A DNA stretch of 64,000 bases from Streptomyces sp. WMMC500 (GTDB lineage: Bacteria; Actinomycetota; Actinomycetes; Streptomycetales; Streptomycetaceae): positions 248,001 through 312,000 of the forward strand of contig NZ_CP114905.1 in assembly GCF_027497195.1 (NCBI RefSeq), written 5' to 3'. Of this stretch, positions 1 to 64,000 are shown piece after piece. Position numbers and translations under genes: made by a program. How positions within the stretch are numbered: the first letter of the stretch is position 1; the number at the start of each line of letters is the position of its first letter. The notes under the pieces were generated by a model. The model did not search any database, was not told the DNA's origin, and saw only the letters and a program-made list of their open reading frames with translations.

Positions 1-2
1 CC

Positions 3-929
3 CGCGCGCAGCAGCGCGTCGGGATCCAGTCGCTGGCGATGACGCCGGACGGGCGCCACGTGGTCACCGGAGGCGGCGACGGGCTGCTGCGGATCTGGCG
101 CCTGGCGCCGTGGAAGCTGCTCGGGGAGATCGACACGTACGCGAACGTGGTCAAGTCGGTCGCGGTGACACCGGAAGGAGAGCGCGTCGTCGCCAGCGGC
201 CACGGCACGGTCGGCGTCTGGAGCCTCAAGACCGGTGAGCCGGTCACCGGACCGCTGGAGGTGCACCGGTACATGGGCGAGTGGGGTGTCGCCCTGTCCG
301 TGCACGCGGCGCTCACGCCCGACGGCAAGCGGATCGTCACCGGCGGCGGCGAGGGCAGGGTGCACGTCCTCGCCCTGGAGAGCGGCATCCCGGCCGGGCG
401 GTCGATCCAGGCGCACGAGCTGGTCGCGGCGGTGGCGGTCACCCCGGACGGCAGGAAGATCGTCAGCACCGGGCACGAGGACGGCCGGGACGGCGTCCTG
501 CGGATCTGGGACCTGGCCGACGGCAGCCCGGTCGGCGGCCCGGTGACGGCGCACCGGTCCTTCGTGCAGGGGCTGGCGATCACCCCGGACAGCACCCGGG
601 CGGTCAGCGGCGGCGTCGACGGGCGGATGCAGTTCACCGCGCTCGACGGCAGCGGCACGACCACCGGCGTGGAGGTCGCCGTGCACCGGGAGACGGTCGC
701 GGGGATCGCCGTCACCCCCGACTCCCGGATCGTCAGCGTCGGCAGCGGCGGCGTCGCCCACATCTGGGACCCGGTCACGCCGCCGGCCACGGCCCGCACG
801 GTCAGGACGGAGTCACGCTACCTGTCCGCCGTGGCGGTCTCGCCGAACGGCCGGCGCTTCGTCACCGGGTCCCGCAACACCGGCGTGCTGCAGGTGTGGA
901 ACGTGCCGCCGCCGGCGCGGGGGGCGTAG
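3..929 (+). CDS. WD40 beta-propeller protein, 5' end outside window
   Basis: The reading frame is already open at base 3 (R-A-Q-Q-R-V-G-I-Q-S-L-A before the first internal ATG at 39), so this is the C-terminal part of a longer gene. The visible part of about 309 residues is a chain of WD40 blades, each with a V-x-P-D/E-G-x-x-V/I-V-S/T-G turn followed by a strand ending in W or an equivalent (LLRIW, GVWSL, LRIWDL, HIWDP, LQVWNV). In actinobacteria such propellers often sit behind a Ser/Thr kinase or an NB-ARC/nSTAND ATPase domain, but that part is not visible, so the biochemical role cannot be given. No signal peptide or membrane segment lies in the visible part, and the protein is probably a cytoplasmic interaction scaffold. 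The next gene starts 11 bases after the stop. Confidence 0.9.
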   Translation, partial: RAQQRVGIQSLAMTPDGRHVVTGGGDGLLRIWRLAPWKLLGEIDTYANVVKSVAVTPEGERVVASGHGTVGVWSLKTGEPVTGPLEVHRYMGEWGVALSVHAALTPDGKRIVTGGGEGRVHVLALESGIPAGRSIQAHELVAAVAVTPDGRKIVSTGHEDGRDGVLRIWDLADGSPVGGPVTAHRSFVQGLAITPDSTRAVSGGVDGRMQFTALDGSGTTTGVEVAVHRETVAGIAVTPDSRIVSVGSGGVAHIWDPVTPPATARTVRTESRYLSAVAVSPNGRRFVTGSRNTGVLQVWNVPPPARGA

Positions 930-940
930 CCTGCGGCTTC

Positions 941-1972
941 ATGGACGAACGCGCCGCGGCCGGGCGCCGCGCCCGGGGCCTGGGGCTGGCGGCGGGCCGG
1001 CTCGCGCCCGGTCCGTACGGGGCGATCACCGACGTGCCGGGCGTGCGCGTGGGACACGTGACGCTGCGCGAGCCGCCGCTGCTGCACAGCGGTGTCACGG
1101 CGATCGTGCCCGGGGACGTGCACCCGGGGGCGCCACTGCCCGCCGGGGTGTTCGCCGGGAACGGGTACGGCAAGCTGGTCGGCAGCACGCAGCTCGCCGA
1201 GCTGGGCGCGCTGGAGACGCCGGTGTTGCTCACCTCGACGCTCTCGGCGTTCCGGGCGGCCGACGCGCTCGTCGGCTGGATGCTGGAGCGGCCCGTGTGC
1301 GCGGAGGTGACGAGCCTCAACCCGGTCGTGGGCGAGTGCAACGACGGCGTCCTGTCGGACATCCGCGCCCGGCCGGTACGGGCGGAGCACGTGCATGCGG
1401 CGCTCGACGGGGCGGCCGGCGGGCCGGTCGCGGAGGGCTGCGTAGGCGCGGGCACGGGGACGGCGGCGCTGGGCTTCAAGGCGGGCGTGGGCACGGCGTC
1501 GCGGCTGGTGGCGGTCGGCGGGCGCGACGCGTGCGTCGGCGTGCTCGTACAGGCGAACTTCGGCGGCACGCTGCGCGTCCGCGGGCGCACCGTCACGCCC
1601 GCCGACGTGGGCGTCCCCGGCCCGGGGGCCGCGCCGGAGGCGGGTTCGTGCATGGTCGTGGCGGCCACCGACGCGCCGCTGGACGCCAGGCAGTTGACGC
1701 GGGTGGCGCGGCGCGCGGTCTTCGCGCTGGCCAGAACGGGCGCGTCGTACGGGCACGGGAGCGGGGACTACGCGATCGCCTTCGGCGTACGCCCCGGCGG
1801 CGGCCCGCCCCCGGACGCCGGCCTCGACCCGCTCTTCGAGGGGGTCATGGACGCCGTCGAGGAGGCGGTGCTCAACTCGCTCCTCGCCGCCACCACGACG
1901 ACGGGCCCGGGGGGCCGCACCCGCCACGCCCTTCCGGCGGACCGGCTGCTGCGGCTGCTCGGCGACGGCTGA
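941..1972 (+). CDS. P1 family peptidase (DmpA/S58-type aminopeptidase)
   Basis: The 343-residue protein belongs to the N-terminal-nucleophile P1 (MEROPS S58) family, which self-cleaves before a Ser and acts as aminopeptidase, beta-peptidyl aminopeptidase or amidase. The expected cleavage site is visible as E-A-G-S-C-M-V-V-A-A-T-D-A-P-L, with Ser at about residue 236. The N-terminal family signature (ITDVPGVRVGHVTL, residues 29-42), NPVVGECNDG and the GAGTGT loop are also present. The frame is open much further upstream, inside the WD40 gene, but ATG 941 is chosen because the family homology begins there and the upstream part reads as a Gly/Arg-rich shadow. It has no signal peptide and is probably cytoplasmic. 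The short gap to the WD40 gene allows co-transcription. Confidence 0.9.
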   Translation: MDERAAAGRRARGLGLAAGRLAPGPYGAITDVPGVRVGHVTLREPPLLHSGVTAIVPGDVHPGAPLPAGVFAGNGYGKLVGSTQLAELGALETPVLLTSTLSAFRAADALVGWMLERPVCAEVTSLNPVVGECNDGVLSDIRARPVRAEHVHAALDGAAGGPVAEGCVGAGTGTAALGFKAGVGTASRLVAVGGRDACVGVLVQANFGGTLRVRGRTVTPADVGVPGPGAAPEAGSCMVVAATDAPLDARQLTRVARRAVFALARTGASYGHGSGDYAIAFGVRPGGGPPPDAGLDPLFEGVMDAVEEAVLNSLLAATTTTGPGGRTRHALPADRLLRLLGDG

Positions 1973-1996
1973 CCACCCCGCCGGAGGGCCGGCGGC

Positions 1997-3265
1997 TCAG
2001 CGGTCGCGGTCGGCGTTCGCGGCCTCGTCCACGGGCCGGGGGGCCGGCTTCGGGGCGTTCTTGACGTCCGCCACCGAGGGGCGGCGCTCGCCGACCGCGG
2101 GGGCGAGCACGATCGCCGTGGCGACCAGGGCGAGGACGGCGATCATCGCGGAGCGCAGCCCGTAGTGGTCGCCCAGGAAGCCGAGGCCGGGCGGGCCGAC
2201 GAGGAAGGCCCCGTACGCGATCATCGCCACGAGGCTCACCCGGGCGGTCGGGTTCGGGCCGGAGTCACCGGCGGCCGAGATGGCGACCGGGAAGCCCAGC
2301 GAGGCGCCCAGCCCCCAGAAGAGGACCGCGGCACCGGCGGCCACCGGGTGGTCGACGAAGATCACCACGACCAGTCCGAGGGCCGCGGAGATCGCGCTGG
2401 TCCTGATCACGAGGTAGCGGCCGAAGCGGTCGATGAAGAAGCCGCCGCAGAAGCGGCCGACGGTCATGGCGGTGGCGAAGCCCACGTAGACGAGGGAGCC
2501 CAGCGCCGCGTCCAGGTCGTGGCCGTCGACCATCAGCAGCGGCAGCCAGTCGGTCGCCGCTCCCTCCGCGAGCGCCATGGCCAGGACGACCCCGCCGATC
2601 AGCAGCAGTCGGGTGTCCTTCCACAGCGGCCTGCCGCGGGCCGCGCCGTCGCTCCCGTCGGCCTCGTCCGGCTCCGCGGTCCCGGCCGCCCGCTTGCCGA
2701 CGCCGCCCGGGACGTCGCCGAAGGAGGCGAGGAAGACGGCGAGCGCGACGCCGGACATGAGGAGCAGGTGCCACTGCACGGGGAAGCCGGCGGCCGTCGC
2801 CAGCATGCCCAGGCTGGCGCCGAGCACGGTGCCGAGGCTGAAGAACCCGTGCAGCGCCGTCATCACGGACCGGCCGAGGAGCCGCTCGACCTCCGCGCCC
2901 TCCACGTTCAGCGCCACCTCGCCCGAGCCGCCGCCGAGGCCGAAGACGAACAGCCCGGCGGTGACGAGGGCCGCCGACGAGGCGAGCGCCCCGGTCCCGA
3001 CCCCCGCGACCCCGAGCGCGATCAGCACCGTGCCGCCGCCGATCACCGGCCGGGTGCCCATCCGGGCCACCAGCGCCCCCGAGCCGGCGATGCCGATGGT
3101 GGAGCCCACGGACAGGCCGAAGAGGATCAGGCCCATCTCCGCCGTGGACGCCCCCAACTCGTCGCGGACGTCCGGGGTCCGCGTCACCCACGACGAGAGC
3201 GACAGCCCGGGTATGAGGAACATCAGGGACAGCGACAGGCGCCGGCGGCGTGAGGCGGTGGCCAT
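1997..3265 (-). CDS. MFS transporter, YbjJ/FucP-like; possible siderophore exporter
   Basis: This is a 422-residue 12-helix major facilitator protein. After an Arg-rich start (MATASRRRRLSL) come alternating hydrophobic helices, the motif-A-like loop SGALVARMGTRPVIGG, and a long central cytoplasmic loop rich in Asp/Glu (TAEPDEADGSDGAARG). The sequence SSWVTRTPDVRDELGAST resembles YbjJ-type MFS proteins. ATG 3265 is preferred over upstream in-frame starts because it has a purine-rich GAAAGAGAG ribosome site and the upstream extension has no transporter character. The gene is divergent from the siderophore biosynthesis genes and shares their 338-base intergenic region with its iron box, so export of the siderophore is a reasonable inference; MFS exporters are common in NIS loci. 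Other substrates are possible, because YbjJ-like proteins are functionally heterogeneous. Confidence 0.85.
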   Translation of the reverse strand: MATASRRRRLSLSLMFLIPGLSLSSWVTRTPDVRDELGASTAEMGLILFGLSVGSTIGIAGSGALVARMGTRPVIGGGTVLIALGVAGVGTGALASSAALVTAGLFVFGLGGGSGEVALNVEGAEVERLLGRSVMTALHGFFSLGTVLGASLGMLATAAGFPVQWHLLLMSGVALAVFLASFGDVPGGVGKRAAGTAEPDEADGSDGAARGRPLWKDTRLLLIGGVVLAMALAEGAATDWLPLLMVDGHDLDAALGSLVYVGFATAMTVGRFCGGFFIDRFGRYLVIRTSAISAALGLVVVIFVDHPVAAGAAVLFWGLGASLGFPVAISAAGDSGPNPTARVSLVAMIAYGAFLVGPPGLGFLGDHYGLRSAMIAVLALVATAIVLAPAVGERRPSVADVKNAPKPAPRPVDEAANADRDR

Positions 3266-3526
3266 CGGGGCTCTCTTTCGAAACGGTGACTCGTCAGCGC
3301 CGGGGGCGACGGCCGTGCGGGCAGAGCGGAGGAACCGTGTCGCGGCACGGCTCCTTCCGCAGTGTCGTTCCGACCCCGCCGCGGGCTCAAACCCGTTTCG
3401 GTACGTGGACTCCGGCCGGCGTCGCGCGGCCGCACCGCGGCGGGGCGGCGGGGCGGCCCGGCGGCGGAAGGCGGCGGGACCAGGCCGGTTTTCCCCGCTC
3501 CGTGCACCGGCGGGTGATCGACAGAG

Positions 3527-3545
3527 TAAGGTAAGCCTTACTTCC
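3527..3545 (+). promoter_or_regulatory. Iron box (IdeR/DmdR-type operator)
   Basis: The 19 bases TAAGGTAAGCCTTACTTCC match the actinobacterial iron-box consensus TTAGGTTAGGCTAACCTAA at most positions and contain the core AGGTAAGCCTTAC. GTAAGG and CCTTAC form a perfect inverted repeat around TAAG (3526-3541). The box lies 59 bases before the preferred start of the ATP-grasp gene. It also faces the divergent MFS gene, so one site could repress both directions when iron is plentiful. Confidence 0.8.
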
Positions 3546-3603
3546 GCCACCGGTGACGGGTGCATCCAGGAAACATCCAGGAAAGGTGTCAGGTCAGGAT
3601 TCC

Positions 3604-4788
3604 GTGCGGTTTTATCTGCTGGCGCGCAACCCCACCGACTCGGTCACGGACGGCTTCCTGCCCGCCGCACGCCGCCTCGGCCTCGACGTCACCGTGCTCA
3701 CTGACCAGCCCGACGCCCACCGGCGGCGGGCGCCGGAGCCGGAGACCCTCGGCTGCGACGTGGCCGACTTCCGCGCCGTGATCGGCCGCATCTCCGCCCA
3801 CCGCCGGCCGGACGCGGTGTTCACCAACAGCGACCACCTGCAGACGCAGGCCGCGCTCGCCGCCGGCTACTTCGGCCTGCCCGCCAAGAGCTGGCGGGCC
3901 GCCCTCGCCACCAAGGACAAGGCGGAGATGCGCCGCCGGCTCGCCGCCGCCGGCGGCGCGGACCCGGTACGGGCGGCGGAGCTGCCCCCCGGAGCGGACC
4001 CGGAAGCGCTGGACGTACCGTACCCGTGCGTGGTCAAGCCGCGCGAGGGCGTCGCCAGCGAGGACGTGGTGCTGGCCGCGGACGCGGCGGAGCTGGTGCG
4101 GCGGTGCGCGGAGATCCGGGCGCGGCGGCCGGGCGAGGCGCTGGTGGTCGAGGAGTTCCTGGACGGCGAGCTGTACACGCTGGAGACGCTGGGGGACGGC
4201 CGCGTACGCCACGTCCTCGGCGGCTTCCACACCGAGCTGTCGCCGCCTCCTTACTTCATCGAGGAGCGCATGTCCTACGTGCCCGGGCACCCCGGGCCGG
4301 TCACCGCCCAGGTGCTCGGGCAACTCGACGCGCTCGGCGTCGGGTTCGGCGCCTGCCACACCGAGTTCACCGTGAGCGCGGGCCGGGCCCGGATCGTGGA
4401 GGTCAACTACCGCGCCGTCGGCGACCAGTGCGACCTGCTGCTCGCCCGGCTGCTGGGCATACCGCTCTTCGAGCACATCCTCCGCACCCACCTCGGCGAA
4501 CCGCTCCCCGCGGACCTGGGGGCGCGCACCGACGGGCGGGCGCGCCTGTCCTACCCGTGCGCCCGCACCGCCGGGACGCTCGCCGCCGCGCCGGGTCCCG
4601 CGGACCTGACGGTGGACGGGGTGGAGCTGACGTACCGGCCGCTGCGCGCGGTGGGCGAGCGGCACGAACTGCACCGCACCAACCGCGACTTCCTCGGCGT
4701 GGCCCGCGGCATCGGCACGGACCAGCGGCGGGTCGACCGGGTGGTCGCGGACTTCCTGGCCGCGCAGCACTGGGAGATCACGCCGTGA
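3604..4788 (+). CDS. ATP-grasp ligase of the NIS siderophore locus
   Basis: This is an ATP-grasp carboxylate-amine ligase of about 394 residues. It activates a carboxylate as acyl phosphate and joins it to an amine. Visible ATP-grasp features are the lysine segment PCVVKPREGVASEDVV, the adenine-side VVEEFLDGELYTLE, and the metal/phosphate segment ARIVEVNYRAVGDQCDLLL near the C-terminus. The N-terminal pre-ATP-grasp fold begins RFYLLARNPTDSVTDG. The frame is also open from GTG 3553 and GTG 3586. GTG 3604 is preferred because homology starts at once and AGGTCAGGA precedes it, although the spacing is short, so the start is uncertain. The stop overlaps the next start (GTGA). In this context it probably joins an amino acid or polyamine unit to the citrate-type core made by the two IucA/IucC enzymes. 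Confidence 0.8.
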   Translation: MRFYLLARNPTDSVTDGFLPAARRLGLDVTVLTDQPDAHRRRAPEPETLGCDVADFRAVIGRISAHRRPDAVFTNSDHLQTQAALAAGYFGLPAKSWRAALATKDKAEMRRRLAAAGGADPVRAAELPPGADPEALDVPYPCVVKPREGVASEDVVLAADAAELVRRCAEIRARRPGEALVVEEFLDGELYTLETLGDGRVRHVLGGFHTELSPPPYFIEERMSYVPGHPGPVTAQVLGQLDALGVGFGACHTEFTVSAGRARIVEVNYRAVGDQCDLLLARLLGIPLFEHILRTHLGEPLPADLGARTDGRARLSYPCARTAGTLAAAPGPADLTVDGVELTYRPLRAVGERHELHRTNRDFLGVARGIGTDQRRVDRVVADFLAAQHWEITP

Positions 4789-6686
4789 GCGGCGCCGCGC
4801 GGGAGAGCGGCGGCGACGCGGACGCCGCGGAGGCGGTGCTGACGCTGCGCGTGCTGAGCGCGCTGCTGCGGGAGGACGCGGTGGGGCTGCGCACCCGTAC
4901 GACGGCGCTCGACCGGCCGGACGGGCGCTGGCTGCGCCTCGCGGATCCAGCCGGCCCGGCCGGGCCCGCCGGGCCGGGCGCCCTGCTGGTGCCCGTCGCG
5001 CCGGACGGCTTCCAGAGCGCGTACGGGGCCCGCCTGCCGCTGCTGCTCCGCGAGAGCGGCGACGGGGCCACCGAGGTCACCGGGCTGGACGCCGTCCTGG
5101 CGGCCCTCGCCGCGCATGCCGACCCCGAAGACCGCGACGGCTTCCGCGCCTTCGCCGCGGAGTGCCGGCAGTCGCTGGCCGTGGCCCGGCTGCACGCCGC
5201 CACCTGGGAGGAGACGGCCGCGGCGGTCACCGCGCGGTACGGTCCTGACCCGGCCCGCTGGACCGGTCACGCCGGCACGCTCGCGCACGACACGCTCGCC
5301 GCCCGCCTCGACCACCCGGTCTACCCGGCCTCCCGCGCACGCGCCGGCCTCACGGACGCCGACCTGCGCGCCTGCGCCCCCGAGTTCCACCCGCGCTTCG
5401 CCCTGCGCTGGCTCGCCGTGCCGCGCGACGCCCTCACCCTGCGCGGCGCCCTCGACCCCGCCGCCGGGCAGGATCCACCCGATGCCTGGCCCGCCCCCTC
5501 CGTCCTCGGCCTGCCGTCCGCGCTCGATCGCACCCATCTCGCCCTGCCCGTCCACCCGCTGACCGCCGGCGGTCCGCTGGCGGGCGCGCTGCGCGCCGCC
5601 GGCCTCGCCGGCCGGGCGGCGCTCGCCCCGCTTCCGTACCTCGACGTCGTGCCGACGCTCTCGATGCGTACGGTCGCCGCCGCGGCCGACCCCCGGCTGC
5701 ACCTCAAGCTCCCGCTGGCCACCGCCACCCTGGGCCTGCGCAACCGGCGCACCGTCAAACCCGCCACCCTGGCCGACGGCGCGACCGTCCAGCGGCTGCT
5801 GGAGGCCGTCGCCCGGCGCGAGCCGCGCTTCCGCGACACCGTGCTGCACGCCGACGAGACCGCCTACGCGCACGCCGGCCACGAACTGCTCGCCGCGCTG
5901 TGCCGCCGCCAGCCCGCCGGGCTCGACGGCGCCCTCGTGGTGCCCCTGGCCGCCCTGCTCGCGCCCGCCCCCGGCGGCCGGCTCGTCGTCGAGCACCTCG
6001 CCGACCGGTGCCACGGCGGCGACGTGCCCGCCCTGCTCGACGACCTCCTCACCCTCCTCTTCGACTACCAGACCACGCTGTTCGGCTACGGCATCGCGCT
6101 GGAGTCCCACCAGCAGAACGTCTCGCTCGTCCTCGACCCGCCGGAGCGCACCGCGGAGGGCCGCCCGCGCACCCGGCTGCTGTTCAAGGACGACGACGGT
6201 CCGCGCATCCATCACGCCCGGCTGCGCGCCGCCCTCGGCCCCGGTGCGCCGGGCCCCGGCGAGTTCGCCGACGCCCGCACGCTGTGCGAAGGCGACGGGC
6301 CGGTGGCCGACGTCTTCGCCACGATCACCGTCCATCTGTGCGCCGGGGCCTACGCGTTCGGCCTCGCCCGGCACGGCGTCGCCCCGCTCGCGGCGCTCCT
6401 CGCCCTCGTACGCGACCGCCTCGCCGAGGCCGTCGACCGGCTCGGCACCGGGCCCGGCGAACCCGGGACGGTGCTGCGCGCGCACGTGCTGCGCGCCGGC
6501 CACCTGCCGGTCAAGGCGATGGTCACCGCCGGGTCGCTGCAGTCCAAGGAGCGTTCGGGGGCGACCGACGTCAACAAGCACTACACCACCGGCCCGAACT
6601 ACCTCCGCGCCGTGCCCCGCGCCGCGCCGGCCGGCCCCGCCCCGTACCCGTCCATCCCCTCACCCCGCCCCGGCTGGAACCGTTGA
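4785..6686 (+). CDS. IucA/IucC family siderophore synthetase (first)
   Basis: This 633-residue NRPS-independent siderophore synthetase uses ATP to activate a polycarboxylic acid as acyl-adenylate and condenses it with an amine. Family landmarks in order are LDHPVYPASRARAGL (the G-H-P-x-H-P-x-x-K-x-R-x-G nucleotide motif, with Tyr and Ser variants), LPVHPLTAGG, PTLSMRTVA, LHLKLPLATATLGLRNRR, IALESHQQNVSLVL (the H-x-Q-N motif) and LLFKDDDGPRIHH. The C-terminal KAMVTAGSLQSKERSG is followed by a short Pro-rich tail. The start is GTG 4785, overlapping the ATP-grasp stop by four bases; the longer upstream frame is a shadow. It shares its terminal base with the next gene (TGATG). It differs enough from the second synthetase to suggest that each forms a different bond. 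Confidence 0.9.
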   Translation: MSGAARESGGDADAAEAVLTLRVLSALLREDAVGLRTRTTALDRPDGRWLRLADPAGPAGPAGPGALLVPVAPDGFQSAYGARLPLLLRESGDGATEVTGLDAVLAALAAHADPEDRDGFRAFAAECRQSLAVARLHAATWEETAAAVTARYGPDPARWTGHAGTLAHDTLAARLDHPVYPASRARAGLTDADLRACAPEFHPRFALRWLAVPRDALTLRGALDPAAGQDPPDAWPAPSVLGLPSALDRTHLALPVHPLTAGGPLAGALRAAGLAGRAALAPLPYLDVVPTLSMRTVAAAADPRLHLKLPLATATLGLRNRRTVKPATLADGATVQRLLEAVARREPRFRDTVLHADETAYAHAGHELLAALCRRQPAGLDGALVVPLAALLAPAPGGRLVVEHLADRCHGGDVPALLDDLLTLLFDYQTTLFGYGIALESHQQNVSLVLDPPERTAEGRPRTRLLFKDDDGPRIHHARLRAALGPGAPGPGEFADARTLCEGDGPVADVFATITVHLCAGAYAFGLARHGVAPLAALLALVRDRLAEAVDRLGTGPGEPGTVLRAHVLRAGHLPVKAMVTAGSLQSKERSGATDVNKHYTTGPNYLRAVPRAAPAGPAPYPSIPSPRPGWNR

Positions 6687-8431
6687 TGCCCCTCACCGCC
6701 TCACCCGCCTCCGCGCCCGCGACGGCTTCCCCCGCCCGACTGCCCACCGCCGACGAGGCCGTGGCGCACACCCTGCTCAACTGCCTGCTGCGCGAGGTCT
6801 GCGGACCCGGCCGGCAGGCCACCGTGGACGGCGGCCGGCTGCTGCTGCGGCTGTCCGGCCGGGGGGTGCTGCTGCGGGTGGCACTGCGCCGCACCTCGCT
6901 GCTGGGCGCGCACCGTTTCCGCGGGCCGGTCGCCGAGTGGCGCGACGGCGGCTGGGCGGAGGTGGGCTGGCGGCGGCTCGCCGAGCACGTGCAGGACGAG
7001 TTGTCGGCGCGTACGGGCGTGCCCAACGACGAGTTCGTGGAGCAGGTCGCGGCCAGCCACCGGGGTACGGCGGCGGCGCTGGCCGCCGTGCGGGAACGGG
7101 CAGCTCCGGCGGCCGGCTCCGGGCCGCTCGCCGCGTACCTCCACTCCGAGCAGTCCCTCCCCCTCGGCCACCGCTTCCACCCCACGCCCAAGGCCCGCGG
7201 CGGCGGCGCGGCGGCCTGGTCCGCGTACGCCCCCGAGGCCGGCGCCGCCTTCCCGCTGCGCCATCTCGCGGTCCGCGCCCACCTGGCCGCCGAGGAGACC
7301 GCACAGCCCGGCGCCGCCGCCCCGCTCGACCGGCTCCGCCCGGTCCCCGACGGCTACCGGCTGCTGCCCGTCCACCCCTGGCAGCACGAACTCCTCGCCG
7401 GCCACCCGGCGCTGCGGGCCGCCCTCGACCGCGGGGACGTCCTCGACCTCGGCCCGGGCGGGCCGCCGTGCACCCCGACCGCCTCCGTGCGCACCCTGCA
7501 CACCGGCGCGGGTTTCCTGAAGTTCAGCCTCAACGTGCGCATCACCAACTGCGTGCGCAAGAACTCCCGCTACGAACTCGCCGGCGCGGTCGCCCTGACC
7601 CGGCTGCTGCGCCCCGTGCTCGGTGCCCTCGCCGCCCGCCACCCCGCCGCCGCCCTGCTGCGCGAACCGGCGTACCGCAGCCTGGCGCTGCCCGGCCCGG
7701 ACGGCGCGCCGGACCCGGCACTGCTCGAAGGATTCGGGGTGATCGTCCGCGACGGGCTGGGCGGCGTGCTGCCGCCCGGCGTCACCCCGCTGCTCGCCGG
7801 CGCCGTCGCGGACGAGTACCCGACGGGCCCCGCCCACCTCTCCCGGCTGCCCGCCACCGCCCGCCCGCAGACCGCCCTCGACTGGTGGACCGCGTACCTG
7901 GAGCTGCTCCTCCCGCCCGTCCTCGCCGCCTACTTCGACCACGGGGTGGTGCTGGAGCCGCACCTGCAGAACGTGCTGCTGTGCGTCGACGCCGAGGGCA
8001 TGCCGGCGCAGGTCGTCTTCCGCGACCTGGAGGGCGCCAAGCTCCTGCCCGAGCGGCACGCCGACGCGCTCGCCGCGCTGCCGGCGGAGGTGGCGGGGCC
8101 GATGACGTACGACGCCACGCGCGGCTGGCACCGGGTGGTGTACTGCCTGCTGGTCAACCACGTCGCGGACATGCTCGCCGCGCTCGCCGACCTGCACCCG
8201 CGGGCCGAGACGGCGCTGTGGGCACGGGTACGCGCCGTGCTGCTGGACTGCGCCCGCGACCTCGGCGACCCGCCCCGGCTGCGCGCCCTGCTCGGCGGGG
8301 CGCCGCTGCCCGCCAAGGCCAATCTGCTGACCCGCTGGGGCCGCCGTGCGGACCGCGAGGCGGGCTACGTCCACCTGCCGAACCCGCTCGCCGCCCCCGA
8401 ACCCGACTCGCCCCGCCGGAGCGCCCGTTGA
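6686..8431 (+). CDS. IucA/IucC family siderophore synthetase (second)
   Basis: This is the second NIS synthetase, 581 residues. It has LGHRFHPTPKARGG (the canonical HPxxK nucleotide-binding motif), LLPVHPWQHELL, TASVRTLHTG, FLKFSLNVRITNCVRKNSRY, VLEPHLQNVLLCV (H-x-Q-N) and VVFRDLEGAKLLPE. The carboxy end PLPAKANLLTRWGRRADRE is typical of the ferric iron reductase FhuF-like tail domain. ATG 6686 overlaps the previous stop, and its own stop overlaps the following TTG start, so translation is probably coupled across the block. Together with the first synthetase it could condense two amine or carboxylate units onto citrate or 2-oxoglutarate. No N-hydroxylase or acyltransferase gene is nearby, which argues against a classical hydroxamate such as aerobactin or desferrioxamine. 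Confidence 0.9.
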   Translation: MPLTASPASAPATASPARLPTADEAVAHTLLNCLLREVCGPGRQATVDGGRLLLRLSGRGVLLRVALRRTSLLGAHRFRGPVAEWRDGGWAEVGWRRLAEHVQDELSARTGVPNDEFVEQVAASHRGTAAALAAVRERAAPAAGSGPLAAYLHSEQSLPLGHRFHPTPKARGGGAAAWSAYAPEAGAAFPLRHLAVRAHLAAEETAQPGAAAPLDRLRPVPDGYRLLPVHPWQHELLAGHPALRAALDRGDVLDLGPGGPPCTPTASVRTLHTGAGFLKFSLNVRITNCVRKNSRYELAGAVALTRLLRPVLGALAARHPAAALLREPAYRSLALPGPDGAPDPALLEGFGVIVRDGLGGVLPPGVTPLLAGAVADEYPTGPAHLSRLPATARPQTALDWWTAYLELLLPPVLAAYFDHGVVLEPHLQNVLLCVDAEGMPAQVVFRDLEGAKLLPERHADALAALPAEVAGPMTYDATRGWHRVVYCLLVNHVADMLAALADLHPRAETALWARVRAVLLDCARDLGDPPRLRALLGGAPLPAKANLLTRWGRRADREAGYVHLPNPLAAPEPDSPRRSAR

Positions 8432-9648
8432 CCGCCCCGACCGCCGCCGTGCTGGACCGCCTCGGCTCCCTGGCGCCCGGGGAACTGCCCGCGTACGTCT
8501 ACGACCTGGCGGCCCTGCGCGCCCACGCGGCGGCCGTACGCGCGGCCCTGCCGGCGTCCGTCGAGCTGTACTACGCCGCGAAGGCCAACCCGGAACCCCC
8601 GGTCCTGGCCGCCCTGGCCCCGTACGTCGACGGCTACGAGGTCTCCTCGGGCGGGGAACTCGCCCACGTCGCCGCCGCCGTGCCCGGCCGCCGCCTCGCC
8701 TTCGGCGCGCCCGGCAAGACGCCCGCGGAGCTGGCCGCCGCCCGCGCGGCGGGGGTGCACCGCGTGCACGTCGAGAGCCTGCACGAGCTGCACATGCTCG
8801 GCGAGCAGACCGCGGGCGGCGCCCCGGACGCCGGCGTGGACGTGCTGCTGCGCGTCAACCTGCCCGTCGCCGACGGCTCGCTGGCGGGCAGCGCCCTGGC
8901 CATGGGCGGCCGTCCCGCCCCCTTCGGCCTGGATCCCGCCGACGCCGAGGAGGCCGCGCGGCTGCTCGCCGGGGGCGCGTTCCCGCGGCTGCGGCTGCGC
9001 GGCGTGCACGCGCACCTCGCCAGCGGGCTCGACGCGCCGCGGCTGCTCGGCGTGGCTCGCTCGGTGGTGGCCGGGGCGCTGCGGCTCGCGGAGCAGGCCG
9101 GGATCGACGCGTACGGGCTGGAGGTCAACACCGGCGGCGGCATGGCCGTCGACTACGCCGCCCGCGAGGGCCGGTTCGACTGGCGCGCCTACGGCGCGGG
9201 GCTGGGCCGGCTGGCCGCGGCGCACCCCGGGCTGACGCTGCGCGTCGAACCCGGGCGGGCACTGACCGCCTACTGCGGCTGGTACGCGACCGAGGTGCTG
9301 GACGTCAAGCGCAGCCACGGCGAGGAGTTCGCGGTGGTCCGCGGCGGCACCCACCACCTGCGCACCCCGGCTGCCAAGGGCCACGACCAGCCCTGCACGG
9401 TCCACCCGGCGCCCCGCCCGTGGCCGCACCCCTGGCCGCGGCCCGCGGCGCGCGGCACGTCGGTCACGGTCGCGGGGCAGCTCTGCACGCCGAAGGACGT
9501 GCTGGCCCGGGGCGTGGCGGCCGACGGGCTGCGCGCCGGTGACCTGGTGGTCTTCTCGCTGGCTGGCGCCTACGCCTGGAACATCTCGCACCACGGCTTC
9601 CTCATGCACCCGCCCCCCGGCTTCCACTTCCTCGACGAACCCGGGTGA
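8428..9648 (+). CDS. Fold-type III PLP decarboxylase (LysA/SbnH-like)
   Basis: This 406-residue protein of the diaminopimelate/ornithine decarboxylase family removes the alpha-carboxylate of an amino acid or amino-acid conjugate. PLP would attach to Lys52 in YYAAKANPEP. Other marks are HLASG, EVNTGGGMAVDY, LRVEPGRAL and the C-terminal GQLCTPKDVL, which holds the Cys and Asp contributed across the dimer interface. TTG 8428 overlaps the previous stop (TTGA), making four coupled genes. Cytoplasmic lysA for lysine synthesis usually lies elsewhere. In NIS loci such as that of staphyloferrin B a related enzyme (SbnH) decarboxylates a citryl-amino acid intermediate, so that role is inferred here. 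It is the last gene of the operon; the next gene converges. Confidence 0.9.
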   Translation: MTAPTAAVLDRLGSLAPGELPAYVYDLAALRAHAAAVRAALPASVELYYAAKANPEPPVLAALAPYVDGYEVSSGGELAHVAAAVPGRRLAFGAPGKTPAELAAARAAGVHRVHVESLHELHMLGEQTAGGAPDAGVDVLLRVNLPVADGSLAGSALAMGGRPAPFGLDPADAEEAARLLAGGAFPRLRLRGVHAHLASGLDAPRLLGVARSVVAGALRLAEQAGIDAYGLEVNTGGGMAVDYAAREGRFDWRAYGAGLGRLAAAHPGLTLRVEPGRALTAYCGWYATEVLDVKRSHGEEFAVVRGGTHHLRTPAAKGHDQPCTVHPAPRPWPHPWPRPAARGTSVTVAGQLCTPKDVLARGVAADGLRAGDLVVFSLAGAYAWNISHHGFLMHPPPGFHFLDEPG

Positions 9649-9663
9649 GCCGTACGGGAGGAG

Positions 9664-10647
9664 TCAGCGGCCGAGGAGGTGCCGGCCGCGGCCGGTGAGC
9701 CGGTGGACGACGTGCGTGCCCGTGCGCTCGCTGCGCACCAGCCCGGCGCCGCGCAGCACCGTCAGATGACCGCTGACGGTCGACGCCGGCATGCCGAGGC
9801 GGGCGGCGACGGACCCGGTGGTGGCGGTGGCGGCCAGGGCGTCGAGCACCCGGGCGCGGGCGGTGCCCAGCAGCGCGGCGAGCGCGGCGGGCGGCCTGCC
9901 GGGGCCCGGCACCTCGGGGTGGCGGCGTACCGGATAGACCACCACCGGCGGCAGGCTGGGGTCGGCGATCGCGATCGGCGCGGTGTGGCAGAAGAAGGAC
10001 GGGATGAGCCGGACGCCCCGGCCACGCAGCCGCAGGTCGTAGTCCACCGGATAGGGCGCCGTCAGCACCCCGTCGCGCCACCGGAACGGCCGCAGGGTGC
10101 CCAGCACGGCCGTCATCCCGCCGTCGAGCGCGGCCATCCGCCACTCGCGGTCCGCGGCGATCGTGGCCTCCACCTCGCTCCACTCCGGCAGGATCAGCCG
10201 CGCGTGGAACTGCCGCACGGCGTCCGCGATCCGGCCGAGCTGCGCCCGGTCCCCCGCCGCGAGCCGCCGGGTCCACGCGGGCAGCGGCCGGTGCCTGGCG
10301 GCCTCGCGCAGCTCGCGGGCGAGCCGCCGCCCCGGCGTGGCCAGCAGCGTCTCCAGCGCCGCGGACAGGCCCTCCTCGGACTCGACTGGGGTGAGGAAGT
10401 CGGGGAAGTACGCGGCGTCGGCGGGCGCCAGGTCGCGCAGCAGCCGGCAGGCGGCGCGCAGTTCGCCGCCGTGCAGCCGCGCGGCGGCGCGCCGCCGCCA
10501 CGGGCGCAGCCGGGCCGGCAGCCGGGCCGGGGGCGTGCTGAGCACGTGCAGCCCGAGGATCGCCTCCCACATGGGGTCGGCGGTCCCGGTCAACTGCACG
10601 TGCCGGAAGTCGCGGTCACCGAAGTGGATGCGGAGCGTGCCGGCCAT
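9664..10647 (-). CDS. ArsR-like winged-helix transcriptional regulator
   Basis: The 327-residue protein has a C-terminal winged helix of the ArsR/HTH_20 type: ARARVLDALAATATTGSVAARLGMPASTVSGHLTVLRGAG then a wing ending TGTHVVHRLT. The long N-terminal part (about residues 1-240) is an uncharacterised actinobacterial domain seen in other long ArsR-like proteins (starts IHFGDRDFRHVQL; contains YPVDYDLRLRGRGVRLIPSFF). No metal-binding Cys pair is obvious, so it need not be a metal sensor. It converges on the siderophore operon with a 15-base gap and is not clearly part of it. The start is ATG 10647. Confidence 0.85.
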   Translation of the reverse strand: MAGTLRIHFGDRDFRHVQLTGTADPMWEAILGLHVLSTPPARLPARLRPWRRRAAARLHGGELRAACRLLRDLAPADAAYFPDFLTPVESEEGLSAALETLLATPGRRLARELREAARHRPLPAWTRRLAAGDRAQLGRIADAVRQFHARLILPEWSEVEATIAADREWRMAALDGGMTAVLGTLRPFRWRDGVLTAPYPVDYDLRLRGRGVRLIPSFFCHTAPIAIADPSLPPVVVYPVRRHPEVPGPGRPPAALAALLGTARARVLDALAATATTGSVAARLGMPASTVSGHLTVLRGAGLVRSERTGTHVVHRLTGRGRHLLGR

Positions 10648-11000
10648 TCCCTCAGGCTAGGGTCTTCCTTCCGCCGCGTCCGGGGGTATCGCCCACGCAC
10701 CCGCGGTACGCCGTGGGCCCCGGCACGCTCGCCTCGCCGTCGGACCGGGCCGGCGGGACCACCGTGCGGATGCCCCTCCGCCCTGGGACGGCACGCACCG
10801 CGGGAAGTGCCGACGACCGGCGCCACGGCGCCCGGGGCGCGTCCCGCCGCTCGGTGGGCTTTTCGACCGAGCCGGAAAAGCCCCGCCCGCCGCGCGGAGG
10901 GCCGCCGCCTACGATCCGTGGCCGGACACGGGAGCCCCACCGGCCCGGACCGGCGGACCCCGGGCCGGCGCCGGGCATCGACACGGCCCAGGAGGTCATG
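10648..11000. other. 353-base intergenic region, divergent promoters
   Basis: No gene is supported here. The stretch separates the divergent ArsR-like gene and the Tat esterase, so it must carry both promoters, but I see no convincing -35/-10 pair or operator palindrome. Its right end holds the AGGAGG ribosome site of the esterase (10990-10995). Confidence 0.5.
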
Positions 11001-11990
11001 GTGAGCGAGACACGCCCCACCCGCCGACGCGTTCTCAGGGCCGCCGGCGGCCTCACGGCGGCGCTGGCCGCCGGCGGCGCCGGCGCCCTCGCCGCGGCTG
11101 CGCCGGCAGGCGCCGCGGACGACGGCTTCGGCCTGCGGATCACCGACCGCAACGAGTCCGACCCGCGCATGTGGTACTACCGGTGCGCGACGGACGCGAT
11201 CGGCTGGGAGCCCGGCGTCAACGTCCTGCTCCCCGACGGCTACCACGACAGCGGACTGCGCTACCCGGTGCTCTACCTGCTGCACGGCGGCGGCACCGAC
11301 GCGGACTTCATCCAGTTCGATCGGCTCGGCATCCGCGCGCTGACCGCGGGCAGGCGGGTCATCGTCGTGATGCCGGACGGCGGTCACGCCGGCTGGTACT
11401 CCAACCCCGTCTCCTCCCTCGCCGGGCCGCGCAACTGGGAGACCTTCCACATCGCCCAGTTGCTGCCGTGGATCGACGCCAACTTCCGCACCTACGCGGA
11501 GTACGACGGCCGCGCGGTCGGCGGGTTCTCGATGGGCGGCTTCGGCGCGCTCAAGTACGCGGCCAAGTACTACGGGCACTTCGCCTCGGTCAGCTCCCAC
11601 TCCGGCCCGGCGAGCCTGCGCCGGGACGCCGGGCTCGTCGTGCACTGGGCGAACGTGTCGTCGGCGGCCGTGGAGCTGGCCGGCGGCACGGTCTACGGCG
11701 CACCGCTGTGGGACGAGGCGCGGGTCAGCGCCGACAACCCGGTGGAGCGGCTCGGCAGTTACCGCGACAAGCGCGTCTTCATGGTCGCGGGCACCAGCCC
11801 CGACCCGGTGAACTGGTTCGACACCGCCAACGAGACCCAGGTGCTCGCCGGCCAGCGGGAGTTCCGCGGCGCTCTCGCGGGCGCCGGCATCCCGCACGAG
11901 TGGCGCGAGGAGCCCGGCGGCCACGTCTTCCGGCCCGAGGTGTTCCGCCACGACCTCGACGGCGTCATCGCGCGGCTCCGCAAGGCGTAG
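11001..11990 (+). CDS. Tat-exported alpha/beta-hydrolase esterase (antigen 85/EsxD-like)
   Basis: This is a secreted carboxylesterase of about 329 residues. The N-terminus has a twin-arginine signal (PTRRRVLRAAGG then an Ala-rich core to about residue 41, ending PAGAAD). The hydrolase domain shows PVLYLLHGGG (oxyanion region), the nucleophile elbow GGFSMGGFGALKY with Ser in G-x-S-x-G, and a C-terminal His in EEPGGHVFRPE. This pattern is that of the putative esterase/mycolyltransferase-like group, which covers antigen 85, feruloyl esterases and tributyrin esterases. AGGAGG at 10990-10995 lies 5 bases before GTG 11001 and only 2 before ATG 10998, so GTG 11001 is preferred. The substrate cannot be told from sequence. 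The C39-like gene follows after 71 bases. Confidence 0.85.
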   Translation: MSETRPTRRRVLRAAGGLTAALAAGGAGALAAAAPAGAADDGFGLRITDRNESDPRMWYYRCATDAIGWEPGVNVLLPDGYHDSGLRYPVLYLLHGGGTDADFIQFDRLGIRALTAGRRVIVVMPDGGHAGWYSNPVSSLAGPRNWETFHIAQLLPWIDANFRTYAEYDGRAVGGFSMGGFGALKYAAKYYGHFASVSSHSGPASLRRDAGLVVHWANVSSAAVELAGGTVYGAPLWDEARVSADNPVERLGSYRDKRVFMVAGTSPDPVNWFDTANETQVLAGQREFRGALAGAGIPHEWREEPGGHVFRPEVFRHDLDGVIARLRKA

Positions 11991-12061
11991 CCGGATCCCG
12001 TACGGGCACCGTCGACGCACGCCCCTGCACCCCCACACAACCCCCCACGTCAGGAGACCCG

Positions 12062-12817
12062 ATGCGCATGTCCCCCACACCACGCTCCGCGCGCGCCCGC
12101 CTGGTCCCCACCGCCGTCGCCACGGCGCTCGCGGCGACCGCCGCCTGCGCCGCGCTCGCCGCCCCCGCCGCCGCGCAGCCGGGCCCCGGCGACGCGCCGG
12201 CCGCGGTCTCCGTGCTGGAGCGCGGCACTGCCTCCGGCACCGCCGTGGTCAGCGGGCAGAACCGCCCGGGCACCCGGCTGCACGTCGACGGCGAGCGGAC
12301 CGCCGCCGCCCGCACGCTGGACGTCGACTACCAGGTCCAGGAGACGGGTTACTGGTGCGGCCCCGCCGCGACCCGCATCGCGCTGTCCGCGCGCGTCGCG
12401 CCGCCGAGCCAGGCCGACCTCGCCGCCCAGCTCGGCACCACCGAGGCCGGGACAGACCACATCAGCCAGGTGACCGGCGTGCTCAACGCCAACCTCGGCA
12501 CCGGCTGGTACGAGACCAAGGAGATGCCGGACGACCCGCCCACGCAGGCGCAGCGCGACCTGCTGTGGCGGGACGTCGTGCTCGACATCGACAGCGGCTA
12601 CCCGGTCGTCGCGAACATCGTCGCCCCGCCCGGCAACCAGCCGCCCGGTTACCCGCCGGACCAGACGATCTACCACTACTTCACGGTGATCGGCTACGAC
12701 GACGCCCAGGGCACCGTCCTCATCGCCGACCCGGCGTCCTTCGGCGGCAACCAGATCTACTGGCTGTCCTTCGACCAGCTCGCCACGCTCATCCCGCCGA
12801 AGGGCTACGCCGCCTGA
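12062..12817 (+). CDS. Secreted C39-like papain-fold peptidase
   Basis: The 251-residue preprotein has a Sec signal (Arg-containing start, hydrophobic Ala/Leu core, cleavage near AAA-QPG at residue 38). The mature part is a papain-fold C39-like domain: catalytic Cys99 in TGYWCGPAATRIALS, His in IYHYFTVIGYDD and Asp in VLIADPAS. Unlike bacteriocin-processing C39 domains it is not fused to an ABC transporter, so it is more likely an extracellular peptidase or peptidase-like protein. An AGGAG ribosome site precedes ATG 12062. A strong hairpin follows the stop, which marks the end of the transcript. Confidence 0.85.
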   Translation: MRMSPTPRSARARLVPTAVATALAATAACAALAAPAAAQPGPGDAPAAVSVLERGTASGTAVVSGQNRPGTRLHVDGERTAAARTLDVDYQVQETGYWCGPAATRIALSARVAPPSQADLAAQLGTTEAGTDHISQVTGVLNANLGTGWYETKEMPDDPPTQAQRDLLWRDVVLDIDSGYPVVANIVAPPGNQPPGYPPDQTIYHYFTVIGYDDAQGTVLIADPASFGGNQIYWLSFDQLATLIPPKGYAA

Positions 12818-12832
12818 CGCCCCGCCGGGCGC

Positions 12833-12867
12833 GCCGGGGCCCGTCCGCGGGGAGGACGGGCCCCGGC
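12833..12867. terminator. Bidirectional hairpin terminator
   Basis: GCCGGGGCCCGTCC and GGACGGGCCCCGGC form a perfect 14-base-pair stem with a 7-base loop, placed between the convergent C39-like gene (ends 12817) and the mannosidase gene (ends 12873). No U-tract follows, as is usual in Streptomyces. Confidence 0.8.
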
Positions 12868-12872
12868 CGCTG

Positions 12873-14336
12873 TCACCCGCGCCGGGGCAGACCGCGCAGG
12901 ATCTTGCCCTCCGTCGACAGCACGTAGTCGCGGCCGTCGAAGCGGCGGGTGCGCGCGAACATCAGGTACAGGTACTTGAAGTTCTCGGCGAAGGCGTACG
13001 CGGGGAACAGGTCGCCCTGGCGCATCGGCGACGTCGTCACGTCCTCCAGGATCGTGTAGCCGCCGGGGACGCGGGCGTGGGCCTTCATGCCCTCGAAGTA
13101 CTGCCACGCCGTGCGGCGGTAGAAGTCGTCCTTCGTCAGGAAGTACAGGTCGAAGGCGCCGTTGACGTACTCGGGCCGGAACTGGTTGCCCGGCGAGGTC
13201 GGGGTCATCGTGCCGTAGTCGATCTCCTCGGGCAGCACGGGCCAGCGCTGCAGGACCGACTCCCACGAGCGGTGGTAGCGCTCGCCGAGACGCCGGTCGC
13301 CGCCCTTGGCGACCAGCCCGCCCCAGAACGACGCCAGCTCGGACTGGCGGCGCCCGGTGGTCTCGCCGGTGGCGAAGTCGACCTGGCGGTACCAGACGTG
13401 GCCGTCCCACTCCTCCACCAGGTGCTCGGTCATGGCGCCGTTGAGCATCCGCCACCAGCGCAGGCAGTCCCGGTCGCCGAACAGCTCCCAGGCGCCCCAG
13501 AGATACTCGTAGAAGGAGTCGACGGGCGGGTTGGGGCCCTGGTCGGTCGGGTCGGTCCAGCGGCCGGTCTCGACGTCGAGCCGGGTGCCGAGGAGGTCGA
13601 GCGAGGAGCGCCGGTCGATCACCGCGCGGTAGGCGCGCTTGGCCGCCTCGTAGTACTTGCCGTCGCCGGTGAGCTTCGAGAGCATCCCGAACTCCAGGAT
13701 GTTCGTGCCGATCTCGGCCAGCGGCGGGGTGGTGCCGTGGACCTCGCCGGTGCGCAGGTTGGCGCGGGTGTACGGCATGCCGGTGGGCGACTTGGTGAAC
13801 GCGGGCAGCAGCCGGTCGGTGAAGTCGACGCACAGGTCGAGCAGGGACTGCCGGCCGGTGACGAGGTGGCCGGCGAGCAGCCCGCCGACGACGCGGATGA
13901 TGGCCTCGAAGACGTGGAAGTCGGCGTCGATGTCGAAGTCGAGGTTCTGTTCCAGCCAGTCGGCGGACTCCGTCAGGTCGTCGTCCAGCTCCATCACGTA
14001 CAGCGTGTCCAGCGCCTCGATCACGGACAGGGCCACGGGGTGGCCCTCGGCGAAGAACTCGTGCGACGTGCCGGAGACGGGCCGTACCTCGTCGTGGCCC
14101 CAGGCGGCGGCGCGGTAGCCGTTCCAGGCGTGCAGGAACTCCGCGCGGATCTCGCGCGCCGCGTGCGGCCCGGCGGGCGGGCGCACGGCGGCGGCGGGCT
14201 GCGCGGCCGTTCCCGGCAGCGCCCGGGCGGGCGCGGCCTGCGCCAGGACGCCGGCCCCGGCGGCGGAGGTCGCCGCCGCGGCTGCCAGCAGCCGGCGGCG
14301 GGAGAGCGGGGTGCGGTGGTGTGCGGAGGTGCCCAT
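12873..14336 (-). CDS. Tat-exported GH47 family alpha-mannosidase
   Basis: The 487-residue protein has a twin-arginine signal (SRRRLLAAAAATSAAGAG) and a full (alpha/alpha)6-barrel of glycoside hydrolase family 47, the class I alpha-1,2-mannosidases that invert the anomeric centre with a bound Ca2+. GH47 marks in order are FLHAWNGYRAAAWGHDEV, ALDTLYVMEL, VFEAIIRVVGGLLAG, LAEIGTNILEFGMLSKLTGD, DSFYEYLWGAWELFGD and the C-terminal Ca2+-site YVLSTEGK (Thr-Glu conserved). The family is mainly eukaryotic (ER/Golgi glycan trimming), with scattered bacterial members. ATG 14336 has AAGGGG upstream; the frame is open further. A promoter and a LacI-type operator lie upstream, fitting sugar-induced expression. 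Confidence 0.85.
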   Translation of the reverse strand: MGTSAHHRTPLSRRRLLAAAAATSAAGAGVLAQAAPARALPGTAAQPAAAVRPPAGPHAAREIRAEFLHAWNGYRAAAWGHDEVRPVSGTSHEFFAEGHPVALSVIEALDTLYVMELDDDLTESADWLEQNLDFDIDADFHVFEAIIRVVGGLLAGHLVTGRQSLLDLCVDFTDRLLPAFTKSPTGMPYTRANLRTGEVHGTTPPLAEIGTNILEFGMLSKLTGDGKYYEAAKRAYRAVIDRRSSLDLLGTRLDVETGRWTDPTDQGPNPPVDSFYEYLWGAWELFGDRDCLRWWRMLNGAMTEHLVEEWDGHVWYRQVDFATGETTGRRQSELASFWGGLVAKGGDRRLGERYHRSWESVLQRWPVLPEEIDYGTMTPTSPGNQFRPEYVNGAFDLYFLTKDDFYRRTAWQYFEGMKAHARVPGGYTILEDVTTSPMRQGDLFPAYAFAENFKYLYLMFARTRRFDGRDYVLSTEGKILRGLPRRG

Positions 14337-14378
14337 CGATGCTGCCCCTTCACGGTGTGGACGCGCCCCCGGCGCGCT

Positions 14379-14392
14379 TGACATCGTTGTCA
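14379..14392 (-). promoter_or_regulatory. LacI-family operator upstream of the GH47 gene
   Basis: Read on the minus strand, TGACAACGATGTCA fits the LacI/GalR operator pattern TGNNANCGNTNNCA with the central CG, and TGACA/TGTCA are inverted repeats. It lies about 10-25 bases after the predicted transcription start, where a bound repressor would block transcription. Confidence 0.6.
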
Positions 14393-14409
14393 CGTGTGGT
14401 CGTGAAATG

Positions 14410-14437
14410 AGGCTAGCGGGGCTGCTGTTGGTGTCAA
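14410..14437 (-). promoter_or_regulatory. Vegetative-type promoter for the GH47 gene
   Basis: On the minus strand TTGACA (14437-14432) and TAGCCT (14415-14410) are separated by 16 bases, a good match to an HrdB-type promoter, about 75 bases before the mannosidase start. Confidence 0.55.
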
Positions 14438-14589
14438 TGGTGCCCGCGGAGTGTCGTGGGGCCCGGGGGGCCGGGTGAGCGTCCGCCGGGTGCGCCGCGT
14501 GGGCGGTACGGCGGCGGGGGGCTGGTGCCGCGGGCCGCGCGGCTGCGAGCCCACGCGACGACCGCCGTCCGATAAGGCATCATCTCGCC

Positions 14590-15879
14590 ATGACCGACTC
14601 CGAACACGCCGCGGCAGGCGGCGGGCGGGTGGCGCACAGCCGCGTGCCGATGAGGGGCCGCGACCCCCGGGAACGCGGCCGCGGCGCCACGCCGCTTGAG
14701 CTGCTGTTCGACCTGACCTTCGTGGTCGCCGTCGGCATCGCCGCGTCGTACTTCGCCGAGATGGTCGCCGCGGACCACGCCGGGCGCGCGGTCGTGGCGT
14801 TCGCGCTGGCGATGTTCGCGATCACCCTCGCGTGGATCCACTTCAGTTGGTTCGCCTCCGCGTTCGGCACCGACGACTGGCTCTACCGGTCGCTGACGAT
14901 GCTGCAGATGATCGGCGTCGTCGTCTTCGCGCTCGGCCTGCCGGCGATGTTCCACTCGGTCGAGGAGGGCGACCACCTGGAGATCCGCGCGATAGTGGTC
15001 GGCTACGTCGTGATGCGGGCCGCGATGGTGGCGCAGTGGTGGCGGGCGGCACGGGAGTCACCCGCGTACCACAAGCTGGCCATGGCCAGTATCCGCTGGA
15101 GTGTCCTCGCCCAGGCGGCCTGGGTGGTGGTGGGGTTCACGAAGCTCTCGTTCGGCGTGGTGATCGTCGCCTTCGCGGTGTTCGCGGTGCTGGAGCTGCT
15201 GCTGCCGGTGATCAGCCAGCACAGCATGGGCGGAACGCCGTGGCACCCGCACCACGTCGCCGAACGCTACGGCCTCTTCGCGATCATCACGCTCGGCGAG
15301 GGCGTGGTCGGCACCGTCGCCTCCTCGGGCGAACTTCTCGGCGGCCCGCACGGCACGGCGTGGACGGCGAACGCCGTGGCCGTCGTCGTCGCGGGCGTCG
15401 GGCTGACCTTCGGCATGTGGTGGGTGTACTTCAGCACGCCCTTCGGCGACATCCTGGTGCACCGGCGCGCCCGCGGGTACCTCTTCGGCTACGGCCACAT
15501 CATCGTGTTCGCCGGCATCGCGGGCGCCGGCGCCGGGCTGCACGTGGCCGGGCTGTACCTGGAGCACCACGCGAAGGTGGGCGCCGTCGCCGTGGTGCTC
15601 TCCCTGGCGCTGCCCGTCGGCCTCTTCCTGCTCGTCGTCTACCTGCTCCACACCCTGCTGCTGTCCGCCGGCGACCGCTTCCACCTGCTGCTGATCTCGC
15701 TGACGCTGGCGGTGCTGGGCGCGGCGGTGCTGCTGGCCGCCGCCGGCACGCCGGTCGCGGTGTGCCTGCTGGTGGTGATGCTCGCCCCGTTCGTCACCGT
15801 CGTCGGCTACGAGACCATCGGCCACCGGCACCAGCGGCGGATGCTGGCGGACCTCAAAGCCCGCCGTTCCCCGTCGTGA
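14590..15879 (+). CDS. Low temperature requirement protein A (LtrA) family membrane protein
   Basis: This 429-residue polytopic inner-membrane protein of the LtrA family was named from a Listeria cold-growth phenotype; its molecular function is unknown. The N-terminal family signature is ATPLELLFDLTFVVAVG after a basic, Gly-rich cytosolic stretch, followed by about 11-12 hydrophobic helices. The conserved mid-region RYGLFAIITLGEGVVG contains the ITLGE motif. The final helices end in an Arg-rich tail. The last 26 bases overlap the convergent small membrane-protein gene. Nothing suggests an operon. Confidence 0.88.
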   Translation: MTDSEHAAAGGGRVAHSRVPMRGRDPRERGRGATPLELLFDLTFVVAVGIAASYFAEMVAADHAGRAVVAFALAMFAITLAWIHFSWFASAFGTDDWLYRSLTMLQMIGVVVFALGLPAMFHSVEEGDHLEIRAIVVGYVVMRAAMVAQWWRAARESPAYHKLAMASIRWSVLAQAAWVVVGFTKLSFGVVIVAFAVFAVLELLLPVISQHSMGGTPWHPHHVAERYGLFAIITLGEGVVGTVASSGELLGGPHGTAWTANAVAVVVAGVGLTFGMWWVYFSTPFGDILVHRRARGYLFGYGHIIVFAGIAGAGAGLHVAGLYLEHHAKVGAVAVVLSLALPVGLFLLVVYLLHTLLLSAGDRFHLLLISLTLAVLGAAVLLAAAGTPVAVCLLVVMLAPFVTVVGYETIGHRHQRRMLADLKARRSPS

Positions 15880-16072
15880 GCAGGAACTTCCCCACCGCCA
15901 CCAGCAGCCCGAAGAACACCGCGACGCCGATCAGCACCACCGACACGCCGCGCGCGGTGCGCTGCGAACGCCCCGACAGCCGCCGCGGCGAGTCGTCGGC
16001 CTGCCGGAAGCCCGCGGCCACCACCCCGGCCCCGCCCAGCAGCACGGCCGCCGCCACCCACCACCACTCCAC
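15854..16072 (-). CDS. Small two-helix membrane protein
   Basis: The 72-residue protein has two hydrophobic helices, MEWWWVAAAVLLGGAGVVAAG and VSVVLIGVAVFFGLLVAVG, joined by a basic, Ser/Arg-rich loop, which fits a small integral membrane protein. GTG 16072 is preceded by GGGAGGGG at good spacing, which supports a real gene. It lies 63 bases upstream of the end of the MurA-like gene on the same strand, with its 3' end inside the end of ltrA. I do not recognise a family and give no function. Confidence 0.7.
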   Translation of the reverse strand: MEWWWVAAAVLLGGAGVVAAGFRQADDSPRRLSGRSQRTARGVSVVLIGVAVFFGLLVAVGKFLLTTGNGGL

Positions 16073-16135
16073 GTCCGTCCCCTCCCGGTCCCTGTGCAGA
16101 ACTCCGTACGCCCGGCCGGCCCACCCCCGGGCGCG

Positions 16136-17443
16136 CTACTCCTCGCGGCTGTGCAGCTCCAGGCCGAGCGCGCGGAACTGCTCGACGGGCCGGTGGTAGC
16201 CGCGCTCGATGTGGTGCACCCCGCGCAGCGTCGAGCCGCCGGTGGCGACGGCCGCCGCCAGCACGGCGGAGAACCCGGCGCGGATGTCGGGCATCGTGAC
16301 GTCCCCGCCGCGCAGGCCGCTGACGCCGCGCACGACGGCGGAGTGCAGCGCGCCCGTGTCGTGGTAGCGGCAGGCGGGGCCGCCCAGGCACGTGTCGTAG
16401 ACCTCGATCTCCGCGCCCATGCCCTGCAGCGCGGAGACGTACGCCAGCCGGTTCTCGTACACCGTCTCGTGCAGCACCGACATTCCCTCGGCCTGCGTGA
16501 AGAGCACCATCAGCGGCGTCTGCCAGTCGGTGGCGAAGCCCGGGTGGGTGTCGGTCTGCACGGCCGCGGCACGCAGCTTCCGCGGGGCCGACGCCGTGAT
16601 CCACTCGTCGGTGATCTCGAACCGGGCGCCCATCCGCGCCAGCGTGGTGATCGGCGTCACCAGCCGGTCCTGCGGGCAGCCGTGCACCCGTACCTCTCCC
16701 CCGGTGACCAGCCCGGCGACCAGGTAGGAGAACGCCTCGATCCGGTCGCCGCCGAGCCGGGTGGTGGCGCCGCCGAGCGCGTCGACGCCCTCGACGACGA
16801 TCCGGCGGTCCGGGTAGAGGGAGATCCGGGCGCCCATCCGCTGGAGGAACAGCGCCAGCTCGACGATCTCCGGCTCGGTCGCGGCGTTGCGGATGACGGT
16901 GCGGCCCTCGGCCCGTACGGCGGTCAGCAGCACCGTCTCGGTGGCCCCGACGCTGGGGTACGGCAGGTCGACACGGGTGCCGCGCAGCCGGGCGGCGCGG
17001 GCGTGGATGCCGTCCTCCGCCAGCTCCACCTCGGCGCCGAAGCGGCGCAGCGCGTCCAGGTGGAAGTCGACCGGGCGGCGGCCGATGGGGTCGCCGCCGA
17101 CCATCGGCACGAACGCCTCGCCGGTCAGGTGCAGCAGCGGCCCGAGCAGCAGGATCGGGATGCGGTTGAGTCCGGTGAACGCCTTGTCCACGCTCGGGTC
17201 CGCCACCGGGCCCGGCACGACGGTGACCTCGCCGTCGGTGCGCTCGACCTTCATGCCCACGTGCTCCAGCATCCGGGCGGTGATGCCGACCTCGCCGACG
17301 TCGGGCGCGTTGCGTATGGTGCTCGGCCCGGAGCCGAGCATCGCGGCCACCATGTGCTTGCTGACCGCGTTCTTCGCCCCGCGCACGGTGACGTCACCGC
17401 GCAGCGGTCCGGACGGCTCGATCTGCCACAGCTTCCCAGTCAC
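16136..17443 (-). CDS. UDP-N-acetylglucosamine 1-carboxyvinyltransferase (MurA family, Asp variant)
   Basis: This 435-residue enzyme of the MurA/EPSP-synthase fold would transfer enolpyruvate from PEP to UDP-GlcNAc, the first committed step of peptidoglycan synthesis, in the cytoplasm. Conserved active-site segments are RGAKNAVSKH (Lys and Asn), HPGFATDWQTPLM (catalytic Asp) and PDIRAGFSAVLAA (Arg). In the mobile loop the fosfomycin-target Cys is replaced by Asp: GGDPIGRRPVDFHL in place of GGCxIGxRPVD. This variant also occurs in mycobacterial MurA and predicts fosfomycin insensitivity. A housekeeping murA normally lies elsewhere in actinobacterial genomes, so this is probably a paralogue. 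The start is GTG 17443. Confidence 0.85.
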   Translation of the reverse strand: MTGKLWQIEPSGPLRGDVTVRGAKNAVSKHMVAAMLGSGPSTIRNAPDVGEVGITARMLEHVGMKVERTDGEVTVVPGPVADPSVDKAFTGLNRIPILLLGPLLHLTGEAFVPMVGGDPIGRRPVDFHLDALRRFGAEVELAEDGIHARAARLRGTRVDLPYPSVGATETVLLTAVRAEGRTVIRNAATEPEIVELALFLQRMGARISLYPDRRIVVEGVDALGGATTRLGGDRIEAFSYLVAGLVTGGEVRVHGCPQDRLVTPITTLARMGARFEITDEWITASAPRKLRAAAVQTDTHPGFATDWQTPLMVLFTQAEGMSVLHETVYENRLAYVSALQGMGAEIEVYDTCLGGPACRYHDTGALHSAVVRGVSGLRGGDVTMPDIRAGFSAVLAAAVATGGSTLRGVHHIERGYHRPVEQFRALGLELHSREE

Positions 17444-17629
17444 CCGTGCAGCCTACGACCGCGCCCCGGGGCCTCCTCCCCCCGGCCCCTCGCCGGCCCC
17501 TCCACCGGCCCCGCCGGTCTCGTCGTCCCGAACGGGTGAGGGCCGCCCCGGGCCCTACACGCTGCGCAGTTGTCTGCGTACGCTGTGGTGGGACCACGGC
17601 ACGACGGGGACGTACGGCCCGGGGGTGCC

Positions 17630-19073
17630 ATGGGATTCGGCTTCGGCCAGCCCGCGGCGGTGAACTCCCCGTGGAGCTCACCGGCTTCGTCGGCAGGACG
17701 GAGGAGATCGCCCTGGTCCGCGCCGAGTTGGCGCGATCGCGGCTCGTCACGCTGGCCGGCCCCGGCGGGGTCGGCAAGAGCCGCACGGCGATGCGGGCCG
17801 CCGCCGGGCTCACCGCCCGTTTCCCCGACGGCGTGTGGCCGGCGGAGCTGTCCGGGCTGCGCGACCCGGAGGTGCTGCTCACCTCGCTCGCCGCGGTGCT
17901 GGAGCTGCCGGAGCAGCCGGGCATGGGGACGCTGGACGCGATGGTGGCGCATCTGCGCGAGCGCCGGCTGCTGATCGTCCTCGACACCTGCGAGCACGTG
18001 CTCGACGCCTGCGCGATGCTCTCCGACGTGCTGCCGCGCGAGGCTCCGGGGGTCAGTGTGCTCGCCACCGGCCGGCAGCCGCTCGACGTGCCGGGCGAGC
18101 GCTGCCTGACCATAGCGCCGCTGGACCCCGCCGACTCGCTGGAGCTGTTCGTGCAGCGCGCGGCGTCCGTCGTCCCGGGCTTCGCGGTCACCGACGCCAA
18201 CCGCGAGCAGTTGCTCGCGCTCGTCGGCCGGCTCGACGGGATGCCGCCGGCGCTGGAGCTGGCCGCGGTACGGCTGCGGGCGGTGCCGCTCGCGGAGCTG
18301 GCCGCCCGGCTCGACCGCCGCTTCGAGGTCCTCACCGGCGGCCAGCGCACCACTGGCCCGCGCCGGCGACGTCGAGGCTGTGCGCGAGCGGCACCTGGCG
18401 GCCGTGCGGGAGCTCGGGCAGCGCTTCTGGGACGAGCTGCTGACCCCGGCACAGCCCGGGCTGCGCGCGGCGGTACGGGAGCGGATCGCCGACATCCGGG
18501 TGGCCGTGGCCTACGCGTACGACGCGCCCGGGCGGGCCCGCGACGGCCTGTGGCTGGCGGCGCAGCTCGCGCCGTACTGGCGGGCCGCGGGCACGCTGTC
18601 CGAGGGCCGGCACTGGATCGACAAGGGGCTCGACCTGGCTCCGGCGGTCTGCGAGGAGCGGGCCTGGGGCCTGCTGATGACCGGGATCTTCGGGATCTGG
18701 ACGGCGGACCTCGCGACGGCGGCCGAGCGCTTCCCGCTGGCCCGGGCCGCCGCGGAGCAGGCCGGGACGGAGCGCGTCGCCCGGTTCGCCGACGCGTACC
18801 TGGGGGCGCTCACGGCACGGGGCGCGGATGACGGGGGCGGCGGTCCTGGCTGCGGCACGGGCCGACGCGGACGAGCCACCCGGCACCGCGGCGGCGGCCC
18901 TGACGCGGCGGGAGCGCGAGGTGGCCGCGCTGGTGGCGCAGGGGCTCTCCGACCGGGAGGTCGCGGAGCGGCTGGTGATCTCCAAGCGGACCGCGGACGC
19001 GCACGTGAAGCACATATTCGCCAAGCTGGACATCACCTCCCGCCGCGAGATCCCGGCCGTGCTGGAGCCGTAG
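17630..19073 (+). pseudogene. Degraded LuxR-type ATPase regulator (NB-ARC + HTH)
   Basis: Three pieces of one regulator type lie in order in different frames. Piece 1 (to about 18350) has LPVELTGFVGRTEE, the P-loop LAGPGGVGKSRT, LIVLDTCEHVLDAC and the GLPLAL-like box (GMPPALELAAVRL). Piece 2 (about 18353-18815) is LARAGDVEAVRERHL plus helical repeats. Piece 3 (18828-19073) is an intact LuxR HTH, LTRREREVAALVAQGLSD to ITSRREIPAVLEP. The likely ATG 17630 is out of frame with piece 1. Compared with the family, about 150 residues are missing between pieces 1 and 2 and much of the TPR region between 2 and 3. Internal deletions plus frameshifts best explain this. The short HTH piece could still be made alone from ATG 18828, but that is speculative. 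Confidence 0.7.
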
Positions 19074-19253
19074 CCGGCCGCCGGGAACTCCCCCGCGTGC
19101 CCGCCGGCCGTACGTGGCCGATTCGCGACGCGAGCCGGCGAGGCGCTGTGGACGCCGCCGCGGGGACGTAGTGCCGTGGTACGCGGCAGGCTCGTGCGCG
19201 TGCTGTGCGGGGGCAACGGCAGTGGGTGCTCGGTGACAGGTGGGTGAGCCGGC

Positions 19254-20291
19254 GTGCGCGTCGGCGCCGGCGGCAGCGCCGCCCGCGTCGGCCTCTCCCA
19301 CCGCTACGGCACCGGCCCGCTGGACATCGCCGCCGCCACGGTCGCGCGCTCGGCGGGCGGCGCGGCGGTCGAGGAGGGCACGGTACGGCAACTGACGTTC
19401 GACGGCGCCGAGTCGGTGACGATCCCGGCCGGCGGCGAGGTGTCCGGCGACCCGGTGCGACTGCCGGTCGCGGAACTGGAGTCGCTGACGGTCACGTTGT
19501 ACCTGGCGGAGCCGACGGGCCCGGCGACGTACCACCAGACGGCCTCGGCGACCAGCTACCGGGCGGCCGGGGATCACACCGCGGACGAGAGCGGCGGGGC
19601 GTTCACGGAGACGTCCGTGTCCTGGTACTTCCTCGCCGAGGTCCGGGTGCTGTGCGAGACCGGCTGCCGCGACGACGGGGTGGTGGCCTTCGGCGACTCG
19701 ATCACCGACGGGCTCGGATCCACGGTGGACGCCGGGAATCGCTATCCGGACGAGTTGGCGGAGCGCTTCGTCCGCGAGGGCCGGCCGCGCGGCGTCCTCA
19801 ACCACGGGATCAGCGGCAACATGATCACCACCGGCACGCCGGGCACCGGTGACAGCGGCGTGAACCGCTTCGCCGAGGACGTGCTCGACGAGCCCGCGGT
19901 GCGCACGGTCGTCGTGCTGGAGGGGATCAACGACATCGGCCTCGGCGGCCGGCCCGGCGGGCAGATCCCCGACGTGTCGGTGGAGCAGCTCATCGCCGCG
20001 CACCGGGACGTCATCGGGCAGGCGCGGGCCGCGCGGCTGACAGTCGTCGGCGCGACGCTCGTGCCGTTCGAGGGGGCGGGGTACTTCACCGAGCGCGGCG
20101 AGGCCAAGCGCGACGCCCTCAACGAGTGGATCCGCACCTCCGGCGCGTACGACGAGGTCGTCGACCTCGACCGGGTGCTCGCCGACCCCGCGGACCCGGA
20201 CCGGCTGCTGCCCGCGTACGACAGCGGCGACCATCTGCACCCGAGCGACGCGGGCTACCGGGCGTCGAGGCCGTCGACGCCGCCGTGCTCT
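19254..20291 (+). pseudogene. SGNH/GDSL-like hydrolase, N-terminally truncated and frameshifted
   Basis: The open frame (349 codons, running to 20300) matches secreted actinobacterial SGNH hydrolases. It has RVGLSHRYGTGPLDIAAATVA, the block I nucleophile VVAFGDSITDGLGS, NHGISGN, VLEGINDIG (block III G-x-N-D) and the C-terminal D-x-x-H in SGDHLHPSDAGYR. The family normally has a signal peptide and 50-70 more N-terminal residues; none are encoded upstream in frame. Just after DAGYR the family-like ending GVEAVDAAVL-stop (ends 20291) lies in another frame, suggesting a one-base change near 20260. Catalytic residues survive, so weak cytosolic activity cannot be excluded. The adjacent broken LuxR gene supports local decay. 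Confidence 0.55.
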
Positions 20292-20368
20292 GACCGCTGA
20301 CGCACCGGCACAGGGCGTACGGTCACCGCGCGGCGCACCGCGCCGGCCGGTGACCGTACGCTCGCGCC

Positions 20369-20770
20369 ATGACGATCACGTACGAGTGGCGCGGCGAGTT
20401 CGCCAACGCCGACGTCAACGCCCTGCACGCCGAGGGCTTCCACCACCGGGTCCTGGACATCGACTGGCGCGCGCAACTCCACCGCCACAGCCTCGGCTGG
20501 GTGTGCGCGCGCGACGGCGGCACGCTCGCCGGCTTCGTCAACGTCGCCTGGGACGGCGGCGTGCACGCCTTTCTCCTGGACACCGTCGTGCCGGCGGCGC
20601 GGCGGTGTGAGCGCATCGGCGCCGCGCTGGTCGCGGAGGCGGCGGCCGGGGCCCGCGCGGCCGGATGCGAGTGGCTGCACGTCGACTTCGACGACGAGCT
20701 GCGCCCGTTCTACCTCGACGGCTGCGGCTTCCGGCCGACGCCCGCGGGCCTCCTCCGGCTGGCCGGCTGA
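20369..20770 (+). CDS. GNAT family N-acetyltransferase
   Basis: This 133-residue cytoplasmic acetyltransferase of the GNAT fold transfers acetyl from acetyl-CoA to an amine. The acetyl-CoA pyrophosphate loop is seen in VVPAARRCERIGAALVAEA (R-x-x-G/R-x-x-G/A pattern), followed by the helix AAAGARAAGCEWLHVDF and the FYLDGCGF strand typical of the family. ATG 20369 comes directly after a short intergenic stretch. The substrate is unknown and no obvious partner gene is near. Confidence 0.85.
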   Translation: MTITYEWRGEFANADVNALHAEGFHHRVLDIDWRAQLHRHSLGWVCARDGGTLAGFVNVAWDGGVHAFLLDTVVPAARRCERIGAALVAEAAAGARAAGCEWLHVDFDDELRPFYLDGCGFRPTPAGLLRLAG

Positions 20771-20938
20771 CCTGCGGGCACCGCCACGACCGCACGGCTC
20801 AACCGCCCGGCCACCGGCTCTTCGCCCAACTGCCGCTTCACATGTCGCCCATGGGGGCTTTGCGCCGTTGCCCGGCCGGTGACCGCCCCCGGAAGATGAC
20901 GGTCGTCAAGCTCCACGAAGCCGCCTGGGGAGGCCGCC

Positions 20939-21724
20939 ATGAGGTCGAGCAGCCGGATCCGTCGCGCAACCGCCGTCCTCGGCGGCGCCTTCGCGCTCGT
21001 GATCGCCGTACCCCACGCCGCCTCGGCGGCCGCCGCTCCGCCACAGGCGCTGCCGGCGAACGCGGACGGTCTGGAGCAGACGTTCCAGCCGGCGTACGAC
21101 TACGACACCGACGGCTGCTATCCCACCCCGGCCATCGGCCCCGACGGCACGGTCAACCCGGGCCTGGAGCCGGGCGGGGCACTCGACAGCGACTGCCGCG
21201 ACGCCGCGGACCTGGACAACACCAACGGCTACTCCCGCGCGAAGTGCAACAACGGCTGGTGCGCCGTCGTCTACGGCCTGTACTTCGAGAAGGACCAGGC
21301 CCTGCCCGGTACGAACCTCTTCGGGCACCGGCACGACTGGGAGCACGTCGTGGTCTGGGTGCGGGACGACGGGGCACAGCAAGCGCAGTACGTCTCGACC
21401 TCCGCCCACGGCGACTTCGCCACCTATCCCCGCGACCAGATCCGGTGGGACGGCACCCACCCCAAGGTCGTCTACCACAAGGACGGCGTCGGCACCCACG
21501 CCTTCCGCCCCGCGGGCGGCAACGACGAGCCGCCGGAGAACCACCAGGGTGCCTGGCAGTTCCCCGACCTGGTGGGCTGGAACGGCTATCCCGCGGGGGT
21601 GCGCGACCGGCTCGCGGCGACGGACTTCGGCAGCGCCAACTTCGGCCTGAAGGACGCCTCCTTCGTCTCCCACCTGACCAAGGCCCTGCCCGCGGGCATC
21701 CCGTTCGACCCCGCCGCGCCGTAG
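20939..21724 (+). CDS. Secreted NPP1/NLP (necrosis-inducing) family protein
   Basis: The 261-residue preprotein has a Sec signal (MRSSSRIRRATAVLGG then hydrophobic core, cleavage near ASAAAA at about 31). The mature domain is an NLP fold with the signature heptapeptide GHRHDWE (in LFGHRHDWEHVVVW), the metal-binding site that in plant-pathogen NLPs supports binding to glycosyl-inositol-phosphoceramide and membrane damage. Two conserved-looking Cys in RAKCNNGWCAVVY may form a disulfide. A GGGGAGG site precedes ATG 20939. NLPs occur in saprophytic streptomycetes too, so toxicity towards plants is not implied by sequence alone. Confidence 0.88.
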   Translation: MRSSSRIRRATAVLGGAFALVIAVPHAASAAAAPPQALPANADGLEQTFQPAYDYDTDGCYPTPAIGPDGTVNPGLEPGGALDSDCRDAADLDNTNGYSRAKCNNGWCAVVYGLYFEKDQALPGTNLFGHRHDWEHVVVWVRDDGAQQAQYVSTSAHGDFATYPRDQIRWDGTHPKVVYHKDGVGTHAFRPAGGNDEPPENHQGAWQFPDLVGWNGYPAGVRDRLAATDFGSANFGLKDASFVSHLTKALPAGIPFDPAAP

Positions 21725-21751
21725 CCGCGCCGCACGCGGGTTCCGCCGGGC

Positions 21752-22540
21752 TCACTCCCCCAGCAGCCGCAGGTGCTTCTTCTCGATCGTCGCGGTGAGC
21801 AGCAGGTCGGTGATGAGGTTGTGGTTGAGCGCGTTGCCCACCGGCGGCGGCACGTCCTTGGCGAGCATCCCCGGCACCCCGTCGCGGCTGAGCTTCTTCC
21901 GCACGCCCGCGACGATGTGCGCGGCGCGCTTCTCCGTCCAGTTGCGCGTCGGCTCCAGCCGCCTCAGCTCGTACGCGACCTGCGCCCAGGTCAGCGGCTG
22001 CGGCTGCGCCTCGCCCTGCAGGTAGCGCTGGGCGAGGCAGACGAGCACGAGCAGTTCCTCGTCGTCGAGGTCGCGCTCCTCGCCGAGCGTCGACTCCTCC
22101 TGCACGGTCGGCCCGCCTATCGTGCCGCCGGGTCTGGCCGCGGAGATCCGCACCTCCAGCAGATGGTCCTGCCGGGGCGAGACGACGAACAGCGGGGTGT
22201 AACCGGCGGGCAGGAAGGCCTGGTCGCCGCCGTGCACCAGCCGCGCGTCGGGGAAGCGGATCGGGCGCTTCCCGGTGTTGGTCAGCACCCAGCGCGCGTA
22301 CTGCCGGGTGAGGATCCCCTGCCTGCGGCTGACGTGCTTGTCGCCGCCCCCGACGCAGACGTGCACCTCCGGCTCGTTGCGGCCGAACACCAGCGTGAAG
22401 CCGGCGTCCGGTGCCACGCTCATCCCGCCGTTCGAGCCGAGCACGAACAGCGTCTCCGGCCGCGGCGGGACGTCGGCGGGAGGCAGCCCGCGGCTCAGGC
22501 TGCCGACTTCCTTCGGGAGCAGAGTGATCTTGCTCGCCAT
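21752..22540 (-). CDS. FHA-domain protein with C-terminal helical domain
   Basis: In this 262-residue protein the central part is an FHA phosphothreonine-binding fold (FTLVFGRNEPEVHVCVG, then KHVSRRQGILTRQ, the G-R and S-R-x-x-G pattern, then W-V-L-T-N-T-G). The C-terminal part (about residues 150-262) has a winged-helix-like arrangement (LTWAQVAYELRRLEPTRNWTEKRAAHIVAGVRKKL) seen in a group of actinobacterial FHA proteins. It is the last of three same-strand genes with two Ser/Thr kinases upstream (85-base gap), so it is probably a phospho-reader or substrate of those kinases. The C-terminal domain could bind DNA, which would link phosphorylation to gene control; that is inference. Confidence 0.8.
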   Translation of the reverse strand: MASKITLLPKEVGSLSRGLPPADVPPRPETLFVLGSNGGMSVAPDAGFTLVFGRNEPEVHVCVGGGDKHVSRRQGILTRQYARWVLTNTGKRPIRFPDARLVHGGDQAFLPAGYTPLFVVSPRQDHLLEVRISAARPGGTIGGPTVQEESTLGEERDLDDEELLVLVCLAQRYLQGEAQPQPLTWAQVAYELRRLEPTRNWTEKRAAHIVAGVRKKLSRDGVPGMLAKDVPPPVGNALNHNLITDLLLTATIEKKHLRLLGE

Positions 22541-22625
22541 GGCGGGTACCCCCTTCTCCGGCTTCTCCGGGTGACTGCGCTCACCGTAATCATCCCCGCC
22601 CTGGAGGGGTCCCGAGCCCGGGAGG

Positions 22626-23987
22626 CTAGACGTTCGAGTCGGCGGGCGGGACGGCGAAGGCGACCTCGCCTCCGGCCTCTGCGCTGTACGGGCCGGGGCC
22701 GCGGACGGCGGCGGGGATGCCGGCGTTGGGTGAGCGCTGGGACATGGTCCTGCGGCCGTCGACGTGGATCTCGTAGGTGACCTCGCCGTAGTGGGACAGC
22801 TCGATGCTCCAGGCCGCGGAGCCGTTCTCCCGGGGGACCTCGACGGTCCTGCGCCAGGGCAGCGGGACGTCCTTCAGCGTCTCGGGCTTGCGGTTGACGG
22901 AGTACGTCATCTCCTGGACGGGTCCGTCGCCGGTGAGGGCGAACTCGACCGCGACCGGCTTCAGCGGTGCGGGCTCGGGCTTCTCGGCCGGCGGAGCGGA
23001 ATCCCTGTCCGCGGGGCGGGCGTCGTCCCGGGGCTCGGCGGGCGCCCGGTCCTCCCGCAGGGCGAGCAGGACGACGGCGCCGGCCCCCGCCGCGAGCACC
23101 GCCGAGCCGCCGAGGAGCAGGCGGCGGCGCGGGAAACCGGCCGGGGCGAGCGGCGGGTTGGCTGCCTCGCCGGCGTGCGCGTCGATCGCCGCGAGGACCG
23201 GCGCGGGCAGCCAGGCGGTGCCGGGGGGCGGGGCGTCGGGGCCGGGGTCCGCGGCGAGCCGGGCGCCGAGCGCGGCGGGCGTGGGGCGTTCCGCGGGGTC
23301 GAGGCGGCGGCAGGCGGCGATCAGCTCGCGCAGGGCGGCGTCGTCCCCGGGGCCGGGCGTCCCGTCGGAGCCGGTGCCGCCGCGGGCGTAGGCGTACGCG
23401 AGCGTGGAGCCGAGCGAGTACACGTCGGTGGGCGGCCCGGCCACGCTGCCGGCGACCTGCTCGGGCGACATGAAGCCGGGGGTGCCCGCGAGTTCCGCGG
23501 GCTGCGCCGCGGCGGCGATGCCGAAGTCGACGAGCTTGGGCCCGTCCGCCGTCAGCAGCACGTTGGCGGGCTTGACGTCGCGGTGGACGACCCCGGCGCG
23601 GTGCACCGCGACCAGCGCCTCCGCGAGCCCGGCGGCCAGCCGGCGTACCGAGTGGGCGGGCAGCGGCCCGAACCGCTCCACCGCCTCGTGCAGCGAGACC
23701 GACGGCACGAACTCGGTCGCCAGCCACGGCACCCGGCCGCCGGGGTCGGCGCCGACGACCGGCGGGCTGTGCACGCCGCCCGCGGCGGCGGTGGCCGCGA
23801 CCTCCCGTACGAAGTGGTCCCGCCCCTCCGGCCGGCGCGCCCGCTCGGCGTGCACGACCTTCACGGCCACGAGGCGCCCGCCGCGGGAGCGGCCGAGGTA
23901 GACGACGGCCGTGGCGCCGCTGCCGAGGCGCGCCAGGATGCGGTGTCCTCCCAGGGAGCGGGGGTCGTCGTGCTCAAGGGGCTCCAC
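22626..23987 (-). CDS. Membrane-anchored Ser/Thr protein kinase
   Basis: The 453-residue Hanks-type kinase has a Gly-rich loop LGSGATAVVYLG, Lys43 in VAVKVVH, VHRDVKPANV, DFGIA and the GTPGFMSPEQ segment. After a Pro-rich linker a single transmembrane helix (RRRLLLGGSAVLAAGAGAVVLLAL) leads to an extracytoplasmic Pro/Glu-rich stretch and a small domain, probably beta-rich, with no PASTA repeats. GTG 23987 overlaps the end of the upstream kinase by 14 bases, giving translational coupling; the much longer open frame is a shadow. The extracellular domain (FALTGDGPVQEMTYSVN onwards) recalls MmpS-like or immunoglobulin-type sensor folds, but I cannot name it. It probably signals with the upstream kinase and the FHA protein. 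Confidence 0.85.
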   Translation of the reverse strand: MEPLEHDDPRSLGGHRILARLGSGATAVVYLGRSRGGRLVAVKVVHAERARRPEGRDHFVREVAATAAAGGVHSPPVVGADPGGRVPWLATEFVPSVSLHEAVERFGPLPAHSVRRLAAGLAEALVAVHRAGVVHRDVKPANVLLTADGPKLVDFGIAAAAQPAELAGTPGFMSPEQVAGSVAGPPTDVYSLGSTLAYAYARGGTGSDGTPGPGDDAALRELIAACRRLDPAERPTPAALGARLAADPGPDAPPPGTAWLPAPVLAAIDAHAGEAANPPLAPAGFPRRRLLLGGSAVLAAGAGAVVLLALREDRAPAEPRDDARPADRDSAPPAEKPEPAPLKPVAVEFALTGDGPVQEMTYSVNRKPETLKDVPLPWRRTVEVPRENGSAAWSIELSHYGEVTYEIHVDGRRTMSQRSPNAGIPAAVRGPGPYSAEAGGEVAFAVPPADSNV

Positions 23988-26184
23988 TCGTGGCTCCGTT
24001 CGGCCGGCGTGCGGTGGGGGGTCTGAGGGCTTGTACGTACCCGTCCGGGAGGCCGGCGAAGACCAGCCCGGCGGCGCCGCCGGCGACGGCGTGGACGTGC
24101 TCGGCGCCGGCGTACGTCCACAGGACTTCTCCGTCGGCCGGGTCCAGAGCGTACAGCCGCCGCCCGCCGCTCGTGGCGCCGTCTTCCCCCATGCTCCCCC
24201 ACACGTGGACGGCGCCGCCGGCGAGGCCGGCGAACTCCCCGTCCGCAAACGACCACGCCTGCTTGCCGTCGTCCGCGCGCAGCGCGCGCAGGCGGCGGTT
24301 TTCGCCGACGTAGAGCCTGCCGTCCCCGGCGGCGTGCACGGTGCTCGGATAGGTCAGCACCTTCCGCCACGCGACGGCGCGGTCGGCCGCGGCGAGCACG
24401 ACGAGGCGGAGGTAGGCGTCGCAGACGAAGACGAGACCGTCCGCGGCGAGCACGGCGGTGGTGTTCTCGGCGGCGTGGCGCCAGCGGGGGTCGCCGCCGG
24501 CCGCGTCGAGCGCGACGACCTCCTCGCCGTTGTCGGCGAGGACGAACCCGGAGCCGGTGGTGAGGGAGAAGGCCGTGGTCCCGGAGGACCAGAGTTCGTC
24601 GCCGCTCCGGCTGTCCAGCGCGACCACGCCCTCGGCGGCGACGTAGGTGAGGCCGCCGGCGGCGGCCACGGCGTGGACGCCGCCGAACTCCGGCCCGTAC
24701 GTCCAGCGTTCGTCGCCCGAGCCGGGGTCGACGGCCCGGACCCGCTGGGTCTCGGCCCCCTGCGGCCCGACGAGGTAGGCCGCGCCGTCGCCGGCGGCGA
24801 ACTCGCCGTCGTCGCCCGAGCCCCAGCGGCGCGACCACAGCTCCCCGCCCGTACGGGGATCGAGGGCCTGCACCCCGCCCTCGTCGCCGCCGTGGGCGAA
24901 GACCACGCCGTCGGCGACGTGCAGGCCGGTGGGTCTCTCTCCGCGGTAGCGGGCCCGTATCCGCCAGGGGTCCCCCGCCTCGGGGGGCGGCGCCTGCCGG
25001 GCACCGGCATCCTGGCGGGGGCGTCGGTCGCCGGCGGCCGGGGAGTCGTCGGACGTGCCGAGCAGCGGGTGGGCGAGGGCCGCCGCGCCGGCGACGCCGG
25101 CGGCGGCCAGGGCGACGAGCACGGCACGGCGACCCGGCCGGGACGCGCCGGTTCCGGAGGCACCGCCCGGGTCGAGCGCGCCGGGGCGTCGCCCCGGCCC
25201 GTCCTCGTCCGCTCCCCCGGTCGCGGCTGTCGCGGCCGTCTCGGCGAACGGGTCCGCGGTCGCCTCCCCGGGCCGTACCGCCCCGGCCGCGCCTCCCTGC
25301 GGCCAGGGTGCGCGGGCGGTGCGGGCGTCGATCTCCTCCGCGAGCGCGGCGGGCAGCCAGCGCGTGCCGTGCACGCTCGCCGCGGGCTCCCCCAGCAGGT
25401 CGAGCACGGCCGCGGCGGCGGGCCGGCGGCCCGGGTCGGTGCGCAGGCAGGCCGCGACCACGGTCCGCAGCCGGCGGTCCGTCACGCCGCCGAGGTCGGC
25501 CTGCCCGCGCTGGATGCGCTGCAGCGTGTCGACCCGGTTGCCCGCGTCGAACGGCGCCCTGCCCGCCGTCGCGTACACGAGCACCGAGCCGAGGGCGAAC
25601 ACGTCGGCCGGCGGCCCGGCGCGCCCGCCGGCCGCCTGCTCCGGCGACATGAAGCCGGGCGTGCCGAGCAGCGCGCCGTCCTGGGTGAGGGTCGCGGAGT
25701 CCTCGGGGCGGGCGATGCCGAAGTCGATGACGCGCGGGCCCCCGGGGGTGAGCATGATGTTGCCGGGCTTGAGGTCGCGGTGCACGAGACCGGCGGCGTG
25801 GATCCCGGCCAGCGCCTCCGCGAGCGCCGCGGCGAGCAGCCGCACCACGGCGGCGGGCAGCGCGCCGAACGTCCCGACGGCCTCGTCGAGCGAGAGCCCC
25901 GGGAGGTAGGCGGTCGCCAGCCACGGCGGCTCGGCGTCCGGGTCGGCGTCCACGAGCGGCGCGGTGTACGCGCCCGTGACCGTGCGGGCGGCGGCGACCT
26001 CGCGGCGGAAGCGGGCGCGGTAGCGGCCGTCGCCGACCAGCCGGGGGCGTACGACCTTGACCGCGACGAGCGTCCCGGCGGGCGAGCGGCCGAGATAGAC
26101 GACGCCCATCCCGCCGGCGCCGAGCCGCTTCAGCACGCGGTATCCGCCGATCTCCCGCGGATCCCCGCGCTCCAGCTCCGCCAA
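23974..26184 (-). CDS. Ser/Thr protein kinase with PQQ-like beta-propeller
   Basis: The 736-residue kinase begins EIGGYRVLKRLGAGGMGVVYLG with Lys43, HRDLKPGNIM (catalytic Asp137), DFGIA and GTPGFMSPEQ. A transmembrane helix lies at about 353-375 (RRAVLVALAAAGVAGAAAL). After a charged linker, residues about 405-736 form a PQQ-like propeller with repeats such as VQALDPRTGGELWSR, RAVDPGSGDERWTY, ALDSRSGDELWSS and YALDPADGEVLWTY. In this topology the propeller is outside the membrane and would sense or bind an extracellular or envelope ligand. TTG 26184 is supported by GGAGGGGAG upstream. It is the first gene of the kinase-kinase-FHA set. The Gpx gene is divergent across a repeat-bearing gap. Confidence 0.88.
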   Translation of the reverse strand: MAELERGDPREIGGYRVLKRLGAGGMGVVYLGRSPAGTLVAVKVVRPRLVGDGRYRARFRREVAAARTVTGAYTAPLVDADPDAEPPWLATAYLPGLSLDEAVGTFGALPAAVVRLLAAALAEALAGIHAAGLVHRDLKPGNIMLTPGGPRVIDFGIARPEDSATLTQDGALLGTPGFMSPEQAAGGRAGPPADVFALGSVLVYATAGRAPFDAGNRVDTLQRIQRGQADLGGVTDRRLRTVVAACLRTDPGRRPAAAAVLDLLGEPAASVHGTRWLPAALAEEIDARTARAPWPQGGAAGAVRPGEATADPFAETAATAATGGADEDGPGRRPGALDPGGASGTGASRPGRRAVLVALAAAGVAGAAALAHPLLGTSDDSPAAGDRRPRQDAGARQAPPPEAGDPWRIRARYRGERPTGLHVADGVVFAHGGDEGGVQALDPRTGGELWSRRWGSGDDGEFAAGDGAAYLVGPQGAETQRVRAVDPGSGDERWTYGPEFGGVHAVAAAGGLTYVAAEGVVALDSRSGDELWSSGTTAFSLTTGSGFVLADNGEEVVALDAAGGDPRWRHAAENTTAVLAADGLVFVCDAYLRLVVLAAADRAVAWRKVLTYPSTVHAAGDGRLYVGENRRLRALRADDGKQAWSFADGEFAGLAGGAVHVWGSMGEDGATSGGRRLYALDPADGEVLWTYAGAEHVHAVAGGAAGLVFAGLPDGYVQALRPPTARRPNGATSGAP

Positions 26185-26220
26185 CGCGCCTCTCCCCTCC
26201 GCGCCCGGACGCCGTGCCGT

Positions 26221-26256
26221 GTGCCGTGTGCGTGTGCCGTGTGCGTGTGCCGTGCC
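26221..26256. repeat. 13-base tandem repeat between kinase and gpx genes
   Basis: GTGCCGTGTGCGT is repeated twice in full with a third partial copy (GTGCCGTGCC), and further GCCGTG units lie just before. It sits in the divergent intergenic region, 37 bases upstream of the kinase start. It could be a binding-site array or a replication-slippage product. Confidence 0.6.
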
Positions 26257-26402
26257 GACCAGCCGAAGCGTAGGCCCACCGGGTGCCCTCGCGTTTCCGC
26301 GCTGATGGCAGACTTGCGGGCGGGCGCGGGTGCGGCCGTGCCCGAAGCGACGGCCGCACCGCGACCGAACGACGACCGAACGCGGAGAGGACCTGCCTGC
26401 CC

Positions 26403-26891
26403 ATGAGCGTCTACGACGTCGAGCTGCGCACGCTTGCCGGCGAACCCGCCTCGCTGGGGCGATTCCGGGGCACCGCGGTGCTCGCCGTCAACGTCGCGTC
26501 GAAGTGCGGTCTGACGCCCCAGTACGCGGGCCTGGAGAAGCTGCACGAGCAGTACGCGGCGCGGGGGTTCGCGGTAGCGGGGTTCCCGTGCAACCAGTTC
26601 GGCGGCCAGGAGCCCGGCACGGCGGAGGAGATCGCGACGTTCTGCTCGGCGACGTACGGCGTGACCTTCCCGATGTTCGAGAAGGTCGAGGTCAACGGCC
26701 CGGGCCGGCACCCGCTGTACCGGGAGCTGGTACAGACGCCGGACGCGGACGGAGCGGCGGGCGACATCCAGTGGAACTTCGAGAAGTTCCTGATCGACGC
26801 CTCGGGTACGCCGGTCGCCCGGTTCCGTCCGCGGACCACGCCGGACGACACCGCGCTGATCGCGGCCGTCGAGTCGGTCCTGCCGCGCTGA
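26403..26891 (+). CDS. Glutathione peroxidase family thiol peroxidase
   Basis: This 162-residue cytoplasmic peroxidase reduces hydroperoxides. The peroxidatic residue is Cys35 in NVASKCGLTPQY, in the position of selenocysteine in animal enzymes. The other family signatures FPCNQFGGQEPG (catalytic Gln and the second, resolving-type Cys) and IQWNFEKFLID (catalytic Trp and Asn) are present. Actinobacteria lack glutathione, so electrons probably come from thioredoxin or mycothiol-linked systems. ATG 26403 is chosen because homology begins there; the frame is open upstream. It reads away from the kinase set. Confidence 0.9.
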   Translation: MSVYDVELRTLAGEPASLGRFRGTAVLAVNVASKCGLTPQYAGLEKLHEQYAARGFAVAGFPCNQFGGQEPGTAEEIATFCSATYGVTFPMFEKVEVNGPGRHPLYRELVQTPDADGAAGDIQWNFEKFLIDASGTPVARFRPRTTPDDTALIAAVESVLPR

Positions 26892-27000
26892 GGGCCACGC
26901 TGACCGGCCGCCCGGACGCGGACGGCTGATGCCAACGAGTGTGCAACGATCGGCCGTTCGACGCACCGGCCGCCGCCCGTGCACTGCGACAGTGGCCCGC

Positions 27001-28461
27001 ATGATCCACCGTGCCACGCTCTCCGCGCTCGTCCTGTCCGCCCTGCTCGCGGTGACCGCAGCCTGCGGAACGGACGGCGCGGGCGGGACGCCCTCCCCCT
27101 CGGCGGACGGCGCGTCGCGGCCCGGCGTGCCCGCGCCCCCGGAGGCGAGCCGGGCCCCGGCTCCCGGAGAGGGTTCGCAGGACCCGGACGACATCAACGG
27201 CGACGGGCACCGGGACCTCCTCATACCGGCGTTCGCCGGTGACGATCCCGAAACCGCGGAGGAGCGCGTCGCGGTCGTCTACGGCTCCGCCGACGGCCTG
27301 GACCCGGCGACGCGCACCGTCTACGGACGCCGCGACCTGGGCCTGCCGGCCCTGCCCGCCGACTCGCCCGCGCCCGACCTCCTCCGCGCGGCGGAGGTGA
27401 CCACCGCCGACCTCGACGACGACGGCTACCCCGACTTCGTCACGACCGCCGCCGAGGCGGCCGAGCGGCAGGAAGACCTGCTGGGGAAGCCGGAGATGCC
27501 GTACGTGAGCTTCGGCGGCCCCGAGCGGCCCGCCGGAAAGCCCGAGGCCGTCGCGCTGCGGCTGCCCGCGGACGTGACGGGTGCGGAAACGGGCTCGGTG
27601 ACGCGCGGGGACTTCGACGCCGACGGCCACCACGACCTGGCGCTGCAGGAGAAAGCCACCACGGGCGCGTCACTGGTGGTGATGTACGGCCCGTTCTCCC
27701 GCGCGGGCGATCCCGCGCGCGTCGACACGAGCCTGCCGTACGACGAGGGCACCCTCACCGCCGACGAGATCGCCCCCTCCGGCAAGCCGCGGGCGACCTC
27801 GCTGCTGCTGCGCGGGTTGGCCGACGGGGGACAGGCCACCAACACGCTCTACCCGGCCCGCCCGGGCACGGGCCTGTCCGGCGAGGTCCGCGAACTGCAG
27901 CTCGGCAGTGCCCACGCCTTCGGGGACTTCGACGGCGACGGCGTGCGTGACGTCGCGGTGGGCGACGACCGGGGCCGAAACAACGAGCCCGGCTACGAGA
28001 CGGAGGCGCCGGAGGTCGACGGCAACGCCGCGGTCTATCCCGGCAACGGCGACGAGTCGGTCGTCCTCGACCTGCCGGAACCGCCGGCCGGCGAAGACGA
28101 CTCGTACTACGGCCCCGGCGGGTTCGCCGCCGCCGACCCGGACGGCGACGGCCGTGACGCCCTGCTCGTCGCCACGTACGAGGACGCCACGCTCATCGAC
28201 GGCGAACAGCGCACCTCCGTCCTGCGCGAAGGACCCGCGCGGACCGCCGACGGTGAGGAGACGCCCGCGAAGCACCGGAACGCCCGGCCCGTGGGGGCCG
28301 CGGACTTCGACGGCGACGGCAGGGACGAGCTGATCCTCAACTGGGGGCCCGACCCGAGCTTCGCGCTGTACGGGGAGCAGCCCACGTACTGGTGGATCAC
28401 CGAAGGCGCCACGTCACGGGACGCGGTGACCTTCACCACGACGGAGTTCCTGCCCCGCTGA
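27001..28461 (+). CDS. FG-GAP/VCBS repeat lipoprotein
   Basis: The protein has 486 residues. The N-terminus is a lipoprotein signal, LSALVLSALLAVTAAC, with the lipobox Cys at residue 21, followed by a Pro/Ser-rich linker. The rest is a seven-bladed integrin-alpha-like propeller whose loops bind Ca2+ through D-x-D/N-x-D-G motifs: DINGDGHRDL, DLDDDGYPDF, DFDADGHHDL, DFDGDGVRDV, DPDGDGRDAL and DFDGDGRDEL. It would be anchored outside the cytoplasmic membrane. The cargo or ligand is unknown. ATG 27001 puts the signal peptide at the start; the frame is open from 26929. The convergent MFS gene ends 21 bases after the stop. Confidence 0.85.
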   Translation: MIHRATLSALVLSALLAVTAACGTDGAGGTPSPSADGASRPGVPAPPEASRAPAPGEGSQDPDDINGDGHRDLLIPAFAGDDPETAEERVAVVYGSADGLDPATRTVYGRRDLGLPALPADSPAPDLLRAAEVTTADLDDDGYPDFVTTAAEAAERQEDLLGKPEMPYVSFGGPERPAGKPEAVALRLPADVTGAETGSVTRGDFDADGHHDLALQEKATTGASLVVMYGPFSRAGDPARVDTSLPYDEGTLTADEIAPSGKPRATSLLLRGLADGGQATNTLYPARPGTGLSGEVRELQLGSAHAFGDFDGDGVRDVAVGDDRGRNNEPGYETEAPEVDGNAAVYPGNGDESVVLDLPEPPAGEDDSYYGPGGFAAADPDGDGRDALLVATYEDATLIDGEQRTSVLREGPARTADGEETPAKHRNARPVGAADFDGDGRDELILNWGPDPSFALYGEQPTYWWITEGATSRDAVTFTTTEFLPR

Positions 28462-28482
28462 GGCCGCCCGCTCCCCGGTGCC

Positions 28483-29700
28483 TCAACCGGCCGGGGCGCG
28501 GCGGCGCGGCAGGCAGAGCTGCGCGGACAGCACTCCGGCCACGCCGACCAGGGTCCACAGCGCCCAGGGGCCGACCGCGTACGCGGCGCCGCCGAGGAGC
28601 GGCCCCGCGCCCGTGCCGACGGTGTACGCGGCGCCGTGCAGGCCCTGGTAGCGGCCGGTCATGTGGGGCGGGGTCAGGCCGCCCAGGTAGGCGTACGCGA
28701 CGGAGCTGGTGATCATCTCGCCGCACGTCCACACCACCACCGTCGCCGCCAGCAGGTGCATGTCGGTGACCAGTCCGGTGAGGGCGAGGCCGACGCCGAC
28801 GAGCAGGTTGCCGGCGGCGAGGACGTACTCCGGCCGGTAGCGGGAGACCGCGGCGGTGGCGGGCAGCTCCAGGACCAGCACCAGCATGCCGTTGAGCCCG
28901 ATGAGGAGGCCGAAGTCGCGGGCGTCGAGCCCCGCGTCGGTGACGTGCAGGGGCAGGCCGACAGTGGACTGGATGTAGACGAACTCGGCGACCGCGGTCA
29001 TCAGCAGGAACCGCAGCAGCGTGCGGTCGGCGAGCGCCCGGCGGTATCCGGCGGCGTGTGCCACCCGCGTCTCCTTCTCCTCCCGCGGCCGGGGCGCGTC
29101 GCGCAGCAGCGCTGCCACGATCACGCCGAAGAGCAGGCACGCGGCGGCGTTGCCGAGGAAGAGCTGCGTGTAGGAGGCGCCGGCCAGCACGCCGCCGACG
29201 ACGCCGCCGAGCGCGGCGCCGATGTTCATCGCGGCGCGGAACACGCCGAAGGCGGCGAGGCGTTGCCGGTTGGTCGTCACGGAGTCGAGCAGCGCCGCGG
29301 CGGCGGCCGGGCGGTAGACGTGCGACGTCACGCCGATGAGCCCGACGACGGGGACGATGGCGGGCAGCGGCCCGAGGAACGGCACGGCCGCCGTCAGTCC
29401 GGCGGTGGTGACGCCGGACAGCGCGATGGTCCAGCGGCGGCCGAGGGTGTCGGCGAGGTGGCCGCCGAGGGCGTTCCCGAGCACGTTGCCGAGGCCGGAG
29501 ACGCCGAGCACGAAGCCGGCGGCGCCGGCGGAGTGTCCCCGTTCGGTGAGGTAGAGCACGATGAACACGGGCAGGAAGTTGCCGACCCGGTTGACGAGGA
29601 TACCGAGGCTGACGATCCACACCCGGCCCGGCAGGCCGCGCAGCGCGTCGCGGAACCGCTGCTCGGCGAGGTCCGGCCGGCCCGGCGGGGCGGCGGTCAC
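28483..29700 (-). CDS. MFS exporter linked to an ATP-grasp ligase
   Basis: This 405-residue 12-helix major facilitator protein has motif A in the loop LGGHLADTLGRRWTIALSG and a second-half equivalent near SRYRPEYVLAAG. The GTG 29700 start overlaps the stop of the upstream ATP-grasp ligase by four bases (GTGA), so both are made together. Paired ATP-grasp ligase and MFS exporter genes occur in dipeptide antibiotic loci (for example bacilysin bacD-bacE), where the transporter gives self-protection. I infer the same kind of role here. The direction and substrate are not shown by sequence. Confidence 0.85.
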   Translation of the reverse strand: MTAAPPGRPDLAEQRFRDALRGLPGRVWIVSLGILVNRVGNFLPVFIVLYLTERGHSAGAAGFVLGVSGLGNVLGNALGGHLADTLGRRWTIALSGVTTAGLTAAVPFLGPLPAIVPVVGLIGVTSHVYRPAAAAALLDSVTTNRQRLAAFGVFRAAMNIGAALGGVVGGVLAGASYTQLFLGNAAACLLFGVIVAALLRDAPRPREEKETRVAHAAGYRRALADRTLLRFLLMTAVAEFVYIQSTVGLPLHVTDAGLDARDFGLLIGLNGMLVLVLELPATAAVSRYRPEYVLAAGNLLVGVGLALTGLVTDMHLLAATVVVWTCGEMITSSVAYAYLGGLTPPHMTGRYQGLHGAAYTVGTGAGPLLGGAAYAVGPWALWTLVGVAGVLSAQLCLPRRRAPAG

Positions 29701-30971
29701 GGCGCGGGCTCGGTGCGTATCCGGACCGCCGCGGCGAGGCGGCGGGCGTGCGCGACGGCCTCGGCGGCGGTGGCGCCGCGGGTGAGGACGTGGCCGGCCT
29801 TGTCCTCGTTCCAGGTCAGCGGGGACACCACCGTGCCGGGCCGCACGTCGAGCCGGAGTTCGACGCAGGCGGCGTCCGCGCGCACCTCGTCGGCGCCGGT
29901 CACCTCCACCACGCGGCCGGGCTCCGGCGTGAGGAACCGGACGGCCGCACCGCCGCGTGGCGCGGGCGCCGCGGGCAGGGGCGCCAGGACGCCGAGCCCG
30001 GCGGCCAGGGCGTACCGCTCCATGTCGACGCCGTAGGCGATCTCGGTCAGCTCGTTGATGCGGTCGCCGCCGACGCGGTTGTGGGACTCGACGATCCGCG
30101 GGCCGCGGGAGGTCAGCTTGACCTCGGTGTGCCCGGGGCCGTTGCGCAGCCCGACCGCGTCGAGGAAGTCCGTGACCAGCCGCGTGACGTCGCGCAGCGT
30201 GCCGGGCGGGGCCGCGCTGGGCTGCGCGTGGCCGACCTCCACGAAGCGTGAGCCGGGCCCCGAGCCGCCGGTCTCCTTGTCGGTCACCGCGACCACCACG
30301 TGCCGGCCGTCGAAGCTCAGGGTCTCCACGCTGATCTCCGGTCCTTCGAGGTACTCCTCCATCAGGAACTCCTCGAAGGAGCCGGCGTCGGCGAGGTCGC
30401 GCGCGGTCCAGTCGCCGTCGAGCGACCGGATCCGCCCGGCGACGGCGTCCGCGTCGGCCCGGTCCCGTACGTGGAACACGCCCAGGCTGCCCGACTCCCG
30501 GACCGGCTTGACGATGATCGGCAGCCCGTGCGCTGCGGTGAACTCCCGGACGTCCACCGCCGACCGGCCGACCGCGGCGGCCACCGGGCTGATGCCGCGC
30601 TCCGCGAGGCGGCGGCGCATCCGCCCCTTGTCGAGCAGCAGTTCCACGGTCTCGACGGACTCGCCGCCCAGCCCGAGCGCCTCGTTGACCCGCGCCGCGG
30701 GCAGCAGCCCCGGTTCGAAGAGCGACACGGCCGCGCGCAGCGGCCCGGTCGCGTGCAGTGCCCGCACCAGCGGCAGGAGCCGGCCGGTGTCCCCGTAGTC
30801 GAGCAGCAGTGCCTGGTCGACGTACGGCCAGTGGCCGCGGTCGTACGCGTCGGGGTACTGGACGTGCACCACGTCCAGTCCGAGGGCCCGGGCCTTGCGC
30901 ACCTGCGCGAGCCTGCCGCCGACGACCAGCACGCGGGGGCCTGCTGTGGCCGGGGACGGGGGAATGTCCAT
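29697..30971 (-). CDS. ATP-grasp ligase (L-amino acid ligase/BacD-like)
   Basis: The 424-residue ATP-grasp enzyme has a pre-ATP-grasp Rossmann-like region (RVLVVGGRLAQVRKARALGL), the lysine strand PIIVKPVRESGSLGVFHV, FLMEEYLEGPEISVETL, the catalytic/metal loop GHTEVKLTSRGPRIVESHNRVGGDRI and a C-terminal VVSPLTWNEDKAGHVL segment. This arrangement matches carboxylate-amine ligases that join free amino acids to dipeptides or amides. AGAGGAAAC precedes ATG 30971. It leads a two-gene operon with the MFS exporter and is divergent from a WYL regulator whose intergenic region holds repeated TTCCGGA. Product and substrates are unknown. It is not closely similar to the siderophore ATP-grasp at 3.6 kb. 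Confidence 0.85.
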   Translation of the reverse strand: MDIPPSPATAGPRVLVVGGRLAQVRKARALGLDVVHVQYPDAYDRGHWPYVDQALLLDYGDTGRLLPLVRALHATGPLRAAVSLFEPGLLPAARVNEALGLGGESVETVELLLDKGRMRRRLAERGISPVAAAVGRSAVDVREFTAAHGLPIIVKPVRESGSLGVFHVRDRADADAVAGRIRSLDGDWTARDLADAGSFEEFLMEEYLEGPEISVETLSFDGRHVVVAVTDKETGGSGPGSRFVEVGHAQPSAAPPGTLRDVTRLVTDFLDAVGLRNGPGHTEVKLTSRGPRIVESHNRVGGDRINELTEIAYGVDMERYALAAGLGVLAPLPAAPAPRGGAAVRFLTPEPGRVVEVTGADEVRADAACVELRLDVRPGTVVSPLTWNEDKAGHVLTRGATAAEAVAHARRLAAAVRIRTEPAP

Positions 30972-31020
30972 GATCGGTTTCCTCTTCCGTGCGGATGGAT
31001 CACCGACACGCTACGACCGG

Positions 31021-31055
31021 TTCCGGACATTCCCCTTCCGGAATCTATTTCCGGA
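31021..31055. promoter_or_regulatory. Three TTCCGGA repeats, likely operator array
   Basis: TTCCGGA occurs at 31021, 31036 and 31049, with 15- and 13-base spacing; the middle copy extends to the palindrome TTCCGGAA. The array sits between the divergent ATP-grasp operon and the WYL regulator gene, 28 bases before the regulator start, and is a good candidate for that regulator's binding site. Confidence 0.5.
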
Positions 31056-31083
31056 TGCCGCCCGCGCCGCCTAACCTGCCCGG

Positions 31084-32055
31084 GTGCCCACCGATCTCAG
31101 CCCGACCGCGCGTGCCCTGCGCACCATGGAGCTCCTGCGGACGCGCCCCGGCACGACGGCCGCCGAAATCGCCGACGCGCTGGGCGTCACCGAGCGGGCG
31201 GCCCGCCGCTACGTCGGGATCCTCCGGGAGGCGGGCGTCCCGGTGGAGTCGACCCGCGGCCCGTACGGCGGCTACCGGCTGGGCCGCGGCGCCCGGCTGC
31301 CGCCGGTGGTCTTCACCGAGGCCGAGGCGCTGGCGCTGGTCATGGCGGCGCTCGACGACGCGGACGAGCTGGTGGGCGAGGCGCTGAACAAGGTCCTCCG
31401 GGTGCTGCCGGAGAGCGTCGGCCGGCAGGCGGCGGCGCTGCGCGCGCACGCCTCGGCCGCCCCCGACCCCGCCTCGGCCCGCCCCGACCCGGCGACCACC
31501 GGCGCGCTGGTCGCGGCCTGCGCGGAGCGGCGGAGCGTGCGGATCACGTACCGCAGCGAGTCGGGGCAGGAGTCGGCGGGGCTGGTGGACCCGTGGGCGG
31601 TGGTCGTACGCCACGGGCGCTGGTACCTGCTGTGCCGCTCCCACCGCGCGGACGCGATCCGCACGTACCGCGTCGACCGCATCGGCGAGGTCCACCGGAC
31701 CACCCGCGCCTTCACCCCGCCCGCCGGCCTCGACCCGGTCGCGGTGCTGGAGGAGAACCTCGGCACAGGCTGGGAGTTCCCGACCCGCGTCGTCTTCGAC
31801 GCGCCGCCGGCGGAGGTCGCGCGGTGGGTGAGACCCCCGATGGGCCGCCTGGAGGCGGCGGGCGACGGCTGCGTCCTGGTCGGCAGCACGAGCGCGCCGA
31901 CGATGTACGCGCGGGACTGGCTGGCGCGGATGCCGTTCGCCTTCCGCGTCGAGGGCGGCCCGGAGCTCCGCGCGGCGGTCGCGGCACTCGCGGCGCGGCT
32001 GACGGCGGCATCGGAGGCATCGGAGGCATCGACGACGTCCCGCGGGGAACCGTGA
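31084..32055 (+). CDS. WYL-domain helix-turn-helix transcriptional regulator
   Basis: The 323-residue regulator has an N-terminal HTH_11/DeoR-type domain, TAAEIADALGVTERAARRYVGILREAG, followed by a wing with GPYGGYRL. The WYL effector domain is at about 150-220 (VDPWAVVVRHGRWYLLCRSHR), followed by the WCX C-terminal part. WYL domains sense nucleic acids or small ligands. The gene starts at GTG 31084 and is divergent from the ATP-grasp/MFS pair, which it probably controls. The C-terminus carries a short repeat (GGCATCGGA three times, encoding A-S-E-A-S-E-A-S), a slippage-prone tail with no clear role. Confidence 0.88.
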   Translation: MPTDLSPTARALRTMELLRTRPGTTAAEIADALGVTERAARRYVGILREAGVPVESTRGPYGGYRLGRGARLPPVVFTEAEALALVMAALDDADELVGEALNKVLRVLPESVGRQAAALRAHASAAPDPASARPDPATTGALVAACAERRSVRITYRSESGQESAGLVDPWAVVVRHGRWYLLCRSHRADAIRTYRVDRIGEVHRTTRAFTPPAGLDPVAVLEENLGTGWEFPTRVVFDAPPAEVARWVRPPMGRLEAAGDGCVLVGSTSAPTMYARDWLARMPFAFRVEGGPELRAAVAALAARLTAASEASEASTTSRGEP

Positions 32056-32083
32056 TCCGAGCCCCCGTCCCGCACGCGCCGGG

Positions 32084-33130
32084 CTACTTCGCCTCTCCCA
32101 GCGCCAGTGACCGCAGCAGCAGGTACGCCGACTGGATGAACCGGCTCCGCAACGTGACCCCCGAGTTGGTCAGGGCGGCCACGCAGATCTCCCGCTCCGG
32201 GCTCAGGCCCACGAACGACGTGCAGCCGCGGGTGGCGCCGGAGTGGAAGTACAGCGTCGCCCCCGCGAGGGTCCGTACGCTCCAGGCCAGGCCGGACTTC
32301 CCCTCCTCCCCCGCGGGCAGGTCGCGGATCCGGACGACCTCCGCCAGCGGAGTCCGCAGTGATCCCGGGACGTCGGAGTCCTCCGGGTCGAGGTGGGCCC
32401 GCAGATAGCGGACCAGGTCGCGGGCGCTGGAGCGCACCGCTCCCGCGCCGGGGAGCGCCGGGATGGCCCAGGGCGGGCGGCGGCGGCCGTGCCAGTAGCC
32501 GACGGCGTAGGAGGGGTCCCCCGGGTGGTCCGGGGACGCGGTGCCGGTGTCGGCGAGTTCCAGGGGGGCCAGCACGCGCGCGTGCAGCACCGACCCGTAG
32601 TCGGTGCCGGCGCCGTCGGCCAGCAGCCGGCCGAGCAGCCCGACGCCGAGGTTGGAGTACCGCACGAGGGTGCCGGGCGGGTGGTGCACGACCGCGCGAG
32701 CGAGCGCCGGCAGCAGCATGTCGGGGGTGAACGACCGGTAGGGGTTGGCGAACCAGGACGTCAACCCGTTGAGCATCAGTCCGGGCGGGAGCCGGGGCAG
32801 GCCGGAGGTGTGGGTCGCCAGGTGCTCGTAGGTGATGGCCCGGCCGTGGCCGCGCGGGAGGGCGGCGTACGGGAGGCGTTCCGCGATGCGGTCGGTGAGG
32901 CCGAGCTCGCCGCGCGCCGCGGTGTCGGCGAGCAGCAGCGCGGTGAAGGTCTTGCTCACCGAGCCGACCTCGAAGCGGGTGCGGTCGGTGACCGACGCGG
33001 TGCCCTTGCGGTCGATGCCGCCGCGGCACAGCGTGCGGTACGCGCCGGTCACGGACACCGCGATGGCCACCGCCGCCCGCGGTTCCGCGGTGGCGGCCAC
33101 CGCCTTGAGGGGTTCGTCGCGGAGAGTCAC
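32084..33130 (-). CDS. Beta-lactamase-fold serine hydrolase
   Basis: This 348-residue protein is of the class C beta-lactamase/D-aminopeptidase/esterase fold. The nucleophile is in GSVSKTF (S-x-x-K, Ser57 and Lys60), the second motif is YSNLGVG (Y-x-N) and the third HSGATRG (H-x-G). There is no signal peptide, so it should act in the cytoplasm, which is unusual for a penicillin-binding relative and fits a peptidase or esterase role. GTG 33130 is preferred; the long upstream frame overlaps the preceding gene and is a shadow. It is the last of four same-strand genes (14-base gap from the one before) headed by a small hydrophobic peptide. I infer that it may cleave or acylate that peptide or an immunity substrate. 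Confidence 0.8.
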   Translation of the reverse strand: MTLRDEPLKAVAATAEPRAAVAIAVSVTGAYRTLCRGGIDRKGTASVTDRTRFEVGSVSKTFTALLLADTAARGELGLTDRIAERLPYAALPRGHGRAITYEHLATHTSGLPRLPPGLMLNGLTSWFANPYRSFTPDMLLPALARAVVHHPPGTLVRYSNLGVGLLGRLLADGAGTDYGSVLHARVLAPLELADTGTASPDHPGDPSYAVGYWHGRRRPPWAIPALPGAGAVRSSARDLVRYLRAHLDPEDSDVPGSLRTPLAEVVRIRDLPAGEEGKSGLAWSVRTLAGATLYFHSGATRGCTSFVGLSPEREICVAALTNSGVTLRSRFIQSAYLLLRSLALGEAK

Positions 33131-33144
33131 GTGACGCCGCCCGG

Positions 33145-34065
33145 TCAGGCGCCGAGGCGCGAGAGCACGAGAGAGGAGGCGATCGTGGCGACCGTGGCGG
33201 TGTGGTAGTGGTCGTCGAACCGCCGCTCCTCGTCGTCCGTGCCGGTCCGGCCGTCGCGCGGGAGCAGCCCGTCCTCGTGCTGGGCGGCGGCCAGCCGCCG
33301 CCAGGCGGCCGGGTCGCAGACCGGCTCGGGCATGGCGGCGTCGACGACGAGGAGTTCGGCGACGAGGTCCCACTCCTCGATCTCCAGCCACACGTCCGTC
33401 CACACCGGCAGCCAGGTCGCCAGATAGTCACGCAAGCGGGGCGGCAGGGCGTGGGGTTCCGCGCCCCAGTCGGTGAGATGGAAGACGGTGTGGGTCACGT
33501 GGTACGCCGTCATCCAGTCCATGGTCCACGGCTCGGGCGTGGCGCCGAGCCAGGTGGCCGCGGTGCGGGCGGGCCAGTCGGTCCGGTCGGCGACACCGAT
33601 CACCCGGGTCGCGTTGGCCACCGCCATGCGGCGGTTGGGCGCGTGCTCGTACTCGCGGTACGACGTCAGGTCGGTCAGGTGCGTCAGCAGCGCCTGGAGC
33701 CGTTCGTGGCGGTAGCCGGCGCGGTGGAAGTGGACGTAGGACTCCAGCGGGTCGGTCATGGCCGGGAACCGCAACTGCCGCTCGTAGAGGAGGTCCCCGC
33801 CGCGGAACTGGTCCCAGGCGAAGTCGAGCAGGTCGCCGGCGGCGTCGCGCTCGGCGGCGGGGAACGTGGCGTCGCGGAGCACCAGGGACGCGGCGAGCGC
33901 CATCTCGCCCAGCGGCTTGTAGACGCTGTCGGGCTCGGCCAGTTCGGCCGTGGCGCCGTCGGCGAAGGTGCCCTGCGCGCGGTTGCGGTGCAGCCAGCCC
34001 AGCGCCCGCGAGCCCGTGCGGAGTGCCGTGGCGCCCACCGACTCCGCTGGTCCGGGGGTGGTCAT
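33145..34065 (-). CDS. Unrecognised helical protein in peptide-headed operon
   Basis: The 306-residue, mostly helical, soluble protein has no signal peptide. The opening ALRTGSRALGWLHRNRAQG followed by LAEPDSVYKPLGEMALAASLVLRD, then many His/Trp/Tyr residues (YVHFHRAGYRHERL, DWMTAYHVTHTVFHLTDWG, FDDHYHTATVATI), resembles conserved actinobacterial proteins without an assigned function that I cannot name with confidence. The His-rich segments could bind a metal or haem-like cofactor. ATG 34065 overlaps the preceding stop (ATGA), showing translational coupling; the longer frame upstream is a shadow. Its placement between another unknown protein and a hydrolase suggests a modification or maturation role for the leading peptide. 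Confidence 0.75.
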   Translation of the reverse strand: MTTPGPAESVGATALRTGSRALGWLHRNRAQGTFADGATAELAEPDSVYKPLGEMALAASLVLRDATFPAAERDAAGDLLDFAWDQFRGGDLLYERQLRFPAMTDPLESYVHFHRAGYRHERLQALLTHLTDLTSYREYEHAPNRRMAVANATRVIGVADRTDWPARTAATWLGATPEPWTMDWMTAYHVTHTVFHLTDWGAEPHALPPRLRDYLATWLPVWTDVWLEIEEWDLVAELLVVDAAMPEPVCDPAAWRRLAAAQHEDGLLPRDGRTGTDDEERRFDDHYHTATVATIASSLVLSRLGA

Positions 34066-34823
34066 CGCGGGCCCCCTTCCGTCGTGGCCAGGAGTCTTCT
34101 GGCGATGGCGAGGTCGAGCGCGGTACGGGCGCTGGGCGCGCCCCACAGACGCAGGTGGTCCAGCGCCGTGGGCAGGTCGAGGGCGGGCTGGGCGCCGCGG
34201 CTGCGGGCCAGCGCGAGCCAGCGGACGAGCCGGGCGGCGGTGGGGTAGTCGCGGCGCATCAGGGAGCGCGTGGCGCCCCGGCTGAGCGCCCGGACGTGGC
34301 GGCAGGCCCGCTGCTGGTAGGGCCCGTCCACCTCCGGAAGCGCCAGCGGGGCGAGCCGCGCCATCCGCTGCGACCGCTCCTGCCACGAGAGTTCGGTGTC
34401 CTCCGCGTCCTCGACGATCCCGGCGATCTCGACCACCTCGGCAAGCCCGGCGCGCTCGCCCTCTTCACCCGCGTACGGCAGGGCGGTCAGGCTCCGGGCC
34501 GAGCCGCGGGCGAGCAGCGCGGCGGTGGTGCGGTCGCGCCAGCGGGCCTCGGTGCTGTCCCCGGGCCGGGGCGGGAAGAGCCGCAGGGCCGAGCCGAGCG
34601 TCTCCCGGTCGGGCTGCGGCAACGGCTGGCGGCAGAAGAGCGCCGGCGCGAAGAGGTCGGGCCCCAGCACGCGCACGGCGGCCAGCGCGGCGGTGTCTGC
34701 CGGCCGTTCCCCGCCGGACACGGCCGGCAGCGGAACCTGGGTGCCCCGAAGGGCACCCAGGACGCGCCCGGCCAGTTGCTCCACCGCTTGGGCGAACTCA
34801 GCTCCCATTGCGGCATTCGACAT
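34062..34823 (-). CDS. Unrecognised protein in peptide-headed operon
   Basis: The soluble protein of 253 residues is Arg- and Ala-rich and predicted mostly helical. Visible features are an N-terminal segment NAAMGAEFAQAVEQLAGRVL, several short helices around EVVEIAGIVEDAEDTELSWQE, and a C-terminal helical part rich in Leu and Arg (AARLVRWLALARSRG, ARTALDLAIARRLLA). I recognise no domain or catalytic motif. ATG 34823 has AAGGTGAG at 8-base spacing. It follows the small peptide gene by 62 bases and overlaps the next gene by four. The conserved-looking tight packing is the main evidence that these genes act together. Confidence 0.7.
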   Translation of the reverse strand: MSNAAMGAEFAQAVEQLAGRVLGALRGTQVPLPAVSGGERPADTAALAAVRVLGPDLFAPALFCRQPLPQPDRETLGSALRLFPPRPGDSTEARWRDRTTAALLARGSARSLTALPYAGEEGERAGLAEVVEIAGIVEDAEDTELSWQERSQRMARLAPLALPEVDGPYQQRACRHVRALSRGATRSLMRRDYPTAARLVRWLALARSRGAQPALDLPTALDHLRLWGAPSARTALDLAIARRLLATTEGGPR

Positions 34824-34885
34824 CGGGCGCTCACCTTCTGCTGTCGGTCACGGACTATGTTGTTCCGGTTCCGGTCCGCGGACCG

Positions 34886-35080
34886 TCAGGAGGAACGCGG
34901 CTCCTTCGGGAGCTTCGGGGACAGGAGCAGGGCGAGCAGCAGGACGCCGGCGCCCTGCGGCGAGTACACGGGTGCGTCGCTGTACGGGGCCTCCGGCTCG
35001 TCGACCAGCGCCGTGAGCGCGGCCCTTTCGGCCACGCCGGCCCGGACCGGGGAGAGAGCCGGGGTCGTCTGTACGGACAT
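34886..35080 (-). CDS. Small hydrophobic peptide, candidate precursor or effector
   Basis: The 64-residue protein begins MSVQTTPALSPVRAGVAER. A middle section is rich in Pro, Tyr and acidic residues (EPEAPYSDAPVYSPQG, with A-P-x-Y-S twice in offset form). It ends with a hydrophobic run (AGVLLLALLLSPKL) and a basic tail KEPRSS. ATG 35080 has a strong GGAGG site at 5-base spacing, the best in this part of the window, which argues that it is a real and well-translated gene. It heads the operon 35080 to 32084. The leader-plus-core look and the accessory genes recall ribosomal peptide loci, but no Cys/Ser/Thr-rich core or known modification enzyme is seen. A membrane-active peptide or a small regulatory membrane protein are alternatives. 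Confidence 0.6.
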   Translation of the reverse strand: MSVQTTPALSPVRAGVAERAALTALVDEPEAPYSDAPVYSPQGAGVLLLALLLSPKLPKEPRSS

Positions 35081-35635
35081 CTTGCCTCCAAGAGTCGTCC
35101 CCTCGCGGACTACGAAGGGCGTAGCGGGGTGACTGCGCCGCGCAGTGACGAGCGCGACGGGTGCGGCCGGTGGTCACCCATCCGGCTCACTGCACCAACG
35201 TCGATGTCCCCTCCCCGCCCGCCACTTAGATCCCACCAGCACGGAGACCACACGATGGGTGCATGCGGGAGCATTGAGGTTTAGCAGGTCGGCACCCCCG
35301 GGTGCCCGGCCCGTACGGCTCGGCCCCCGCGCCGCCTTCGGTCCCCGGGCCCGGCCCCGCCCGGCCCTCCGCGGCGCCGGGTCCACGCCGCAGAACACCG
35401 CCGCCGACGCCGCAGCCGCGCTGAGCGCACCGGCGCACGACAGGCTCACCCGGCGGCGCATCGACACGGGCGCGGACCCCGCGTCCCGACGTCATGTCCC
35501 CGGGCCCGTACGGCTGCTTCTCCTTCGGTTCGTGGCAACTGCTCGTCGCGACAACGGCGATGCCGCGCGGGAAGACCACCCATTCCGGTGGCTAGGCCGT
35601 CTTGACAAGGCATATCTGCCTTTCCCGTCCCTAGT
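35081..35635. other. 555-base region without a supported gene
   Basis: The right side of the peptide operon should hold its promoter, but no clear -35/-10 pair is seen. A minus-strand frame (35174-35467) begins with a signal-peptide-like MRRRVSLSCAGALSAAAASAA, but lacks a ribosome site and has no recognisable mature domain, so it is not called. The right end holds a short inverted repeat and then the SpvB-like remnant. Confidence 0.5.
35607..35622. repeat. Short inverted repeat AAGGCA-N4-TGCCTT
   Basis: AAGGCA and TGCCTT are perfect inverted arms around TATC, just downstream of a TTGACA sequence (35602-35607) in an otherwise gene-free AT-richer patch. It may be a repressor site of a lost gene; it now precedes only pseudogene sequence. 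Confidence 0.35.
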
Positions 35636-35830
35636 CTGAGTGCCCAGCCGCTCACCCTCTCGCCTGCCCGCGGCGCCGAGCCCGCGCTCGCCCTCGGCTC
35701 CGACTCCGGGGCGGGCAACTCCCCTCGGGCTGGGCTGGTCGCTCGACGTGCCGTCCCTCGCGCGCCGTACGGACAGGGGGGCGCCGCGCTACCTCGACGA
35801 GGACGTCTTCCAGCTCTCCGGCGGGCGGCC
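35636..35830 (+). pseudogene. SpvB/Tc-toxin N-terminal remnant
   Basis: Two frames together spell the SpvB-domain signature found at the N-terminus of insecticidal Tc-toxin B components and SpvB-like proteins. The first frame gives QPLTLSPARGAEPALALG then SDSGAGNSP. After a frameshift near 35725 it continues LGLGWSLDVPSLARRTDRG and APRYLDEDVFQLSGG. A functional gene would have hundreds more residues (FG-GAP and RHS parts); here the sequence breaks off directly into a Kelch-like fragment. This is a dead fragment from deletion or recombination. Confidence 0.7.
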
Positions 35831-36010
35831 GGGCGCAGCCTGTTCACGGCCGAACTCTTCGACCCGGCCACCGGGGAATGGACCACCGCCGAGAACATGC
35901 CGGCGGGCCGTACCGGTCAGCGCGCCGTCGCCCTGCCCTCCGGCCGGGTGCTGGTCCTCGGCGGCACCGAAGCCGCCACCCGCACCACCGGCTACGCCTC
36001 CGCGGCGCGC
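35831..36010 (+). pseudogene. Kelch-repeat protein remnant
   Basis: About 58 codons encode a single Kelch-type blade: GRSLFTAELFDPATGEWTTA, then MPAGRTGQRAVALPSGRVLV and LGGTEAATRTTGY. Complete Kelch/galactose-oxidase-like proteins carry five or more such blades. The fragment has no start, joins the SpvB remnant on its left and runs into the convergent gene at 36017, so it is a leftover of a second gene fused to the first by deletion. Confidence 0.65.
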
Positions 36011-36016
36011 CCGCGG

Positions 36017-36703
36017 CTACCCGGGGAAGAGGTCGATGCCGAGTTCTGCGACCGGACCGGTCGGGTACCGCTCCAGCACGTCACCCTCGATCCGCGCCAC
36101 GACCTGGCTGCGCCCGTCCGCGGCCACGTAGAACACGTCGGGCACGAGCTGCCGTTCGCGCTTCGCCCCGCCGATCCACGTGCGTCCGACCTGCGCCATG
36201 AGCTTCATGGCGGCGGCCGCGCCAGGACCGCTGATGACATGCAGCACCAGGCTGTGCCAGTCCGGCATGGCCACCAGCACGCCGTGCTCCACCGGCGCGC
36301 CACCGGTCGCGTCGGCCAGCAAGTCCGGGAAGCAGGAGAACCGGGACGCACCGTAGACGTCGGCGCTCTGCATCACCAGCAGATCCGCGTCCGTACGAGC
36401 TTTGTCCGCCGATATGGTTCGCAGCTCCGGCGGCGGCAGCGCGCGCAGGTTCTCCACCGCGGTCTCGTGCAGCCACTGCGAGGAGGGGGAGAACGCCGCC
36501 GGCAACGACCGCGGCAGATGGCCGAACTCCCCGTCGTGGTCCACGACGACGGTCCGCACCAGACCCGGCAGGACCGGCTCCGCATCCGTCAGCGAATGAC
36601 GAAAGGCGGTCTCCTCCGGCACGATGAACGGCCGCAGACGCGTGGCCAACTCGGCGGACGTGAGGGCGGATTGCTCCCGCGCCCCGCCTCGCTCGAACCC
36701 CAC
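36017..36703 (-). CDS. Hypothetical protein
   Basis: This is a 228-residue soluble protein without a signal or membrane segment. The central part TDADLLVMQSADVYGASRFS followed by LVAMPDWHSLVLHVISG looks like a compact alpha/beta domain in which a stored-value or ligand-binding role is possible. I do not recognise a family with confidence; DUF1444-like proteins are a weak possibility. The start is GTG 36703. The neighbours are a pseudogene remnant on the right-hand strand and another hypothetical gene 72 bases upstream on the same strand; shared expression is possible. Confidence 0.65.
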   Translation of the reverse strand: MGFERGGAREQSALTSAELATRLRPFIVPEETAFRHSLTDAEPVLPGLVRTVVVDHDGEFGHLPRSLPAAFSPSSQWLHETAVENLRALPPPELRTISADKARTDADLLVMQSADVYGASRFSCFPDLLADATGGAPVEHGVLVAMPDWHSLVLHVISGPGAAAAMKLMAQVGRTWIGGAKRERQLVPDVFYVAADGRSQVVARIEGDVLERYPTGPVAELGIDLFPG

Positions 36704-36775
36704 AAGGCATCACCCCGCGCCGTAGCCTGCCAAAGTCCGCCGCCCCGGGCCAGCCGCCCGCCCCCGGACCGGAGG

Positions 36776-37255
36776 TCAGCCGACCTGCGGGCCGGGGGAC
36801 AGCAGTTCCAGCTCGGGCCCGTCCTCGTAGAACCGCGTGTGACAACTGAAGCACGCCGGGCCTCCCCGGTACCCCACCGCTCGCGCCTGCAGCCACCGGA
36901 GGAGTTGTTCCAGCAGGGTGAGATCGTCACTGTGGAGCACCTGCCGGGACGACAGAGCCCAGCCGGCGTCGGCGGCCCCTTCGCGACGCGCCAGCTCGGA
37001 GAAGACGACTCCCCCGATCCTCGGGTCGGCAGGCCCCCGCTGCGCCAGGAGCGGGTACGTGTCGATCTCCCACCGGTCCTCCGGCAGGGGCTCGCCCTCT
37101 TCTTCGACGGTCGTCAGCGGCCAGCCGTCCACCACGACGGTGGGCCGCTCAGGACGCGGGCCGAGCCCGAGATGCCAGCGGAGTTCGGCGGTCTCGGCGT
37201 CCGCCAGATCGGCTGGAAGCTCGGCGTTGATGAGGACCTCATGGATGTCTGCCAC
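36776..37255 (-). CDS. Hypothetical protein
   Basis: The acidic soluble protein of about 159 residues begins ADIHEVLINAELPADLADAE. It contains a Trp/Pro-rich middle (VVVDGWPLTTVEEEGEPLPE), a helix around SDDLTLLEQLLRWLQAR and a C-terminal GGPACFSCHTRFYEDG with two Cys and a His that could form part of a metal site. GTG 37255 is preferred to the upstream in-frame starts because the extension (IIPVRVAGIMAGRLACRR) looks non-coding; no clear ribosome site decides the matter. I recognise no family. It could be an immunity-type or small regulatory protein, but nothing specific supports that. Confidence 0.55.
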   Translation of the reverse strand: MADIHEVLINAELPADLADAETAELRWHLGLGPRPERPTVVVDGWPLTTVEEEGEPLPEDRWEIDTYPLLAQRGPADPRIGGVVFSELARREGAADAGWALSSRQVLHSDDLTLLEQLLRWLQARAVGYRGGPACFSCHTRFYEDGPELELLSPGPQVG

Positions 37256-37326
37256 GCGGCGGCATGCTAGTCGGCCCGCCATAATCCCGGCGACACGGAC
37301 GGGGATGATCCGGGACACTGGGCGCC

Positions 37327-38073
37327 GTGGATGAGGTCGAGGTCGTCGTCGCCCATTCGGAGCGGGCGACGCTGCGCGTCGGGGACGTGTTCCTGAAGGT
37401 GGACGGCGATCAGGCGCGTATCGACCGCGAGGTCGAGGTGATGGGTCTGACGCCCGTTCCGACGCCGGAGATCCTCTGGCACAAGCCTCGCGTGCTCGCC
37501 ATCGCCGCCGTCCCGGGCACGACGCTCGGGCGACTCGGCGGGCCGGCGACCGCGTCGCCCGAGGCGTGGGCCGCGGCCGGTGCCGCGATCCGGAAGTTGC
37601 ACGACGGGCCGCCGCCGCCCTGGACCGGCCGGGCCGGACGGAGCATCGACGAGCTGGCGGCGGAGCTCGACCGCGAGTGTGAGCTCCTCGTGTCCGGCGG
37701 CGTGCTTCCCGCCGACCTGGTCAGCCGCAACCGCGGGGTCGCCGAGGCGGCGCTCCGGCCGTGGACTCCGGCGTTCACCCACGGCGATCTGCAGATCGCC
37801 CACGTGTTCCTCCAGGGCACCGAGGTCACCGGCATCATCGACTGGTCCGAGGCGGGCAGCGGCGACGCCCTGTTCGACCTCGCCACCTTCACCCTCGGAC
37901 ACGAGAAACACCTCGGCGACCTCCTCGCCGGCTACGGCGCCGACGTCGACGCCGACGTGATCCGTGCGTGGTGGTCGATGCGGAGTCTGCTGATCGTTCG
38001 CTGGCTGGCCGAGCACGGCTTCGACCCGTTCGCGCCGGGCTGCGAGGTCGACGTGCTCAAGTCCCGGATGTGA
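37327..38073 (+). CDS. Aminoglycoside phosphotransferase (APH) family kinase
   Basis: The 248-residue cytoplasmic protein has the APH/choline-kinase fold. Motifs are the catalytic loop THGDLQIAHVF (Asp in HGD) and the metal-binding IIDWSEAGSGDALFDLATF, with a short N-lobe that has the lysine strand VGDVFLKVDGD. Such proteins phosphorylate hydroxyl groups of antibiotics or metabolites; many environmental members have no known substrate, so aminoglycoside resistance should not be assumed. GTG 37327 is divergent from the hypothetical gene on the left and convergent with the Ca2+ ATPase on the right. Confidence 0.85.
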   Translation: MDEVEVVVAHSERATLRVGDVFLKVDGDQARIDREVEVMGLTPVPTPEILWHKPRVLAIAAVPGTTLGRLGGPATASPEAWAAAGAAIRKLHDGPPPPWTGRAGRSIDELAAELDRECELLVSGGVLPADLVSRNRGVAEAALRPWTPAFTHGDLQIAHVFLQGTEVTGIIDWSEAGSGDALFDLATFTLGHEKHLGDLLAGYGADVDADVIRAWWSMRSLLIVRWLAEHGFDPFAPGCEVDVLKSRM

Positions 38074-38101
38074 TCGCACGCGCACCGACACGCCGTCATC
38101 G

Positions 38102-40840
38102 TCAGGAAGCGTCAGCACCGGCGGGGCGCGCAGGCGGGTGAGCCTCCGGAGATCCGCGGCGGTCGCGGGCGCGGAGGACGGCCTTGACGAACTCGCCGAT
38201 CCACAGGACTGCCGAGCCGGCGGCCAGGCAGGCCAGCCACTGCCCGAACGTGAGGTCGGTGGTGGTGAAGAAGCCGTGCAGAGCGTCCAGTTCGACGATG
38301 ACCGCGAGCAGGGCGAGAACCCCGGCCACGGCGAACAGCGGGTGCGGGTTGCTCAGGATGTCGCGGTGGAACAGGCTCCGGGTCGGGTGGCGGACGGTGA
38401 GCAGGTTGAACGCCTGGAAGAAGACGAACGTGACGAGCGCCATCGTGCCCGCCACGCCGCTCGGTGCCCAGGCGAGCATCGCGACGGTGCCGGTCGCCAT
38501 GAGGGTGCTCGTCGCCACGATGCGGATGAGGCGCTCCCGGGTGAGGATGGGCTCCCCCGCGGGTCGCGGCGGGCGGCTCATCGCGTCCCGGCTGACCGGG
38601 TCGACGCCGAGCGTCATCGCCGGCGGGCCGTCCATGACGAGGTTCACGAAGAGGATCTGCAGGGCGGTGAACGGTGCGTCGCCGCCGATGCCGGTGAGGG
38701 AGGTGATCAGGAACGTCAGCACGAAGCCGAGTGCGGTGGAGACCTGGAAGCGGGTGAACTTGACGATGTTGTCGTAGACGCCCCGTCCTTCACGCACGGC
38801 TCGCACGATGGTGTCGAAGTTGTCGTCGGTGAGCACCATCGTCGCCGCTTCCTTGGTGACCTCGGTCCCGGTCACGCCCATGGCCACGCCGATGTCCGCC
38901 TTGCGGAGTGCGGGGGCGTCGTTGACCCCGTCGCCGGTCATCGCCACGACGTCGCCGCGAGCCTGCAGGGCCGTGACGATGCGGAGCTTGTGCTCGGGTG
39001 AGACCCGGGCGATGACGCCGACGTCGTCCAGGTGGCGGGCGAGTTCGCCGTCGGGGATCCGGTCGAGCTCCGCACCGGTGCCGGTCCGGCCGGGGATCCC
39101 GAGATCGCGGGCGATGGCCGCGGCCGTCACCGCGTGGTCACCGGTGATCATGCGGACACGGACACCCGCGTCGTGGCACTGGGCCATGGCCTGCCGTGCC
39201 TCGGGCTTCGGCGGATCGACGATGCCGACGAGAGCGATCAGCACGATCCGGTCCAGCAGCGGCTTGAGGTCCGCCCCGGCGTCGAAGCCGTCCGCGGTGA
39301 AGTCCTGGCGCGCCACGACGAGCACCCGGCGGCCCTGCTCGGCGAGCCCCGCGTTCGCGTCCTCGTAGCTGCGCCGGGCCTCGGGGGTGATCTCGGTGAC
39401 GCCGTCCGGGCCGAGGTAGTGGGTCGCCCCGGTGACCAGGACGTCCGGAGCGCCCTTGACGAAGCAGCGCACGACCGGCCGGTCGTCGTCATCGGTCCAG
39501 TCGTGGAACGTGGCCATGAACTTGTGGTTGGCTTCGAACGGGATCTCCGCCAGGCGCGGGTTCCGCTGCCGCAGCGCCGTGACGTCCAGGCCGCCCTTCT
39601 CGGCGAGCACGATCAGGGCCGCCTCCGTGGGGTCGCCGACCACCGTCTCGTCGCGCAGCACGGCGTCCGTGCACAGGCCCATCGCGATCAGCGCGTGGTG
39701 CAGGGCGTCCGGAGGCGGGCGCCCGTCGGTGGAGAGGATCCGGCCGGCGGTGCCGTAGCCGGAACCGGAGACGGTGAAGCGCCCGCTCGCGAGGACGAGC
39801 TCCCGGGCGGTCATCTGGTTGAGGGTCAGCGTGCCGGTCTTGTCGGTGCAGATGTGCGAGGTGCTGCCGAGCGTCTCCACCGACGACAGCCGCTTGACGA
39901 TCGCCCCGTGACGGGCGAGCCGGTCGGTGCCCATGGCCAGCGTGAAGGCCACCACCGCGGGCAGCCCTTCGGGAATGGCGGCCACGGCCAGCGACGCGGC
40001 GGTGACGAACAGCACGTCGGCCTCCTGCCCGCGGACGAGCCCGAGCACGATCACGACGGCGACCACGACGGCGGCGATGAGCGCCAGCGTCCGGCTGAGC
40101 ACGTCGATCTGCCGCTTCAGCGGCGTCGAGGCGGGCTTGGCCGCATCCAGGAGGTCGGCGATCCGGCCGGTCTCGGTCGCCATGCCGGTCGCGGTGACCA
40201 GCATCTCGCCCCTGCCGCGGGTCACCGAGGTGTTCATGAACAGGGTGTTGGCCCGCTCGGCCACGGGCAGGTCCTCGTCCGCCCGGGCGGCGACGGACTT
40301 CACCGCCGGCTGCGCCTCCCCGGTCAGCTCGGACTCCTGCACCTCGAGCGAGGCCGCCGACAGCAGCCGCCCGTCCGCCGGCACCCGGTCGCCGGCCTCG
40401 ACCTCCACCACGTCACCCGGGACGAGTTCCCCGGCGTCCAGACGGGTGAGCAGGCCGTCCCGCCGGACGGTCGCCGTGGTGACGGTCATCCTCCGCAGCG
40501 CCTCCAGCGAGTCCTCGGCGCGCGACTCCTGGACGAAGCCGATGGTGGCGTTCAGCAGGACGACCACGGCGATCGCGACCGGGGTCTCCCACTCGCGGGA
40601 GATCAGCAGGCTGACCACGGCGGCACCCAGCAGGATCAGGATCATCAGATCCTGGAACTGGCGGACGAACGCGCGCCAGCGAGGATCCCGGTTCGTCTCC
40701 CGCAGCCGGTTGGGGCCGTGGTGCTCACGCCGCTGCGCGGCCTCCCCGGCCGACAGGCCCCGCTCCGGGTCCGCTCGCAGCCGTGCGGCGACCTCGCCGA
40801 CCGGCAGGGCGTGCCACGGTATCCGTTCCGCTTCGTTCAT
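38102..40840 (-). CDS. P2-type cation-transporting ATPase, Ca2+-like
   Basis: This 912-residue P-type ATPase couples ATP hydrolysis to cation export across the cytoplasmic membrane. In order it has an N-terminal cation-ATPase domain (LSAGEAAQRREHHGPNRL), the actuator loop ELTGEAQP (T-G-E), helix M4 with AAIPEGLPAVVAF, the phosphorylation site CTDKTGTLTLN, a nucleotide domain with FVKGAPDVL, the hinge MTGDGVNDAPALRKADIGVA and M6 with NLVMDGPPAMTLGVDPV. PEGL in M4 plus N-x-x-x-D in M6 match the SERCA-type Ca2+ sites. ATG 40840 has GAGGAAGAC upstream; the longer frame is a shadow. It is not clearly in an operon. Confidence 0.9.
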   Translation of the reverse strand: MNEAERIPWHALPVGEVAARLRADPERGLSAGEAAQRREHHGPNRLRETNRDPRWRAFVRQFQDLMILILLGAAVVSLLISREWETPVAIAVVVLLNATIGFVQESRAEDSLEALRRMTVTTATVRRDGLLTRLDAGELVPGDVVEVEAGDRVPADGRLLSAASLEVQESELTGEAQPAVKSVAARADEDLPVAERANTLFMNTSVTRGRGEMLVTATGMATETGRIADLLDAAKPASTPLKRQIDVLSRTLALIAAVVVAVVIVLGLVRGQEADVLFVTAASLAVAAIPEGLPAVVAFTLAMGTDRLARHGAIVKRLSSVETLGSTSHICTDKTGTLTLNQMTARELVLASGRFTVSGSGYGTAGRILSTDGRPPPDALHHALIAMGLCTDAVLRDETVVGDPTEAALIVLAEKGGLDVTALRQRNPRLAEIPFEANHKFMATFHDWTDDDDRPVVRCFVKGAPDVLVTGATHYLGPDGVTEITPEARRSYEDANAGLAEQGRRVLVVARQDFTADGFDAGADLKPLLDRIVLIALVGIVDPPKPEARQAMAQCHDAGVRVRMITGDHAVTAAAIARDLGIPGRTGTGAELDRIPDGELARHLDDVGVIARVSPEHKLRIVTALQARGDVVAMTGDGVNDAPALRKADIGVAMGVTGTEVTKEAATMVLTDDNFDTIVRAVREGRGVYDNIVKFTRFQVSTALGFVLTFLITSLTGIGGDAPFTALQILFVNLVMDGPPAMTLGVDPVSRDAMSRPPRPAGEPILTRERLIRIVATSTLMATGTVAMLAWAPSGVAGTMALVTFVFFQAFNLLTVRHPTRSLFHRDILSNPHPLFAVAGVLALLAVIVELDALHGFFTTTDLTFGQWLACLAAGSAVLWIGEFVKAVLRARDRRGSPEAHPPARPAGADAS

Positions 40841-40974
40841 GTTGTCTTCCTCGGGAGCCGGGGCGACGCGCGGACGTTGTCCAGGCCGGTCGTGGTCGTG
40901 ACCGGCGAGAACGGGCTCGCCGCGCACGCCGCCGCCGGGCCGGTGAGCGGTGACGGCCGCACCCGTGGCGCCGC

Positions 40975-41928
40975 TCAGTCGGCGGTGTCGAGCGCCGCCC
41001 TGAGCACGGCGACGGCCTGCGCGATGGCGCAGCTCGCCGCCGCGGTGGAGCGCAGGGCGTTGAGCATCATGAAGTCGTGCAGGATGCCGTTGTAACGGAC
41101 GCTGACGGTCGGCACCCCGGCCGCCGTCAGCTTGCGCGCGTACGCCTCACCCTCGTCGCGCAGCACGTCGTTCTCGTCGACGACGACGAAGGCCGGCGGC
41201 AGCCCTTCCAGGTCGGCGCGCGAGGCCCGCAGCGGCGAGGCGGTGATCTCCGCGCGCTGGGCGGGGTCGGTGGTGTAGGCGTCCCAGAACCAGGCCATGC
41301 CCTTGGCCGTCAGGAACGGCCCGGCGGCGAACTCGCGGTAGCTGTCGGTGTCCTGCCCCGCGTCGGTGACCGGATAGTAGAGCGACTGGTGCACGAAGCT
41401 CACGTCGCCCCGGCGCTTGGCCATGAGGGTCAGGGCGGCGGTCATGTTCCCGCCGACGGAGTCCCCGGCCACCGCCATCCGGGAGGGGTCCAGCCCCTCC
41501 TCGGCACCGTGCCGGGTGACCCACTGGGCGGTGGCGTAGCCCTGCTCGACGGCCACCGGGTACCGGGCCTCGGGCGACCTGTCGTACTCGACGAAGACCA
41601 CCGCCACGTGCGCGTCGACGGCAAGCTCCCGCACGAGCCGGTCGTGGGTGCCCGCGTTGCCGAGAACCCACCCGCCGCCGTGCATGTAGAGCACGGCGGG
41701 CAGCGGCCCCGACGAGGTGGCGGGCTTCACGATCCGCACGCGCACGTCGCCGACCTCCGCGGGCACGACGATCCACTTCTCCTGGACCTCCGGCATGGCC
41801 ATCGGCGCGGCCTGGAGGTCGTCCAGGGCCTTCCGGGCGCCTTCGGGGCCCAGCTCGTACAGGAACGGCGGCTTCGACGTCGCCTGCGCGAGGTCGTGGG
41901 CGGCGGGTTCCAGGACGTGTTCGTTCAT
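40975..41928 (-). CDS. HSL-family alpha/beta hydrolase
   Basis: The 317-residue esterase is of the hormone-sensitive-lipase (family IV) type. It shows the oxyanion motif MHGGGWVLG, the nucleophile elbow AVAGDSVGGNM with Ser in G-D-S-x-G-G, Asp in VVVDENDVLRDEG and His in NGILHDFMML. There is no signal peptide, so it is cytoplasmic. Its start lies 14 bases after the stop of the ferritin-like gene, which makes it third in the operon SDR / ferritin-like / hydrolase. The operon promoter resembles ECF41-controlled promoters, so a stress- or metabolite-linked role is inferred. Confidence 0.88.
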   Translation of the reverse strand: MNEHVLEPAAHDLAQATSKPPFLYELGPEGARKALDDLQAAPMAMPEVQEKWIVVPAEVGDVRVRIVKPATSSGPLPAVLYMHGGGWVLGNAGTHDRLVRELAVDAHVAVVFVEYDRSPEARYPVAVEQGYATAQWVTRHGAEEGLDPSRMAVAGDSVGGNMTAALTLMAKRRGDVSFVHQSLYYPVTDAGQDTDSYREFAAGPFLTAKGMAWFWDAYTTDPAQRAEITASPLRASRADLEGLPPAFVVVDENDVLRDEGEAYARKLTAAGVPTVSVRYNGILHDFMMLNALRSTAAASCAIAQAVAVLRAALDTAD

Positions 41929-41942
41929 GAGGTGCCTCCCGG

Positions 41943-42962
41943 TCAGGTGCGTGATTCGGACGGGACGTAACGGAAGGTGGGGCCGTGGCCGCCGGGAAGC
42001 CGCATCAGGGACTGCGCCTGCGCCTTCAGCCGGAACATCTCGCCGGTGGCGGCGCGCAGTTGCCCGGGCCTGCCGTCGAAGGCCTGCTCCAGCAGCCGGA
42101 GGATCCCGCAGTAGGTGCGGTCGAACTCCTCCTGCGCCGCCCGGGCCTCCGTGCCCTCGGCGGCCCGGCGCGGGTGGGGCGCCATGGCCGCGACCCCCTC
42201 CGGATCCACCGCGACCCTCTCCCCCGTGGGCCCCGACCGCGGCGTGTCCCCCGGGCGGAAACGGCGGCCCGCCTTCAGCTCCTGGAAGCGGTAGTAGTGC
42301 CCGACCTCGTCCCGCCCCGGATGGAAGACGTCACGATCGCCGTCCCACACCTCACCCCGGTCGTTGCCCTCGCCCTGCTCGACGATCTCCGCCAGCGCGC
42401 CGAGCGCCGATTCCAGGTCCTCCACCGCGAAGAGTTCCCCGGCGGTGTGCCGGAACCGGGCGCCACGGACCTGACGGGCCGGGTCGCCGGTGAAGACCGC
42501 CGGCTCACCGAGCCGGTCGCACAGCTCGCGCAGCCCCTGCTCGATCGCGGCGTAGAACTGGCCGATCGTCTGGTACCCGTCGTCCTGCGGCGCGGCACCG
42601 GGCGGGGCGGGCCGTTCGAGCCGCAGGAACATCTCCAGCGCCTCCGGCCCGAACGGCACCAGCGACAGCTCCAGGTCGCCGTGGGGCAGCCGCCGGGGAT
42701 GGGGCGGCAGCATCTCCGGCCTGTCCAGGCGCGGCCGGCCGCCGACCGCGTTGAGCAGGTTCGCCACCAGCGCCAGATGCAGCATCTCCTCCACGAAGAC
42801 ACTGCTGACCACTTCCACCGCCGCGGCGTTCCGGTCGGCGTCCAGGGAGTACAACGCCGTCAGGTACGGCGGCAGCGTCGCGTGCTCCAGCTCCACCGCC
42901 CACTGCAGGTGGTCACGGAGGCCGGCAAGCGTGTCGATACGCGCTGATCGTTCGTGGGTCAC
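41943..42962 (-). CDS. Ferritin-like protein (VioB/iminophenylpyruvate-dimer-synthase-type domain)
   Basis: The 339-residue protein begins with a ferritin-like four-helix region that carries two E-x-x-H-type motifs, AVELEHATLPPYLTALYS and VFVEEMLHLALVANLLNAVGG, which can bind a di-iron or mono-iron centre. The arrangement matches the ferritin-like domain found in VioB/RebD/StaD-type enzymes and in many stand-alone bacterial proteins of unknown reaction. A second half with EVGHYYRFQELKAGRRF and REAL-like helices is typical of the stand-alone group. GTG 42962 overlaps the SDR stop by four bases. It is probably an oxidative enzyme or a metal-binding protein acting with the SDR. Confidence 0.82.
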   Translation of the reverse strand: MTHERSARIDTLAGLRDHLQWAVELEHATLPPYLTALYSLDADRNAAAVEVVSSVFVEEMLHLALVANLLNAVGGRPRLDRPEMLPPHPRRLPHGDLELSLVPFGPEALEMFLRLERPAPPGAAPQDDGYQTIGQFYAAIEQGLRELCDRLGEPAVFTGDPARQVRGARFRHTAGELFAVEDLESALGALAEIVEQGEGNDRGEVWDGDRDVFHPGRDEVGHYYRFQELKAGRRFRPGDTPRSGPTGERVAVDPEGVAAMAPHPRRAAEGTEARAAQEEFDRTYCGILRLLEQAFDGRPGQLRAATGEMFRLKAQAQSLMRLPGGHGPTFRYVPSESRT

Positions 42963-43711
42963 CGGGCCACGGCCCCGACGAGCCAGTCGTGATAGCCGAT
43001 GGTGCCCAGCCGGGCGCCCTCGTCCGGCACCAGGGACCGGTCCGTCAGCGCGCCGCCGAAGTAGCGCGCCCCGGGGTCTGTGACGACCTCGCGGCTGTCG
43101 GCCCAGGCCGCGAGCGCCTGCCGGAAGAACTCGTCCATGCGGTACTGCTCGGGTCCCGCGATCTCGATCCGGCCCATCAGCGGCCCGCCCACGGCGGTCC
43201 TGGCGACCGCCTCGGCCACGTCCTCACCCGCGATGGGCTGGAACAGCACGGGTGCCAGGTGCACCTTGCCGTCCACCGTTGCGCCGTCGGCGATGCCGGG
43301 GACGAACTCGTAGAACTGCGTCGAGTGCACCAGCGAGAACGGGACGCCCGACTTCTCGATCAGCTCCTCCTGGGCGTTCTTGGCGTCGAAGTAGCCGCTG
43401 CCCGTCATCCGTTCCGTGCCGACGATCGACAGCGCGAGGTGGTGGCCCACGCCCGCCTCGGACTCCGCCGCGAGCAGGTTGCCGGTGGAGGTCGTGAAGA
43501 ACTTCATGACGGCGTCCGGCTCGAACGACGGCGAGTTGGAGAGGTCGATGACGACCTGCGTGCCCGTCATCGCTTCTGCCAGCCCCGCCCCGGTCAGCGT
43601 GTCGACGCCGGTGGTCAGGTCCGCCACCACGGCCTCGTGACCGTGCTCGCGCAGTTTCGTCACCACTTTCGAGCCGATGAGCCCGGCCCCGCCGATCACC
43701 ACGATCTTCAC
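42959..43711 (-). CDS. Atypical SDR (NmrA/epimerase-like) oxidoreductase
   Basis: The 250-residue NAD(P)-binding protein begins with the Rossmann motif VVIGGAGLIGSKVV (G-x-x-G-x-x-G). It then has AVVADLTTGVD, VIDLSNSPSFEPDAV, GVGHHLALSIVGTERM and SGYFDAKNAQEELIEKSG, where Tyr and Lys positions follow the atypical SDR pattern (Y-x-x-x-K). Such SDR genes are among the recurrent partners and targets of ECF41 sigma factors (carboxymuconolactone decarboxylase/oxidoreductase/epimerase set). GTG 43711 begins 45 bases after a -10-like GTCTTAG whose -35 partner is AGTCACA. It is the first gene of the three-gene operon. Confidence 0.88.
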   Translation of the reverse strand: MKIVVIGGAGLIGSKVVTKLREHGHEAVVADLTTGVDTLTGAGLAEAMTGTQVVIDLSNSPSFEPDAVMKFFTTSTGNLLAAESEAGVGHHLALSIVGTERMTGSGYFDAKNAQEELIEKSGVPFSLVHSTQFYEFVPGIADGATVDGKVHLAPVLFQPIAGEDVAEAVARTAVGGPLMGRIEIAGPEQYRMDEFFRQALAAWADSREVVTDPGARYFGGALTDRSLVPDEGARLGTIGYHDWLVGAVAR

Positions 43712-43755
43712 TACCGACCCCTTGCGTCCCCGGGAACCCGTTGTGCCCCGGTCGC

Positions 43756-43789
43756 CAGCTAAGACCGGACGGCGTCCGGTCTTGTGACT
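43756..43789 (-). promoter_or_regulatory. ECF41-like promoter of the SDR operon
   Basis: On the minus strand AGTCACA (43789-43783) is followed after 16 bases by GGTCTTAGCTG. This is close to the ECF41 consensus TGTCACA-N16-CGTC. The string GTCTTAGCTG is identical to one in the yceI promoter. The start codon lies about 45 bases downstream. Confidence 0.6.
43761..43783. repeat. Perfect 10-base inverted repeat inside the SDR promoter
   Basis: AAGACCGGAC and GTCCGGTCTT flank a 3-base centre (GGC). The palindrome fills the spacer and -10 region of the predicted ECF41-type promoter, the place expected for a repressor operator. It is unlikely to be a terminator, given its position. Confidence 0.6.
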
Positions 43790-43967
43790 GCTCCGATGCG
43801 GGAGATCGCGCGGCCGGGCACCTCCCGGTGCGGCCGTTCGGCCAGCTCTCCGTCCTCCGCCGCGATCGGCGAGGTGCGGATGCGGCTGCCGGGAGTACGG
43901 GCTCCCGCGCGCGATACCGGAGGGCCGCCCGGGGCTGAAATTGCGGGGGCCGGCGTAAAGTCAGTTC

Positions 43968-46670
43968 GTGAAGTTGATCGGGCGCGACAAGGATCTCGCC
44001 CGGCTGGACGCCTTCGTCGACCAGGACGCCGTCGAAGGGGGCGCGTTCGTCCTGCTGGGTGCGGCCGGCGTCGGCAAGTCCGTCCTGCTGGACGCGGCCG
44101 CGGCACGGGCGGAGGCCGCCGGCCGCCGGGTGCTGCGCGCCTCCGGGTCGCAGTTCGAGGGCGAGGTGACCTACGCCGGTCTGCACCAGGTCCTCCACCC
44201 GCTCTTCGACGAGCTGCCCCACCTGGACCCCGTGCACCAGCAGGCACTGAGCGTCGCCCTGGGGCTCGGAGAAGGAGCCGCCCCCGGCCAGCTTCTCGTG
44301 GCCAACGCGGCCCTGCTGCTCCTGTGCCGGGCGGCGCGGCCCGGCCCGCTGCTGGTGGTCATCGACGACATCTCCTGGCTGGACCGGGCCAGCGCCGTCG
44401 TGCTCGGCCTCGTGGCACGCCGCCTCACCGGCGGCGGGGTCGGCCTGCTCGCCGCGTCGCGATCCGGCGGGGAGACGCACTTCGACCACGGCGGCCTGCC
44501 GGGCTACGAGCTGCAGCCACTCGAAGAACAGCACGCGAGGGCCCTGCTGAATGCACACTTCCCTGCGCTGACGTCCCGGATCCGCCGGCGGCTGCTGGCG
44601 GACGCGGAGGGCAACCCCCTGGCCCTCCTGGAGCTGCCGGTGGCCCTCGGCAACGTCCACGGAGCGCTGCCGCCCGTCCTGCCACTCAGCGACCGTCTGC
44701 AGGCGGTGTTCGCCGCGCGGATCCGGAACCTGCCGGAGACGACGTACGACATGCTGCTGCTCGCCGTACTGGACGGCACCGGGGACCTGAACGTCCTCGA
44801 CACCGGCGCGCTGGCAGCCGCCGAGCGGGCACGGCTCGTCAGGGTCGACCGGGGCGCCGGAAGGCTGCACTTCCGCCATCCGCTGATCGGCTCCGCGGTG
44901 ATGGAGACGGCCACGAGCGGGCAACGCCACCGCGCGCACCGGCTGCTCGCCGAGCGCCTGACCGGCCAGCCGGAACGACGGGCCTGGCATCTGGCGGAGG
45001 CCGCTCAGGGCCCGGACGAGGAAGTCGCCGCACTGCTGGACTCCGTTGCCGACGCCTACCTGCGGCGGGGGGACAGCGTCCACGCCATCACGCTGCTCCT
45101 GCGCGCGGCCGAACTGAGCACGGACGATCTCGAGCGGGCCGGCCGCCTGGGCGTGGCCGCCTACTTCGGCGCGGTCGTCAACGGGGACCTGCGCGACGCT
45201 CCGCGACTGCTGGAGCAGGCCCGCAGGGCGGACCGGCGGGGCGAGTCGCTGGCCGCCGCGGTCGGCGGCGCGTACCACCTGCTCAACGGCGAGGGCGACG
45301 TGGACAGCGCGCACCGCCTGCTGGTCGGCGCGATCGAGATGCTCGACGACCCGGGCGACGCCCGCAACGAGACTCTCGTCGAGGGGCTCTACACCCTGCT
45401 CATGATCTGCTTCTTCGGCGGCCGGGCCGAACTCTGGGAGCCCTTCCACGAGGCGATCGACCGGCTCGAGCCGGGACCGCCCGAGCTGATGGACATCCTC
45501 GGCAGGACCTTCTCCGACCCCGCCCGTCTGGCAGCCCCCGTGCTCGACCGGGTCGACGCCGCGATCGCCGGCCTGCACCGGGAGTTCATTCCCGTACGCA
45601 TCATCCGCATCGCCATCGCCGCCGCTTTGATCGACCGCCTGGGCCCGTGCCGCGAAGGCTTGTGGCGGGTCGTCCACCACGGTCGCGACGGCGGAGCCGT
45701 CACTTCGGCGATCGAGGCACTGTTCGTCCTGGGCAACGACTGCTTCTTCGTCGGGCAGTACGAGGAGCTGGAGGAGGTCCTCGACGAGGGGCTGGCGCTG
45801 TGTGACCAGCACGGCTACCCGCTGCTCTCCTGGCCGGGCGTCTACCTGAGGGCGATGGTGGCGGCGGTGCGCGGTGAGACGGAGACCGCCACGGGACTGG
45901 CCGACCGGATGGCCCGCTGGGCGACCCCGCGGGGAGCCCGGGCGATCCAGAACTACGCATGGCAGGTCAACGCGCTGGTGGCACTGGGCGCGGGCGACTT
46001 CGAGAAGGCCTATCAGCAGGCCGCCTCGATCAGCCCGGCGGGTGTGCTGGCCTCGCACGTGCCGCACGCGCTGTGGGCGATCACGGACCTCGTCGAGGCC
46101 GCCTGGCGGAGCGGCCGCCAGCAGGTAGCCGCCGCGCACGCCGCCGCGGTGCAGGGCACGGCTGTGATCTCGCCGCGGCTGGCGATGGTCGCCGGGGCCT
46201 CGGCGGCCCTGACCGCCGACGACGCGGACTACCGCCGGTTGTTCGACGCGGCGCTCGGCATACCCGGTGCGGAGCGCTGGCCGTTCGAGCACGCCAGGTG
46301 GCAGCTCCTGTACGGGGAGCGCCTGCGCCGGGACAGGGCCACCGCCGAGGCCCGCGTGCAGCTCGCCGCCGCGCACGAAACCTTCCGCAGCCTGGGCGCC
46401 CGCCCGTGGCTGACCAGGGCCAACACCGAGCTGCGCGCGACGGGCCGGGCCATCGGCCCGGGCGGGGCGGAGCTCACTCCCCAGCAGTGGGAGATCGCCA
46501 CGCTCGCCGCCGAGGGGCTGACCAACAAGCAGATCGGCGAGCGGCTGTTCCTGTCCCCGCGGACCGTCGCCAATCACCTCTACCAGTCGTTCCCGAAGCT
46601 CGGGATCGCCTCACGGGCGGGGCTTCGCGACGCGTTGAGTCGAATGACTCAATCGAAGCCGCCGACCTGA
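43968..46670 (+). CDS. LAL-type LuxR family transcriptional regulator (first of four)
   Basis: The 900-residue large ATP-binding LuxR regulator has a Walker A LGAAGVGKSVLLD (residues 30-42), a Walker B-like LLVVIDDISWLDRAS, a helical TPR-type middle of about 500 residues and a C-terminal LuxR HTH, LTPQQWEIATLAAEGLTNKQIGERL to LGIASRAGLRDAL. Such proteins integrate a ligand or protein signal through the ATPase/TPR parts and activate promoters. GTG 43968 has no strong ribosome site. It is divergent from the SDR operon and only 17 bases upstream of the second LAL gene, so the two are probably co-transcribed. Confidence 0.9.
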   Translation: MKLIGRDKDLARLDAFVDQDAVEGGAFVLLGAAGVGKSVLLDAAAARAEAAGRRVLRASGSQFEGEVTYAGLHQVLHPLFDELPHLDPVHQQALSVALGLGEGAAPGQLLVANAALLLLCRAARPGPLLVVIDDISWLDRASAVVLGLVARRLTGGGVGLLAASRSGGETHFDHGGLPGYELQPLEEQHARALLNAHFPALTSRIRRRLLADAEGNPLALLELPVALGNVHGALPPVLPLSDRLQAVFAARIRNLPETTYDMLLLAVLDGTGDLNVLDTGALAAAERARLVRVDRGAGRLHFRHPLIGSAVMETATSGQRHRAHRLLAERLTGQPERRAWHLAEAAQGPDEEVAALLDSVADAYLRRGDSVHAITLLLRAAELSTDDLERAGRLGVAAYFGAVVNGDLRDAPRLLEQARRADRRGESLAAAVGGAYHLLNGEGDVDSAHRLLVGAIEMLDDPGDARNETLVEGLYTLLMICFFGGRAELWEPFHEAIDRLEPGPPELMDILGRTFSDPARLAAPVLDRVDAAIAGLHREFIPVRIIRIAIAAALIDRLGPCREGLWRVVHHGRDGGAVTSAIEALFVLGNDCFFVGQYEELEEVLDEGLALCDQHGYPLLSWPGVYLRAMVAAVRGETETATGLADRMARWATPRGARAIQNYAWQVNALVALGAGDFEKAYQQAASISPAGVLASHVPHALWAITDLVEAAWRSGRQQVAAAHAAAVQGTAVISPRLAMVAGASAALTADDADYRRLFDAALGIPGAERWPFEHARWQLLYGERLRRDRATAEARVQLAAAHETFRSLGARPWLTRANTELRATGRAIGPGGAELTPQQWEIATLAAEGLTNKQIGERLFLSPRTVANHLYQSFPKLGIASRAGLRDALSRMTQSKPPT

Positions 46671-46687
46671 AACGTAGGGTGGACAGC

Positions 46688-49525
46688 ATGGCCACTCCGC
46701 GCACCGCTCTCGTCCTCGGTGGAGTATTCGACGGTGCTGGCCGGCGTGGCGTCCGCACCCTGTTCGGGCACGACGGCCACGGCACCGAGCTGTTCGGGCG
46801 CGCATCGGAGTGCGCCCGCCTCGACGAGGTGATCACGGCTGCCCGCCTGGGCGAGAGCCGCGTACTCGTCGTGGAGGGCGAACCGGGCATCGGGAAGTCG
46901 GCTCTCCTGGATTATCTCGAGAGCTCGGCGAGCGGCATGCGGACGGTGCGAGCGGCCGGTGTCGAGTCGGAGATGGAACTGGCCTTCGCCACCCTGCACC
47001 AGTTGTGCGCACCGCTGATGGAGGGGCTGGAGGAACTTCCCGCACCGCAGCGCACCGCGGTCGAGTCGGTCTTCGGAGTTCGGGACGGAACGCCGCCGGA
47101 GCGCTTTCTGGTCGGCCTTGCCGTACTGAGCCTGCTGTCCGCGGCGGCGGAGAAGGCCCCCTTGCTCTGCGTGATCGACGACGCACAGTGGATGGACGCG
47201 GCCTCGGCTCAGGTCCTCGGTTTCGTCGCCCGGCGGCTGCAGGCCGAGTCGGTCGCCCTCGTCCTCGGCTCGCGGCGGAGCTCCCAGGACCTGTTCGGAC
47301 TGCCGGTGATGGCGCTGGGCGGGCTCGGGGCCGAGGACGCGCGGGCCCTGCTGAGCTCCGTGGCACACGGGCCGGTCGACGCGGAGGTCCGCGATCGGTT
47401 CGTGGCCGAGACCAGGGGCAACCCGCTGGCACTGCTGGAGCTGCCGCGCGAGCTCGCCGAGGCCGGGATCGCGGGCGGCCTCGGCCTCATGGACGCCGAG
47501 ACGCTGCCCGGGAAGATCGAGCAGAGCTTCCTGGACCGGATCGAGCGGCTGCCCCGGCAGACCCGCCTGTTCCTGCTGGTCGCGGCGGCCGAGCCGGCCG
47601 GTGATCCCGCCCTGGTGGAGCGCGCGGCCGAGCGGCTCGGCGTCACACCCGCGACCGTTGTGGAAGACGGGACCGACGGGCTGCTGGATGTCGGAGAACG
47701 GGCGATCTTCCGTCATCCTCTCGTCCGGTCGGCGGTGTACCGCTCGGCGGGGAAGGAGGAGCGCCGGGCCGTCCACCTCGCGCTGGCGGAGGTCACGGAT
47801 GCGCGGGCCGCCCCGGACCGGCGTGCCTGGCATCTCGCGTCGGCGGCGACGGCACCCGACGAAGCGGTCGCGGCGGAACTCGAACAATCCGCCGACCGGG
47901 CACGGGCGCGCGGCGGACTGAGCGCCATGGCGGCGTTCCTGCAGCGGTCCGTGGAGCTGACCGCCGACGGCTCCCGGCGCACCGAACGCGCCCTTGCCGC
48001 CGCCGAGGCCGGCCTGCGCGCGGGTGACGTCGACGTCGCCCGCCGGTTCGCCGACCTGGCCGCCCGGGACGCGCAGGACGAGTGGCAGAGCGTGCGAGCC
48101 CACCTGGTCCGCGGTCACGTCACGTTCGCGGCAGGCTTCAACGACGAGGCGCCGCCGATGTTGCTGGCGGCGGCGCAACGGCTCGAGTCCTTCGACATGG
48201 ACCTGGCGCGGGAGACGTACCTCATCGCGTGGGTCAGCGCCTCGTACGGGGCCGGCGACCAGGACAGCCTCCTGGCGATCTCGCGGGCGATGATGCGGCT
48301 GCCACCCCCCGAGGGAAGCCCGCGCGCGCTCGACCTCCTCGTCGAAGGCCACGCGCTGCTCGTCACCGAGGGCCGGAAGGCGGCACTCCCCTCGCTGCGC
48401 AGTGCGGCCGACGCGATCGCCCGCACTCCCCCCAAGGAGACCACGAAATGGATCTGGGCGGCCGGTGGCTCGGCCGCGCTCCTCTGGGAGGACCGGCTCA
48501 TGGTCGAGACGCACGTCCAGGCGGCCGAAGAGGTGCGTGCGGCCGGCGCCGTGTCCGAGTTCCCCGTCAATTTCCACGCGTGGGGCATCCCGGCCCTGAT
48601 GAGCGGCGACTTCACCACCGGGTCCGCGATCGTCGCGGAATCCGAGGCGCTGGCCGCCTCGACGGGTGTCGGCAGCACCCAGCACACCAAGCTGCTGCTC
48701 AAGGCGCTGGAGGGCGACGAGGACGAGGGGCCCCGCCTGCTCACCGCCGCGATCGAGCGGGAAACCGCCAACAGCCGGCTCAACGGCATCGTCTCGGCCA
48801 ACTGGGCGGCAGCGCTTCTCTACAACGGCCTGGCGCGGTACGACCAGGCGCTGCGAGCGGCCCGGGCCACGGCCCGGGGTGCCAACGTCGTCCTCGCCCA
48901 GTGGGCACTGCCCGAGGTCGTCGAGGCGGCGACCCGCGTCGGGGACGACACCACCGCGCAAGGAGCGCTCGATGACCTGGCAGCCGCCACGGAATCGTGC
49001 GACACCGACTGGGCCCAGGGGATCCTGGCCCGCTGCCGGGCGCTCGTGAGCCGGGACGACGACGCGGACCGCGCCTACCGCGAGGCGATCGAGCGGTTGG
49101 GCCGTACGATCCTGCGCCCCGAACTGGCCCGCGCTCACCTCTTGTACGGCGAGTGGCTGCGCCGTAACCGCAGGCGGGCCGAAGCGCGGCCTCATCTCCG
49201 GACCGCCCACGAGACGTTCGTGTCGATCGGCATGAGGGCGTTCGCCGAGCGCTCCCGCCGTGAGCTGCTCGCCACGGGCGAGACCGTCCGCAAGCGGGCG
49301 GGGACCGACTCGGCGGTCTGGCAACTGACGGCGCAGGAGAGCCAGATCGCCATGCATGCGGCGGAGGGCCTGACCAACCCGGAGATCGCGGCCCGGCTGT
49401 TCCTCAGCCCGCGTACGGTCGAGTTTCACCTCGGCAAGGTCTTCGCGAAGCTCGGTATCGGCTCCAGAACGCAGCTCGAGGACGCCCTCGCCGACAGCGG
49501 GCATGCGCACGGCCGGGCCTGCTAG
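46688..49525 (+). CDS. LAL-type LuxR family transcriptional regulator (second of four)
   Basis: This LAL regulator has 945 residues. After a 35-residue lead that lacks similarity to the family core, FGRASECARLDEVI opens the ATPase domain with Walker A EGEPGIGKSALLDYL (residues 63-77) and Walker B LLCVIDDAQWMDAAS. The TPR-like middle is followed by the HTH LTAQESQIAMHAAEGLTNPEIA to LGIGSRTQLEDAL. ATG 46688 is chosen as the first ATG after the previous stop. It shares domain order and HTH style with the first regulator, so the pair may come from a duplication, but the sequences have diverged far beyond recent copying. Confidence 0.9.
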   Translation: MATPRTALVLGGVFDGAGRRGVRTLFGHDGHGTELFGRASECARLDEVITAARLGESRVLVVEGEPGIGKSALLDYLESSASGMRTVRAAGVESEMELAFATLHQLCAPLMEGLEELPAPQRTAVESVFGVRDGTPPERFLVGLAVLSLLSAAAEKAPLLCVIDDAQWMDAASAQVLGFVARRLQAESVALVLGSRRSSQDLFGLPVMALGGLGAEDARALLSSVAHGPVDAEVRDRFVAETRGNPLALLELPRELAEAGIAGGLGLMDAETLPGKIEQSFLDRIERLPRQTRLFLLVAAAEPAGDPALVERAAERLGVTPATVVEDGTDGLLDVGERAIFRHPLVRSAVYRSAGKEERRAVHLALAEVTDARAAPDRRAWHLASAATAPDEAVAAELEQSADRARARGGLSAMAAFLQRSVELTADGSRRTERALAAAEAGLRAGDVDVARRFADLAARDAQDEWQSVRAHLVRGHVTFAAGFNDEAPPMLLAAAQRLESFDMDLARETYLIAWVSASYGAGDQDSLLAISRAMMRLPPPEGSPRALDLLVEGHALLVTEGRKAALPSLRSAADAIARTPPKETTKWIWAAGGSAALLWEDRLMVETHVQAAEEVRAAGAVSEFPVNFHAWGIPALMSGDFTTGSAIVAESEALAASTGVGSTQHTKLLLKALEGDEDEGPRLLTAAIERETANSRLNGIVSANWAAALLYNGLARYDQALRAARATARGANVVLAQWALPEVVEAATRVGDDTTAQGALDDLAAATESCDTDWAQGILARCRALVSRDDDADRAYREAIERLGRTILRPELARAHLLYGEWLRRNRRRAEARPHLRTAHETFVSIGMRAFAERSRRELLATGETVRKRAGTDSAVWQLTAQESQIAMHAAEGLTNPEIAARLFLSPRTVEFHLGKVFAKLGIGSRTQLEDALADSGHAHGRAC

Positions 49526-49582
49526 CGGGGGCGGTCAGTACCCCGCCACGGCCCACGGGATGTCGCGTCGCGTCCGCCGCGG

Positions 49583-52390
49583 TCAGCCGGCGGTCGCGTC
49601 GCGTTCCAGGTAGACGCGGGCCAGCTCCACCCGCGACCTCAGGCCGAGCTTGCGGAAGACGTGCCGGACGTGGGTGCCGACGGTGGCGGGAGACAGAAAA
49701 AGCGCTTCTGCGGCCTGGCGGTTGGTCGCTCCCTCGGCGACGAGCGAGGCGACCCGCCGCTCGGCGGGGGTGAGCGCGTCCCAGCCCCGAGCGGCCGGAG
49801 GCCGCCGGCGCCGGAGCCCTTCCTTCCCGGAGAGGCGCCGCACCCTGCCGGCTTCGTTCTCGGCGCCCGTACGCGCGTACATGCGCTCCGCGTCTGCGAG
49901 CGGCCCGGCGGCGGCGTCGGCGTCGGACTTCAGGAGCAGCCTCCCGGTGTCCTCCAAGGCTGAGGCGAGAGGAAGAGGCATGGCGAGCCCGCGCAGGGTC
50001 CGGACAGCCCGCCGGAGCGCCTTGAGGTCGTCGTCCAGCAGCCCGCGGGAGTGATCCGCGACCGCCCGGAAGAACGGAAAGCCGGGGTTGAGTACGACCC
50101 GGCGCTCAGACTGCGCGACCACGCCCGCCGCCACGTGTCTCGCGCCGCAACGCAGCGCCGTCCGGACGAGCGCCGGGTCCTCGGCCGGGTCCTCCGACCA
50201 TGCCGGCGATCCCCAGACGAGCGCGCCGTCCTCCAGCAGGGCCCGCACCCGGCGCAGGTCGCCCGTTCCGTCGGCGAGCCGGGCCGCCAGGCGCGCGCTC
50301 GCCGCACGCATCGGCCCGGTCTCCGAGGCGAGCGTGCGCTCGGCGTGTGCGGCCGCGCGCTGCGAGGCGGCGGGATCAGCCGTCAGCAGCCCGACCCGCC
50401 CGATCACGGACAGCGCCTCGAAGGAGACGGTGTCCCCGGCGCCTGACGCCTCGGCCGTCGCGAGCGCGGCCTCGGCTTCCGCCCGGGCCTCGGCCAGCCG
50501 TCCCGCGGCCAGGAGGAGGCGAGCGCGGACGGTGAGCCAGAGGTTCAGGCCCTGGGCGTGGCCCGGCCGCCGGGCCGCCGCCACCCCGTCGGCCGTCGCG
50601 CGCAGCCCTTCGCGCACCCTGCCGGTCATGCCGTACAGCGAGGCTCGCCACACGGCGGGGACGTACAGTGCGGAGGGCTCCGGCACGTGGGTGACGGCCT
50701 CGGCCGCCAGGTGCTCGGCAGCGGTGAAGTCGAGCCGGTGGACCCGGGCCACGGACTCGGCGGCCCGCAGCAGCGCCAGGGCCGAGTTGCTGCCGGCCCG
50801 CGGCACGGTGTCGGTGGTGGACGTGACCAGCCGCTCGGCCGCGGTGGCATCGCCGGTCAGCAGCGTGGCCAGGCATCGCAGGGCCAGCAGCGGAGCGCGC
50901 AGTCCTTCGGGTACGCCGTCCAGGCGGGTTCCGGCCGTGCTGTGCCGCAGCACTTCGGTGAAGGAGCCCTGGAGCGCCGCCAGCGCCGCGGCCAGCCGTA
51001 CCCGCGCCTCCACGGCCGCGGGCAGCGGTTCCGCCAGGGCCGACTCGGTGAGTACCCGGCCCTCTCCCCCGCGGCCGACGCGCACGAGCAGAGGCAGAGC
51101 GTCCGCGACCGCTTCGGCATGGTGCGCGGAGCCGCCCGCGGCGGCGAGGGCGACGGTCTTCCGCGCCACCGCCACGGCGGTGTCGGGTGAGCCCTGGGCG
51201 AGGTCGGGCAGGGTCCGGCGCAGCAGCGCGACGAGCTCGTGGTCGCCGGGCTCCGCGGCCTCCGCCAGGGCCACGGCCACCTGGGCGGTCGGCGTGCCCT
51301 GCGCCAGGCTCAGCTCGGCGGCTCGCTTGCGCGTCGCCCTGCGGTGCGGCTCGGGCACCGTTTCGCGGATGGCTTCGCGGACCATGTCGTGCCGGAAGGT
51401 GAGGGGATCCGTGGGGGCGACGAGTCCGGCGTCGACGGCTTCCTGGAGGGCCCCGACGAGCTCGGCGGTGTGCCGCCCGCTGAGGTCGGCGAGCCGGGCG
51501 GCGTCCAGGTCGCGGCCGAGTACCGACGCGAGCCGCAGCACCTCCCGGGCGACCGGCGACAGATGCCCCAGGAGACGGTGGGCGGAGCCGTGGAGGGGGA
51601 TCGGCGCATGGCCGGCGGCCAGATGTGCGACGCCGTCCGCCCTCGTGACGGCCCCCTCGGCCATGAGCCCGAGGACGGTCTCGGTCACCAGGAGCGGGCG
51701 CCCGCCGGTCTGCCCCAGCAGGTGCAGGATGCCGGCGCCCGGCTCGGCTCCGAGCAGGTCTCCGGCGATCCGGGCGACCGCGTCGTCCGGCAGAGGGCCG
51801 AGGCGGATCGTGTGGGCGCCGGCGCCGGCGAGCCCGGAGACGGTGGCCCGTACCCCTGCGTCGGACGCACCGGCGCGCACGGTGACCAGCCAGAGGATCG
51901 CGTGCCCTGACAGCCTGGCCGGCAGGGCACGCAGCGCCAGGAGCGTCCCGCCGTCGCACCACTGCAGGTCGTCGATGGCGACGAGCAGCGGCTGGTCCCG
52001 CGCGGACAGTCGCAGCTCGTCCTGCAGCGCCCGGAGGGGCCGGAGATGTTGCGCTGCCGGGACGGCCGGCGCCGGGAGATCGGTCGTCCCGGCGACGGGC
52101 TGTTCACCGGCCCCCAGTGCCCGCCGGAGCACGCCGAACGGAACCCCCCGCCGGTGGTGCTCACCGGTCGCGCCGAGAACGCGGACCGACTCGGCCCGGG
52201 CGATGGCCCGCGCCTCGCGCACGAGGCGGCTCTTGCCGTCTCCCGGTGCCCCCTCGACGAGGACGACGCCTCCGTGCCCGTCGCGCACCTGCCGGATCCG
52301 CTCGGCCACGTCGGCGAGTTCGGCCTCGCGCCCGCGCAGCCGGGGCTCCCTCCCGAGCTCTCCGCCGGCCCCGCTCCGCGCCAGCCGCAT
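49583..52390 (-). CDS. LAL-type LuxR family transcriptional regulator (third of four)
   Basis: This LAL regulator has 935 residues and is convergent with the second. It has GREAELADVAERI, Walker A EGAPGDGKSRLVREA (residues 46-60), Walker B LLVAIDDLQWCDGGT, a long TPR-like region and the HTH LTPAERRVASLVAEGATNRQAAEALF to LGLRSRVELARVYL. The HTH and the end of the protein closely match those of the fourth regulator, including shared DNA at the 3' ends (GGGCCAGCTCCACCCGCGAC at 49619 and 52568), so the two are paralogues. ATG 52390 follows about 106 bases of intergenic sequence. No metabolic target is obvious nearby. Confidence 0.9.
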   Translation of the reverse strand: MRLARSGAGGELGREPRLRGREAELADVAERIRQVRDGHGGVVLVEGAPGDGKSRLVREARAIARAESVRVLGATGEHHRRGVPFGVLRRALGAGEQPVAGTTDLPAPAVPAAQHLRPLRALQDELRLSARDQPLLVAIDDLQWCDGGTLLALRALPARLSGHAILWLVTVRAGASDAGVRATVSGLAGAGAHTIRLGPLPDDAVARIAGDLLGAEPGAGILHLLGQTGGRPLLVTETVLGLMAEGAVTRADGVAHLAAGHAPIPLHGSAHRLLGHLSPVAREVLRLASVLGRDLDAARLADLSGRHTAELVGALQEAVDAGLVAPTDPLTFRHDMVREAIRETVPEPHRRATRKRAAELSLAQGTPTAQVAVALAEAAEPGDHELVALLRRTLPDLAQGSPDTAVAVARKTVALAAAGGSAHHAEAVADALPLLVRVGRGGEGRVLTESALAEPLPAAVEARVRLAAALAALQGSFTEVLRHSTAGTRLDGVPEGLRAPLLALRCLATLLTGDATAAERLVTSTTDTVPRAGSNSALALLRAAESVARVHRLDFTAAEHLAAEAVTHVPEPSALYVPAVWRASLYGMTGRVREGLRATADGVAAARRPGHAQGLNLWLTVRARLLLAAGRLAEARAEAEAALATAEASGAGDTVSFEALSVIGRVGLLTADPAASQRAAAHAERTLASETGPMRAASARLAARLADGTGDLRRVRALLEDGALVWGSPAWSEDPAEDPALVRTALRCGARHVAAGVVAQSERRVVLNPGFPFFRAVADHSRGLLDDDLKALRRAVRTLRGLAMPLPLASALEDTGRLLLKSDADAAAGPLADAERMYARTGAENEAGRVRRLSGKEGLRRRRPPAARGWDALTPAERRVASLVAEGATNRQAAEALFLSPATVGTHVRHVFRKLGLRSRVELARVYLERDATAG

Positions 52391-52496
52391 CGCCCCTCCC
52401 GTCCCCGTGTGCCGTGCCGCGCCAGAGGAGGCGCAGTACCACCACGGTGACCGGGACGATGCCGCGATCGCTTCAGGGAGTGCGTGGCCCCGGTCC

Positions 52497-55280
52497 CTAG
52501 GCGGGAGACCGGGGACACCCCGGGGGGTTGGGGCCCGGGGTCGCGGCTTGGTGTGCCAGCACGAGACGGGCCAGCTCCACCCGCGACCTGATGTCCCATT
52601 TGGTGAAGATGTGCCGCAGGTGGGTGCTGACCGTGTGACTCGACAGGGACATGTGCTCGGCGACCTGCTGGTTGGTGGCTCCCTGGGCCACCAGCAGGGC
52701 CACTTCCACCTCGGCCGCCGTCAACCCCCACCGGCCTTCCGCCGCCTTGTCGCTGGACCGGCGTGCCCGGCGTACGCCGAGCAGGCGCAGCCGACTCCGG
52801 ACGCGACCCGCGTCACGGGCCGCGTGCGCGCCCTCGTAGATGCCGAGCGCGGTGTCCAGGAGAGCCACCGCGGCGGGATCACCCCGGTCGCCGAGGGCCC
52901 GGCCCGCGTCCTCGGCCGCCGAGGCGTGGACGAGGGGGCGTTCGGTGTCCGACAGGAGTGTGGCGGCGTGCAGCAGGAGGGCGGGGTCGTTCCCGACGAT
53001 TCCGCGCACGTGGGCCGCGACGCCCCGGAGGAAGGGGGATCCGGGCCCCCACCCCTGCGCCTGCTCCGCCGCGGCCGCCGCGAGTCCGCCGTGCCTGCCG
53101 CGCAGCGCGAGCCGGGCGAGCACGACCAGGTCGGCGGGGTCGGCCGGAACTCCGGGCAGCGCGTCCGACGGGCGCGAGTCCCCGCCGATGCGCTCGACGA
53201 GTCCGACGAGGCGGGCCGTGTCGCCGCTGGCGTCGGCCGCCAGCGCGGCCAGCCACACGCCGGTACGGCGCACGGAGAGCGCCGCGGCCTCCGTCATCCG
53301 CGCGCCCTCGGCCGCACATCGGCGGATGCCGTCCCTGTCGCCCAGGTGCAGCGCCGCCCGGCCGAGCGCGTACCGGGCGGTGAGGTCGGCGAAGTCGCCG
53401 GAGCCGAGGTCGCCGGCCGCCAAGAGCGTGGAGTCGGCCTCCGCGCGGGCGGCGGCGGGACGACCCGCGTCAAGCAGGATTCGCGACCGGGTCAGGGACC
53501 ACAGGAGCGCCGCGGCGGTGTGCCCGTTCCGGCGGGCCGCGTGGACGGCCTCGTCGGTGTCGCGCAGCGCCGCCCCCACCTGCCCGGACGCGAGGTGGAC
53601 GAACGCCCGCCCGCAGTCCTCCAGCTCCCACGGCGGGTGCCGGACGGGTGACCGCGCGGCAAGAGCGTCGGCCCGGTCCCGGCACGCGCAGGCGCGTGCC
53701 GGATTCAGCCGGGCCAGCTCCACCCCGGCCAGTGCGGCGTGCGCGGTGGCCGCAGCCGCGTCGTCGGAGCTGTCCGTGGCCGGCCCGGTCGCGGCGACGG
53801 CCTGTGCGGCGTTTCCCGCATGGGCGAGATGCAGTGCTTCGAGTGCCGCGAGCCGAGCGCGCAGGGACTCCGGGAGATCCGGCAGCGTCAGCCCGATCCG
53901 GCACTGGCGGACCGCCTCGACGAAGGACGTGTGGCTCGCCAGCCGCGCCACGCTCAGCCGCAACCGGCCCTCGGCCTCCGGCGTGAGACGCCCCTCGAAC
54001 GCCGTGTCGGCCAGCGCCATGGCCTCGGTGTACCGGCCCTCCGCGCCCAGGAGGTCGACCGTCTGGTCGATGGTCACGGTGGTGTGCGTGCCCTCCGGCC
54101 CCGCGAGTTCGAGGGCCCTGCGGTTCCATGCCACCGCCGAGGAAGGCGCCGTGGCCGCGAGGTCCGCCGCCGCTTCGCGCAGCAGGCCGACGGCCTGGAG
54201 ATCGCCCGGCACCGCGGTCTCGGCGAGTACGGCGGCGACGTCCGTCGCCCTGTCCCCGTGAGCAAGGCGTACGTTGACCGCCCGCCGCCTCAGGTAGCGG
54301 CGCAACGCCGCGGGAAGTGCCTCGTAGATCGCCTGGCGGACCAGATCCTGCCGGAAGGTCAGGAGTGTCCCCCGGCGGGACAGGATTCCGGCGCCGACCG
54401 CCTCCGCCGTCAGCGCGGCGATCTCGTCCGGTGTGACTCCGGTCAGCGCGCCCATGTCCGCCGCGGTGAACGTCGGCTCGAGTACGGCGGCGACCTGCAG
54501 GCCACGCCGGGCGGCCGGCGACAGGTGGTCGAGCCGGTCCCGGACCAGGGCGTGGAACCGGCGGGGGAGCCTCTCCCCCGCCGTCGAGGCGACACCGTCC
54601 CGGATGGTGAGGAGACCTTCTTCCCGCATGCCCCGAAGCAGCTCGACGACCAGCCCCGGCACCCCCTCCGCGCGCTGTACGATCCGCATCACCGCTTCCC
54701 CGGGCTCGGCTTGGAGCAGGTCGGCCGCCAGCGCGTGGACGGCCCGGTCGGCCATCGGGCGCAGGACGATCCGGCCGTTGGCGCCGTCGCGCACCCGCCG
54801 CAGCGGGTGCACCGACTCGGGCGCGCCGTCGTGGGCCGGCCCCACGGCCAGGACCCACAGCATCTGCGAGGTCGCCGCGTCCTGCGCGAACGCGGCTATC
54901 ACGCCGAGCGTCTCGGGGTCACACCACTGCACGTCGTCCAGGCAGATGACCAACGGCGCCCTCGCGGATGCCGCCTCCAGCAGTGGCCCGAACGGAAGCG
55001 TGAGGCCGGCACGTTTACCCGTGCCCTGTCGGCAGGCCAGACCCGCGTGGACGGAATGCGCCCGGATCTCCGCGAGCAGCCGGGTCTTCCCGGAACCGGG
55101 CGGCCCCTTGACCGTGACCACCCCGCCCGCTCCGCCGGCCAGCGCCGTCAGCCGCTCCCGCAGCGATCCCAGCTCGGACTCCCGACCGTGCAGCGGCAGC
55201 TCCCCGGCCGTGCCGGGTGGCGACGCCTGCGTGCCTCGCCCGCCGCCTGAGAGCAAGCTCTTCGTCTTCTCGACCGCCAT
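52497..55280 (-). CDS. LAL-type LuxR family transcriptional regulator (fourth of four)
   Basis: This LAL regulator has 927 residues. It starts at ATG 55280 with a strong GGAGGAG site; the frame is open to 55385 but without support. It has HGRESELGSLRERLTAL, Walker A KGPPGSGKTRLLAEI (residues 58-72) and Walker B LVICLDDVQWCDPET. The segment after Walker A looks shorter than in typical members. It ends with the HTH LTAAEVEVALLVAQGATNQQVA to WDIRSRVELARLVL. It is transcribed towards the third regulator. It is the paralogue of that gene, and its HTH carries a lineage-specific WDIRSR where most LALs have LGxxSR. Confidence 0.9.
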   Translation of the reverse strand: MAVEKTKSLLSGGGRGTQASPPGTAGELPLHGRESELGSLRERLTALAGGAGGVVTVKGPPGSGKTRLLAEIRAHSVHAGLACRQGTGKRAGLTLPFGPLLEAASARAPLVICLDDVQWCDPETLGVIAAFAQDAATSQMLWVLAVGPAHDGAPESVHPLRRVRDGANGRIVLRPMADRAVHALAADLLQAEPGEAVMRIVQRAEGVPGLVVELLRGMREEGLLTIRDGVASTAGERLPRRFHALVRDRLDHLSPAARRGLQVAAVLEPTFTAADMGALTGVTPDEIAALTAEAVGAGILSRRGTLLTFRQDLVRQAIYEALPAALRRYLRRRAVNVRLAHGDRATDVAAVLAETAVPGDLQAVGLLREAAADLAATAPSSAVAWNRRALELAGPEGTHTTVTIDQTVDLLGAEGRYTEAMALADTAFEGRLTPEAEGRLRLSVARLASHTSFVEAVRQCRIGLTLPDLPESLRARLAALEALHLAHAGNAAQAVAATGPATDSSDDAAAATAHAALAGVELARLNPARACACRDRADALAARSPVRHPPWELEDCGRAFVHLASGQVGAALRDTDEAVHAARRNGHTAAALLWSLTRSRILLDAGRPAAARAEADSTLLAAGDLGSGDFADLTARYALGRAALHLGDRDGIRRCAAEGARMTEAAALSVRRTGVWLAALAADASGDTARLVGLVERIGGDSRPSDALPGVPADPADLVVLARLALRGRHGGLAAAAAEQAQGWGPGSPFLRGVAAHVRGIVGNDPALLLHAATLLSDTERPLVHASAAEDAGRALGDRGDPAAVALLDTALGIYEGAHAARDAGRVRSRLRLLGVRRARRSSDKAAEGRWGLTAAEVEVALLVAQGATNQQVAEHMSLSSHTVSTHLRHIFTKWDIRSRVELARLVLAHQAATPGPNPPGCPRSPA

Positions 55281-55564
55281 GACTCCTCCGGGTGGCCCGT
55301 CGGCGAACGTACGTTGCCGTGGGACACACAGTGGCGCGAGACGTCCGGGCATCGCATCGGGGAGTGCCCCCTGGCGATCCCTCACCGGTTACGGGGGGCA
55401 CCCCCGGTGTCCGGTGCCCCGTCCCCGGTGGTCACCGGCCCCCGTGGGCCGGGACACGGCGAGACGAAGAGCAGGGCCCGCCGGTCCCGTGGGCGGAACC
55501 CACGGCCGCCGGGGGCGTGCCGAGCCCGAAGCGGCGCCCGTCCGAGGCCGCGCGTCGCGGCTCG

Positions 55565-56203
55565 TCACGCACTCGCCCGCAGGGTGAGGCCGGCGACGAG
55601 GAGTTCCTCGAGGCCGTCGAGGTCACCGGTCTCGGCCGCGTCGAGGAACGCGCGGACGAGGCGCTGGTGCGTGGTGGTGTCCACCGGGCGGCGCCGATCC
55701 TCCGCCAGGTGGGCACCGGCCCGCCGCACGAGCTGCCGCGCGTAGCTCTCGCCCAGGCTCAGCAGCTCGGAGATCCTCCGGTACGGGTAGTCGAAGGCCT
55801 TGCGGAGCAGATAGGCGGCGCGCTCGGCGGGCGACAGCTTCTCCAGCAGCAGCCGGACCGTCAGGTCGACCGCCTCGTACCGCTCCGCCGCCGACCCGAG
55901 GTCGCCGCCGTAACCGGCCTCGGCCAGGAGCGAGGGTCCCACGGACTTCTCGCGACGGCGCCTGGCAGAACAGGCGACGTTGATGGCGAGCCTGGTGGCG
56001 GTCGTGGCGAGGAACGCGGACGGGTTGACGACGACCGAGCGGTCGGTGCGGGCCCACCTCAACCACGTCTCCTGAACCACGTCCTCGGCCTCGCCCACGT
56101 CCTGGAGGTACCGGTAGGCGATGGCGAAGAGCCGGGGGCGTACGGCGGCGAACGCCGACTCGTCCGTTCGGTTCTGGGCGGGAGGTTCGCAGGTCGAGAT
56201 CAT
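55565..56203 (-). CDS. ECF sigma factor, SigJ/ECF41-like, without C-terminal SnoaL domain
   Basis: This 212-residue sigma factor directs RNA polymerase to specific promoters. Region 2 is seen in FAIAYRYLQDVGEAEDVVQETWLRWAR and region 4 in LSPAERAAYLLRKAFDYPYRRISELLSLGESYARQLVRRA, both of the SigJ/ECF41 style. The usual ECF41 linker motif WLPEP is not present (GPSLLAEAG instead). The SnoaL-like C-terminal domain of about 100-120 residues is missing: the protein ends soon after FLDAAETGDLDGLEELL, exactly where that domain would begin. In ECF41 factors this tail regulates activity, so loss should change control. ATG 56203 has GGAG 5 bases upstream. ECF41-like promoters occur just beside it. Confidence 0.82.
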   Translation of the reverse strand: MISTCEPPAQNRTDESAFAAVRPRLFAIAYRYLQDVGEAEDVVQETWLRWARTDRSVVVNPSAFLATTATRLAINVACSARRRREKSVGPSLLAEAGYGGDLGSAAERYEAVDLTVRLLLEKLSPAERAAYLLRKAFDYPYRRISELLSLGESYARQLVRRAGAHLAEDRRRPVDTTTHQRLVRAFLDAAETGDLDGLEELLVAGLTLRASA

Positions 56204-56490
56204 CCTGTCTCCACTGAGAGTGAGCGTCAGCAAGAGACCTCAGCAAACGTCGAACCGCGCCACCGGACATCACACGGATGCATGAACCCCCGTGACGAGG
56301 GTCCCGGGCCGCGATCTCATGCGTTCTTGCGATGTATCCCGCACCTGCCGGTGGGCATCTGGAACGTGCACAGGGGGCAGGGAGCCGCGGGCGAACGCCG
56401 CACCCTCGCAGAACGTCGTCTGGTACGCCCTCGGGGGGACGCACCAGAGGACGCAGCCGGCGGCTCCCGTCGACGGCTGCCGTCGACAGC
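56204..56490. other. Gap between yceI-type and sigma-factor genes
   Basis: This stretch should hold the sigma-factor promoter (minus strand). It contains CGTCACG but no matching -10, so an ECF41-type autoregulatory promoter is not convincing here. No gene is supported. Its end carries two CGTCGAC-containing repeats just before the terminator hairpin. Confidence 0.45.
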
Positions 56491-56530
56491 GCCCCCGGCC
56501 CGGCCCCCCAGGAGGGGCCGGGCCGGGGGC
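56491..56530 (-). terminator. Very strong hairpin terminator downstream of the YceI-family gene
   Basis: GCCCCCGGCCCGGCCCC and GGGGCCGGGCCGGGGGC form a perfect 17-base-pair G/C stem with the loop CCAGGA, 65 bases after the end of the minus-strand YceI-family gene. It also separates that gene from the sigma-factor gene that follows on the same strand. Confidence 0.85.
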
Positions 56531-56595
56531 TGGTCGTGCGCGGGCGCGGGTGCGAGCCGCGGGCGGGCCGGGCGGTGGTGGCTCGGGCACCGGTG

Positions 56596-57171
56596 TCACA
56601 CGGTGGGCGACGCCCGGCGCAGCACCGCCTCGATCTCCAGAGCGATGTGCACGGTGTTGCCCACGACGACTCCACCGCCGTCCAGCGGCAACTTGATGTC
56701 GACGCCGAAGTCGCTGCGGTCGATCGTGGTCGAGGCCGAGAAGCCGGCGCGGGTGCCGCCATCGATGTCGGGCGCCGATCCGTTCATCTCCACGGCCAGC
56801 GGGACGGAACGGGTGACGCCCTTGACGGTCAGCTCTCCGTCGACCACGAAGCGGTCGCCGTCCGGGCGCACGCCCGTGGAACGGAACGTCCAGATCGGGT
56901 AGTTGGTGACGTCGAAGAAGTTGGCCGAGCGCAGGTCCTTGTCCCGCAGATCGCTCCCCGTGTCGACGGAGGCGGGGTCGATCGACGCGGTGACGGACGA
57001 ATCGGTCACGTCGTCGCCGGTGACGATCTCGCCCGAGAAGGTCCCGAACCGGCCACGCACCTTGCTGACCATCATGTGCCGGACGGTGAACGAGACGTCG
57101 GAGTGGACCGGGTCGATTTCCCAGAGTCCCGCGCGGTAGCCCGGGATCGAGGTGGTGGCTGCCGTAGTCAT
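56596..57171 (-). CDS. YceI family protein
   Basis: The 191-residue lipocalin-like protein of the YceI family binds polyisoprenoid or other amphiphilic chains inside a beta barrel; no signal peptide is present, so this copy is cytoplasmic. Family landmarks are GLWEIDPVHSDVSFTVRHMM, VRGRFGTFSGEIV, DLRDKDLRSANFFDVTNYP, GELTVKGVTRSVPLAVE and the ending with IALEIEAVLRR. ATG 57171 is preceded by GGAGAG. The promoter region carries TGTCACG and GTCTTAGCTG in ECF41-like arrangement, shared with the SDR operon. Stress-related roles for YceI proteins fit sigma-factor control. Confidence 0.92.
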   Translation of the reverse strand: MTTAATTSIPGYRAGLWEIDPVHSDVSFTVRHMMVSKVRGRFGTFSGEIVTGDDVTDSSVTASIDPASVDTGSDLRDKDLRSANFFDVTNYPIWTFRSTGVRPDGDRFVVDGELTVKGVTRSVPLAVEMNGSAPDIDGGTRAGFSASTTIDRSDFGVDIKLPLDGGGVVVGNTVHIALEIEAVLRRASPTV

Positions 57172-57199
57172 CGGCTCTCCAAGAGATGGCGGGTGTCGA

Positions 57200-57234
57200 C
57201 AGCTAAGACAAGACAGCCGCTCGGCCCCGTGACA
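57200..57234 (-). promoter_or_regulatory. ECF41-like promoter of the YceI-family gene
   Basis: On the minus strand TGTCACG (57234-57228) is followed after 17 bases by TGTCTTAGCTG. The ten bases GTCTTAGCTG are identical to the SDR-operon promoter, with one base more spacing. The YceI start codon lies about 30 bases downstream. Confidence 0.6.
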
Positions 57235-57269
57235 CGCCCGCCGCGGCCTTCTGCCCGCGCGGCCCGCTC

Positions 57270-57296
57270 TGTCACATCCCGCCGGCCCATCCGGTC
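57270..57296 (+). promoter_or_regulatory. ECF41-like promoter of the alpha/beta hydrolase gene
   Basis: TGTCACA (57270-57276) is followed after 16 bases by GGTC (57293-57296), matching the ECF41 pattern TGTCACA-N16-CGTC except for the first -10 base. The hydrolase start codon is 49 bases downstream. Confidence 0.55.
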
Positions 57297-57345
57297 GAAG
57301 GTGGACTCAGCGGATCGGCTACCACGCCGGAAAGGCGGGCCTCGC

Positions 57346-58158
57346 ATGAAGACCATCGTGCTCATCCACGGGTTCTGGGTAACGCCACGAAGTTGGGAAC
57401 ACTGGGTCGACCGCTACGAGCGGGCCGGCCACCGCGTCATCGCACCCGCCTATCCGGGGCTCGAGGTGGAGGTCGAGAGTCTCAACGCCGACCCGGCGCC
57501 GATCGAGAAGTTGACGGGCGCGGCCATCATTTCGCACCTGGAGTCGGTGGTCGGCGCCCTCGACGAGCCGCCGATCATCATGGGCCACTCCGCGGGCGGT
57601 ACGTTCACACAGGTACTGCTGGACCGCGGATTCGGCGCCGCGGGCGTGGCGCTGAACTCCGCACCGACCGACGGCGTGCGCATCGTCCCGCCGTCGCAGA
57701 TCAGGTCGACCTTCCCCGTGCTGAAGAGCCCGGCGAACCGGCACAGGGCCGTGGGCCTGACGTTCGAGCAGTGGAGGTATGCGTTCACGAACACCTTCGG
57801 CGAGGAGGAGGCCCGCGAGCTCTACCGGCGCTACCACGTCCCGGCATCCGGGCGGATCGTCTGGGACAGCGCGCTGGCGAACTTCAAGCCCGGCCCGCAG
57901 GACACCCACGTCGACTACCGCAACGACGACCGCGCGCCGCTGCTGTTCGTCTCCGGCGGGGAGGACCACATCATGCCGCCGAGCGTGCAGCGGTCCAACG
58001 CCAAGCACTACAAATCGCCGGCAACCCTCACCGAGGTCGAGGTGTACGCGGGCAGGGCGCACCTGCTGCCCGCGCAGCAGGGCTGGGAGGAGATCGCCGA
58101 TCACGTCCTGGACTGGGCCGTGCGGCACGCGGGCTGGCGCTCGCCCTCGGGAGCGTGA
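57346..58158 (+). CDS. Alpha/beta hydrolase
   Basis: The 270-residue cytoplasmic hydrolase has the oxyanion-strand motif VLIHGFWVTPRSWEHW, the nucleophile elbow MGHSAGGTF (Ser in G-x-S-x-G), Asp in LLFVSGGEDHIMPP and a late His in VYAGRAHLLPAQQG. Its placement and style match hydrolases that accompany SigJ-like sigma factors and YceI. ATG 57346 gives a start with homology from residue 1; the frame is open upstream as a shadow of the YceI-family gene. The divergent YceI-family gene shares the 174-base intergenic region, which holds an ECF41-like element facing each way. Confidence 0.9.
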   Translation: MKTIVLIHGFWVTPRSWEHWVDRYERAGHRVIAPAYPGLEVEVESLNADPAPIEKLTGAAIISHLESVVGALDEPPIIMGHSAGGTFTQVLLDRGFGAAGVALNSAPTDGVRIVPPSQIRSTFPVLKSPANRHRAVGLTFEQWRYAFTNTFGEEEARELYRRYHVPASGRIVWDSALANFKPGPQDTHVDYRNDDRAPLLFVSGGEDHIMPPSVQRSNAKHYKSPATLTEVEVYAGRAHLLPAQQGWEEIADHVLDWAVRHAGWRSPSGA

Positions 58159-58230
58159 GGGGACCGCGTACCCCGAGGCGAGCCGGGATGAGACCCTTGC
58201 CCGATCGCGCACGGCCGTTCGCTAACATCC

Positions 58231-59073
58231 GTGCGCATGGCGAGACAGGGGTGGTGGCGGCCGGTGGCCGTGGCGGCGTTGGCGGCGATCTGCGCTTCCG
58301 GCTCGGAACTCCCGGACGCCGTAGCCACGGCGTCGGCCCCCGGTCCGCTCCCGGCCGACCGCTACGACTACACGCCGGAGGACTTCCGGCGAAGCCAGCG
58401 GGCGACGGCGCTGCTGGTGCGGCAGTGCATGGCGGAACACGGCCACCCGGACTTCCCGCTCGACCCCCGGTATCCCAGCGACCCGATCGTCGCGACCGCG
58501 GTGAGTACTGACTACGGCGCCGCCGACCTCGATGACGCCCGACGCTGGGGTTACGGCTGGGACCCGGCGGAATCCCCGGCCACTGCGCCGCGGGGCCGCC
58601 GCATGACCTCCGCCGAGTACGCGGACCACCCCGCCTGCAGCGCCGCGGCCAACAGCCGGCTGATGCGCGGGATCGACCTCGAACGGGACTGGCTCTACGC
58701 GAGCAGGCGGTCGTACGTCGTCGACAAGGCGGTCAAGCGCGACAAGCGGATGCGCGCGGCCTGGGACGAGTGGTCCCGGTGCATGGCAGATCAGGGGTTC
58801 ACGCGCTACCGCTCACCCGTCGCGGCGTACACGGACGACGCCTGGCGGCGCGGCAGCGACGGCAACACCCGGCACACGCGGCGGGAACGGGCCACCGCCG
58901 TCGCGGATGTCACCTGCAAGCGCCGCCACGGTACGGTCGAGATCTGGCGCGCCGTGCGGGCCGAGAAACAGACCGCCGACATCGCACGACACCGTGACCG
59001 CTACGCCGCCGGGCTGGACGCGCTGGAGACGAACCGGGCCAACATCGCGGAGGTACTGCGGGAGTTCGCCTAG
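58231..59073 (+). CDS. Secreted hypothetical protein, actinobacterial
   Basis: The 280-residue protein has a short signal-like start (RQGWWRPVAVAALAAICASG) and then a mature part with four or more Cys in paired contexts (VRQCMAEHGHPDFP, DHPACSAAANSRL, WSRCMADQGFTRYRSP, VADVTCKRRHG). The repeated C-M-A-E/D-x-G-x-P/T pattern is seen in many small secreted streptomycete proteins of unknown function, where CM-motif halves are disulfide-linked. GTG 58231 and ATG 58237 are both possible starts. The C-terminal part (EIWRAVRAEKQTADIARHR onward) is predicted helical and may form a coiled coil. I give no function. Confidence 0.75.
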   Translation: MRMARQGWWRPVAVAALAAICASGSELPDAVATASAPGPLPADRYDYTPEDFRRSQRATALLVRQCMAEHGHPDFPLDPRYPSDPIVATAVSTDYGAADLDDARRWGYGWDPAESPATAPRGRRMTSAEYADHPACSAAANSRLMRGIDLERDWLYASRRSYVVDKAVKRDKRMRAAWDEWSRCMADQGFTRYRSPVAAYTDDAWRRGSDGNTRHTRRERATAVADVTCKRRHGTVEIWRAVRAEKQTADIARHRDRYAAGLDALETNRANIAEVLREFA

Positions 59074-59117
59074 GTTCGGCCGTCGCCGTGCGCCCGCGGA
59101 GCCGCGCGCTCGCCCGG

Positions 59118-59135
59118 CCGCCCGGCACCGGGCGG
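59118..59135. terminator. Short hairpin between convergent genes
   Basis: CCGCCCGG and CCGGGCGG form a compact stem around CA (effectively 7 pairs with a 4-base loop) between the convergent genes ending at 59073 and 59152. It is weaker than the other hairpins listed. Confidence 0.45.
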
Positions 59136-59151
59136 TCCGGACGAGGTCGGA

Positions 59152-60096
59152 TCAGGTGAGGACGGCGCCGTAGGCCGCGAGGATCTCGTTGATCGGCTGG
59201 ACGAAGGTCGTGCCGCCCGAGGTGCAGTTGCCGGAGCCGCCCGAGACGATCCCGACGGCGAGCGCCGTCGTGCCGTCCCCGGTGAGGGTGAACACCGGGG
59301 AGCCGCTGTCGCCGGGCTCGCAGCACAGGGTGGTGCGGATGAGCCCGCTGACGATCCCGTCCGGATAGTTGACCGTGACGTTGAGGCCGGTGATGCCGCC
59401 GCCGTGGCAGCCGGTGGTGCTTCCGGCCATCGTGACGCTCTGGCCGACAGCGGGGGTCGCGGGGCCGGTGATGTCGATGATCGTGCCGTTGCAGTTGACC
59501 GTTCCGGGCCGGGGCACCGCCGCATTGGTGTACCGGACGATGCCGTAGTCGTTGCCCGGGAAGCTGCTCGCCGCGGTCGGGCCGACGGGCGTGGTGAGCG
59601 ACGAGTTCGTGTACCAGGAGGGGTTGGCATCCGTGCAGTGGCCCGCGGTCACGAAGTAGTCGGCGCTGCTGACCCGCACGTTGAAGCCGACGGTGCAACG
59701 GCCGGCGCTGCCCCAGGCCGGCTCACCGCCCTGGAGGTACGGCCGGAAGGTGCCGGCGGTGCGCTCGAAGGTGAGGGCGTCGGCATGCGCGCCCGCGCTC
59801 CTGCGCAGCTCGGCTATCTCGGCGGCGGACACGCGCTCGTCCACCGTGACCAGGACGGTGCCGGTCGCCTGGTCGACGCCCCAGGCCGTGCCGACGATGT
59901 CGGCGGCGAGGACGGCGTCGCCCGCGGCTGCGAGTTCCGTGGCGCTGAACGTCCGCGGCGTGGCCTGCGCCGCCTGCGGGCCGGCAAGCCCGAGTGCGGC
60001 CGGCAGGGCGAGCACGGCCAGGGCGGTCAGTGCGGTCACCGGCCGCCGTAACCGCCGGGCGGTGCGTCTGAGGGCGTGGGTGCGGTCGCTGCTCAC
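59152..60096 (-). CDS. Secreted S1 family (alpha-lytic/streptogrisin-type) serine protease
   Basis: This 314-residue preproprotein has a signal peptide (ALRRTARRLRRPVTALTALAVLALPA), a short pro-region of about 100 residues with TVDERVSAAEIAELRR, and a chymotrypsin-fold catalytic domain. The triad is seen as His in FVTAGHCTDA, Asp in GNDYGIVRY and Ser in CEPGDSGSPVF. Three Cys pairs fit streptogrisin-like disulfides. GTG 60096 is chosen because GGGAGGAAGAC precedes it; the open frame further upstream lacks any such site. The enzyme is exported and matures by self-cleavage of the pro-region. A hairpin and the lectin gene lie upstream. Confidence 0.9.
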   Translation of the reverse strand: MSSDRTHALRRTARRLRRPVTALTALAVLALPAALGLAGPQAAQATPRTFSATELAAAGDAVLAADIVGTAWGVDQATGTVLVTVDERVSAAEIAELRRSAGAHADALTFERTAGTFRPYLQGGEPAWGSAGRCTVGFNVRVSSADYFVTAGHCTDANPSWYTNSSLTTPVGPTAASSFPGNDYGIVRYTNAAVPRPGTVNCNGTIIDITGPATPAVGQSVTMAGSTTGCHGGGITGLNVTVNYPDGIVSGLIRTTLCCEPGDSGSPVFTLTGDGTTALAVGIVSGGSGNCTSGGTTFVQPINEILAAYGAVLT

Positions 60097-60262
60097 GTCT
60101 TCCTCCCGCGAGGAGTCGGAAACCTGGTGGGACCTACCGGTCATGACGGCATGTCCCTGACAAACAGGATTCTCCCACCGCACCCGGCGTTGCCAAGGCC
60201 GTCTTCAGGCCAGCCGTCGTCCGATATCCCCCTTCCGCGGCCCGCCGAAGGCCGGCGCCGTC

Positions 60263-60316
60263 GGACTCCGCGCCCGGCGCGACGGCCCGTCGGGGCGCGC
60301 GCCGGGCGCGGAGTCC
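60263..60316 (-). terminator. Hairpin terminator downstream of the lectin gene
   Basis: A perfect 19-base-pair inverted repeat (GGACTCCGCGCCCGGCGCG at 60263-60281 and its complement at 60298-60316) with a 16-base loop lies 12 bases after the end of the minus-strand lectin gene. Confidence 0.8.
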
Positions 60317-60328
60317 TTCCCGGGCCGA

Positions 60329-60868
60329 TCAGCCGGGGACGAGCCGGAACCGCTGGTGCGGCGCGAAGTGGCAGCCGTACTGCCGGATCTCGGTGCCGTC
60401 GGCGGAGTTGGCGCCGGTCACGTCGAGGCACTTCTCATCGTGCACGGGGCGGATCGCGTACTGCTCGGTCTGCACCTCCTGCAGGTAGAACCGCTGGTGC
60501 GGGCCGAAGTGGCAGCCGTACTGGGCGACGGCGACACCGTCCGCCGAGCTGGCGTTCGGCACGTCGAGGCACTTCTCGGAGAAGACCGGCCGGATGGCGT
60601 ACTGGCCCGCCTGCACCTCCTGCAGCGTGAAGCGCTGGTGCGGCTGGCCGTGGCAGGCGTACTGGCGGATGACGGTGCCGTCGGCCGAGTTGGCGCCGGT
60701 GACGTCGAGGCACTTGTCCGAGAAGACCGGCCGGATCGTGACCTGTCCGGTGGGGATCGCGGTCGCGGATGCCGCCGCCGCCACCGCTCCGGTCGGCAGC
60801 AGGGCTGCTGCGGCACCGAGGGCGAGCGCGAGGATCGGCAGTCTGACACGTGGCAACGTGGTTCGCAT
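60329..60868 (-). CDS. Secreted ricin-B-type beta-trefoil lectin, three 47-residue repeats
   Basis: The 179-residue preprotein has a Sec signal (PRVRLPILALALGAAAALLP, cleavage near ASATA) followed only by a carbohydrate-binding beta-trefoil. Three repeats begin IRPVFSDKCLDV (residue 45), IRPVFSEKCLDV (92) and IRPVHDEKCLDV (139), with an exact 47-residue period. Each contains G-x-x-V/I-x-Q-Y-x-C-H and ends HQRF, the form that replaces the ricin Q-x-W motif. Two Cys per repeat can form an internal disulfide. No catalytic domain is attached, so this is a free secreted lectin. ATG 60868 has GGAGA upstream. Confidence 0.88.
   Translation of the reverse strand: MRTTLPRVRLPILALALGAAAALLPTGAVAAAASATAIPTGQVTIRPVFSDKCLDVTGANSADGTVIRQYACHGQPHQRFTLQEVQAGQYAIRPVFSEKCLDVPNASSADGVAVAQYGCHFGPHQRFYLQEVQTEQYAIRPVHDEKCLDVTGANSADGTEIRQYGCHFAPHQRFRLVPG
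60332..60736 (-). repeat. Three 141-base coding repeats of the lectin
   Basis: The lectin repeats also match in DNA, with long runs in common between copies (for example GTCGAGGCACTT and CGAACCGCTGGTGCGG variants), spaced 141 bases. This indicates internal duplication of one trefoil unit, and the second copy is the most diverged. Confidence 0.75.
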
Positions 60869-61087
60869 GGTGTCTCCATCCCTGCGGGTCGACTGTGGCT
60901 GCGAAGCGAGCCGCATCCGATCGTGGCTCCCCGTGCTGTGCCGGCGATAAGCTGACGCTGAGTCGGCGGCGCGGTCCGGGCAGTCCGGGGCGGCGGCCGC
61001 TCGCGGGCGCGCGACTCCGGTCGTGGAGTTGACCGGCCGTACCGCCGGTGATCATTCGGCGAGCGGGGGGCTGACCGGAGGTATGGC

Positions 61088-64000
61088 ATGCGGTTTCGGG
61101 TGCTGGGGCCGCTTCAGGTGTGGGACGGCGCCGACTGGTCGCTGATCCGCGCGCCACAGCAGCGGGTCGTGCTGGCGGTCCTGTTGACCGAGGCCGGCCG
61201 CATGGTCACGACCGATCGCCTGACGGACGAGATCTGGGGCGAACGCCCGCCGAAAACCGCGGCCAGTGTCGTCCAGGGGTACGTCATGCGCCTGCGGCGG
61301 CTCCTCGGCGGCGCCGAGGCGAGCCGGCTCACGAGCCACGACCGCGGGTACCGACTCGTCGTCGAGGAGCCGGACCTGGACGCCCGGGTGTTCGAGCAGC
61401 TCGCCGAGTCCGGCAAGCGCAGCCTGGCCGACGGCGACCCGGACGCGGCCGCGACCCGGCTGAACGAAGCGCTGGCGCTGTGGCGCGGGCCGGCCTTGGA
61501 CGACGTACCGGCCAGCCGGACGGTGGCGGCGGAGGCGGCCCGGCTCGAGCAGTGCCGGCTGGACGCGGTGGATGCCCGGCTCGGCACGGACCTGGCGCTC
61601 GGCCGGCACGCCGACGTCGTCGGCGAACTGCGTCGCCTGGTCGGCGAGCATCCGCTGCGGGAGGACCTGCGTGCGCAGTTCATGCTGGCGCTGTACCGGT
61701 GCGGGCGGCGCGCCGAGGCGCTGGAGGTCTACCGCGGAGGGCGCCGGCTGCTGGTGGACGAACTCGGCATGGAGCCCGGCCCGAGGCTGCGCGAGCTGGA
61801 GCAGGCGATGCTCTCGGACGACCCGCGGCTGGCGGCTCCGGCCCGGGAGCCGGCCGCCGGCGCCACCGCCACCGCCGGCGCGAGGGGCCGGGTGGCGCTG
61901 CGCCAGGCACCCGCCGACGTGGCCGGCTTCACCGGGCGGGACGCCGAGTTGCGCCGGCTGGACGCGCTCCTGCCGGGCGGTGACGGCCCCTCCCACGGCG
62001 GGCCGGGGGCGGCGGAGCTGGTCGTCTGCACCATCGCCGGCCCGGCCGGGGTCGGCAAGACCGCCCTCGCCGTGCGCTGGGCGCACCGGGTCGAGGACAG
62101 GTTCCCCGACGGCCAGCTCTACGTGAACCTGCGGGGCTACGCCGCCGGCGCGCCGTTACGGCCACTGGACGCACTGGCGAGGTTCCTCGGCGCGCTCGGC
62201 GTACGGGCCGCCGAGGTCCCGGTGGAGCAGGAGGAGGCCGCCGCGCTGTACCGCAGTCTGCTGGCCGCCAAGCGGATGCTGGTGTTGCTGGACAACGCCC
62301 AACACGCGGACCAGGTACGGCCCTTGCTCCCCGGCAGTGGCGACAGCCTGGTCCTCGTCACCAGCCGGGACCAGTTCGGCGGGCTGGTCGCACGGGAAGG
62401 CGCGGTGCCGCTGACCCTCGACGTGCTGGCCGCGGCCGAGGCACGGGCCCTGCTGGTGCGCTTGCTTGGCCCGGACCGGGTGAGGGGGGAATCGGCGGCG
62501 GTGGCGGAGCTGGCCCGGCTGTGCGGTCACCTTCCGCTGGCACTGCGCATCGCCGCCGCCAACATACTGACGCACCCCGGGCTGAGCATCGAGGACTTCA
62601 CCGAGCGGCTGCGCACCGGCGACCGGCTCGCCATGCTGGAGGTGCACGGCGACGCACAGGCCGCCGTGCGCGGGACCTTCGACCTGTCGTACTTCGCCCT
62701 GCAACCCGAGAGCCGGCGGCTGTTCCGGCTGCTGGGCCTGGTGCCGGGGCCCGACATCGCCGCCGAGGGCGCCGCCGCGCTGGCCGGCCTGACGCCGTCG
62801 TCGGCGGCGCACCTGCTGAACGGGCTGGTCCGCACCCACCTGGTCGAGCAGCCGGTGCCCGGCCGGTACGCACTCCACGACCTGCTGCGCCTCTACGCCG
62901 CGGAACGGGCCGCCGAGGAGGAGTCCGACGCCGACCGGCGGGCGGCACTCGGGCGGCTCTTCGGCCACTACCTGTCCCGGGTGGACGCGACGGCCCAGGT
63001 GCTCTACCCGGACAAGCTGCGGCTGCCGCCGCCCGAGACCGACCGCCCGCGGGCCGACGCCCCGTTCGCAGACCAGGACCGGGCGTCGGCCTGGATCGAG
63101 GCGGAGCGGCCCAATCTCACGGCCGCGGTGCACCACGCCGCCGGGCACGGTCCGCAGGCCGCCGGATGGCGGCTCGCCGACTCCCTGCGCGGCTACTTCG
63201 ACCTTCGGCGGGACACGGTGGACTGGCCGGCCGTCGCCCGCTCCGGGCTGCAGTGCGCCGAGGCCGACGGCGACCGGCGCGCCCAGGGCGCCGCGCATCT
63301 GAGCCTGGCGCTGTTCCACTGGAACCAGGCCCAGTACCGGCCGGCCATCGACCACTACACCCGGGCGAAGGACCTCGGCCGCGAGACCGGCTGGCTCGAC
63401 GGCCACGCGACCGCGCTGGCCAACCTCGGCATCGTCTACCACGAGCTGGGGCACCTGCAGCAGGCCGCGGAGCACTACCGCGAGGCCCTCGCGATCCACC
63501 AGCGGACCGGCTACCTCGCCGGACAGGGCAGCCACCTCGGCAACCTCGGCGAGTGCTACCACGTTCTCGGACGTCTGGACGACGCCCTGGCCGCGCTGAC
63601 CGAGGCCCGGGACCTGCGCCGGAAGGTGGGCGCCCGAGCGCCGGAGGCGGACGCGCTGCGGGTGCTCGCCGCGGTCCACCGGGACGCCGGGCGCCAGGCC
63701 CGGGCACTCGAACTCGCCGACGCCGCGGTCGCGCTCGCCCGCGGCATCGGCGACCTGCGCTTCCAGGCCGACGCCCTGAACACCCTGGCCACCATCCGCC
63801 ACCGCCTCGGCCACCATCCGCAGGCCATCGCCGACCACCGCGAAGCGCTGCGGATCGCCCGGGACATCGGCAGCGGCTACGCCGAGGCGGAGGCCCTGAT
63901 CGGCCTGGCCGCCGCGCACCGGCACACCGGCGACCCCCGGCGCGCGGCCGACGAGGCCGGCGAGGCCCTCGACATCGCCCGCCGGACGGAGTCGCGGCTG
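61088..64000 (+). CDS. AfsR/SARP family regulator (OmpR-type DBD, BTAD, NB-ARC, TPR), 3' end outside window
   Basis: The open frame of 971 codons reaches the window end without a stop. It starts with the SARP DNA-binding domain MRFRVLGPLQVWDGADW (residues 1-95, with VVQGYVMRLRRLL). Next is the BTAD helices region (about 100-245, LVGEHPLREDLRAQFMLALYRCGRRAEALEVY). The NB-ARC ATPase has P-loop TIAGPAGVGKTALAV near residue 318, MLVLLDNAQH and a GLPLAL-type HLPLALRIAA. The TPR array from about residue 700 includes ALANLGIVYHELGHLQQAAEHYREAL. AfsR-type proteins activate secondary-metabolite or developmental genes and respond to kinase phosphorylation. A GGAGG at 61076 suits ATG 61088 (7 bases) better than ATG 61083. 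Confidence 0.92.
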   Translation, partial: MRFRVLGPLQVWDGADWSLIRAPQQRVVLAVLLTEAGRMVTTDRLTDEIWGERPPKTAASVVQGYVMRLRRLLGGAEASRLTSHDRGYRLVVEEPDLDARVFEQLAESGKRSLADGDPDAAATRLNEALALWRGPALDDVPASRTVAAEAARLEQCRLDAVDARLGTDLALGRHADVVGELRRLVGEHPLREDLRAQFMLALYRCGRRAEALEVYRGGRRLLVDELGMEPGPRLRELEQAMLSDDPRLAAPAREPAAGATATAGARGRVALRQAPADVAGFTGRDAELRRLDALLPGGDGPSHGGPGAAELVVCTIAGPAGVGKTALAVRWAHRVEDRFPDGQLYVNLRGYAAGAPLRPLDALARFLGALGVRAAEVPVEQEEAAALYRSLLAAKRMLVLLDNAQHADQVRPLLPGSGDSLVLVTSRDQFGGLVAREGAVPLTLDVLAAAEARALLVRLLGPDRVRGESAAVAELARLCGHLPLALRIAAANILTHPGLSIEDFTERLRTGDRLAMLEVHGDAQAAVRGTFDLSYFALQPESRRLFRLLGLVPGPDIAAEGAAALAGLTPSSAAHLLNGLVRTHLVEQPVPGRYALHDLLRLYAAERAAEEESDADRRAALGRLFGHYLSRVDATAQVLYPDKLRLPPPETDRPRADAPFADQDRASAWIEAERPNLTAAVHHAAGHGPQAAGWRLADSLRGYFDLRRDTVDWPAVARSGLQCAEADGDRRAQGAAHLSLALFHWNQAQYRPAIDHYTRAKDLGRETGWLDGHATALANLGIVYHELGHLQQAAEHYREALAIHQRTGYLAGQGSHLGNLGECYHVLGRLDDALAALTEARDLRRKVGARAPEADALRVLAAVHRDAGRQARALELADAAVALARGIGDLRFQADALNTLATIRHRLGHHPQAIADHREALRIARDIGSGYAEAEALIGLAAAHRHTGDPRRAADEAGEALDIARRTESRL

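Follow-up and report, generated by a model that had tools for sequence, protein, structure and literature searches.

A SnoaL-less sigma factor of the ECF41 lineage in Streptomyces sp. WMMC500, its predicted local regulon and its LAL neighbours

ECF41 proteins are the textbook example of a sigma factor that is controlled by its own fused domain and serves a single target. A locus of Streptomyces sp. WMMC500 raises the question of what a sigma factor of this lineage does once that domain is gone, which promoters it serves and what controls it. In this study, we analyzed a window of 64,000 nucleotides (assembly GCF_027497195.1, contig NZ_CP114905.1, positions 248,001 to 312,000 of the forward strand); coordinates below count from its first letter, with the strand given as + or -. 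An original prediction had placed here a SigJ/ECF41-like sigma factor that drives three transcription units through matching promoters on both sides of a block of LAL regulator genes.

The sigma gene (55565..56203, -; ATG at 56203) encodes 212 amino acids. A Pfam scan matched PF04542 (5.3e-13) and PF08281 (7.8e-9), that is, sigma2 and sigma4 alone, and the protein terminates 46 residues past sigma4. Among NCBIfam models, SigX4 ranked first and SigJ second, both far under the curated cut-offs (181 against 323 bits and 158 against 271 bits), and the matches reached no further than position 195 of 281 in the first model and 204 of 293 in the second. ECF41 proteins have a C-terminal SnoaL-like extension of about 100 residues with conserved motifs; no SnoaL domain, DGGG motif or NPDKL/NPxK motif was present in this protein. 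A frameshift, a stop or an assembly error behind the short form was rejected, and none of the three frames downstream of the stop held a SnoaL remnant. The WLPEP linker motif between sigma2 and sigma4 is degenerate (VGPSLLAEA), and GPWLPE or a near form occurs in many relatives. SigJ was the sole solved relative matched by sequence; the window sigma aligned to SigJ residue 205 of 312, and its end corresponds to about residue 210. In a tree of 114 sigmas the protein, which keeps the ECF core, is nested among SnoaL-bearing ECF41-like sigmas. The window sigma is thus a descendant of the ECF41/SigJ lineage, minus the fused SnoaL domain. The ECF41 part of the original label holds as a statement of lineage, and the SigJ type does not, because the SnoaL domain and the DGGG and NPDKL motifs are absent from this 212-residue protein. 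In a structure model of mean pLDDT 67.5 and pTM 0.49, used for the tail helices only, the tail was predicted to form two helices, 177-193 and 197-212, at moderate confidence (pLDDT 70-79 by blocks). This tail is conserved, with invariant positions between 183 and 203 in 22 aligned relatives.

We read the three promoters directly from the window, and all were found at the predicted positions. The alpha/beta hydrolase gene is preceded by TGTCACA-N16-GGTC (57270..57296, +), 49 nt upstream of its ATG. Divergent from it is the yceI promoter, TGTCACG-N17-TGTC followed by TTAGCTGTCGAC (57207..57234, -), with the ATG 35 nt downstream. The third site, AGTCACA-N16-GGTC followed by TTAGCTGGCGACCGG (43763..43789, -), lies 51 nt before the GTG of the SDR operon. 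The yceI and SDR sites had been said to share GTCTTAGCTG; this was borne out, and the longer GTCTTAGCTGnCGAC is in fact common to both. Exactly two exact copies of GTCTTAGCTGnCGAC occur in the 8.6-Mb genome, namely in these two promoters; at up to 2 mismatches it had 56 genome matches versus 41 for the reversed pattern. A spacer signature, GCYGYCY, is complete in the yceI and SDR sites and present at 5 of 7 positions in the hydrolase site. Compared with the ECF41 promoter TGTCACA-N16(+/-1)-CGTC, the -35 element and the spacing fit, the -10 element reads GGTC or TGTC, and GCYGYCY is added.

The sites were compared with chance expectation by patterns and by a matrix. The loose pattern TGTCAC-N17..20-GTC was rejected as evidence, as 2 matches were found in the window against 1.89 expected. 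The pattern TGTCACR-N16/17-KGTC, which leaves out the SDR site (it starts with A), gave 30 genome matches versus 6 for the reversed pattern, and such strict sites numbered 72 in 476 kb of 24 loci (shuffles 2.5, reversed pattern 0). A refined pattern, GTCACR-N9/10-GCYGYCYKGTC, leaves out the hydrolase site; it gave 8 genome matches versus 0 reversed, seven of them in two short regions, one of which is the window. At least one match was present in 72 of 150 sampled genomes of the genus, where the 8 of this genome are the most and the next count is 6. Twelve genomes that contributed loci with a related sigma gave 52 matches of the refined pattern versus 4 reversed. Because this pattern was derived from a set including this genome's own sites, the matrix test weighs most. 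The matrix was trained on 58 sites, all from other genomes and chosen by a pattern fixing most of the -35 element and the GTC. With a listing threshold of 8 bits, it returned exactly the three claimed sites from the 64-kb window: yceI at 36.6 bits, the window's best, SDR at 30.8, and the hydrolase third and last at 25.0. The best matches in the reversed window reached 10.5, 9.7 and 8.5 bits.

Behind the SDR promoter lie three genes on the minus strand. The first gene of the operon, an SDR/NmrA-epimerase-like gene (42959..43711) assigned by family scan, has orthologues in loci around related sigmas. The second is a ferritin-like gene (41943..42962; PF12902, VioB-related), whose start, taken at the first GTG, overlaps the SDR stop by 4 bases, and 14 bases past it begins a gene for a hormone-sensitive-lipase (HSL)-type esterase (40975..41928). 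In this tight head-to-tail arrangement, a single site can suffice for the three genes. The YceI-family gene (56596..57171, -) and the alpha/beta hydrolase gene (Abhydrolase_6; 57346..58158, +) were also assigned by family scan. Together, the putative regulon genes point to redox and ester/lipid chemistry.

Around relatives of the window sigma, 80 loci were obtained by scanning named genomes; gene calls came from a simple codon-position scorer, with small genes and starts approximate. SDR orthologues were 71-77% identical in eight of these loci (L032, L033, L034, L036, L039, L040, L041 and L105, from Nonomuraea and Microbispora) and 70% identical in a ninth (L051, Nonomuraea). The SDR promoters of all nine align in register with that of the window, with GTCAC, GCYGYCY, KGTC and then mostly TTAGCTGnCGACCGG, and the SDR promoter including most of the shared TTAGCTGnCGAC recurs before SDR orthologues in Nonomuraea and Microbispora. 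The L051 promoter aligns although its sigma is full-length, and that of L105 aligns beside a damaged sigma gene that runs in two frames and lacks its N-terminal half. Ferritin-like orthologues (full-length matches, 69-76%) were found in seven of the 80 loci, and HSL esterases in several.

Of 101 sites in the 26 truncated-set loci, 96 were intergenic and 82 had a gene start at most 300 bases downstream. A site lay directly upstream of SDR genes in 16 of 20 cases, of FAD-dependent oxidoreductase genes in 9 of 10, of LtrA genes in 5 of 6, of two cupin families in 8 of 8 and 3 of 3, of HSL genes in 7 of 11 and of YceI genes in 2 of 3. Few direct sites preceded the genes for ferritin-like proteins (2/8), a recurrent hydrolase (4/17) and the universal stress protein (0/3). 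SDR and HSL-esterase genes therefore recur with such a promoter beside related sigmas in other genera, and ferritin-like genes do so less often. These comparisons of sequence confirmed the three predicted promoters as genuine and conserved in other actinobacteria. The claim that a local regulon extends to either side of the LAL block was likewise supported, as the same promoter and gene kinds occur beside related sigmas in other genera.

A second truncated sigma, with a 44-residue tail, is encoded at 1972214 on the same chromosome. Nine of the 30 strict sites lie within 23 kb around it (binomial p about 8e-17). Ten or more matrix matches fall within about 23 kb, and 11 of at least 20 bits within a 40-kb stretch, versus none in the reversed island. 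The genes of this second island include those for a FAD-dependent fumarate-reductase-like protein, WhiB, cupins, an HSL-type esterase, pyruvate dehydrogenase E1 and a putative SDR-like protein. One more site stands alone at 2641797, upstream of a gene of some 300 codons. Wecke 2012 (PMC3426412, section 25) concluded that an ECF41 sigma generally has a single gene or operon under its control. The ECF41-associated COE target is present in the window, namely the SDR/NmrA-epimerase gene with its promoter, about 12 kb from the sigma gene, but the single-target trait is not, as three sites are predicted in the window and ten or more in the second island. We considered whether multi-promoter loci are unique to truncated sigmas and rejected this: full-length relatives in the genus Streptomyces had 101 sites in 315 kb (16 loci) and other full-length loci 34 in 374 kb (20 loci). 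Distant ECF41-like loci had 1 in 678 kb (38 loci). Full-length relatives are many-sited too, and the departure from a single target is therefore not tied to truncation.

The second island also bears on which sigma serves the window. Its promoters score like those of the window, the genome holds 21 further sigma-like matches (six of those measured are full-length), and the locus of one full-length paralogue, L146, contains a site of 23.3 bits. The three window sites might thus be ECF41-type promoters driven mainly by other sigmas, either that at 1972214 or full-length paralogues, with the local sigma redundant or silent. We consider this unlikely, given that the sites cluster beside truncated sigmas, that three other paralogue loci (L143, L144 and L145) score 9.0 or less, and that the SDR orthologue, its promoter and a related sigma occur together in other genera. 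The value for L146 shows that discrimination between paralogues by the matrix is good and incomplete. We infer that the window promoters are recognized by the adjacent sigma, as originally claimed; control by this sigma alone is not supported, since the second truncated sigma has similar promoters.

We compared the truncation across relatives. Tail length after sigma4 was bimodal, 42-91 versus 121-164 residues (two faulty rows excluded). The 25 truncated sigmas are explained in the tree by five changes. One clade (support 100/98), which lies within full-length sigmas, holds 21 of them, and the four others were truncated separately. The 21-member clade spans Streptosporangiaceae, Streptomycetaceae, Mycobacteriaceae and Actinopolymorphaceae. 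Omitted from the tree were L046_0 (cut by a contig end), L103_0 (misplaced start), rows below 33% identity, and L002_0 and L139_0, which are copies of L147_0. The damaged L105 sigma was included in the site, LAL-locus and matrix sets and excluded from the tree and from the 25 truncated rows. L183, L191, L195 and L196, which have a full-length sigma beside the truncated one, were counted in the truncated site set. L236, whose frame runs on for 153 residues, was grouped with the truncated sigmas because it has no SnoaL similarity. No description of SnoaL-less ECF41 groups was found in the literature searched, and the truncation may already be in print.

The short protein could also be read as a decaying pseudogene, as its defining domain is absent, truncation occurred separately in four other sigmas, and L105 is visibly damaged. 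This reading is highly improbable: 21 truncated members are kept in one clade across four families, the residual tail retains invariant residues, and nothing of SnoaL persists past the stop. The window sigma falls in a well-supported 15-row part of the clade, mostly from Streptosporangiaceae, and in the remaining 149 genomes sampled from its genus there was no match at E<=1e-70 among the best 20 candidates per genome. Together, these two results suggest horizontal acquisition of the window sigma.

Sequence logos, from which near-copies identical over the ten bases to either side of the -10 element were left out, showed that the GCYGYCY columns just before the -10 element are conserved in truncated-sigma loci. 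The mean score was 6.0 of 7 in the main clade, versus 4.6 in full-length loci of the genus Streptomyces, 5.2 in other full-length loci and 2.9 expected (per-locus test, p=4e-5). As a mark of truncation, however, GCYGYCY was rejected: four sites near full-length Planotetraspora sigmas match it at all 7 positions, and the four loci with a separate truncation are weak at 4.6 of 7. The signature therefore marks a wider clade rather than the truncation.

The activity of the short form can be judged from engineered proteins. In Wecke 2012 (PMC3426412, in part), removal of the distal extension raised activity about 20-fold in Ecf41Bli 1-204 and about 120-fold in Ecf41Rsp 1-206, and removal of the whole extension from ECF41 factors abolished activity. 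According to part of PMC9205884, three S. coelicolor sigmas that carry extensions transcribed a larger number of genes in vitro when truncated than at full length. Because engineered truncations gain activity and the window sigma ends near SigJ residue 210, the best reading is that the 212-residue sigma would be competent as soon as it is made, probably with high intrinsic activity. In the mechanism that we propose, the inhibitory SnoaL domain was lost and a short post-sigma4 stretch kept, which would leave a sigma probably competent at all times. With RNA polymerase, it would initiate transcription from promoters that read [T/A]GTCAC[A/G]-N9/10-GCYGYCY-KGTC-TTA. Its targets would be the SDR/ferritin-like/HSL-esterase operon, yceI and, less certainly, the alpha/beta hydrolase gene. 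With an always-competent sigma, the output of the regulon would depend on how strongly the sigma gene is expressed, and the LALs next to it are the best candidates for setting the amount of the sigma. We hold this account, in which the SnoaL-less sigma drives the window promoters and the LALs are its candidate regulators, with fairly good confidence.

The region upstream of the sigma gene (56204..56433, -) was examined for such control. Autoregulation was rejected as a candidate, as this region has no ECF41-type site; 4 of 28 sigma genes in related loci have one. Strong terminator-like hairpins between yceI and the sigma gene (56440..56595, -; MFE -101.3 kcal/mol, z -2.83) suggest that the two genes are transcribed separately. 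In the alignment of upstream regions it aligned with L031 alone; by blastn against the loci it matched in part L030 (one stretch, 70% over 132 bases) and not L031. The 110 nt before truncated sigma starts were 79% identical in 9 loci, versus 51% (8 loci) and 54% (6 loci) in the two full-length groups that gave values, with full-length starts set by a simple rule. The proteins of these two groups, whose leaders are less alike, are themselves more alike, 82% against 76%. Word counts were ambiguous as to a common operator upstream of the sigma genes, since the best words were found in 14/14 and 13/14 loci versus 11 in shuffles. A conserved leader block is present in 11 other loci and was not detected in the window. 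The conservation of the leader fits a possible shift of control to transcription or to the leader of the sigma gene.

Four LAL genes fill the space between the SDR promoter and the sigma gene. That at 43968..46670 (+) has the LAL architecture by family scan, with an N-terminal AAA_16 domain and a C-terminal GerE HTH in about 900 residues. LuxR-type C-terminal matches were obtained for those at 46679..49525 (+), which is homologous to a split LAL adjoining the L033 sigma gene, and 49583..52390 (-). The fourth, at 52497..55280 (-), is a putative LAL-type gene, judged by the similarity of relatives and by length, and lies 284 bases downstream of the sigma gene. Actinomycete LALs are described as regulators of metabolite clusters (PMC3282765); the literature searched gave no link between them and an ECF sigma. 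LALs of more than 500 residues were present in 17 of the 26 truncated-set loci (31 genes), versus 1/20, 1/16 and 0/38 in the three full-length sets. A LAL gene directly adjoins the sigma gene in the window, the second island, L033 (split), L035, L063, L064, L066, L067, L068 and L196. LALs occur repeatedly near truncated sigmas, so that the block of LAL genes is probably more than an interruption of the regulon. An ECF41-type site lay at most 300 bases upstream of 3 of the 31 LAL genes (L041, L063 and L064), and most LALs therefore resemble regulators rather than targets, while some may be both.

Counted by sigma rows, 17/25 truncated versus 2/71 full-length sigmas have LALs (Fisher p=5e-11, a value inflated by shared descent); this table leaves out the rows dropped from the tree and, where a locus was counted once, its second sigma of full length. 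In Streptosporangiaceae-type loci, the counts were 10/15 versus 2/22 (p=0.0007); L105, with its damaged sigma, is among the 15, and L065, which is in-family, truncated and without a LAL, is not. Two of the four separately truncated loci, L063 and L196, also hold LALs. A further Streptosporangiaceae sample of 17 new loci, besides three that proved to be repeats, had LALs in 2/2 truncated-clade and 2/15 full-length loci. The counts by sigma rows, in Streptosporangiaceae-type loci and in the separately truncated loci speak against LAL genes being chance or hitch-hiking neighbours with no role in sigma control. The 2/15 of the further sample lean the other way, as do several other results. Independent events are few: of 4 independent pairs drawn from truncation, 2 agree, none opposes and 2 show no difference, and of 9 drawn from LALs, 2.7 on average agree and none opposes, with significance out of reach for both. 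Eight of the 25 truncated sigmas have no LAL of more than 500 residues nearby, though L033 has the split one, and the three LAL genes behind ECF41-type sites might be targets. The chance that the LALs are bystanders is close to even, slightly below it. The further proposal, that one-component sigmas lost their fused sensor/inhibitor and came to be controlled through transcription of the sigma gene by co-travelling LALs, in a swap made perhaps more than once, is put forward tentatively and is held to be less likely than not.

These results describe what appears to be a natural, domain-free ECF41 variant that resembles an engineered one and is kept as a clade across several families. Its members sit in multi-promoter islands, often with LAL regulators. 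If the proposed account is true, a sensor sigma became the final step of a relay that switches on an entire metabolic island. Two questions are thereby made testable, namely what the first part of the extension does alone and whether a LAL can stand in for a fused sensor, and the promoter matrix supplies ready regulon predictions.

Finally, we compared the locus with known systems. Like Ecf41Bli, Ecf41Rsp and M. tuberculosis SigJ, it combines an ECF core, a TGTCACA -35 element, a spacer of 16/17 and an epimerase/NmrA-type target, and, again as in these ECF41 systems, no anti-sigma gene was recognized beside the window sigma. Unlike them, the window sigma has no SnoaL domain, DGGG or NPDKL motif and only a degenerate WLPEP; its -10 element is KGTC rather than CGTC, and several transcription units are predicted rather than one. 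ECF56, ECF205, ECF294 and ECF295, which bear a SnoaL-like extension according to part of PMC8999054, resemble the architecture before the loss, and SigG1 (ECF56) has a partner protein, RsfG, as described in part of PMC7730460. The window LALs are like other actinomycete LAL regulators in domains and size. In form, the sigma resembles Ecf41Bli 1-204 and Ecf41Rsp 1-206, which also consist of sigma2-sigma4 and the start of the extension; those proteins were made in the laboratory, whereas the window form is natural and belongs to a clade of its own.

The SDR promoters were found to carry an inverted repeat, CCGGTC-N9-GACCGG, that overlaps the -10 element, both in the window (43748-43768) and in L033, L034, L039, L040, L041, L105 and L055, which are loci around relatives of the window's sigma factor. 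In the window's yceI promoter, TGTC-N9-GACA occupied the equivalent position. These inverted repeats at the -10 may represent an operator or a 5'-end hairpin. A conserved non-coding block of 85 bases lay directly 5' of the sigma gene in L029, L030, L032-L035 and L037-L041; in most of these loci the block contained GGCATC-N3..5-GATGCC, and in several of them CCAGGG repeats were present farther 5' of the gene.

The tree of 114 sigma rows showed four more extension truncations (L063, L065, L195 and L196) outside the main clade of truncated sigma factors, and in L196 a full-length sigma paralogue adjoined the truncated one. The sigma gene at L105:10001-10310 lacked its N-terminal half and was spread over two frames, and the SDR promoter beside this damaged gene looked intact. 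The LAL regulator adjoining the sigma gene in L033 (6705-9405, minus strand) consisted of two overlapping frames, one matching the C-terminal half of the second LAL in the window and the other its N-terminal half; this split could reflect a frameshift or a sequencing error.

Elsewhere in the strain's own genome, a second promoter island at 1966-1989 kb (L139, L140) contained a truncated sigma factor, two LALs, WhiB, pyruvate dehydrogenase E1 and an FAD-dependent fumarate-reductase-like gene. Remote from both islands, a strong isolated ECF41-type site (L205, 2641797-2641823) scored 33.7 bits, and a gene of approximately 300 codons began 71 bases after it. Within the ECF41 promoter island of L042, a site was located 138 bases 5' of a gene (16555-17946, minus strand) homologous to cytochrome b of the cytochrome bc1 complex.
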